From NCBI GenBank assembly GCA_003152075.1, contig PLZG01000113.1, forward strand, positions 1 to 34,213: DNA of 34,213 bases, in the 5' to 3' direction. The DNA comes from a candidate division FCPU426 bacterium. Its GTDB lineage: Bacteria > Oederibacteriota > Muellerivitia > Muellerivitales > Muellerivitaceae. The notes beneath the pieces are model-generated. The model worked only from the letters and a program-made list of their open reading frames with translations. It made no database searches and was not told the DNA's origin. Made by a program: the position numbers and the translations under genes. The first letter of the stretch is position 1. The number at the start of each line of letters is the position of its first letter. Of this stretch, positions 1-34,213 are shown in pieces.

Positions 1-255
1 GAGGTGGCTGGGCTGGATTCCCTCAAGGAGAAATTCCTTTCCTTCGGAATGCCGGTCGAGGAAATCGACGGCCATGACTCTAAGGCCTTGTTAGCGGCTT
101 GGGAAAGCAAGGCCAAGGGCCCCCGAGCCGTGATCGCGCACACCGAAAAAGGCCGGGGTGTTTCCTTTATGAAAAACAAAATGGAATGGCATTATCTTCC
201 CATGAATGAGGCCCAATACCGGCAAGCCTTGGCGGAAATGGACAAGACAACTTGA
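1..255 (+). CDS. Transketolase, N-terminal subunit (3' end only)
   Basis: This is the last 84 codons of a gene that begins before the window, so no start is assigned. The visible end (KGRGVSFMKNKMEWHY followed by a stretch ending AEMDKTT) has the form of the C-terminus of the TPP-binding half of split transketolases. In these enzymes this half pairs with a separate pyrimidine-binding subunit, which is the next gene. Transketolases move a two-carbon ketol unit between sugar phosphates. A 142-base gap holding a palindromic repeat separates the two subunit genes. Because the gene lies beside sugar-nucleotide and glycosyltransferase genes, it may feed a specialised sugar rather than the pentose phosphate pathway; that is inference. 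Confidence 0.85.
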   Translation, partial: EVAGLDSLKEKFLSFGMPVEEIDGHDSKALLAAWESKAKGPRAVIAHTEKGRGVSFMKNKMEWHYLPMNEAQYRQALAEMDKTT

Positions 256-368
256 ACCACCTAGACACCAAGGGCACCAAGAACAACGAAAGACCAAAAA
301 TGTTTAAAAATAATGAAAAAACAAATCTTAACTTTTGCCTTTCTTGGTGCCCTTGGTGCCTTGGTGGT
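256..368. repeat. Long imperfect palindrome, family A (copy 1)
   Basis: Directly after the stop codon, an arm at 256-283 (core caccaagggcaccaag) is matched by its reverse complement at 341-368 with about 26 of 28 positions pairing. The two arms enclose an AT-rich loop of about 57 bases. A second copy lies at 29050-29160. The structure resembles a mobile palindromic intergenic element or a large hairpin. It sits between the two transketolase subunit genes, so it would form a stem in their joint transcript. Confidence 0.8.
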
Positions 369-397
369 GAAATAGGTTTTGTTGGAAACCTAAAAAG

Positions 398-1300
398 ATG
401 AGAAACGCCTTCTGCGATACCTTAATCAAGTACGCGTCCGATCCCGATTTCGTCTTTCTTACCGGCGATCTCGGCTACAACGCCTTGGAACCCCTGCAAA
501 AAGCCGCGGGTGAGCGCTTCATCAACGCCGGGATCGCCGAACAAAACATGGTTTCGGTAGCCGCCGGATTGGCCAGTCGGGGTTTGAAACCCTGGGCCTA
601 CAGCATCGCCCCCTTTATTTACGCACGCCCCTTGGAACAGGTCCGCAACGACGTCTGCCTCCACGACTTACCCGTCAAGTTGGTGGGCAACGGTGGGGGT
701 TACGCTTACGGTGTCATGGGGGGAAGCCATCACGCCATTGAGGACTACGGTATCCTGCTTTCCCTGCTCAATATGAGGGTCTTCGTGCCCGCATTTAAGG
801 CGGATATTCCTCCCATGGTCGAGAAAATGCTTCAATTGAACCATCCCGCCTATTTCCGTCTGGGCCGAGACGAGAAACCCAAGGATTTGGACATACCCTC
901 CTACGCGCCATGGCGTAAAATCTTAACGGGTCAGGGACCGACGGTCTTAATCACGGGTCCCCTGGCGGGGGGACTTTTAGGAGCTTTCAAGAATTTACCA
1001 GACGCCAAAAGACCTAACACCTGGGTCTTGACCGAATTGCCCTTTGACGCGGCGACAATTCCCGAGGATTTTTTAAAAGATGTCAAAAAAACCGGTCATT
1101 TGGTCGTGGTGGAAGAACATGTGGCCCATGGTGGGGTGGGCGAGATGATGAGCCGCTGCCTTTTACTAAGGGGGGAAAGCCCTAAACGTTTTTCCCACTT
1201 TTGCGCCCAAGGTTACCTGACGGGTTATTACGGTTCCCAGGACTTTCACCGCAAGGAATGTGGTTTGTCCGCCGAGAACATTATGAAAGAAATAGGCTAA
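398..1300 (+). CDS. Transketolase, C-terminal subunit
   Basis: The 300-residue protein has the pyrimidine-binding domain followed by the C-terminal domain of transketolase. Near residues 48-56 the motif INAGIAEQNM carries the glutamate that activates TPP in this family, and GGSHHAIED further on is also typical. With the preceding N subunit it would form a split, two-gene transketolase, a common bacterial and archaeal arrangement. The start is ATG with a weak upstream GGAA. The stop codon TAA overlaps the ATG of the next gene (TAATG), so translation of the epimerase-transferase fusion is probably coupled to this subunit. In this glycan locus it may make or extend a special sugar precursor; that role is inferred. 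Confidence 0.88.
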   Translation: MRNAFCDTLIKYASDPDFVFLTGDLGYNALEPLQKAAGERFINAGIAEQNMVSVAAGLASRGLKPWAYSIAPFIYARPLEQVRNDVCLHDLPVKLVGNGGGYAYGVMGGSHHAIEDYGILLSLLNMRVFVPAFKADIPPMVEKMLQLNHPAYFRLGRDEKPKDLDIPSYAPWRKILTGQGPTVLITGPLAGGLLGAFKNLPDAKRPNTWVLTELPFDAATIPEDFLKDVKKTGHLVVVEEHVAHGGVGEMMSRCLLLRGESPKRFSHFCAQGYLTGYYGSQDFHRKECGLSAENIMKEIG

Positions 1301-3264
1301 TGGCGACCATGGAGGAAAAGATAAAAAAACTACAGGGGCCAATCCTGGTGTTGGGCGCCAGCGGATTTATTGGGGCCAATTTATTAAGGACAATCCTGAA
1401 GGTTCGTTCGGATTGTTTTGGAACCTATTTCCATTCACCCGCCTGGCGGTTGGAAGGCCTGCCTTCCCCCAGCCTGATCCAAACGGACTTGTTGGTGGAC
1501 GCGAATTTGGATTACCTTCTAGAAACCGTTCAGCCCAAGACCGTCTTTAATTGCGTCGCCTTCGGCGCCTATTCTTTTGAGACCGAGAGCGCCCTTATTT
1601 ACCGGACCAATTTCAACCTGACCGAGAAACTGTTGAGCAGGCTGGAGCCCAAGGGCATTTCTTCTTATGTCCACGCTGGCAGTTCCTCCGAGTACGGGGA
1701 CAATGCTTCCGGCCCCCACGAGTCCGACTTACCCTCTCCCAACAGCGACTACGCCGTTTCCAAGGTGGCCGTGGCCAATCTTATTTCTTTCTATGGTAAA
1801 AAAAAGCAGTTTCCCGGTGCGAACCTGCGGCTTTATTCGGTATACGGCCCCCTCGAGGATTCGTCCCGCCTGATTCCCAAGGTTGTCAGCCATGGTGTTG
1901 AGGGCAAATATCCCGAGTTCGTGAATCCCGACATCTCCAGGGATTTCGTTTATATCGATGATGTCAACGAGGCTTTTTTTGACACTTCCCTCAACCTGAA
2001 ACCCGGCCAATATGGTGATTCCTTCAATATCGGGAGCGGCAAGAAAACGACTATTAAGGAAATCGCCCAAACCGCCGGGAAGGTTTTCGGAATCAAGGAG
2101 TCCCCCGCTTTCAACACCATGCCAAACCGCAAATGGGACGTGAGTGACTGGTTCGCCAACACGAAGAAATCTAGGGACGCCTTGGGCTGGGAAGCTCATA
2201 CTTCCTTCCTGAATGGGCTCTCTGCCACCATGGAATGGTACAAAGCCCTGGAGGACCGGGAAAAATACCGGAAATCCTCCAAGCAGTTTGAGTTGGACAC
2301 CAAGCACAGCGTCTCCGCCGTCATCGCCTGCTACAAGGACAACCAGGCTATCCCGATCATGTACGAACGCCTGAAAAAAACCTTCGACAAGATGAAAATC
2401 GACTATGAGATCATATTCGTCAACGACAACAGCCCGGACGACAGCGAAGCCCTCATCGCCGACCTTTCCCGTAAGGATCGCCGGGTGGTGGGCATCTCCC
2501 ACTCGAGGAACTTCGGCTCCCAGGCCGCCTTTCGAAGCGGTCTCGAGATTTCCACAAAAAATTCCTGCGTCCTCTTGGACGGGGACCTGCAGGACCCGCC
2601 CGAGCTCATTGAGCAATTCCTGGAAAAGTGGCGGGAAGGCTACGACGTGGTTTACGGGCGGAGGGTCAAGCGGGAGGCGCCCTTTTACATGCAAATGGCT
2701 TACAAGCTTTTTTATAGGGTCTTCCAATACTTCTCTTACATGCCCATCCCACGGGACGCGGGGGATTTTTCCCTGATTGACCGGCGGGTCGTGCGGGCCA
2801 TCCTGCAGTTCCCCGAGCGGGACTTCTTCTTGAGGGGCGTGAGGGCTTATGTCGGTTTCAAGCAAACCGGCGTGGATTACACCCGGGCCGAGCGGGCCTT
2901 CGGGCGTTCTACCAACAACTTTTTCAAGAACCTGGACTGGGCCAAAAAGGGAATTTTGTCTTACAGTTATACTCCTCTGACCATTTTAAGTTTCGCCGGT
3001 TCCCTTTTGTTCCTATTCGGCTTTGCCATCGCGGCTTTACAGGTGACCTTGCGTTTGCTCCTGCCCGACCTTGCCCCTAAAGGTGCCACCACGGTTTTGA
3101 TCGCCATCATTCTATTCGGTTCCATCAATTTGTTCGCCCTCGCTATTTTGGGTGAGTACATTGCTAAGATCTTCGAGGAAGTGAAACAACGGCCCCACTT
3201 CGTCAGACGAAGCATCGTTAAGAACGGAGAAATCCGGTCGGTCACCGATTCGAAGAATGGATAA
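1300..3264 (+). CDS. Fusion: NAD-dependent sugar epimerase/dehydratase + polyprenyl-phosphate GT2
   Basis: The 654-residue protein joins two enzymes. Residues 1 to about 325 are an extended SDR: glycine motif G19-x2-G22-x2-G25, serine region GSSSEYG near 127-133 and catalytic Y151-x3-K155. From about residue 336 there is a GT2 domain of the ArnC/GtrB/DPM kind, with the DxD-type pair D427/D429 in LLDGDLQDPPE. Two membrane segments follow (about 558-582 and 597-620), ending with the family's GEYIAKIFEEVKQRP motif. The GT2 half should load a sugar on undecaprenyl phosphate at the inner face of the membrane, and the SDR half may make that sugar's nucleotide form. I chose the ATG overlapping the previous stop; an ATG at 1309 is also possible. 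The reading frame is continuous through the linker, so this is a true fusion in this sequence. Confidence 0.85.
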   Translation: MATMEEKIKKLQGPILVLGASGFIGANLLRTILKVRSDCFGTYFHSPAWRLEGLPSPSLIQTDLLVDANLDYLLETVQPKTVFNCVAFGAYSFETESALIYRTNFNLTEKLLSRLEPKGISSYVHAGSSSEYGDNASGPHESDLPSPNSDYAVSKVAVANLISFYGKKKQFPGANLRLYSVYGPLEDSSRLIPKVVSHGVEGKYPEFVNPDISRDFVYIDDVNEAFFDTSLNLKPGQYGDSFNIGSGKKTTIKEIAQTAGKVFGIKESPAFNTMPNRKWDVSDWFANTKKSRDALGWEAHTSFLNGLSATMEWYKALEDREKYRKSSKQFELDTKHSVSAVIACYKDNQAIPIMYERLKKTFDKMKIDYEIIFVNDNSPDDSEALIADLSRKDRRVVGISHSRNFGSQAAFRSGLEISTKNSCVLLDGDLQDPPELIEQFLEKWREGYDVVYGRRVKREAPFYMQMAYKLFYRVFQYFSYMPIPRDAGDFSLIDRRVVRAILQFPERDFFLRGVRAYVGFKQTGVDYTRAERAFGRSTNNFFKNLDWAKKGILSYSYTPLTILSFAGSLLFLFGFAIAALQVTLRLLLPDLAPKGATTVLIAIILFGSINLFALAILGEYIAKIFEEVKQRPHFVRRSIVKNGEIRSVTDSKNG

Positions 3265-4132
3265 CGGAACAAACGAACCAAAGGGGTCAAGGGTGGACTC
3301 AAATTCCAGCTCAAGCCAACGACAGAATCTTTTATCCATTAAGACGGAACACTGGAAGCCCCCCGTTTATTCCCGCGATTCCAATATTTTTCAAAAAATA
3401 AGACTCATGCTTTTCCGGTTTCTGGACTTACAGGCCAGGACCATTTGGAGAGACCTTTCGGGGGAACTGCCCAAGGTTAAAGGAACCGCTTTGGATATGG
3501 GGTGCGGCATGCAACCTTTCCGGCACATGTTTTCCCCGGAAGTTCGGTATATCGGAGTTGATACGGTCGATTCCAAGGCTCATTTTGGTTACGAGGCCCC
3601 CGATACCCTTTATTATTCGGGAAAAATTTGGCCCCTGTCGGACAAAAAGGCGGATTTTATCCTTTGTACGGAAACCCTTGAGCACATCCTTGATCCCCTG
3701 TTCTTCCTGAAGGAAGCCTTTCGCTGCCTGAAACCGGGCGGACGCCTTTTATTGACCGTTCCCTTCGCGGCCCGGTGGCATTTCATCGCCCACGATTATT
3801 GGCGCTATACGCCCGCTGGCCTTTATAGTTTATTGAAAAAAGCTGGCTTTTCCTCTATTCGAATTTTCGCCCGCGGAAACCAATTCACCGTTGTTTGTTA
3901 TAAAATAATGGGATTTATCTTTTCCCTTATTTTCCCCAAAAGTTCTAACTATTTTTTCGAGTGCTTATGCCGCCTCATCGGCTTGTTGGCGTTACCCACA
4001 CTGGTAATCTCGGCCATCCTTGCCAACCTCACCCTGGGAAAAACCGGCTCGGTTGACTGTTTGGGGTTTACTGTTTTCGCCGAACGGCCTCAAAAAAGTA
4101 AAAAGAGAGGCGGCCGTGCAAAAGAAAATTAA
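3257..4132 (+). CDS. SAM-dependent methyltransferase, class I
   Basis: The 291-residue protein has the class I methyltransferase fold signals: motif I ALDMGCGMQPF with G82-C83-G84, an acidic end of strand 2 (IGVDTVDS), and the CTETLEHILDP and LKPGGRLLLTVPF motifs of the Methyltransf_11 type. The C-terminal 80 residues are hydrophobic (around MGFIFSLIFP and LLALPTLVISAILANL), which suggests membrane association. The start lies inside the last codons of the preceding fusion gene (8-base overlap), so they are co-transcribed. The substrate is unknown; neighbours suggest a sugar or a lipid-linked glycan intermediate. Confidence 0.8.
   Translation: MDNGTNEPKGSRVDSNSSSSQRQNLLSIKTEHWKPPVYSRDSNIFQKIRLMLFRFLDLQARTIWRDLSGELPKVKGTALDMGCGMQPFRHMFSPEVRYIGVDTVDSKAHFGYEAPDTLYYSGKIWPLSDKKADFILCTETLEHILDPLFFLKEAFRCLKPGGRLLLTVPFAARWHFIAHDYWRYTPAGLYSLLKKAGFSSIRIFARGNQFTVVCYKIMGFIFSLIFPKSSNYFFECLCRLIGLLALPTLVISAILANLTLGKTGSVDCLGFTVFAERPQKSKKRGGRAKEN
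4104..4110 (+). promoter_or_regulatory. Ribosome binding site deciding a GTG start
   Basis: The purine run AGAGAGG ends five bases before the GTG at 4116. An ATG at 4134 has no comparable site, so the GTG is preferred, which places the start inside the 3' end of the preceding gene. Confidence 0.55.
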
Positions 4133-5030
4133 AATGCTTGGACGCGCCTGTCCTGTTTGCTCCTCAAGGAAAGATTCGGATGTCTTCGCGGAAGAAAACT
4201 TCGATCCGGGCCAGTTGGATGATTATTCCTTTGCCTCCAGAAAATTCCCAGAGCTCATGCATTACCGGCTAATTATCTGCCCCCAATGCGAGCTTCTCTA
4301 CGCCAATCCCATCCCAACGCTCAAATCCCTTTCCACCGCATATCACGAAGCGGCTTTTGACAGTTCGGAGGAAGCCCGTTACGCCGCCCGCACCTATGGG
4401 CTTTTTTTACCTTCCCTCAAACAAAAGATCTGCGATACGGTTGGAGCACTGGACATCGGCACGGGCGACGGAGCTTTCCTGGGGGAATTACTGGGAATGG
4501 GTTTTACCGGAGTCAAGGGAGTGGAGCCTTCCTTAGCCCCGATAAAAGCCGCCAAGCCGGACATAAGGCCCTTGATTCGACACGGTTTTTTTAAGCCAAA
4601 GTACTATCAGAGAAATAGTTTGAGCTTGGTAACTTGCTTCCAAACTTTCGAGCATCTGTATGAACCGTTGGAAATGTGCCGGGGGGCGTACCAAATCTTG
4701 AAAAAAGAGGGGGCTTTTTTCGCTGTTTGCCATAACCGGCTTTCCCTCTCGGCTAGGTTGCTGGGAATGAAATCACCCATTTTCGACATTGAGCATTTAC
4801 AGCTCTTTTCGCCCAAAAGCGCGAGAGCCATGATGGAAAAAGCCGGTTTTACCCAAGTGGAAGTTAGAAAAATTCTTAACACTTATCCGTTGCATTATTG
4901 GTTAAAATTACTTCCCTTGCCTCGAAAATTTAAATCAAGCCTAATGAAACTGCTTAAAATAATTGGAATCGGTTATCTTCCCATTCCACTCCCAGCGGGA
5001 AACATGGCCGTGATCGGCTTTAAAAAATAG
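4116..5030 (+). CDS. SAM methyltransferase with N-terminal zinc-ribbon
   Basis: From the GTG the protein has 304 residues. Two CxxC pairs (C12/C15 in ACPVCSS and C55/C58 in CPQCELLY) form a likely zinc ribbon. A class I methyltransferase domain follows, with motif I ALDIGTGDGAF (glycines at about 115, 117 and 119) and the TCFQTFEHLYEPLE and LKKEGAFFAV motifs. This architecture is common among methyltransferases in O-antigen and exopolysaccharide clusters. The gene overlaps the previous methyltransferase by 17 bases and is the last plus-strand gene of the group. It converges with a minus-strand gene only four bases downstream, and I see no hairpin terminator in that junction. Substrate unknown. 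Confidence 0.8.
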   Translation: MQKKIKMLGRACPVCSSRKDSDVFAEENFDPGQLDDYSFASRKFPELMHYRLIICPQCELLYANPIPTLKSLSTAYHEAAFDSSEEARYAARTYGLFLPSLKQKICDTVGALDIGTGDGAFLGELLGMGFTGVKGVEPSLAPIKAAKPDIRPLIRHGFFKPKYYQRNSLSLVTCFQTFEHLYEPLEMCRGAYQILKKEGAFFAVCHNRLSLSARLLGMKSPIFDIEHLQLFSPKSARAMMEKAGFTQVEVRKILNTYPLHYWLKLLPLPRKFKSSLMKLLKIIGIGYLPIPLPAGNMAVIGFKK

Positions 5031-5034
5031 CCCT

Positions 5035-5784
5035 TTACTTGACTGACACCTTGAAAACATAAACCGCGCAAGTCAACTCCCGTAAAAGAGGAAGTCTCTC
5101 CACGAGAGGTTCAATGGTTTTCAATAAAATAGCCATCCAGTCCGGACAAAAAAACGGGACCAAACCGCGATAGCCGGACTTCTCAACCTTCCCCCCATGC
5201 TTCTCGAACCACTGGTCCAAAACGGGTGGAAAGAACGACTTTTCCTCGTGCTCAATATGATATTTGGAAAACTTTTCCAAGATTTTTAAGACTGGATTGT
5301 ATCCATTGGGTTCCACCACAATGATAGTCTGGGCAATTTTAGTCATTGCCGAGATGGCTCTTTCGGGGTCATAAAGATGGTGCAAGACTCCCCGCAGTAT
5401 AGCCACGTCGAATTTTTTGCGGAGAGAACCCACTTTATAAATATCAAGCACTTTGAACCGGACTTTTTTATTCCGGCCGGCTTTTTGGTTGGCAAGGTGA
5501 ACAGCTGCCCGGGAGGCATCCAAGCCTAATAAATAGGCCGGCTCGTCTTGAAGAAATTCCAGTGTAAAGGTCCCATCCCCCGACCCCAAGTCCACTACCC
5601 TTTTTCCCTTTAAATCAATTAATTCCCTAATTGAATTCTGCAAACATTGATTAGCATAGCGGTTTGATAATTTTTCAGTGTTGGCGTAAACATACCCTTT
5701 GTTATCGCGAACATCCTGGTCGAATTGACGGACGCTTTTCTCCTTAACCATACTTTTGATTTTTTTCACGGGGGACCACGCCAT
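5035..5784 (-). CDS. SAM-dependent methyltransferase, class I
   Basis: The 249-residue protein carries motif I VVDLGSGDGTF (G67-S68-G69-D70-G71), the acidic strand-2 end GLDASRAA and the post-motif LRGVLHHLYDPERA. The HHLYDP and VVEPNGYNP motifs suit methyltransferases acting on small molecules or glycans. The chosen ATG at 5784 has GAGG only one base upstream, which is too close to be ideal; the methionine at 5751 is an alternative. It is the last gene of the minus-strand run that starts near 20143, 27 bases after the first tailed membrane transferase. Substrate unknown. Confidence 0.75.
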   Translation of the reverse strand: MAWSPVKKIKSMVKEKSVRQFDQDVRDNKGYVYANTEKLSNRYANQCLQNSIRELIDLKGKRVVDLGSGDGTFTLEFLQDEPAYLLGLDASRAAVHLANQKAGRNKKVRFKVLDIYKVGSLRKKFDVAILRGVLHHLYDPERAISAMTKIAQTIIVVEPNGYNPVLKILEKFSKYHIEHEEKSFFPPVLDQWFEKHGGKVEKSGYRGLVPFFCPDWMAILLKTIEPLVERLPLLRELTCAVYVFKVSVK

Positions 5785-5811
5785 TCCTCAAAAAAATTTT
5801 AAACTTTTTAC

Positions 5812-8466
5812 TCAATGAACGGCGGATATGGCCGGGTTTTGTCCCAAGAAACTCAACGGAACATCAAGGGCTCCGCCAATGGACACCATGACTGGGGGAA
5901 TGAACTGGTCATGCTGGAGCCAAATATCATATTCAACCCGATGAACCCCCGCGGTCAGGTTCATTTTTCCGGAGGCCGCCACCGGGGGCCAAAAGGGATT
6001 CAAATAAATGATTTGCCGGCCATCCACCCGTAATTTAACGAAATCGTTGGTCTTCACCTTGAAAACCACTTGGTCGGTTGTTGGAATGTATATGTTTCCC
6101 TTGAGGTTTACCAAGCGGCCACCCATTCCAAAGGCGATAGGGTCAAAGGGATTGGATAGTCTTTCTTCCATCTCGATCACACCGTAACCCAAGATATAAC
6201 GGCCGACCAAATAATCCCTGGTCCAATAATCGGCGGGAACCCTCTGAAAATAAAACATTTGGTCAGCCTTATCCGTGATCTCCGAAGCCGGAATGATGGC
6301 TCTGCGGAAAGTCGGCCGGATGTCTTTCCAACCATCCAGGTTAATGACATCCCATTGGACATTTTTGTATTGCTTTTCGATCTTGGTTCTATTCAAGTCA
6401 TCGCCAATATACATGAGAACCACTGCGTCCTTGGGGTTCTCCCCGGGATTCAAGTAAATAGGATTCTTGTCTTTCTGAAGATAAACGTCATAGCCCTGAT
6501 CCAACACGGCTTGGACAACGGAAGAAACGAAAAGGGGGTAGGGGGCGATGAACACCTTGGCCCTTGGGGAAAACTTCTTGATCTGAAGGGAAACCGTCTT
6601 TTCAACCCTGCACCCCACGAAAAAAGTATCAATAGTTTTGCCGGAAGTTCCCCAAATCGCCCAGGCGAAATAAGCGGCCAGGACCGGCACCGCCAAAAAC
6701 CTGGTTAGGCTTCCGGATGTGGCTGTTTTGAACGCCGAATAAACCTGCTGGACCCCCATGCCCCCCAAAACAGCCAGCGGGGCGACACAGCAAATCAATT
6801 TTCCGCTGTGCGGGTCAATTGAAAGGACGTGGGGGGAAATTCCCACGAGCCCGGCGATGAGAAAGAACCCCGTCATCCAGTTTGGCCGAACCAAAAACGA
6901 CACCAACCCAAGGACAAGTATGGGGATCATGTGGTAATCAAAAAAGGCGTCGCCGGCCAGGTTCATGTCCCCGCGATCCTCTCCACCGATAAAGACCGTG
7001 CGAAGGGTGTCGGCCAGTTTTTCCACCAAAAGCTTGAAGGAGTCGAGGCCAAAGTGGACAGCCAGGCTGCTGTCGTGGCTGTGAAAGATGGAGAGTCCGG
7101 AGGCATGAACCGCGATCAACGGCTGAATGGCAATGGGATAAACCGCCAAAGCCGCTAAAGATACGCCGGCGAAAAACCGGGGAACCAGGGAGGAGCGGGG
7201 TTCGGAAAGCGACTTGAAAAAGAAAAACAAGAGGACTGCGATGACAGCGATACCCACCCAGCCGCGGCTTAAAAAGGACACCCAGAAGCTTTGCTTAGGG
7301 AGGAAATTATTTACCAGCAAAAAGCAGAAGGCCCAGGCCAGGAGAGTTCCCCAGCCCAACAAAATATCCCATTTCCCCCTTCCCTCTTTTCGTTGGCCAA
7401 ACCAAATCCAAAGAAAAACCGCTGTCACGATGAAAAGAAGCCAGGGGCGAACGGAGGTGTAATTGTAGGGCGCGAAACCTAGGGCGAGTCCCCAAAAAAC
7501 AAATTGCTTCCAATCGGGATTCTTGAATAACCTAACGGTGGTGAACAAAACCAACGCCACGGCCATGGGACCCGTGACATGGGCATTTCCGGTAACACTG
7601 GCGATGATCATGGGCTTACTGACCGCCCCAAGGGCCGCCGCCACCAGGCCGACCCGTCGCCCACCCACTTCCTTTCCTACCAGGTAAAAGAACCATACCG
7701 CCGCGAGGTCAATGATCGCGCCTCCCAACCTGTGGACAAAAACCGCGTAGGCGTTCGGCATGAACGACCATAATGCGGCGAGGAAATAACAATAAAAAGG
7801 CTCCCGGTTCGCGATCGGCATGAGAAAAGGCCGCTCATGAAATTCGAGAATACTCCTCGCGTCAATGGCGCTTACAACACAATCGTCCCAATAAATTCCA
7901 GCCGCCTCATGGGCCTTATACATCCGAAAATAAAACGCCACCGCCATAATGATCCAAAACCAGACCCGCGCCCAACCTTTCGAAATGTCCTGGGAGGGAT
8001 CCACGGGTGGGAAAAATCTCCAAAAGGCGATGAGTAAACCCGACCCCAACGCGAAAGTCATCAAAGGATTGGGGATTTGGTGGCCGGGCCAAAACGAGAA
8101 AAACTGGCTAAAGTTAGGATTGGTTCCTAAGGCAAAAACCACCAACACCCATCCCAATCCAACCAAAAATAATGTGTATCTTAAGTTGCTCAAATTTAGA
8201 AAATAAGACGCGCCGATGAGGATAGCGATCGCCAAGAAAACCTTTTCGGCTTGGGGATAATGACTCGCCGAGCAATAGAACCACAAAAGCACGGCAATGG
8301 TCAACAAAACCAAGGTCCAGCCCGAGGGAGAAATAGCCAGCCCGGGTTTTGGGGGATTGGCAGGGGACTCGGAAAAAGGTTGGGCACTTTCAGCGGATCG
8401 AGCAACAACCTTTTTTTTACCGCGCGAAGGCTTGTTTTTTCTTTTCGAAGGCATTATGGAAGCCAT
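5812..8466 (-). CDS. ArnT/PMT-like membrane glycosyltransferase (GT39-like) with PA14-like C-terminus
   Basis: The 884-residue protein begins with a basic tail (MPSKRKNKPSRGKKKVV) and then has about a dozen membrane segments. The first outer loop carries Y-W-D194-D195; in GT39/ArnT/PMT enzymes an Asp (often Asp-Glu) in this loop is the catalytic site, using a polyprenyl-phosphate sugar donor. After the last membrane segment comes a soluble module with NPIYLNPGENPKDAVVLMY, then FYFQRVPADYW, then a beta-rich region (about 795-870) with RVDGRQIIYL and LTAGVHRVEYD, which looks like a PA14-type sugar-binding domain. Three more genes upstream share this architecture. The start may instead be the methionine five residues in (8454); neither has a clear ribosome site. 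Acceptor and sugar are unknown. Confidence 0.75.
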   Translation of the reverse strand: MASIMPSKRKNKPSRGKKKVVARSAESAQPFSESPANPPKPGLAISPSGWTLVLLTIAVLLWFYCSASHYPQAEKVFLAIAILIGASYFLNLSNLRYTLFLVGLGWVLVVFALGTNPNFSQFFSFWPGHQIPNPLMTFALGSGLLIAFWRFFPPVDPSQDISKGWARVWFWIIMAVAFYFRMYKAHEAAGIYWDDCVVSAIDARSILEFHERPFLMPIANREPFYCYFLAALWSFMPNAYAVFVHRLGGAIIDLAAVWFFYLVGKEVGGRRVGLVAAALGAVSKPMIIASVTGNAHVTGPMAVALVLFTTVRLFKNPDWKQFVFWGLALGFAPYNYTSVRPWLLFIVTAVFLWIWFGQRKEGRGKWDILLGWGTLLAWAFCFLLVNNFLPKQSFWVSFLSRGWVGIAVIAVLLFFFFKSLSEPRSSLVPRFFAGVSLAALAVYPIAIQPLIAVHASGLSIFHSHDSSLAVHFGLDSFKLLVEKLADTLRTVFIGGEDRGDMNLAGDAFFDYHMIPILVLGLVSFLVRPNWMTGFFLIAGLVGISPHVLSIDPHSGKLICCVAPLAVLGGMGVQQVYSAFKTATSGSLTRFLAVPVLAAYFAWAIWGTSGKTIDTFFVGCRVEKTVSLQIKKFSPRAKVFIAPYPLFVSSVVQAVLDQGYDVYLQKDKNPIYLNPGENPKDAVVLMYIGDDLNRTKIEKQYKNVQWDVINLDGWKDIRPTFRRAIIPASEITDKADQMFYFQRVPADYWTRDYLVGRYILGYGVIEMEERLSNPFDPIAFGMGGRLVNLKGNIYIPTTDQVVFKVKTNDFVKLRVDGRQIIYLNPFWPPVAASGKMNLTAGVHRVEYDIWLQHDQFIPPVMVSIGGALDVPLSFLGQNPAISAVH

Positions 8467-8524
8467 CCAGTCGATTAAATAGACAGAACGTTAACATTAA
8501 TTAAAAAATACTCTTGTGGCGTTT

Positions 8525-9544
8525 TTATTTTTGTCCCGGAATTTTGTAAATCGTCACGTTATCGCCCCCGCAAGTTAGGATCATATCGTCCGAGGTGATG
8601 TCGATTCCGCTGAAATTGACAAGTTTTCCGGGCTCGGCTTCGTCGGTTAAGACCCCCAATAAATTCCCGGCAGAGTCAAAAACCCTCACATCATTGCCGC
8701 ATCCAACGTAAAGCCTTTCTTTCGAATCCAAAGCCAGGAAAGAGGGAGATCCTTCTGTTTTGGTGGATCGGAGAACCTGTCCCAATTGATCAAAAACTTG
8801 AATCCGGCCTTTTTCGTTGATCAGGCCGCAAGCGTAATAATGACCCTTTCCGTCGCCAATGGCCCCACCCACGTTTCCAATTTCATCCTTACCCGCCCAC
8901 GTGCTTAAAAGATCCCCCGCGAAAGATAAGCGAACCAGGTGAAAGTTCCCCCCGTTAGGAATCATGAGGCAGTCCCCACCCCATCCAACGTATCGGGGCC
9001 CGTAAAAAAAACCGAAATGGGCCAGGTCCAGGACTTTCTTGAGTTTCCCGTTTACGTCAAAAACTTTAATCGCGCCATTCCAAGTGTCCAAGACATAAAG
9101 GTTTCCCTTGCGATCGCTGGTAATTCCGGAGGGTTCATTAAACTCATTGGGGGCCTTGCCAGACTTTCCCCCCCATTTCCGGATGAGCTTGCCTTTAAAA
9201 TCGTACTCTAGGACCTGGCAACCCGGAGAATCGGTGACGGCAAGCAGGTTGGGGCCGATTGCGGCGACAGCTGTTACAAAAAAAGTTTTACCCGGGGAAG
9301 GATTAAGGCTGAATTGGGCAACTTTTTCCAGCGGAAAATCCTTTGGCTTTGAGTGCACGCCGGTTTTAAATAGACTGGGGCCGTACAAAACCCCGAGAAT
9401 AATAAGAACTAGGATGAAAAATTTCTTAAAAGAGCCGCTTCCAGAACCGTTAACGGAAGAACTTGCGGGAGGCGGGGCAATGACAGCCTTCGGGGCAGCA
9501 CTTCGTTGCTTCGAAGATACTTTTTTTGATGAACGACGAGCCAT
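8525..9544 (-). CDS. Membrane-anchored NHL-type beta-propeller
   Basis: The 339-residue protein has a basic Ser/Lys-rich tail (MARRSSKKVSSKQRS), a single membrane segment near residues 39-59, and then a periplasmic six-bladed propeller built from NHL-like repeats such as NEPSGITSDRKGNLYVLD and SPSFLALDSKERLYVG. NHL propellers usually bind proteins or glycans and need no catalysis. The start is well supported: GGAGG lies five bases before the ATG. It stands between two of the tailed ArnT-like genes on the same strand, and a paralogue occurs at 23840-24808. The role may be scaffolding or acceptor binding for the transferases; that is inferred from position and the shared tail type. Confidence 0.75.
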   Translation of the reverse strand: MARRSSKKVSSKQRSAAPKAVIAPPPASSSVNGSGSGSFKKFFILVLIILGVLYGPSLFKTGVHSKPKDFPLEKVAQFSLNPSPGKTFFVTAVAAIGPNLLAVTDSPGCQVLEYDFKGKLIRKWGGKSGKAPNEFNEPSGITSDRKGNLYVLDTWNGAIKVFDVNGKLKKVLDLAHFGFFYGPRYVGWGGDCLMIPNGGNFHLVRLSFAGDLLSTWAGKDEIGNVGGAIGDGKGHYYACGLINEKGRIQVFDQLGQVLRSTKTEGSPSFLALDSKERLYVGCGNDVRVFDSAGNLLGVLTDEAEPGKLVNFSGIDITSDDMILTCGGDNVTIYKIPGQK

Positions 9545-9634
9545 AAAGCCTCCATTTTTGGTATTAAACCAGGAAAAACCAGACTAAATAAAACCATAAA
9601 GTTAATAAGTTTCCTCGCCGCCCGCATTATGCCA

Positions 9635-12133
9635 TTACTGGTGCTTACTTTCCACGGGAGGTTGGCCCAAAACCCATTGTCCCCCGCTTCCCGCGGGGGG
9701 CGTCACCAAAACATCCGTAAATGTAAAGGTGTGCCGAAAAGCCGTCTTTAAGGTCACCTGATGGACCCCTGCTTTAAGATAAATATTTTCCTTGGCTGAC
9801 AAACCAGACCACAAGTGCATCCTTTGCTTCCCATCAATCAAAAGGATGATAACATCCTTGGCTTGACTGATTAAAAAATTATATTCCCCATCGGTGGGAA
9901 CGGTTAATTGGCCATCCACTTGGGCGGTAACACTCTCATTCACAAAGGAAGGTATATGATCTTGAACCGTTGGAACCCGGTCATCCCACCAAATCATTCC
10001 CCTTGCGATACCATAGGACCCATACGCCATATAAAAGCGCCTCCGCCAATATTCATGGGGAACCCGTTGTACATAAAGAATCTTTCCCGGAACTTCATCC
10101 AGACTTGCAAAAGGAATTAAAACCCTCTCCATAAAATTGGGGCCATTGAGGCTGGGTACCCCTGTCCACTCGGCCTGAGGAAATTCTTTTCGAACCCTTT
10201 CCTGCGTGGCTTTGTCCCCACCATAAACCAACAAAATGATGTCCTTTTCCTTCTGACCCGGCTCCAGGTAAATAGGGTTAGGATCGTTCAAACGCCATGC
10301 GTCTTTTTGGTCACAAAGCATAGGAAAAGCCGGTCCGACGAAATCAGGAAGTTGTTGGGCAAGGATCACCTTATATTGCTTCCAATCCTTGTTTACTTGT
10401 GAGCCAATAATGGGGTCATTCTTGGTTTGAGTTGTCATCCATTTCTGACAAAGGTCAAAACTCCATTTTGCGTCCCAAGCCCAAAGGCTTAACAGCAACA
10501 AGAAAGCTACCTTTCGAAGGATGTCGCTTTTCGCCTTCAAGGAAAAAAGTTCCCAAAAAGCGTCCAAACCCCATCCTCCCAACAGGTACAAGGGCGCAAC
10601 CGCCCCCAGCAACCGTCCGGTGTGATCTTGGTTAGAAAGAATGAAAGGAACCATTCCAACAAGCGCTATCAGAAGAACAAAGCTTTTTCGACCGGAGGGC
10701 CGAGAGAGGAAGTAAGCCAGGCCAACCACCATGGCAAGTTCTGAAAAACTTTCAAAGAAGGAGTGCCCAAGACAATGGGTCGTTTCGGTCAAATCGGTGG
10801 CGGTAAAAACCGCCCCCAGGGTAAAAACAATCTTGAACCAAAGTAATTTAAGGGTGGCCAAACCCAATATAAGCTTTCCGTTTTCGTGGAAAATTGAGAT
10901 GGTGGTTGAGTAAGAAGAATAAAGGGGATGCAACAACAAGGGCGACATCAAAAGGGCGGTCAAACCGGCGCCCGTTGCCCACCCAAAAACCTTTCGATTG
11001 GCCTCACTTTCTTTGGCTCCAATCCATGTCTTGATATAGACGGCCACTAGGATCACGGCTACCGCTCCCAGGAACCAAGGGCTGACGATAAAAGCTGCCC
11101 CTGAGCTCAAGGGCAAAAAATTATTCTTGTAAAAAAATAGAATGGCCCAGGACAACCAGAGTCCCGCCGCTAAAACCCAAGGCCATACCCCCTTGACCTT
11201 CTCTTTAGAACCGAAAAGAACCCAAATCAGGACGATTGAGATCATCGTCGGGGTCCAAGGGCGGGACATGGGATAACAATAGTCCCCGAAAGCAAGCGCA
11301 ATCCCCCAAAAAGCAAAATGCTTCAAGGTCGGTTTTTGGATTACCCGGTAAAAGAAAAATAACGCCCAGACACAAGCTAATACGGTCGAGTTGATTCCGC
11401 AGCCATAATAAGGCCAGATCATACCGGCCCTAGAAAGGGCCTCGAATGCCATCATGATCAGCCCCATCCTTCGCCCGCGAATAGCACTTCCCAAACGGTA
11501 AAGTCCCCAAATAACCCCCAAATCCATGAGTGTGCAGCTCAATCGGGTAATCCAGACACCTGAAGCCTTCGGAAATATTTCCCAGAGGGCCGCGGTAAAG
11601 TAGGAAAAAAAAGGAGGCCGGGAGGAAATAGGGAATAACAAGGGACGCTGTTTAAAATCAATGATATTTCGAATATCACCGGTGGTGATAAGATTGTCCG
11701 CCCAAAAAAAGGGCGAGGATTCTTCCGGCCGGTAAAAGCGGCTGAAAAAGCAAAGGCCAAAAAAGAAAGCGAACCAAAGGTAGGCCAACCACCGAGGCAT
11801 CTCAGAACGGTCCGTTTCCTTAGGTAAATAGTGGAAAGCGGCGACTAATCCAGCAAAACCCAAAAACAAGAGTGATGGATGCGTCAATAGACGGGCTAAG
11901 AAACTATCCGGCGGCAAAAGAAGATGGTAATTCGGGAGTGAATAAAACCCTACTACCGTTAAAGCCAAAGCTCCCAAGAGAAGATAGGCTCCTCTGGAAG
12001 ACTTTTCTAATAATAACGGAACCGCCACATTTGGCACCCCAATTTCGGGTCTTTTATTCCCTTTTTCCTTTGGTCTTATGCCCCGCATAACCTTCTTCGC
12101 GGAGGATGCTCTCTTTTTTTTGGCGGGACCCAT
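9635..12133 (-). CDS. ArnT/PMT-like membrane glycosyltransferase with PA14-like C-terminus
   Basis: The 832-residue protein starts with the basic tail MGPAKKKRASSAKK. The first membrane segment is followed by YSLPNYHLLLPP, a motif shared with two neighbours. About a dozen segments follow. The first large outer loop has W144-A145-D146 where other family members have W-D-D, keeping the second aspartate. The C-terminal part has NDPNPIYLEPGQKEKD, a YVQRVPHEYWRRRFY motif and a PA14-like region with LLIDGKQRMHL and LKAGVHQVTLKT. The start is supported by TGAGGT four bases before the ATG, the same signal as the next gene upstream. Similarity to the 12349-14823 protein runs along the whole length, so the pair arose by tandem duplication. 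Sugar and acceptor are unknown. Confidence 0.75.
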   Translation of the reverse strand: MGPAKKKRASSAKKVMRGIRPKEKGNKRPEIGVPNVAVPLLLEKSSRGAYLLLGALALTVVGFYSLPNYHLLLPPDSFLARLLTHPSLLFLGFAGLVAAFHYLPKETDRSEMPRWLAYLWFAFFFGLCFFSRFYRPEESSPFFWADNLITTGDIRNIIDFKQRPLLFPISSRPPFFSYFTAALWEIFPKASGVWITRLSCTLMDLGVIWGLYRLGSAIRGRRMGLIMMAFEALSRAGMIWPYYGCGINSTVLACVWALFFFYRVIQKPTLKHFAFWGIALAFGDYCYPMSRPWTPTMISIVLIWVLFGSKEKVKGVWPWVLAAGLWLSWAILFFYKNNFLPLSSGAAFIVSPWFLGAVAVILVAVYIKTWIGAKESEANRKVFGWATGAGLTALLMSPLLLHPLYSSYSTTISIFHENGKLILGLATLKLLWFKIVFTLGAVFTATDLTETTHCLGHSFFESFSELAMVVGLAYFLSRPSGRKSFVLLIALVGMVPFILSNQDHTGRLLGAVAPLYLLGGWGLDAFWELFSLKAKSDILRKVAFLLLLSLWAWDAKWSFDLCQKWMTTQTKNDPIIGSQVNKDWKQYKVILAQQLPDFVGPAFPMLCDQKDAWRLNDPNPIYLEPGQKEKDIILLVYGGDKATQERVRKEFPQAEWTGVPSLNGPNFMERVLIPFASLDEVPGKILYVQRVPHEYWRRRFYMAYGSYGIARGMIWWDDRVPTVQDHIPSFVNESVTAQVDGQLTVPTDGEYNFLISQAKDVIILLIDGKQRMHLWSGLSAKENIYLKAGVHQVTLKTAFRHTFTFTDVLVTPPAGSGGQWVLGQPPVESKHQ

Positions 12134-12348
12134 TATTACCTCAATGAAATCATTACTAGATCGAACGGCCTAAAGAAAAGATAAAAAACTGACGGGCGTG
12201 ATTGACTTTACCATCCTTTTAGATGGGAAACAAAGACTTTAATCCAAAGCCGAAAAGACAGGGGATAAAAGATTATAAAGTGAAAGAATCTTAAGCGGAT
12301 GAGAGCCGGCAGCGTTTTACGAAAAACTTTTCGAGAGCGATCAACGGC

Positions 12349-14823
12349 TTAACGGGCGGTGCCCAAATTCCACTCTTTGTCGCCGTTGGGGGGTGTCACA
12401 AGAATATCCGTGAAATTATACCTGGATCGGAAGGCAGTCTTGTAAACCACTGGGTGGTCCCCGGCTTTCAGAAATACTTTTGCCTTGGCTGGAAGGCCGC
12501 CCCTTTGGTTTAAAATATTCTTGCCGTCAATGGATAAAAAAATGACATCCAAAGTCTGGCTGGCCGAAAAACAATATTCTCCATCAACTCGAACCATCAA
12601 TTCCCCGTCTGCTTCGGCGCTAACATGGGCGTCGATCCCCGGCGGAAAAGCCGCGTTGAACGCGGGCACCGAGTCCTCCCACCACACCATTCCCCTCGCA
12701 ATACCATAGGGATAATCGGCCCAATAAAATCTCCTCCGCCAATATTCACGCGGTATCCTTTGAACATAAAGTAACTTACCTGGAACTTCTCCCAAACTGT
12801 CAAAAGGAATGAATATCCTATGCAAAAAATTGGGGCCGTTGAGGCTGGGAACATCCGTCCATTGAGCCATGGGGAATTCCTCCCGGACCCTTTTGGCTGT
12901 GGGTTCATCCCCGCCGTACACGTACAAAACAATGTCCTTGCTCTTTTCCCCCGGTCCCAAATAAATTGGGTTGGGATCGTTTAAAAGCCAGGCGTCCCTT
13001 TGGTCGCATAGCATAGTAAATTGGGGTTGGAAAAAATTTGAATCGTGACGGGCGAGGATCACCCGGTATTGCTTCCAATCCTTTTCCAATTGCGCCCCAA
13101 TAACGGCGTCATTGGTGGTCCGGTAGGTCATCCATCCCCGGCCCAGGACGATACCGGTTTTCGCGTCCCAAGCCCAAAAACCAAAAAGCAACAGGAGCGC
13201 CGCTGTCCGCCAAACTCCATTTTTCATTTCACGGGTGAAAATTCCCCAAAAAGCATCCAGTCCCCAGGCGCCCATCAGGAAAAGGGGGGCGACCGCACCA
13301 AATAACCTTCCGGTGTGCGGCCTCTGGCTTAAAATAAAAGGGAGTGTTCCAACCAGAATCATGAGAATGAGAAAGTTCTTGCGCCAAGAAGGTATTGCGA
13401 GGAAATAAGCCAGTCCCACCACCATGGCCATTTGCGGAAAAACCTCAAAAAAGGAATGACCGGGGATCGGATAGCGGGAAAAATCCGGCTCAGAGGTGGA
13501 GAAAATCACGTGAAAGGCGTAAGTGACATTTGGCCAAATTTCCTTAAATACGGACAACAGTTTCGAGGAATTGTCGCCCAGCAGGAATACCGAACGGTTG
13601 GCCATGTAGTCGGAATAGAGGGGATGGAACATCAAAGGCCACATCAAAATCCCCGTCACCAATACGCCCGTGGCCCAGCCAAAAATTTTCCGGTTCCCTT
13701 CACTTTCACCTATTTTAGACATGCTCTTAAGATAAGCGGCCAGCAAGACGATGAGCGCCGCTCCTAGAAACCAGGGTTTTACCAATAGGCTGGTCCAAGG
13801 ACCCGGGGGAAGAAATTTATTTGTATAGACAAACAGATAAAGCCAGAAAATCCAAATTCCGACTGATAGAAGCAAAGGCGCGCCTCCCTTAGGTCTTTCC
13901 TTGGGGTTGGAATAAATCCAAAGCAGGATGAGAGTAATCAGGGTCGGGGTCCAAAGACGGAAGGGAGCATAGGTATAATCCCCGAAGGCCAAGAGGATTC
14001 CCCAAATAATAAAATTTGCCATGGATGGTTTTTGGACCAATTGGCAAAAAACCAGCAAGGTAAGGGCGCAAGCTAAAATAACCGAACTCGCCCCATATCC
14101 GGAGTAGGCCCAGATGGTCCCAGGCATCGAAAGGGCCCAAAAGGACATCATGATAAGCCCTGTTCGCCGACCGTTAATGCCGCGCCCCAGGACATAAAGG
14201 GACCAAAGGACCCCGATGTCGATAAAAGTTGAGCTTAACCTGGTGATCCAAAGGCCCGAGGCCTTCGGGAAAATATCCCAAAGGACCACAGTGAGGTAAC
14301 GGGCGAAAGGCTGGGGTGAGCCATAGGGAAAGATCAGGGAATATTGGTGAAAATCCATTGCGCTTCGGATGTCGCCCGTCACCATGAGTTGGTCGACGAA
14401 AAAATAAGGCGGGGCTTCTTCCGGGTGATAGAAGCGGCTGAAAAAACAAAGGCCGGAAAAAAGGGAAAACCAAATATAAACCCATCCCAGGGGAATATCC
14501 TCCGGCTGGTCCGAAAAATCGGGAAAAGTCCGAAAGAGCAGGAACAACCCTATGAAGCCAACCAATAATAGGGATGGATGGACCAGCCAATGGTCTAGGA
14601 TGCCGCCCGGCGTCAAAAGAATATGGTAGTTGGGCAAGGAAAAAAGACCCGCCACGGCTAGGGCCAGAGATCCCAGAAGGCTATAGACGGCCCAAAGGCT
14701 TTTACGCTCCGGCGCGGGAGCCGGGGTTTCGATCTTTAAATCCGGGCCCTTTCCCCCTTTCCGGCGGGGAGCCGAAGCGGTTTTCTTGGGGGACAATTTC
14801 CTCTTTTTTTTGGCGGGACTCAT
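12349..14823 (-). CDS. ArnT/PMT-like membrane glycosyltransferase with PA14-like C-terminus
   Basis: The 824-residue protein starts MSPAKKKRKLSPKK and resembles the 9635-12133 protein from end to end, including FSLPNYHILL after the first membrane segment, NDPNPIYLGPGEKSKD, YVQRIPREYWRRRFY and a PA14-like end with LSIDGKNILN and LKAGDHPVVYKTAF. The catalytic-loop position reads F142-V143-D144, so the first aspartate and the tryptophan of the W-D-D motif are both changed while the second aspartate is kept. The start at 14823 is preferred over an in-frame ATG at 14898 because TGAGGT lies four bases upstream and the protein then begins exactly like its paralogue. A 215-base gap without clear genes separates it from the next gene downstream. 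Confidence 0.75.
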   Translation of the reverse strand: MSPAKKKRKLSPKKTASAPRRKGGKGPDLKIETPAPAPERKSLWAVYSLLGSLALAVAGLFSLPNYHILLTPGGILDHWLVHPSLLLVGFIGLFLLFRTFPDFSDQPEDIPLGWVYIWFSLFSGLCFFSRFYHPEEAPPYFFVDQLMVTGDIRSAMDFHQYSLIFPYGSPQPFARYLTVVLWDIFPKASGLWITRLSSTFIDIGVLWSLYVLGRGINGRRTGLIMMSFWALSMPGTIWAYSGYGASSVILACALTLLVFCQLVQKPSMANFIIWGILLAFGDYTYAPFRLWTPTLITLILLWIYSNPKERPKGGAPLLLSVGIWIFWLYLFVYTNKFLPPGPWTSLLVKPWFLGAALIVLLAAYLKSMSKIGESEGNRKIFGWATGVLVTGILMWPLMFHPLYSDYMANRSVFLLGDNSSKLLSVFKEIWPNVTYAFHVIFSTSEPDFSRYPIPGHSFFEVFPQMAMVVGLAYFLAIPSWRKNFLILMILVGTLPFILSQRPHTGRLFGAVAPLFLMGAWGLDAFWGIFTREMKNGVWRTAALLLLFGFWAWDAKTGIVLGRGWMTYRTTNDAVIGAQLEKDWKQYRVILARHDSNFFQPQFTMLCDQRDAWLLNDPNPIYLGPGEKSKDIVLYVYGGDEPTAKRVREEFPMAQWTDVPSLNGPNFLHRIFIPFDSLGEVPGKLLYVQRIPREYWRRRFYWADYPYGIARGMVWWEDSVPAFNAAFPPGIDAHVSAEADGELMVRVDGEYCFSASQTLDVIFLSIDGKNILNQRGGLPAKAKVFLKAGDHPVVYKTAFRSRYNFTDILVTPPNGDKEWNLGTAR

Positions 14824-14827
14824 ATTT

Positions 14828-14833
14828 ACCTCA
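14828..14833 (-). promoter_or_regulatory. Ribosome binding site deciding the start at 14823
   Basis: Read on the minus strand, TGAGGT is followed by AAAT and ATG. The paralogous gene has the same TGAGGT plus four bases before its ATG at 12133. This supports trimming 25 residues from the longest possible reading. Confidence 0.6.
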
Positions 14834-14923
14834 AATATAAATCGGATTTCAACTTGGCCCATCGCTTCAAAAAAACCACGGTCCAAACTCAACTTCACTA
14901 GAAGTCATTTCATAAATCCCATG

Positions 14924-15067
14924 ACCCTCGCCCCCTGGCTTTGGTTTTGAGGGTACATAGGGGTTCTTCCCTATGAGAGCTTTTCGGGAGATGGGTAGGA
15001 TGAGGGGTGTGAAAAACACGGCATATCCCCCACCCTCACACCGGCCCTCTCCCCTCGACGGAGAGGG
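14924..15067. repeat. Intergenic region with nested hairpins, repeat family C
   Basis: The 338-base gap between 14824 and 15161 holds no gene that I can support. It contains several inverted repeats: CATAGGG at 14956-14962 with CCCTATG at 14969-14975; ACCCTC at 14924-14929 with GAGGGT at 14949-14954; GGTGTGA near 15006 with TCACACC near 15036; and CCCTCTCC at 15045-15052 with GGAGAGGG at 15060-15067 (perfect 8 bp, 7-base loop, followed by an A-run). The last resembles the C+T-rich palindromes scattered in many environmental genomes. The block could act as a processing or termination structure between two transferase genes. Confidence 0.6.
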
Positions 15068-15161
15068 GAAAAAGCGGAAAAACCAATTTATTAAATGACT
15101 TCTAACCTATCAAACTGTCAGATAAGTAAACCTTCCATAAAAAATTTTTAAAAATTATGCC

Positions 15162-17669
15162 TCAGCGCGGAGCCGTGCGGGAGACCAAGTCATCCAAAGG
15201 TTCTTTGGAAGCTTGACCAGGTCGGCTAATGTAAACGGTAGTAAAACGGAGTTCACTGCTGAAACAGTTCAACATTTTCACTTGGTGGGGACCCGCTTTT
15301 AGGAAGACCTTCCGGGTTTTATCGTTGAAATTGTCCCCCGGGAAAAGGTTGATGACTTTTTTCCCGTCAATGAAAAGCCACAAGGCGTTGCCGGAAGAAA
15401 GGGATAAAACATACTCCCCCTCGCTAGCGACATTCCATACTCCCTCCACACTGGCCGTAGCATGGTCCCATTCGTAAGGCTCGGGCTTGGTCACCGGTAG
15501 CGAATCATTCCAATGGTTCGCCAAGTCGTTATGTAGGATGAGTCCGCGACCCATTCCGTAACGGCCATAAAAACAACGGTGCCATAAAGTCGGCGAGGCG
15601 AATTGAAGCGTAAATAAGCCGTTGTCATTTTTTTCCAGCCGGTCAAAGGGAACGATCATCCCTTTGAGAAAAGGTACGCCTATTTGATCCTCCCAATAAA
15701 TATAGCGTTTGAACCAGGGAAGACCGGGAAAGGCTGTTTCCATTTTTTTCTGGATGTCTAAATCCTTTCCGGACACCATCACCACCAAGTCCTTTCCTTT
15801 TTCCCCAGGGGCTATTTCAATGATATTTGAGTCGTTCATCCGGTAGATATCCTTGTTATCACAGAGAATATCCTGGGAAGCGGTGTAAAAAACAGGGCGG
15901 AAAGGCCGCAAATAAACCCGATGGGCAGGCCATTGTTCCTCCACAGCTGCGGCCGCCACCGAATCGGGCCCCTTCTGGGCCATCCACTCGGCTAGAAGTT
16001 TGGAATTCCGGTCCACTTCCCAGCCGCAAAAGAAAAGAAGGAAGGCGGCGCAGGCCATGTTCCCACCTTTAGTCGGGCCCGTTTGGAGATAAGCCAGCCA
16101 CAGCCGGTTTAGTCCCCAGGCTCCGGTCAACAGGACCGGCAAGACAATGGCTTCCAACCGGAACGGGTGGGGGTTAAAGGTAAAAATATAGGGCACCATT
16201 CCCACGAGATATAGGAGCAGGACAAAGGCCTTGAGCCAGGTGGGACGGGCGGCGAAATAAGCCAAGCCCAGGAGCCCGCAAACAGCCGCGTAATAATCAA
16301 ACCATGAGTCACCGGCGGCGGGTAACCGGCCCACATCGTCGAATTTGCCGAACATGAAATAATGCCCCATGATGAAATGACCCCATAAATAACCCAGGGG
16401 CCCTCCGCCCGCGCCAGGATTTTTGGCGCTGCCGGCGAAGGCCGTGAAAATATCCGCGACGTGTTCCGAATAATGGGGATGGAGATATAAGGGCGTCATG
16501 ACAAGGGCTGTGGCTAGGGCCCCGGTGGCCCACCCCAAAAGTTTAGTTGGCCCCTTTTCTCGGTTTTCCAGAAAAACCCTTCCATAACTGACGGCTAAAA
16601 GCGCGGCCACCAATGTCAAGGCCAGGGGGCTGGTTAGGAAAATCACCGTTCCATTTTTTTCAGGGAGGAACATATTCTTGTAAAAGAAAAGAAAGGCCCA
16701 AGCCGCCATGAGACCCGGACCCAAGATGACCCGGAAAAAGTTCCAGACTCTCTCCCGAGAATCGCTGAAAACCCATAACCACATGCATCCCAGGATGACC
16801 GGCGTCCAAACCCGGAAGGGTACGTAAGAATAAGCTCCAAAACCTAAGGCGGTTCCCCACTCCAGGAAATGGATCCAATCCGGCTTCTTGAGGACTCGGA
16901 GGAAAAAAAGAAAGGTGAGGGCGCAACCCAGTACGGTCGTGCCTGAACCATATCCGAACTTGCAAATCATGATCATTTCCTTGCTGATGGCTCCCATGGC
17001 CATCAGCAGGATTCCCATCCGGCGTCCTCCGATTTCCTTGCCGATGAGGTAAAAAATCCAAAGCGTGGTCAGGTCAATAAGTGTGGAGCTGAGCCGAATG
17101 ACGAAAACTCCCGTCGAGTGAGGCAGAAACTCCCATAACAAAGCGGAAAAATAAGGATAAAGGGGTTCGCGCCAGCCGAATGGAAATAAAAGGGGATGGT
17201 TGTGAAAATCCACGATGCTGCGAATGTCCGAAACCACGACATAATGGTCGTCCCAAAAAAAGTTGGCGGGTTCTTCTGGCCGGTACAACCTCATCGCCGC
17301 ACCCAGGCCTAATAAAACCCAGAACCAAACTCGGGCTGTTAGCGGGGAAAAATCCAACGAGTCTTCCCGGGTAACCGGAACCATGCGCCAAAGAACAGCC
17401 ATGGCGCCCAATCCCGCCAATAAAAACCACCGGGTGGGAACGTTGCCAAAGGGGTATCCTTCAGGAAGCAATTGGCGGTAGTTGGGCAAGGAAAAAAAAC
17501 CAATCATTACGATTGCCCAAGCCGTTAACAAATAATAAAACTTATCCCGGTTAAGATGCGCGGGAACGGAAATTTCCGGAACCGCCATGAAACCAGGAGG
17601 CTTAGGGCGGGGGGCCCGGACCTTCTTATTGGTTTTACTGGGCTTGAGGGTCTTCCGTTTTGCCGGCAT
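15162..17669 (-). CDS. ArnT/PMT-like membrane glycosyltransferase with PA14-like C-terminus
   Basis: The 835-residue protein has the basic tail MPAKRKTLKPSKTNKK, then FFSLPNYRQLLPE after the first membrane segment, as in the two paralogues downstream. The first outer loop keeps the full W139-D140-D141 motif followed by SDIRSIVDFHNHPLL. The soluble part has a more divergent NDSNIIEIAPGEKGKD module and a PA14-like end with LFIDGKKVINLF and LKAGPHQVKMLN. The ATG is preceded by AGGAGCGG at a suitable distance, and a candidate promoter with a perfect TATAAT lies about 50 bases upstream, so this gene may head its own transcript. Predicted to transfer a polyprenyl-phosphate-linked sugar on the outer side of the inner membrane; substrate unknown. 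Confidence 0.75.
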   Translation of the reverse strand: MPAKRKTLKPSKTNKKVRAPRPKPPGFMAVPEISVPAHLNRDKFYYLLTAWAIVMIGFFSLPNYRQLLPEGYPFGNVPTRWFLLAGLGAMAVLWRMVPVTREDSLDFSPLTARVWFWVLLGLGAAMRLYRPEEPANFFWDDHYVVVSDIRSIVDFHNHPLLFPFGWREPLYPYFSALLWEFLPHSTGVFVIRLSSTLIDLTTLWIFYLIGKEIGGRRMGILLMAMGAISKEMIMICKFGYGSGTTVLGCALTFLFFLRVLKKPDWIHFLEWGTALGFGAYSYVPFRVWTPVILGCMWLWVFSDSRERVWNFFRVILGPGLMAAWAFLFFYKNMFLPEKNGTVIFLTSPLALTLVAALLAVSYGRVFLENREKGPTKLLGWATGALATALVMTPLYLHPHYSEHVADIFTAFAGSAKNPGAGGGPLGYLWGHFIMGHYFMFGKFDDVGRLPAAGDSWFDYYAAVCGLLGLAYFAARPTWLKAFVLLLYLVGMVPYIFTFNPHPFRLEAIVLPVLLTGAWGLNRLWLAYLQTGPTKGGNMACAAFLLFFCGWEVDRNSKLLAEWMAQKGPDSVAAAAVEEQWPAHRVYLRPFRPVFYTASQDILCDNKDIYRMNDSNIIEIAPGEKGKDLVVMVSGKDLDIQKKMETAFPGLPWFKRYIYWEDQIGVPFLKGMIVPFDRLEKNDNGLFTLQFASPTLWHRCFYGRYGMGRGLILHNDLANHWNDSLPVTKPEPYEWDHATASVEGVWNVASEGEYVLSLSSGNALWLFIDGKKVINLFPGDNFNDKTRKVFLKAGPHQVKMLNCFSSELRFTTVYISRPGQASKEPLDDLVSRTAPR

Positions 17670-17718
17670 TTCTATCCGCTCCTGAAAATATCCTGATCTT
17701 TTCGAAAATTAATGCCGA

Positions 17719-17747
17719 ATTATAAACCGTTGCGCCAAGAACTTTAA
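17719..17747 (-). promoter_or_regulatory. Candidate sigma70-type promoter
   Basis: On the minus strand TTAAAG and TATAAT are separated by 17 bases, with the -10 box about 50 bases before the ATG at 17669. The -10 is perfect and the -35 is weak (about three of six). Confidence 0.4.
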
Positions 17748-17758
17748 GAATTTTCCTT

Positions 17759-17784
17759 AAAAATCTCCAACAAAAATCTCCAAC
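17759..17784 (+). repeat. Perfect 13-bp tandem duplication
   Basis: The unit aaaaatctccaac occurs twice in a row in the gap upstream of the 15162-17669 gene. It looks like a recent slippage or repair event next to the decayed gene fragment that follows. Confidence 0.8.
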
Positions 17785-17826
17785 ACCGCGAAGTGCCGAA
17801 TCCTGCCGGACCCTGGATCATAAAAA

Positions 17827-17997
17827 ACCGTATTCCTTCCAATCCAGTTCCACTGGGTGCCTCTTTTGGGCAAGGGATTAGGTCGCCGTTTCGAGAATAT
17901 GAACAATCCTTAACCCCGCCTTCCCGTCAGAGGGGGATTTCCCACCTTTTTGAGCGCAATTGGCGAAAAGGCAGCCTCCCGTTGCGGGACTTCGGTC
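17827..17997 (-). pseudogene. Decayed 3' fragment of a Gfo/Idh/MocA oxidoreductase
   Basis: Within the 410-base gap 17670-18079, this stretch aligns nearly base for base with the 3' end of the intact gene at 20832-21003, on the same strand. Read on the minus strand it encodes SDGKAGLRIVHILETAT, then a TAA where the intact gene has CAA (Gln), then SLAQKRHPVELDWKEYG; the intact protein ends SLAQKGKPIELDWKKYGV. A frameshift separates the earlier part (TEVPQREA). The stop, the frameshift and the lack of the remaining 85% of the gene show it is a remnant. It points to duplication followed by deletion around the 18080-20143 gene. The rest of the gap has only a short CCGCC/GGCGG hairpin near 18016-18031. 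Confidence 0.88.
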
Positions 17998-18079
17998 TTG
18001 TTTAATTTGGTTTGCCCGCCTCGGCTGGCGGATCCCCCCTCAGCGCGAAGACATCAAAAATAATAAAGATTGAACCGGA

Positions 18080-20143
18080 TCACGGTATCAATGGGAGCAG
18101 TACCATGCCCTTTTGGGCTTTAACCACTTCAGCCTTGGGGACTTCAACCACGTCGAAAAATTCCTGGCCCCAGGGGTTCCGCAAAGCGACCCATTTGGCT
18201 CCAGGATAAAGCTTGTTCAGTTTTTCGCGCTGGTTATCCAAAATGGAGGGTGGGAAAAATATGGCAACATCCTTGTCAACCTGGAACTTCAAGGGAATAT
18301 CCAGCGTCGCCAGGGAAGTATATTTTAGCTTTTCAAAGTAAAGGAATCGAATCGGGTTACTGTCATAAGCGCAAAACAATAAAATGTGGTCTTTTGGATA
18401 ATATTTCGACAACTCTTCACCGATCTCCAGGTGGTCGAATCCCAAGTCGCCCCAATTAAATTGATTGTTCCCGAACCTGTAAAAATAAATCCCAAGATTT
18501 TCATAAACAGCGAAAAAAAGACCGGCGGACAGCAGGAAGACCCCAACCGAACGGTACAAGACCGCTTTGAATCGGAGGGCTTGAGCGAGGAACCAATCCA
18601 GGCCCCTGGCAATGAAGAAGAAAAGGTAAGGCAAAATAACAAAGGAACGGCAGGGGTTAATGTAATTTTGGCAGGCCGGGAGGTTTTGGGCGGCCAAGGC
18701 GTTGGCGGCTATCCCCAAGGCGTAACCCCCAACCACCAGGAACACGACCCTTCTTTTCCAATTGACAGTGCAAAGCAAGAGGCCGAACAGGAAGAAAATG
18801 GCCGAAAAACCGTCGAGCAGGCCTTTGCCAGGACTGCAAAACCGCTCGTCGATCACGTCAGCCCCCGGGCAAAAATACCCAACCACCGTCCAAAAAGTCG
18901 TCCTGACGGGCAGAAAAACGTCATGGGTCTTACGGATGACGTTCATGATGCTCAATTCCTTGTAACGGCTCCAAATGACGTCCGAGGGAGAAATGTACCA
19001 AAAGACCAGGAAGGCTCCCACGACGGTTAGGAACAGAAAAAGCGTTATTAACAGGGCCCGGCCGTAAGCCTGAATGAACTTTCGGCCTTCCAAAACCATC
19101 ATTCCAATGACAGCCACGGCCGATATGACGGGGAAGAGCCGTCCTCCCCAATAGGTAAGGGCAGACAGGCCGAAGAAAAAGCCCGAAAGGGCAAAATCCT
19201 TCTTGGCCCCGCCTTGGAAACCCTTGTCCAAAAAATAGATCGCGCCCGTCTCGAAGGTTAATAGAAAGATATTGGGTATTCCCGAAAAACTGAAAAAAAG
19301 ATTCCACCAGGAAACGGTGAACAGAAGGGAGGCCATCAGCGAGCTGTAAAAACCGAAATGTAGCCGGCACCAACGAAAAAAGAAATAGGCCGCCACAACC
19401 GCCATCAGGCAGGTCGAGGCATGCGCTGAAATGATGTTGATCCCGAAAAGTTTGAAGAAAACCGCCGTGATAAAAGGCGCGGTTCCGTAGCCCACCAAGG
19501 TAAAGGGCGAACCGGGATGAAGCGAAGCCACCAAGGCGTTCCACCAGGCCATGGCCTCGTCAATCTGGAGGCCAAAGTAATTTTTATCCAGGAACGGGAA
19601 GCGCAAAAGCGCGGCAACACCCACCACCAGGCAAACCCCGATCCATTCTTGGGAGGACGACGGTTTTTGTTCTATCCAGGTGACATCCTTTCGTCGCCAA
19701 ATGAGCAGGCCCCATAGGAACAGCATCGGCAAAGCTCCCAGGTAAAGATGGTTGGAATAAAAGAGAAAACCACCCAGGGCTAGGCACAAGACGACGAGGA
19801 GGGTCAAAGGGAGGGGCAAAGGGGGCTGGGATTTTTCGGGGGACTTTTGGGGTCCGGTTTCCCCTTGTTCCAGTACCGGATGAATATCGGGACAGGCCTT
19901 GACCCAGAACCCCAGGGCGACAACGGTGAAGAACAAACCCGGGACCCAATTTGGCGAGGCTAGGTTATGGTTGAACAGGAACCATACCGCAGCCATTCCG
20001 GTCAAACCACCCAGAAACCAAAATAATAATTGCCTCAGTCCATCCCTTCCCTGGCTGGCCCCTTGGGGCGCGAGGGTGGAAATATTTTTAATCCCTTTTC
20101 CCCGCCCGCCTGATTTGACGGTTTTTTTGATAGTTCGCGCCAA
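18080..20143 (-). CDS. ArnT/PMT-like membrane glycosyltransferase (GT39/PMT_2), no PA14-like domain
   Basis: The 687-residue protein has a basic tail (MARTIKKTVKSGGRGKGIK), about a dozen membrane segments and, in the first large outer loop, D195-E196 (GLQIDEAMAWW), the classical Asp-Glu pair of ArnT/GT39 enzymes. The next loop WNALVASLHPGSPFTLVGYG and RGLDWFLAQALRF near the last segments also fit. The C-terminal soluble part is short and lacks the NPIYLxPGE module and the PA14-like region of its four neighbours. Translation appears to start at TTG, with a promoter candidate (perfect TATAAT) 45 bases upstream. Broken gene pieces lie on both sides, so this gene may have been inserted or exchanged. 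Predicted to use a polyprenyl-phosphate sugar donor. Confidence 0.75.
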   Translation of the reverse strand: MARTIKKTVKSGGRGKGIKNISTLAPQGASQGRDGLRQLLFWFLGGLTGMAAVWFLFNHNLASPNWVPGLFFTVVALGFWVKACPDIHPVLEQGETGPQKSPEKSQPPLPLPLTLLVVLCLALGGFLFYSNHLYLGALPMLFLWGLLIWRRKDVTWIEQKPSSSQEWIGVCLVVGVAALLRFPFLDKNYFGLQIDEAMAWWNALVASLHPGSPFTLVGYGTAPFITAVFFKLFGINIISAHASTCLMAVVAAYFFFRWCRLHFGFYSSLMASLLFTVSWWNLFFSFSGIPNIFLLTFETGAIYFLDKGFQGGAKKDFALSGFFFGLSALTYWGGRLFPVISAVAVIGMMVLEGRKFIQAYGRALLITLFLFLTVVGAFLVFWYISPSDVIWSRYKELSIMNVIRKTHDVFLPVRTTFWTVVGYFCPGADVIDERFCSPGKGLLDGFSAIFFLFGLLLCTVNWKRRVVFLVVGGYALGIAANALAAQNLPACQNYINPCRSFVILPYLFFFIARGLDWFLAQALRFKAVLYRSVGVFLLSAGLFFAVYENLGIYFYRFGNNQFNWGDLGFDHLEIGEELSKYYPKDHILLFCAYDSNPIRFLYFEKLKYTSLATLDIPLKFQVDKDVAIFFPPSILDNQREKLNKLYPGAKWVALRNPWGQEFFDVVEVPKAEVVKAQKGMVLLPLIP

Positions 20144-20187
20144 GATATGGATTCCAGGTTGATTTTGTCAGTCCGTCATCGGAGGCT

Positions 20188-20214
20188 ATTATAAGTCCTT
20201 TTTCAGCATTGCAA
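20188..20214 (-). promoter_or_regulatory. Candidate sigma70-type promoter
   Basis: On the minus strand TTGCAA is followed after 15 bases by a perfect TATAAT, which lies about 45 bases before the TTG start at 20143. The spacing is two bases shorter than ideal. It sits in the 119-base gap between divergent genes. Confidence 0.45.
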
Positions 20215-20262
20215 CTTAATACTTGAATTTTGCGCTGAATTACCGAGCACAACTAAGATGGA

Positions 20263-20802
20263 TTGAAACAATCCCGAAAACCTTATGCGGTTTATCAGGA
20301 AATTCGGAAAGGAATTGTCCGGAATTTAGGCGGCTTGTTGACGGGGGTAGATATTAACGAGTCATTTGTTCGGAAATACACCGGCGGGTTCCTGGACCAG
20401 GACCCAAAATTGGTTTTCCGCCCTCCCGCCTCAATGAACCGCCTGGGCTTCTTGGCTTCGGTAGATCATCTTCCCTTCGAGAACGGCTCCTATGACGAGG
20501 TTCCCGCCGTTGGCTTTCTTCACAACCTGCCCGACGAGGCTTTGAGAAAGGCCATTGGTGAGATGTTTCGGTGCATCCGAGAAGGGGGAAAAAATATTGT
20601 CCTCGAGGATGTTTGGCCGGTTCGGGGTTGGAGCCGTCTCACAGCTCGGATTATCCGTCGGTTGGATCGGGGGGACTATATGCGCTCCCAAAAAGAACTG
20701 CTGGCTCTTTTTCAGGAAGCCTATCCGGGCCCTTGGGAATGGAAGCGGTATACCTACACCCTCACAGGCTCTGAGCTTTTGTACTTGGCCCGTTCGAAAT
20801 AA
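20263..20802 (+). pseudogene. Class I methyltransferase lacking motif I (probably inactive)
   Basis: The 179-residue reading frame starts at a TTG just after an in-frame stop and has no clear ribosome site. It begins KPYAVYQEIRKGIVRNLGG and then jumps straight to LLTGVDINESFVRKYTGGFL. In methyltransferases of this type the glycine-rich motif I that binds SAM would stand between these two parts, so about 15-20 residues seem to be missing. The later motifs are intact: DHLPFENGSYDEV, GFLHNLPDEALRKAIGEMFR and REGGKNIVLEDVW. I read this as an internally deleted, probably dead gene. It stands alone on the plus strand between two minus-strand blocks. A functional short protein cannot be excluded. 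Confidence 0.6.
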
Positions 20803-20825
20803 TAATAGCGCCCCATCATTGAATG

Positions 20826-21854
20826 TCAGACACCGTACTTTTTCCAATCGAGTTCGATGGGTTTACCCTTTTGGGCCAGGGATTGGGTGGCCGCTTCGAG
20901 GATATGGACGATTCTCAACCCCGCCTTACCGTCAGAGGGTGCCTTCTCCCCCTTTTGGACGCAATTGATAAAAAGGTTGGCTTCCCGCTGAAGGGCCTCG
21001 GTCATGTCCAGATGGGGGGCCCAAATATCGCCAGTCCGGTAATCCACCATGAGGCGGTAAATTCCCTCGGGCTTGTCGTTGAAAACCACGCCCTTATCGT
21101 AAACCTTCACCTTCTCGGTAACCTCCACGTCGTCGTAAACAATCATTTGCTTGTCGCCGCCAATTAATGTTTTGCGCATCTTGACCGGGGCCAGCCAGTT
21201 GGCGTGAATATGGGCGATCAGGCTGTCCTCGAAAAAACAAGTGAGATAGGCGATATTTTCAGGCTCTCCCGCAATATTGGAGATTCCCGTGGCCGCGACC
21301 ATGGTGGGCCTCTTGTCCAAAACGAAATCCATGATGGAAAGGTCGTGCACGGCCAGGTCCCACATCACGTTCACGTCGTGCTGGAAGAGGCCCAGGTTAA
21401 TTCGAACCGAATCGTAATAATAAATTTTCCCAAGCCGTCCGGTTTCGATTAATTCCTTTATCTTCAGAACCGCGCCGGTATAGATGAAAGTGTGATCCAC
21501 AAAAAGAACCCGCTTGCGCTTTTCGGCCTCTTCAATAAGTTCCATGGCCTGCGCCGTGCTGGAGGCCAAGGGTTTTTCCATGAAAACATGCTTACCCGCC
21601 CGTAAGGCCCTCAAGCCAAGGTCATAGTGGGTGAGAACGGGCGTGGCGATGGCGACGGCTTCAATGGCCGGGTTGTTAAAGACATCCTCAACCCGGGAAG
21701 TGGTTTGAATGGCGGGATAACGTTTCTGGACTTTAGCCAAATTCTCGGCCTTCAAATCGGCCACCATCAAGACCAGAGCGTCGGACGTTTCCTGGAAATT
21801 ACGGACAAGATTGGGACCCCAGTATCCGTAACCAATGATGCCCATTTTTAACAT
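20826..21854 (-). CDS. Gfo/Idh/MocA-family NAD(P)-dependent oxidoreductase
   Basis: The 342-residue protein starts MLKMGIIGYGYWGPNLVRNF, a dinucleotide fold with G8, G10 and G13. The family motif E93-K94-P95 (HVFMEKPLASS) and the D166-x3-H170 pair (MWDLAVHDLSIMDF) that supplies catalytic residues in WlbA-type sugar dehydrogenases are present. Such enzymes oxidise or reduce hydroxyl/keto groups of nucleotide sugars in O-antigen pathways. An in-frame ATG at 21914 would add 20 residues before the fold, so I prefer 21854, although neither start has a good ribosome site. It is the last gene of a minus-strand group with DPM1-like, GT9 and propeller genes. A decayed copy of its 3' end is at 17827-17997. 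Confidence 0.85.
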   Translation of the reverse strand: MLKMGIIGYGYWGPNLVRNFQETSDALVLMVADLKAENLAKVQKRYPAIQTTSRVEDVFNNPAIEAVAIATPVLTHYDLGLRALRAGKHVFMEKPLASSTAQAMELIEEAEKRKRVLFVDHTFIYTGAVLKIKELIETGRLGKIYYYDSVRINLGLFQHDVNVMWDLAVHDLSIMDFVLDKRPTMVAATGISNIAGEPENIAYLTCFFEDSLIAHIHANWLAPVKMRKTLIGGDKQMIVYDDVEVTEKVKVYDKGVVFNDKPEGIYRLMVDYRTGDIWAPHLDMTEALQREANLFINCVQKGEKAPSDGKAGLRIVHILEAATQSLAQKGKPIELDWKKYGV

Positions 21855-21966
21855 GATGGAGTTTTTGCCTTTTGAATCGATTGAAGAACCCAAAAATTCC
21901 GCTTTTGGAATCATTTCTTAATTCGAGGAATTTTAACATAAAGAATAACATCTACCCATGCCCTCT

Positions 21967-22683
21967 TTATTCGAAACCCAGGCCAAGCCTTAATAAAAGC
22001 GCCTTGCCCAGGTACTTTAAAAGGGTCGGCAGGGCTAATTTCGAGGTTCCTTGGGTTCGGTCCACAAACTCAATGGGTACTTCTTTCACCCTTAGGCCCA
22101 AGCGATAACAGCGGAATAAAATTTCGGAAACCGTGAAAGGGTCCCGGGCTTTCAAGGTTTCAACTCGGATGGTTTGGAGGGTGGTTTTTGTAAAGGCCCT
22201 GAAACCCGAAGTGGGGTCGGCTGCCCTTAAACTCAAAACCAGCTTTAAATAAAGTTTAGCCAAATTGCTAGTAAGTTGCCTATGAAAAGGCCGGTCCATG
22301 TCCTTTCCGCCCGGGACATAGCGACTCCCAATGACCACGTCAGCCTCACCCTTCAGGAGGGGAGCAACCAACGCAGGAATAAATTTGGGTTGATGTGACA
22401 AGTCCCCGTCCATTTCAACGACCAAGTTAGCTCCCATAGCCAGGGCCTTCACAAAACCATCCCGGCCAGCCCAACCCCTGCCTTTAATGGAACGGTCCCT
22501 TAGCAGGAGGTGAAGCCGCTTGTCCTTTTTCATTAACTCTTGGACTTCCTTAAAAGTCCCGTCAGGGGAGGAATCGTCCACGATTAAAACCTGCGCGCTC
22601 GGCGCGCTCTTGTGGATGGATTTGATGAGGTTAGTGATGTTGGCCCGTTCGTTGTAAGTGGGCACCATGATGAAGGTTTTCAA
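21967..22683 (-). CDS. Polyprenol monophosphomannose synthase-like GT2 (DPM1 type)
   Basis: The 238-residue protein is a soluble GT2 of DPM1 type: MVPTYNERANI at the N-terminus, LIVDDSSPDGT with D36/D37, and EMDGDLSHQP with the metal-binding D92-x-D94, then VVIGSRYVPGG. It lacks C-terminal membrane segments, as expected for short DPM1-like enzymes. It should transfer a sugar, classically mannose from GDP-mannose, to polyprenyl phosphate on the cytoplasmic face, giving donors for ArnT/GT39-type transferases like those nearby. The start is TTG and overlaps the stop of the GT9 gene (TTGA), so the two are translationally coupled. The sugar used is not certain. Confidence 0.85.
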   Translation of the reverse strand: MKTFIMVPTYNERANITNLIKSIHKSAPSAQVLIVDDSSPDGTFKEVQELMKKDKRLHLLLRDRSIKGRGWAGRDGFVKALAMGANLVVEMDGDLSHQPKFIPALVAPLLKGEADVVIGSRYVPGGKDMDRPFHRQLTSNLAKLYLKLVLSLRAADPTSGFRAFTKTTLQTIRVETLKARDPFTVSEILFRCYRLGLRVKEVPIEFVDRTQGTSKLALPTLLKYLGKALLLRLGLGFE

Positions 22684-23810
22684 CTTAGTTTCAATTGTCT
22701 TTCAACCGCCGCCATCATGTCCATTTCCTTGAGGTTGTCCATACAGGAAACTTTCTGGGTGCATTGGTTTTGGTAATAACAATGGCAGGGCGACGTTGGC
22801 AGAACCTTCTCGCCTCTGCCGTAGATGTCGATTTCCGTATCCGAGGTCGGACCAAAATAAGCTACCAACCTTTTATTGAGGGCCACCCCCACGTGCAAGG
22901 CCAGGGTGTCCCCCGTCACCAGCACGTCGGTCAAACCCACCAAGGACGCGAATTGGCGCAGGGTGTTTTCTGTGCCCGTGGCCAGGCAAGCTCCCTTGAG
23001 CTTTCTTGTTAGGGCCGGCATCAATTCCCTTTCCTCCGGACCGCCGTAAAGTAGGACACCCACCTTGGGATATTTTTTTTTCAGCTGCTTGGCCAGCCAG
23101 GTAAACCCGTCCAGGCGCCAGCGCTTCATGGGCCATCGGCCGCCCGAACCGATATTGAGGCCGACGATTTTGTTGAACTTGGAGAGCTTATTTTTTTTCG
23201 CGAACTGGTCCGCCCAGGCGGTTTCCTTAGGCGTGAGAATCAATTGGGGCTTTTCACCCGCGTAACTCAGGCCGCCCAATTGGAAAAGGTGATCCTGGTA
23301 AGTCCTTTGGTTGGCCCGCTTGACTGTGTCGAAAATTCCCATCTCGAACCATTGTTCGGAGGAGGTTTCCAGGGGTATCACCACGCCTTCCTTCGAGAGG
23401 CCAAACCCTTTTTTGACGGGCGAGTTGGCTTCCTGAAGGATAGCGGCAGCCTTGCGGCTCATATCAAAGTTGAAAGCCCGGCCAAAGGAGGTCCCGCCGA
23501 GAAGTCCCGGCAGGGAAGGATCGATGCCTAAAAGAACGTCGACGTAAGGATTCTTTTCCAAAAGAGGCTTGGAGGAATTTTCCGTGACCCACCAGATGGA
23601 AAGACCTGGATTATTTTTCTTGAAAGCCGGAAGAATGGAAGTGGACCGGAGGACGTCACCCGCCGCGTCCAGTTTGATGATGAGGATACGTTCGCTTACC
23701 GGATCGTACCGGGAGCAATTCTTGCAAACGACTCCCTCAGCCTTGTGGGGAGCGCAGGGTTTTTCCCCGGTGAAGTGGCGGCAATCCGCCTTGTAATAAA
23801 GCCCGCTCAA
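22680..23810 (-). CDS. Glycosyltransferase family 9 (heptosyltransferase-like) with cysteine clusters
   Basis: The 376-residue protein has the GT9 layout: RILIIKLDAAGDVLRSTSIL near residues 41-60, a central VGLNIGSGGRWPMKRW donor-site motif, then LVGLTDVLVTGDTLALHVG and VAYFGPTSDTEI. The first 32 residues add a cysteine cluster (C10, C19, H22, C29, C32), and a second cluster (PCHCYYQNQCTQKVSC) lies near the C-terminus; both could bind zinc or a cluster. GT9 enzymes add heptose or related sugars from nucleotide donors, usually in LPS core or protein glycosylation. The start is TTG with GGAG six bases upstream. Its stop overlaps the DPM1-like gene and it follows a propeller gene by 29 bases. 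Confidence 0.85.
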   Translation of the reverse strand: MSGLYYKADCRHFTGEKPCAPHKAEGVVCKNCSRYDPVSERILIIKLDAAGDVLRSTSILPAFKKNNPGLSIWWVTENSSKPLLEKNPYVDVLLGIDPSLPGLLGGTSFGRAFNFDMSRKAAAILQEANSPVKKGFGLSKEGVVIPLETSSEQWFEMGIFDTVKRANQRTYQDHLFQLGGLSYAGEKPQLILTPKETAWADQFAKKNKLSKFNKIVGLNIGSGGRWPMKRWRLDGFTWLAKQLKKKYPKVGVLLYGGPEERELMPALTRKLKGACLATGTENTLRQFASLVGLTDVLVTGDTLALHVGVALNKRLVAYFGPTSDTEIDIYGRGEKVLPTSPCHCYYQNQCTQKVSCMDNLKEMDMMAAVERQLKLS

Positions 23811-23839
23811 GACTTGCTCCCCGAGGTTTTAATTAAGTT

Positions 23840-24808
23840 TTAAGGAACCCGGACCATGGTCACTTGGTCATTGGCCGTCAAAAGAAGGATTCCATCCGGG
23901 GTCATTCCCATTCCACTGACGCTTCTGAAGACGTCCGAACCTTGGGTCTTTAATTGGCCTTGGTATTTTCCGTCCGTATTAAAGACCTTCACGAAATTGC
24001 CATCCATCGAGGAAACAAATAGGCGGCCCGAGTTATCCACCACCATATCGGTGACTTTGTTCCCCGCCTTGATCTCACGGACGAATTTCCCGGTGGGGTC
24101 CAATACGACAACCCGGCTGTTCTCAAAATCTGCCACGTAGATGTTTCCCTTGGCGTCCAACGCCAACGAGCGGGGATTGTTAAATTCGTTTTTTCCGCTG
24201 CCTTGTTTGCTGGTGCCCCAAGCCGCGACCACCTCGCCTTGAGGGGAGACCTTCACGACCCGGTGGGTGCCTGTGTCGGCCACGTAAAAGGAACTGCCAT
24301 CATAAGCCACGCCGCGTGGGCCGTAAAAACCATGGGTGAGAGGCACGGTCAGACTCTGCTTGTATTTAGCGTTGATACCCACGATGGCCGATTTCCAGGC
24401 GTCGATGAAATAAACGTCCCCGTTGGTTCCGGTCGTGATGGCCGAAGGCTCCTTCAAGTCCTCGGGACCCTCGCCCTTCTTGCCGAAAGCCTTCTCGAAT
24501 TTACCCGCCCGGTCGAAGAAAAGGATGCGCCCGTTTTGCTGATCGGTGATAGCGATCCGGTCGCTTCCAACCGCCGCCACGTCCCAAGCCCCAAATTTTC
24601 CGCAGGGTTGATCCGTGCCCGAAAACTGTCCCACGATTTGGGCGTTCAGGTTGACTTCAACCTCAGGCGTTTTAAATACTGTGACTGCCTCAAACGCGAG
24701 TATTAAGCAAAAAACAGCGATGACTATCCCGATAAAAATCGATTTAGAACCTTTGGCTTTGGTCTTTTTGGCGCCCACTGATTTTTTTTTCGTGGATTTC
24801 GCTGCCAT
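23840..24808 (-). CDS. Membrane-anchored NHL-type beta-propeller
   Basis: The 322-residue protein has a strikingly lysine-rich tail (MAAKSTKKKSVGAKKTKAKG), one membrane segment (about 23-45) and a periplasmic NHL propeller with repeats such as LKEPSAITTGTNGDVYFID and NNPRSLALDAKGNIYVADF. It is a paralogue of the 8525-9544 protein, sharing the tail type, anchor and the HGFYGPRGV/FGFFYGPRYV segment. GAGGAGAG lies just before the ATG. It heads a minus-strand group with GT9, DPM1-like and Gfo/Idh genes and diverges from a Gmd gene. NHL propellers bind ligands or partner proteins; a role in holding a glycan acceptor or the transferase complex is inferred. Confidence 0.77.
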   Translation of the reverse strand: MAAKSTKKKSVGAKKTKAKGSKSIFIGIVIAVFCLILAFEAVTVFKTPEVEVNLNAQIVGQFSGTDQPCGKFGAWDVAAVGSDRIAITDQQNGRILFFDRAGKFEKAFGKKGEGPEDLKEPSAITTGTNGDVYFIDAWKSAIVGINAKYKQSLTVPLTHGFYGPRGVAYDGSSFYVADTGTHRVVKVSPQGEVVAAWGTSKQGSGKNEFNNPRSLALDAKGNIYVADFENSRVVVLDPTGKFVREIKAGNKVTDMVVDNSGRLFVSSMDGNFVKVFNTDGKYQGQLKTQGSDVFRSVSGMGMTPDGILLLTANDQVTMVRVP

Positions 24809-24897
24809 GGATTTACTCTCCTCGTTCGTTTTGATTTATGATCGGCTGGGTCTTACGCGCGCCCACGGATAACTTGTCGTCCATGAGGGGCTATGAT

Positions 24898-24913
24898 AGT
24901 ATTTCCTAATACT
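24898..24913. other. Perfect palindrome in a divergent intergenic region
   Basis: AGTATT and AATACT flank a four-base centre (TCCT) in the 242-base gap between the divergent propeller and Gmd genes. It could be an operator, or chance in AT-rich DNA. I see no convincing promoter boxes in this gap. Confidence 0.3.
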
Positions 24914-25050
24914 TATCCCCTAGGTTGCGTGGGGCATAATATTATCACAATGTAAAGTTTAACCAATAAAAATAAGCTTTTCCGGGCACCAAGTCTCAAA
25001 ACCGCCTTTTAAGTCATTACCAGAATACACTTCAAGTTAAGGAGCTTTTT

Positions 25051-26043
25051 TTGCCGAAAAAAGCCTTCATTACCGGAATCAACGGCCAAGACGGTAGTTA
25101 TCTCACCGAGCTCCTGTTGGAAAAGGGATACGAGGTTCACGGCATTTTTCGCCGCAGTTCCGTTCCCAACACCCAGCGGATTGACCACCTCCTTCCCAAA
25201 CACGAGAAAAGCCTGACCCTTCATTTTGGGGACCTGTTGGACACCTCCAGCCTTCTCCAATTATTGGGTGACATCCAGCCAGACGAGGTTTACAACCTTG
25301 GCGCCCAATCCGAAGTCGGCGTATCTTTCAAAAATCCCCAATTCACCGCCGAATCCACAGCCTTGGGAACGCTGAATATTTTGGAAGCTATCCGCCAAAG
25401 CAAAATCCGCACCCGTTTCTACCAGGCCTCAAGCTCCGAGATGTTCGGCATGGCCCAGGAAGTTCCCCAGAAGGAAACCACCCCCTTCCATCCCCGCAGT
25501 CCCTACGGCGTATCCAAGGTTTTCGCCTTTTGGATGACCGTTAATTACCGTGAGGCTTACAAGCTCTTCGGGTCCAACGGAATCCTTTTTAATCATGAAT
25601 CGCCCCGCCGGGGCGAGACCTTCGTGACCCGCAAGATCACCCTAGCCCTGGCCCGCATCAAGGCCGGTCTCCAGGATAAGCTCTACCTGGGAAACTTAAA
25701 CTCCCGCAGGGATTGGGGCTACGCCAAAGATTATGTGGAGGCCATGTGGTTGATGCTCCAACAAGACAAGCCAGATGATTTCGTGGTCTCAACGGGGGAA
25801 ACCCATTCCATCAAGGAATTCTTGGAAGAGGCCTTCGGTTATTTGGGGATGGATTATCAGAAGTACGTCGAGATCGACCCGAAGTTCATGCGCCCGGCGG
25901 AAGTGGATTTATTGTTGGGGGACTGCTCCAAAGCCAAGAAAATTCTAGGCTGGAAACACAGCGTGGATTTTAAAGGCTTGGTGCGCCTGATGGTGGATTC
26001 GGATTTGAAGCTGGTCGGATTAACCCCACCCACTAAAAAATAA
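25051..26043 (+). CDS. gmd: GDP-mannose 4,6-dehydratase
   Basis: The 330-residue protein follows Gmd closely: G9-x2-G12-x2-G15 in [26 protein letters not shown], the active-site set S128/E130 with Y152 and K156 (SSSEMFG and SPYGVSK), then [40 protein letters not shown] and the substrate motif R281-PAEV. The first catalytic position is Ser where E. coli Gmd has Thr. It converts GDP-mannose to GDP-4-keto-6-deoxymannose, the precursor of fucose, rhamnose, perosamine and branched deoxyhexoses. The start is TTG with AAGGAG upstream. No GDP-fucose synthase (Fcl) or Rmd gene follows, so the fate of the product must lie with other genes. A divergent paralogue is at 29205-30191. Confidence 0.92.
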
Positions 26044-26048
26044 AATTG

Positions 26049-26103
26049 CTGTCATTTCGAAGAGTGTCCCGCAAATAGGGACGTTCACGACGAAGCAACC
26101 CCA
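26049..26103. repeat. Degenerate family B repeat with hairpin between convergent genes
   Basis: The stretch has the word gtcatttcgaa near 26051 and cgacgaagcaa near 26089, which echo the family B repeat at 32761-32827. In the middle GTCCC (26066-26070) pairs with GGGAC (26078-26082). It fills the 77-base gap between converging gmd and methyltransferase genes and could serve as a terminator for both. Confidence 0.5.
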
Positions 26104-26120
26104 GTTTAAATAAGCTTTTT

Positions 26121-26915
26121 TTATTTCACTTTTTTGGCGACCAGGTAATATCCCGCGCCTTTCGAATTGTCGGACTTGGCCAGCAAATCCTTGAAAAGCC
26201 AATTGTAGTAAGCCGGGGCCCAAAACCGTGGAAGCAACGTCCAACGCTTAAAAAGCGCTTTCCAAAGCTTCGAGGGAATGGCCGGAAGGAACCAGCGCTC
26301 AAACGTATGGTAACTGCGCATGGGCACGATATATTCGGCGGTTTCCAACCTCAATCCCGCTTTTTTAAACCGCTTCTTCCAAACTTCCAGGTCGTTCACA
26401 TGGTAATGTTTGGAAACCTTGTTACAGACCCGGTTGTACCATTGGGCGCCCTTGTTTAAACCCACCGCGTTGAAGATTTTCTGGTAAATCGAATCGTCGT
26501 CCCAGAGCTCGCTGGGAACGGTCGTGATCAAACGCCCGCCCGGCTTCAACACCCGCTTGACCTCGGACAAGACCTTGTCGATATCGGGGATATGTTCCAT
26601 CACGCAGTTGGAAATGACAGTGTTATAGCTGTTGTTCTTGAAAGGCATGTCGGTGGCGCTCACCACCAGCGCCTGGTCGTAAGCCCCGCGCTTGACCGCC
26701 CGGCCCACTTCTCCCGGATCCAGGTCGATGCCGGTCTCCAGATGGCCAAACACGGTCTCAGCGAAAAACCCGTCCCCGCAACCCAGGTCCAGGACTGGAT
26801 GCTTGACTTTCCCTTTGTCCATCTCAAATCGCTCACATTCGTAGCAGCGCCAAAGCGCGTGGGCAACCGAGGTATAGCGAAGAAAGTCTCCGAAATATTC
26901 CTGGCGTGTCCTCAT
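26121..26915 (-). CDS. SAM-dependent methyltransferase, class I
   Basis: The 264-residue protein has motif I PVLDLGCGDGFFAETVF (G45-C46-G47-D48-G49), GIDLDPGEVGRA at the strand-2 acid, and the SNCVMEHIPDIDKVLSEV and LKPGGRLITTVPSEL motifs of the Methyltransf_11 type. The N-terminal RQEYFGDFLRYTSVAHALWR is typical of methyltransferases from glycan clusters. It starts one base after the stop of the DPM1-like gene (TGAAATG), so the two are coupled. The linked genes suggest it modifies a lipid-linked sugar or glycan; the substrate cannot be read from the sequence. Confidence 0.82.
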   Translation of the reverse strand: MRTRQEYFGDFLRYTSVAHALWRCYECERFEMDKGKVKHPVLDLGCGDGFFAETVFGHLETGIDLDPGEVGRAVKRGAYDQALVVSATDMPFKNNSYNTVISNCVMEHIPDIDKVLSEVKRVLKPGGRLITTVPSELWDDDSIYQKIFNAVGLNKGAQWYNRVCNKVSKHYHVNDLEVWKKRFKKAGLRLETAEYIVPMRSYHTFERWFLPAIPSKLWKALFKRWTLLPRFWAPAYYNWLFKDLLAKSDNSKGAGYYLVAKKVK

Positions 26916-26916
26916 T

Positions 26917-27663
26917 TCAAATCCTTCCGATCATGGTTAGAAACTTCAGCTTAAAAATATTCTTGGCGTAACCCACGACCTCGCCCATACCCAGCTTGCT
27001 TTTCCCCTTGCCGCGGTTGACAAAAATGATGGGGATTTCCTTCACCCTAGCCCCGGCCTTTAACGCCCGGTAGAGGATTTCAACATAGAAAACGTACCCC
27101 GGGGAGATGACACGGTCAATGCCGATTTTACGGATAAGCTCGGCCCGATAGCACTTGAACCCCCCCGAACAGTCAGCCTGGTTGATGCCCAGGATCATTT
27201 TTAACATGTAATTGGCGAATAAACTGATAAGCAGCCGTTTGATGCTCCAGTTTACCATTCCCCCGTCGTGCACATAACGGGAACCAATGACCATGTCATA
27301 TTCTCCCATCAGGGAAAGCATTTGGGGAATGTAGGCGGGATCGTGGGATAGGTCGGCGTCAATGGTGGTGATCAAGGGGTAATGATGGTCGAGAGCGAAA
27401 TGGAACCCGGCGATGACGGCCGTGCCCAGGCCCAATTTGCCGGCCCGGTGGATCACGTGGACCTTCTTGTCCTTTTTCGCCAGTTTATCCGCCAGTTTGC
27501 CCGTACCATCAGGAGAACCGTCGTCCACGATGAGGATATCAACGCCGCCGTGGGCCTTGACAATGCGGTCGTACATGTTCTGGAGATTTTCGATTTCGTT
27601 ATAGGTCGGGACGATAACGAGGGTTTTTGGATTTTTAGAACGGCCCGTGCGGGTCGGTGACAT
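26917..27663 (-). CDS. Polyprenol monophosphomannose synthase-like GT2 (DPM1 type)
   Basis: The 248-residue protein shows the DPM1 hallmarks: VPTYNEIENLQNMYDRI, LIVDDGSPDGTGKLADKLA with D47/D48, TIDADLSHDPAYIP with D102-x-D104, MVIGSRYVHDGGMVNWSI and the SGGFKCYRAE motif near the C-terminus. No C-terminal membrane segments follow. It should make a polyprenyl-phosphate-linked sugar, mannose in the best known cases, as donor for the ArnT/GT39-like enzymes. It is a paralogue of the 21967-22683 protein; together with the GT2 half of the fusion at 1300, three such synthases lie in this window. It is transcribed with the methyltransferase downstream and diverges from the C-methyltransferase gene. 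Confidence 0.87.
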   Translation of the reverse strand: MSPTRTGRSKNPKTLVIVPTYNEIENLQNMYDRIVKAHGGVDILIVDDGSPDGTGKLADKLAKKDKKVHVIHRAGKLGLGTAVIAGFHFALDHHYPLITTIDADLSHDPAYIPQMLSLMGEYDMVIGSRYVHDGGMVNWSIKRLLISLFANYMLKMILGINQADCSGGFKCYRAELIRKIGIDRVISPGYVFYVEILYRALKAGARVKEIPIIFVNRGKGKSKLGMGEVVGYAKNIFKLKFLTMIGRI

Positions 27664-27796
27664 TAAAAAAGGACTCCCGGTTTGTTAATAAAGGCAAAAT
27701 GGAGAAACAGTTTATCATTGTTCATAAAATTTGGTAGGATTTATCCGCCTTAGCGGCATACCCCCTCTTTCGGGGATTATTTAAGGAAAACACCCA

Positions 27797-29035
27797 ATGG
27801 AAATAAACACCTGCAGGATCGACGGTTCCCCGCTCATCGAGGTGATGGACTTTGGCGTCCAGTACGTCTCGGACTTCGTGGACAACCCCAAGGAAGGCGA
27901 GACTTCCTCACTAAAGGTCGGTATCGGAAAGGGATCGGGCCTGCTCCAGCTCTTCGAGCAATATCCCCCGGAGAAGATGTACCGCAAGTACTGGTACCGC
28001 TCAGGGATCAACGAATCTATGATCCGGGACCTGAAGGACATCGTGGAATCGGTGAAGAAATGGGCTCTCCTGAAACCTGGTGACACGGTGTTGGACATCG
28101 CCTGCAACGACGGCACCCTGCTTTCCCATTGGGACAAAGCCTATAACCGCTTCGGTATCGACCCGGCCAAAAACCTCAAGCAATTTTCTGAAAAGCATGC
28201 CACCGACGTTGTGGAGGACTTCTTCTCCAAGAAGAATTTCTACTCGGTGGCCAAGGACAAGGCCCGGGTCATCACTTCCATCGCCATGTTTTACGACCTA
28301 CCCGACCCTAATACTTTCGTAGCCGACGCCAAGGACTGTCTGGCCGATGACGGCGTTTGGATTATCCAGATGAGCTATATGCCCCTTATGTTGGAACAGA
28401 ACGCCTTCGACAATATCCTGGCCGAGCACGTGGAATATTACTCTTTCACAGTACTGAACAACCTCTTGAAAGCCCATGACTTGCGGGTTTTGGACGTGGA
28501 ACTCAACGATGTGAACTCCGGCTCTTTCCGGGTCTATATCACCCATAAGAAAGCCAAAACCCTGAAAATGCCCTATCACGGTCAACAGATCGGCGAGTTC
28601 CGGGTGAAGGCCCTGCTGGAATACGAGAAAGTCTTGAACCTTTTATCCCCCGCTCCTTACCTGGAGTTCTTCGAACGTGTACAAAAAAACAAGCAGAACA
28701 CACTCGATCTACTGAAGAAGATTAAGTCCGAGGGAAAAACCGTGCTAGGTTACGGTGCCAGCACCAAGGGTAATACCCTTCTACAATTCTACGGAATCAC
28801 CCCTGACCTCTTGCCCGGCATTGCCGAACGCACACCGGAGAAGATTGGGAAAAAGTGCATTGGTACGGGCATCCCCGTCATTTCCGAGGAAGAATTCCGC
28901 AAGCGCAAGCCGGACTATCTCTTCGTCCTACCCTGGCATTTCGTGGAGCATTTTAGGAACCGTGAGCAGGACCTCATGAAGTCCGGCACCCAAATGATCG
29001 TTCCCCTTCCCTATTTACAGATATTTAAAGACTAA
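27797..29035 (+). CDS. Sugar C-methyltransferase (TylC3/TcaB9-like)
   Basis: The 412-residue protein has the three-part layout of nucleotide-sugar C-methyltransferases: an N-terminal region, a SAM domain with VLDIACNDGTLL (about 98-108), and a C-terminal domain with GYGASTKGNTLLQFY and EEEFRKRKPDYLFVLPWHF. E210-H211 in ILAEHVEYYS matches the Glu-His pair proposed for catalysis in TcaB9. These enzymes methylate a carbon next to the keto group of a 4-keto-6-deoxy nucleotide sugar. Placed between two Gmd-type genes, it probably makes a branched deoxyhexose. The usual N-terminal zinc site (two CxxC pairs) is reduced to one cysteine: CRID and GKGSGLLQL stand where the pairs are expected. AAGGA precedes the ATG by nine bases. 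Confidence 0.85.
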   Translation: MEINTCRIDGSPLIEVMDFGVQYVSDFVDNPKEGETSSLKVGIGKGSGLLQLFEQYPPEKMYRKYWYRSGINESMIRDLKDIVESVKKWALLKPGDTVLDIACNDGTLLSHWDKAYNRFGIDPAKNLKQFSEKHATDVVEDFFSKKNFYSVAKDKARVITSIAMFYDLPDPNTFVADAKDCLADDGVWIIQMSYMPLMLEQNAFDNILAEHVEYYSFTVLNNLLKAHDLRVLDVELNDVNSGSFRVYITHKKAKTLKMPYHGQQIGEFRVKALLEYEKVLNLLSPAPYLEFFERVQKNKQNTLDLLKKIKSEGKTVLGYGASTKGNTLLQFYGITPDLLPGIAERTPEKIGKKCIGTGIPVISEEEFRKRKPDYLFVLPWHFVEHFRNREQDLMKSGTQMIVPLPYLQIFKD

Positions 29036-29049
29036 AACTAACCATTTGA

Positions 29050-29160
29050 ACCACCAAGACACCAAGGGCACCAAGTAAGACAAAGAATCGCAAAATAAAA
29101 ATTTTTATCCTTGGTTTTTCCCCTTAAGTCTTTGGTTTTCTTGGCGCCCTTGGTGTCGGT
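29050..29160. repeat. Long imperfect palindrome, family A (copy 2)
   Basis: The left arm at 29050-29077 (core caccaagggcaccaag) matches copy 1 at 256-283 and pairs with 29138-29160. The right arm is shortened compared with copy 1 and the AT-rich loop differs in sequence. Like copy 1, it begins shortly after a stop codon and lies between two genes of the same strand. Confidence 0.75.
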
Positions 29161-29204
29161 CATCTTCGAAAGAGGATGTTGGTTAACTGCCTTAGGAGTT
29201 TGAT

Positions 29205-30191
29205 TTGAGTAAAAAAGCCTTTATTACCGGCGTTACGGGGCAGGACGGAAGCTATCTAGCGGAGTTGCTCCTGGAAAAAGGTTATGAAGTGCACGGCCTG
29301 GTACGCCGCCTTTCTTCCGGAAACATGAGGCATCTGGAACCCATCCTTCGGGACTCTTCCAAACCTTTCCGTATGCAGCTCGGCGACTTGACCGATTCGG
29401 GCCGTTTGACCAACCTTTTGCGCGGTATCGCACCCGACGAGGTTTATAACCTAGCCGCCCAATCCGACGATGTGGTTTCGGTGGGAGCTCCCGAGTACAC
29501 CGCCGAGATCAATGGCATGGGCCCGGTTCGCTTGATGGAATCCATCCGCCAGGCGGGCATCAAAGCCCGCTTCTTTCAGGCATCTAGCTCGGAAATGTTT
29601 GGCTCGGCCAAGGTCAGCCCCCAGTCGGAAGAGACCCCCTTTAACCCCCGCAGTCCCTACGGCTTCGCCAAGGTGTTCGCCCACGGTATGGTCGGCTACT
29701 ACCGCAACGTTCATAAGCTTTACGCCGTCAGTGGAATTCTCTTCAACCATGAGTCCCCCCGCCGCGGCGAAGCCTTCGTGACCCGCAAGATCACCAAGGG
29801 TTTGGCCAATATCTTGGCTGGCAAGCAGAAGAAAATTGTCTTTGGAAATTTAAAGTCGAAAAGGGATTGGGGCTATGCCAAGGATTACGTGCAGGCCATG
29901 TGGCTCACTCTCCAGCAGAAAACACCCCAGGACTACGTAATCGCAACCGGCGAGAACCATTCCATCCAGGAGTTCCTAAAGGAAGCCTTTTCTTACGTGA
30001 AATTGGATTATCGGAAATACGTCAAGACCGATCCAAAACTGGCCCGGAAGGTCGATATCCGTGAAATGCGGGGAAACAACTCGAAGGCGAAGAAAGTTCT
30101 GGGTTGGAAACCTTCCGTGGACTTCAAACAGCTGGTACGCCTGATGATGGATGCAGACTTGAATGTCCTTGGTCTAAAACTACCCAATTAG
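29205..30191 (+). CDS. GDP-mannose 4,6-dehydratase-like SDR, divergent paralogue
   Basis: The 328-residue protein is clearly related to the Gmd at 25051-26043: ITGVTGQDGSYLAELLLEKG with the same glycine spacing, S128/E130 (SSSEMFG), Y152/K156 (SPYGFAK), [16 protein letters not shown] and [20 protein letters not shown]. It differs at two places that contact the substrate in Gmd. The RPAEV motif is replaced by RKVDIREMRG, and the RRSSxxNTxRIxHL segment by RRLSSGNMRHLEPIL. It may therefore act on another nucleotide hexose or on a modified GDP-sugar. The start is TTG with AGGAG upstream. It follows the C-methyltransferase gene across a family A repeat, and converges closely with the orphan at 30204. 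Confidence 0.82.
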   Translation: MSKKAFITGVTGQDGSYLAELLLEKGYEVHGLVRRLSSGNMRHLEPILRDSSKPFRMQLGDLTDSGRLTNLLRGIAPDEVYNLAAQSDDVVSVGAPEYTAEINGMGPVRLMESIRQAGIKARFFQASSSEMFGSAKVSPQSEETPFNPRSPYGFAKVFAHGMVGYYRNVHKLYAVSGILFNHESPRRGEAFVTRKITKGLANILAGKQKKIVFGNLKSKRDWGYAKDYVQAMWLTLQQKTPQDYVIATGENHSIQEFLKEAFSYVKLDYRKYVKTDPKLARKVDIREMRGNNSKAKKVLGWKPSVDFKQLVRLMMDADLNVLGLKLPN

Positions 30192-30203
30192 ATTTTCTCA
30201 ACA

Positions 30204-30818
30204 TCACCAAGGATTGGGTTTATAAAAATATTTAAGAGAACCTTTTGGAATTTTGATTTCTATTTTATTCGTAACCAAATGGCCAAACCATGATCGTCCC
30301 CAAATTTTAAAATCTATATCATTCACTCGGCGTCCATTGGATTCCTCAAGATCGAAATACCCTTGCAAAATTAAAACACGATCTTTTTCAGAAGATGGTC
30401 GAGGGACGAAAGACCAAGTGCCGTCAAAAAAATCAATGTCCGTAACAAAATCTTGACCGGACTTTATTTTTACTGTTGAAGGAAAATTATGAGTCCACAC
30501 ATTGCAATTTCTAAATATTTCATACTTGATTTTCTGGTTGTTTTTATCCACCGCAGTAAATGTTCTTGCAAAAAACCCCCAAGAATTCCAATCTTCATAA
30601 ACAATTACATCGTTTTTGTAAGCCTTCAAAACGAAATGAAGTTTATGCGGAGTATTTTTATTTAACTCAACCAACCCATAATTGTCGCCTTTAATTTGAG
30701 CGATCAACAAACCGTTAGCGAGAGTATTATCTGAACATCTTCCAACTTCAAAAAAAGCGCCACTTAAAACAAAACTCAAAAAAAAGAGTAGAAAAAAATT
30801 AATTTTAAACACTTTCAT
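30204..30818 (-). CDS. Exported protein of unknown function, AT-rich
   Basis: I do not recognise this 204-residue protein. It begins with a basic pair and a strongly hydrophobic stretch (MKVFKINFFLLFFLSFVLSG), a likely Sec signal peptide; a nearby cysteine (GRCSDN) does not fit a lipobox well. The mature part is rich in Asn, Lys, Phe and Trp with alternating beta-type patterns (VLKAYKNDVIVYEDW, DIDFKIWGRSWFGH), suggesting a small beta-rich secreted domain. Base composition is much more AT-rich than the neighbours (about 35% GC in a sampled line against over 50%), so recent transfer is likely. Only 12 bases separate it from the converging Gmd-like gene. Confidence 0.65.
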   Translation of the reverse strand: MKVFKINFFLLFFLSFVLSGAFFEVGRCSDNTLANGLLIAQIKGDNYGLVELNKNTPHKLHFVLKAYKNDVIVYEDWNSWGFFARTFTAVDKNNQKIKYEIFRNCNVWTHNFPSTVKIKSGQDFVTDIDFFDGTWSFVPRPSSEKDRVLILQGYFDLEESNGRRVNDIDFKIWGRSWFGHLVTNKIEIKIPKGSLKYFYKPNPW

Positions 30819-30869
30819 ACCTTTAAAGGGTTACGTTAAATATCTCCGCTTGTTTCAATCGAACCTTCG

Positions 30870-32741
30870 TCATTTTCTGACTTTTGACTTCTTCCCCAGC
30901 ATATACCACAACCCAAAAGCTAAAAACCCCGCACAAGTGGCAAAAGCGTCACCCGTTGCCGATTCACCCGTATTCTCATCCACTGACTCACAAGCGATGC
31001 CGTTGTCCATTTCGGCCCGTTTTAGGAATTTCAAAGCCCTATCCTTTTGGCCCGCTAGCAAGCTATTTACCGCCGCTAAAACCCAAGGATGGGCGGCATG
31101 ACCGCAACCCACTTCCTCAAAAGCTTTGCCCGAGAAAGAATAGGTGTACTGGGGAGAATAAATCCAATCCCGGGTGTTCTTCCAAACCGGGTCGGTATTC
31201 TTGCAGAACCCATAATGGGGCAATAGTAAAAGACTTCCGGGTGGCTCGTCGTAAAACATCCGGCTTCCCTTCTTATCCAAGTCCACGGACCAGGCAAACT
31301 GTGAGCCGTTCGGCTCTTTCGTTATGCATTCCTTTAAAATGGCAGTCTTAATCTTGCCCGCCTGGGCCTTTAAGTGCTTCACTTTTTTAGTGTTCTTAGC
31401 CCACTTATAAATATCGGCCAAATCTAACAAGGCCCGCCAAACCAAGACATTGTCATAAGTCACGTAACGTTGGGGCCAAGAGTCGTCCGAAGGCAAAAGC
31501 CAGGTCTGATAAAGGTCCTTCTTGGGGTGCTTTTTCTCGGCCAGTCCTGTTTCGAATCTTTCCAGGCTTTCCATTACATCCCGGCGTTCCAAGAAGGAAA
31601 AATCTTTGGTGGTTTCCAAATAACTTTTCAAAGCAATGACGGGCGCGCAAAACTCATCCAACTCGAATCCCGGCTCCAGAACGGCGCCAGAAATATAACG
31701 GCTATGCACCCCAAAGTTCTTGGCCTGTCGGGTGAAGATGTAATCCAAAACCCGCTTGGCCCAATCCGGGTCCAGGGCCAGGATGGAAGGGAAAGACCAA
31801 AGCAGGGAATCCCTATCCCAATAAGCCCCGCTCACGTAATAGCGCGGGCTTCGGGAGGTCAGACAGGCAACCTCTTCGGTATCAATGGTCAATCCCGTGG
31901 CATAAAAGCGGTTGAAGAAGGCGTTGCGATTCATGAGGGAATCGAGGGCCGGTTCAGTGGTTTGGCGTTGTTTTCCCTTCAGCCATTCCAGGGTATGGGC
32001 TTTGAGGACTTTCCCTCCCATTCGCTGGAACTCCCGGGCCGTGGCGAAAGCCCCAATCTCATCCAGCCCCAAACCGAAGTAAAAGAAAGCCTCCCAAGTT
32101 TCACCCGGCCCCACCGCCTTCGTTTGGAGCCAATGTAATGTTAGGGTTTCCCCTTCGTTTATGAGGATTTCACGCACCGAGGGGTTCAGTTCCTGCGATC
32201 CCTTACGAAAGGAAAAAAGGCTGTCCTGGTCGGGCGGGTAAGGGGCAACGGAAACGAGCGGCGCTGGACAGCGAAACTCCAGGGCAGGCTTATCTTCCCA
32301 AGTCTTCGCTACCAAAAACCGTTCACCCCGCAGTGGCTTCGTCACGTTGATGCTGTGCAAAAGCTCGGTCCAGAGTAGTTCGGTGGAAAGACCGCAGTTG
32401 AAAGAAGCGGAGGAGTTATTCTTTACCTTCAATGAAAGAACGAATCCCCTTTCCCCTATGGGCGCAAAATAAAGGCCTTCCAATTCCAGGGAATCTTCCT
32501 TCATCGTAAAACGGGGCAACCAATTCGCTTCCCTTTCCCAGGTAAGGCGGCCTTCCAGAAGCAATTCCTTTCCATCCACCGTCACGCCGGGAGTTAAAAA
32601 GGGCCGAGAGCCACCGGAGAAAGCCAATAGACCATTGACGCCCATGTGTAGGACGTTGATCTGCTCCACCGCCCCATCCCTCTCCCGGATAGTCGGCAGG
32701 GCCACATATTCGTTACCGGTTGGGTAATAACTTTCTTTCAT
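30870..32741 (-). CDS. (alpha/alpha)6-barrel glycosidase-like protein
   Basis: The 623-residue protein has an N-terminal beta-rich region (to about 230) and a helical C-terminal part resembling six-hairpin glycosidases (clans with GH15, GH63, amylo-alpha-1,6-glucosidase). Supporting segments are YYVSGAYWDRDSLLWSFPSI, FELDEFCAPVIALKSYLE, SDDSWPQRYVTYDNVLVWRA, VGCGHAAHPWVLAAVNSLL and ACESVDENTGESATGDAF near the end. I cannot assign a CAZy family, and the catalytic acids are not certain. There is no signal peptide, so it should be cytoplasmic, trimming an oligosaccharide or storage glycan. AAGGA lies about eight bases before the ATG. It is 95 bases downstream of the TPR membrane protein on the same strand. 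Confidence 0.6.
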   Translation of the reverse strand: MKESYYPTGNEYVALPTIRERDGAVEQINVLHMGVNGLLAFSGGSRPFLTPGVTVDGKELLLEGRLTWEREANWLPRFTMKEDSLELEGLYFAPIGERGFVLSLKVKNNSSASFNCGLSTELLWTELLHSINVTKPLRGERFLVAKTWEDKPALEFRCPAPLVSVAPYPPDQDSLFSFRKGSQELNPSVREILINEGETLTLHWLQTKAVGPGETWEAFFYFGLGLDEIGAFATAREFQRMGGKVLKAHTLEWLKGKQRQTTEPALDSLMNRNAFFNRFYATGLTIDTEEVACLTSRSPRYYVSGAYWDRDSLLWSFPSILALDPDWAKRVLDYIFTRQAKNFGVHSRYISGAVLEPGFELDEFCAPVIALKSYLETTKDFSFLERRDVMESLERFETGLAEKKHPKKDLYQTWLLPSDDSWPQRYVTYDNVLVWRALLDLADIYKWAKNTKKVKHLKAQAGKIKTAILKECITKEPNGSQFAWSVDLDKKGSRMFYDEPPGSLLLLPHYGFCKNTDPVWKNTRDWIYSPQYTYSFSGKAFEEVGCGHAAHPWVLAAVNSLLAGQKDRALKFLKRAEMDNGIACESVDENTGESATGDAFATCAGFLAFGLWYMLGKKSKVRK

Positions 32742-32760
32742 TCATTAATCCTTTTTAATT

Positions 32761-32827
32761 CGTCATTGCGAAGCGGTCGTTTTTCGGCCGACGAAGCAAT
32801 CAAAACCAGGGCTTCCTCGCAATGACG
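32761..32827. repeat. Inverted-repeat element, family B
   Basis: CGTCATTGCGA at 32761-32771 is perfectly matched by TCGCAATGACG at 32817-32827 (11 bp), enclosing a second small palindrome around cggtcgttttt cggccg and the word cgacgaagcaat. Such sequences are scattered between genes in many environmental genomes. It occupies most of the 95-base gap between the glycosidase-like and TPR genes. Confidence 0.75.
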
Positions 32828-32836
32828 GCTAAAACC

Positions 32837-34213
32837 TCAATGGAAATGGTGATAATTTTCATGTTGGATGAGGTAAAGCAACCCACTCTTGGCCTCAGGA
32901 TAATCCGGTTTCAACTCCAATACTTTCTCAAAAAGCTCTCCTGCTTTTTGATATTGCTGCAACTGAAGAGCCGCCACAGCCCAGTTAAAGTAAGCGATGG
33001 TGTAATTTTCGTCTAAATTCACGGCTTTTTCGTACCAGGAAAAGGAATCCTGGACACGCCCCACATGGAACAAGGCGTTGCCGGTGTTGAAAACATACTG
33101 GGGATTGGCGGGGTCCCATTCCTGGGCCCAGTTAAATTGCTCGTAGGATTTTTGATAATCCCGATCGATTCCCAATAGTTCTTTGGCCTTCGAATGGGGA
33201 CTCAGTTTGGCGTGGGCTTCATCCGCCCGATTCTCGTAAAAAATACCTAATGTGTTACGAAACACGGCGTAATCTTTGACAATAGTCTCCCGGGTCCGCG
33301 AGTCCAGGGGAAACCGAGGGTCCTTCAGGTTCCGCAACCTCATGCCATTCCAACAAAAATCGTCCAATCCCGCGTCCAACAAGTGTACCTGGTCCGGCGG
33401 GTAACCCCTCAAGTTTAAGCCATAGGGAATCGACTTAAAGCCCGACAAGTTTCCATCGTCGATCTTGTTGTAACTGAAATAAAGCTCCCGGTCTTGGTTA
33501 TGGTCCACTATCCATCGGGATAAGGAGGGAATGGACTCCGTCCCCAGTGGCCTTTGCGCGAATGGAACCTTCAGGTCTTTATGAAAGAGAGCCAGGTTCC
33601 TTCGAACCCAATCCATAGGCAGTCCATCGACGCCGATCACCGCCAGGTCGGTTCTTTTGCCCTCGCCCCATTGGAAATACCAGCTGGGAAAAACAATCCC
33701 ATCGCCGCGGCAGTAATAGAGCGCTTTGCGGGGCAGGTCCTTAAAGGCATTGAGAACATAATCGTAAGTGGCCGTGTAATCCGTTTGCCGTTCACGGGTG
33801 TAACGCTGGGCCCCCATCCCCACCAGGAAAAGTGCCAAGATAAGGATTGCGGCTTTTTCCCATTGGCTTCGGTTCCCACCCTCCCCGCCCGAAAGGACAG
33901 CCTCAAGCCCCCAAGCCGCGAACAATAAAATGAAAATATGGGCGGCCAAGGTGTAATCACCGATGAGATAAAACTGGTCGAGGGGAAGATTAAGGTAGAG
34001 GCCTGTCAGGCCCACCAGGCAAAACCATGTGAGGACCAATCCTATTGCCCTGCTCCTCGATCGAGAGAACATCTTGAAAACCCCGAAGAGGGCCAAAAGA
34101 AAAAGCCCCCAAAACTCCAGGAACGCCGTCTTGAGATATTCCCACCATTGGGGTAACCAAGCATCGGGCCCTCCCACTCCCTCCGGGCCGCTGTACTGTT
34201 CCCTCAAAAAATT
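32837..34213 (-). CDS. DUF2723/GT117-like membrane protein with C-terminal TPRs (5' part outside window)
   Basis: The frame is open to the end of the window, so only the last 458 codons are seen and the start is missing. The visible part begins NFLREQYSGP, which resembles the conserved REQYG motif of DUF2723 (GT117) proteins. Several membrane segments follow (FLEFWGLFLLALFGVFKMF; AAHIFILLFAAWGLEAVL; AAILILALFLVGMGAQ), then a soluble domain with YYCRGDGIVFPSWYFQWGEG. It ends with about three TPR-like helical pairs (AYFNWAVAALQLQQYQKAGE and PDYPEAKSGLLYLIQ) and a His-rich end. DUF2723 proteins are related to protein O-mannosyltransferases, which suits the locus. The family call is moderate because only part is visible. 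Confidence 0.6.
   Translation of the reverse strand, partial: NFLREQYSGPEGVGGPDAWLPQWWEYLKTAFLEFWGLFLLALFGVFKMFSRSRSRAIGLVLTWFCLVGLTGLYLNLPLDQFYLIGDYTLAAHIFILLFAAWGLEAVLSGGEGGNRSQWEKAAILILALFLVGMGAQRYTRERQTDYTATYDYVLNAFKDLPRKALYYCRGDGIVFPSWYFQWGEGKRTDLAVIGVDGLPMDWVRRNLALFHKDLKVPFAQRPLGTESIPSLSRWIVDHNQDRELYFSYNKIDDGNLSGFKSIPYGLNLRGYPPDQVHLLDAGLDDFCWNGMRLRNLKDPRFPLDSRTRETIVKDYAVFRNTLGIFYENRADEAHAKLSPHSKAKELLGIDRDYQKSYEQFNWAQEWDPANPQYVFNTGNALFHVGRVQDSFSWYEKAVNLDENYTIAYFNWAVAALQLQQYQKAGELFEKVLELKPDYPEAKSGLLYLIQHENYHHFH

Follow-up and report, generated by a model that had tools for sequence, protein, structure and literature searches.

A set of GT-C/GT39-like transferases with PA14-like C-terminal tails in a glycan locus of the candidate phylum FCPU426

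Some GT-C glycosyltransferases are known to contact their acceptors through additional carbohydrate-binding domains. In the GT136 enzyme ORF12 of Citrobacter youngae O1 a GT-C core is followed by a C-terminal extracytoplasmic beta domain, a carbohydrate-binding module (CBM) that binds the acceptor O polysaccharide, and the CBMs of the mycobacterial EmbC and AftD also contact their acceptors (PMC11127046). Under the conditions of that study ORF12 kept its activity without the CBM (PMC11127046), and a tail of this kind need thus not be essential. Here we describe an array of paralogous putative transferases in which the C-terminal domain is of another class, PA14. The array resembles ORF12 in having a GT-C-like core with a C-terminal beta domain and a probable polyprenyl-phosphate sugar synthase alongside (in the case of ORF12, an epimerase is found in the related O2 locus), but the ORF12 module is immunoglobulin-like, its gene is single instead of being part of a paralogue set and its donor is a pentofuranose. 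EmbA/B/C and AftD are similar in combining GT-C enzymes with carbohydrate-binding modules and in that several paralogues build one polymer, whereas their CBM folds and GT families are different, and we know of no NHL partner for them. With the bacterial PMT_2 proteins of the ArnT kind (GT39/GT83-like) the array shares the PMT_2 homology and the motif of an Arg, a loop-1 Asp and then a Pro, and differs by the added PA14 tail and by the replacement, in four proteins, of the Glu of the DE motif. Finally, the tail is similar in fold and profile to the PA14 domains of RsgI3, GH31 alpha-xylosidase, MpPA14 and Flo/Epa, although it is located on a membrane transferase and does not have the calcium-binding DcisD motif found in the lectins. 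The first-pass annotation of this DNA knew of no described system of this form. That was too strong, since GT-C enzymes with acceptor-contacting C-terminal carbohydrate-binding domains have been published (PMC11127046); the principle is already described, and the PA14 version varies an established enzyme design in a new way. No description of a PA14-GT39 fusion was found in the openly licensed literature searched, nor of the multiplication of the PA14 form or of its pairing with NHL proteins.

We analyzed a window of 34,213 nucleotides, the whole of the stretch studied, from contig PLZG01000113.1 (assembly GCA_003152075.1). Its main features are collected in Table 1. The annotated array of four minus-strand genes encoding proteins with a common order of blocks was borne out by the ORF calls, by homology over the full length and by the motifs, with two amendments: the run is interrupted by an NHL beta-propeller gene between its first and second members, and a fifth GT39-like gene, P0006, has to be added, which has the core, only some of the mid block and no tail. 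The layout common to P0001, P0003, P0004 and P0005 is a membrane core followed by an alpha/beta block and a PA14 tail (approximately residues 110–560, 570–720 and 725–832 in P0003), with about 13–14 membrane segments and an N-terminus rich in K/R according to hydropathy and model helices. Identities to P0003 were 31, 53 and 36% for the other three, far above chance, the value of 53% being that of P0004. The family profiles for core, mid block and tail scored 706, 234 and 155 bits on P0001, which is itself among the profile members. The (I/V)DG(K/R)...LxAGxH block is present in all four proteins. NPIYLxPGExxKD was found in three, one of them with Q replacing E, while the fourth reads 'NIIEIAPGEKGKD', and FxxQRxPxxYW is easily recognized in three of the proteins, with P0005 carrying an altered form. 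The shorter length of 824 residues first given for P0004 arose because the start was taken at an inner in-frame ATG that reads 'MSPAKKK'.

Table 1. Features of the PA14-tailed transferase array and of the surrounding locus (positions in the window)
Feature	Positions	Strand
Fusion of an SDR epimerase with an ArnC/PgfS-like GT2 (polyprenyl-phosphate sugar synthase type), probably makes the donor	1201..3264	+
SAM methyltransferase, on the strand of P0001 and 27 bp away from it	5035..5784	-
P0001, GT-C/GT39-like transferase, core, mid block and PA14-like tail, 884 aa	5812..8466	-
P0002, NHL beta-propeller protein, N-terminal anchor, possible partner	8525..9544	-
P0003, GT-C/GT39-like transferase with PA14 tail, 832 aa	9635..12133	-
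P0004, paralogue nearest to P0003, 849 aa (GTG start) or 824 aa (ATG start)	12349..14898	-
P0005, paralogue, 835 aa	15162..17669	-
P0006, GT39-like without tail, canonical DE motif, 687 aa	18080..20143	-
GFO/IDH oxidoreductase, GT2, GT9 and second NHL propeller (P0007)	20826..24808	-
Two GDP-mannose 4,6-dehydratase-type genes, GT2, SAM methyltransferase, C-methyltransferase	25051..30191	

The GT39-like nature of the core was supported at the level of sequence. Against the curated Pfam PMT_2 cut-off of 26.1 bits, P0003 reached 27.2 bits, being the sole pass among the four tailed proteins of the window, and the tail-less P0006 reached 31.9. P0005 (22.5 bits) and P0001 (E 9e-5) remained under the cut-off, P0004 gave no PMT_2 match of its own, and 27 of 36 aligned relatives matched at E<=0.01. 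An Asp in the first extracytoplasmic loop (Asp146 in P0003 numbering) is invariant in all 36, distant members of the phylum included, and Arg132 is nearly so. The stretch of P0003 with Arg132, Asp146 and Pro174 is similar to the loop-1 signature of GT39/ArnT. In the four tailed proteins another residue takes the place of the Glu in the usual DE motif (DC, DN, DQ and DH), and the canonical DE is kept in P0006 and in many relatives of the phylum. The fold was not settled by the full-length model, which was weak (pLDDT 61, pTM 0.42, from a shallow alignment of 8 sequences); its best matches among membrane proteins were GT-C oligosaccharyltransferases with E values of 7e-4 to 3e-3 and low TM-scores, such as STT3 (8b6l chain I, E 6.7e-4) and AglB (3wak, E 2.6e-3). 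The core of the tailed proteins is likely GT-C and Asp146 is a likely candidate for the catalytic base.

The PA14-like character of the tail was confirmed by Pfam, by a profile search of the PDB and by modelling. Pfam PA14 was over its cut-off in P0003 (25.0 bits) and P0005 (24.2 bits), reached only E 0.03 in P0004, did not match P0001 and was found in 22 of the 36 relatives. A profile of 23 family members retrieved PA14 domains from the PDB at E values between 4.3e-12 (6qdi) and 1e-4 (MhPA14 and GH31), with RsgI3 at 2.3e-11. The C-terminal model (pLDDT 82.7, pTM 0.79), a beta-sandwich domain located after the last membrane helix, was similar to the PA14 domains of alpha-xylosidase, Cea1, RsgI3, Flo, Epa and MpPA14 (Foldseek E 8e-6 to 3e-4, probability 1.00).

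PA14 lectins bind sugar via a calcium held by two consecutive Asp, the DcisD motif (PMC8092209, PMC6650083). Asp136-Asp137 of MhPA14 align with 's-n' of the tail profile, and none of the 34 tails examined had DD at this position. A role as calcium lectin was therefore rejected, and binding of sugar in the manner of lectins is unsupported. However, the GH3 and GH31 enzymes encoded in this genome have PA14 domains with loops equally devoid of DD, so that its absence alone need not speak against contact with sugar, which may be calcium-independent. PA14 domains on glycan-active proteins often touch carbohydrate or shape the sugar pocket. The earlier proposal that the tail binds the glycan or the acceptor is plausible and has the precedents cited at the outset, with the calcium site of the PA14 lectins missing from the tails examined.

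Each of the eight family genomes (G000–G007) has the complete module of core, mid block and tail, mostly as several adjacent copies, and the tailed genes vary in number and identity from one genome to another. More distant PMT_2 and PA14 fusions are spread over at least seven further families of the phylum, and a minimum of three genomes from outside the phylum (G145, G262 and G120) carry them as well. A fusion special to the window can thus be discarded, and the co-occurrence of the tail with GT39 cores that was to be sought in other genomes is seen across the phylum and in these genomes outside it. In G262 and G120 (loci L085 and L086) two PA14 domains precede the GT-C core. The home genome (G000) has nine PA14 matches, six in GT39-like transferases (two in the array) and two in the GH3 and GH31 enzymes. 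Fusions appear elsewhere in this genome too: a second cluster (L023:9822-16440, contig C31) codes for three PMT_2 and PA14 proteins and adjoins YfhO-like and spermine-synthase-domain proteins. The scan of the genome contigs gave a single related locus, in the sister genome. There, the relative of P0003 (L057:6696-8972) has its frame disturbed near the tail by N bases in the assembly.

The paralogue tree showed three old clades that span several genera, one of them containing the recent pair P0003/P0004. P0001 pairs with its orthologue in the sister genome G001 (64% identity), which is inside a conserved locus, and P0005 falls in a clade (support 88/89) to which five other genomes contribute proteins. 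Such old and separate clades speak for different roles. The first-pass annotation had proposed four versions for different linkages, and of this the different roles are likely; the tree bears on roles and not on linkages.

The surroundings of the array indicate a glycan locus. The GT2 part of the epimerase-GT2 fusion scored 223.7 bits against PgfS and 163.6 bits against ArnC, covering almost their full length but falling short of the equivalog cut-offs (500 and 529), and the other part is a NAD-dependent sugar epimerase/dehydratase domain. Copies at 71–85% identity lie close to the array in both G001 and G005, the one in G005 as a single ORF of 653 aa. This fusion probably makes the donor. Directly upstream there is a transketolase-type pyrimidine-binding half-protein (398-1300, plus strand), kept at the same place in G001 (87% identity) and G005 (72%). 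The GT2-GT9 pair is found at 71–83% identity near the arrays of G001, G005 and G006, with NHL beside the pair in two of them. By their content, the genes at 25051..30191 would serve sugar supply and decoration. Beyond them, a GH125-type alpha-mannosidase (30870-32741, minus strand) adjoins an ORF of 204 aa (30204-30818). Overall, the donor-synthase, GT2, GT9, GMD and methyltransferase neighbours are partly conserved in relatives. No match to PF04138, the family of the GtrA-type flippase that belongs to three-component systems (synthase, flippase, GT-C), was found in the home genome.

NHL genes directly adjoin tailed transferases in six of the eight family genomes. NHL propellers are unusually abundant in the home genome: matches to the repeat number at least 120, and open frames of 3400 and 4336 aa contain some of them. 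A single adjacency means little with such numbers, and it is the repetition across genomes that counts. A search of the openly licensed literature for NHL paired with glycosyltransferase family 39 gave nothing relevant.

We consider that the most probable reading, with a probability of roughly 0.6, is the assembly of a glycan at the outer face of the membrane from polyprenyl-phosphate sugars by paralogous GT-C enzymes whose PA14 tail would position the acceptor. On the outer side of the cytoplasmic membrane the paralogues would transfer the sugar from its polyprenyl-phosphate carrier to a glycan of the envelope, to an exported one or to a glycoprotein, the donor coming from the neighbouring epimerase-GT2 fusion. 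Several results count against this reading: three of the four tailed proteins do not reach the PMT_2 cut-off, all four have the Glu of the DE motif replaced, the full-length model is poor, the tails lack the DcisD site and the genome has no match to the GtrA-type flippase family. The membrane core would hold the donor, with Asp146 as the probable base in catalysis. The alpha/beta mid block appears to be part of a wider enzyme family, since parts of it are shared by the tail-less P0006, and the PA14 domain would be a modular addition, most likely packed near the active site, that positions or gauges the acceptor. We infer that the paralogues work at different steps, alongside the membrane-anchored NHL propellers. 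A broader version, in which sets of GT-C enzymes with calcium-independent PA14 gauges and NHL propellers that dock or hold the chain form a system across the phylum, the tail picking the intermediate that each enzyme extends, is speculative and in our opinion improbable.

Other explanations are compatible with part of these data. The same GT-C transferases could use the PA14 tail as a structural element or for docking to a protein, either the NHL propeller or an acceptor protein, and bind no sugar with it. The lack of the DcisD site and the repeated position of NHL genes beside the tailed transferases agree with this, but PA14 domains of glycan-active proteins so often deal with carbohydrate, and the glycosidases of the same genome lack DD as well, that we find it rather unlikely. 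Much less credible is that these proteins no longer transfer sugars and serve as membrane sensors or transporters. Their divergence from the curated PMT_2 family and the loss of the Glu of the DE motif would fit, but an Asp146 without a single exception and the conserved context of glycan synthesis speak against it.

The variation in number and identity of tailed genes within one family, together with a pair as recent as P0003/P0004, could also reflect a lineage-specific expansion of largely redundant paralogues that would provide variation of the envelope glycan instead of distinct steps of its assembly. Old clades that are represented in several genera and the maintenance of the P0001 orthologue in the conserved locus of the sister genome speak against redundancy of this sort, and we judge it somewhat unlikely too.

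In the preferred reading, the acceptor-positioning tail on an outer-face enzyme, these data suggest that acceptor-contacting tails of GT-C transferases also arose with another domain class, PA14, and that in an uncultured phylum the PA14-tailed transferases have expanded to sets of genes. They provide targets, defined by sequence, for asking whether the role of such a tail is binding, control of chain length or the docking of a partner.
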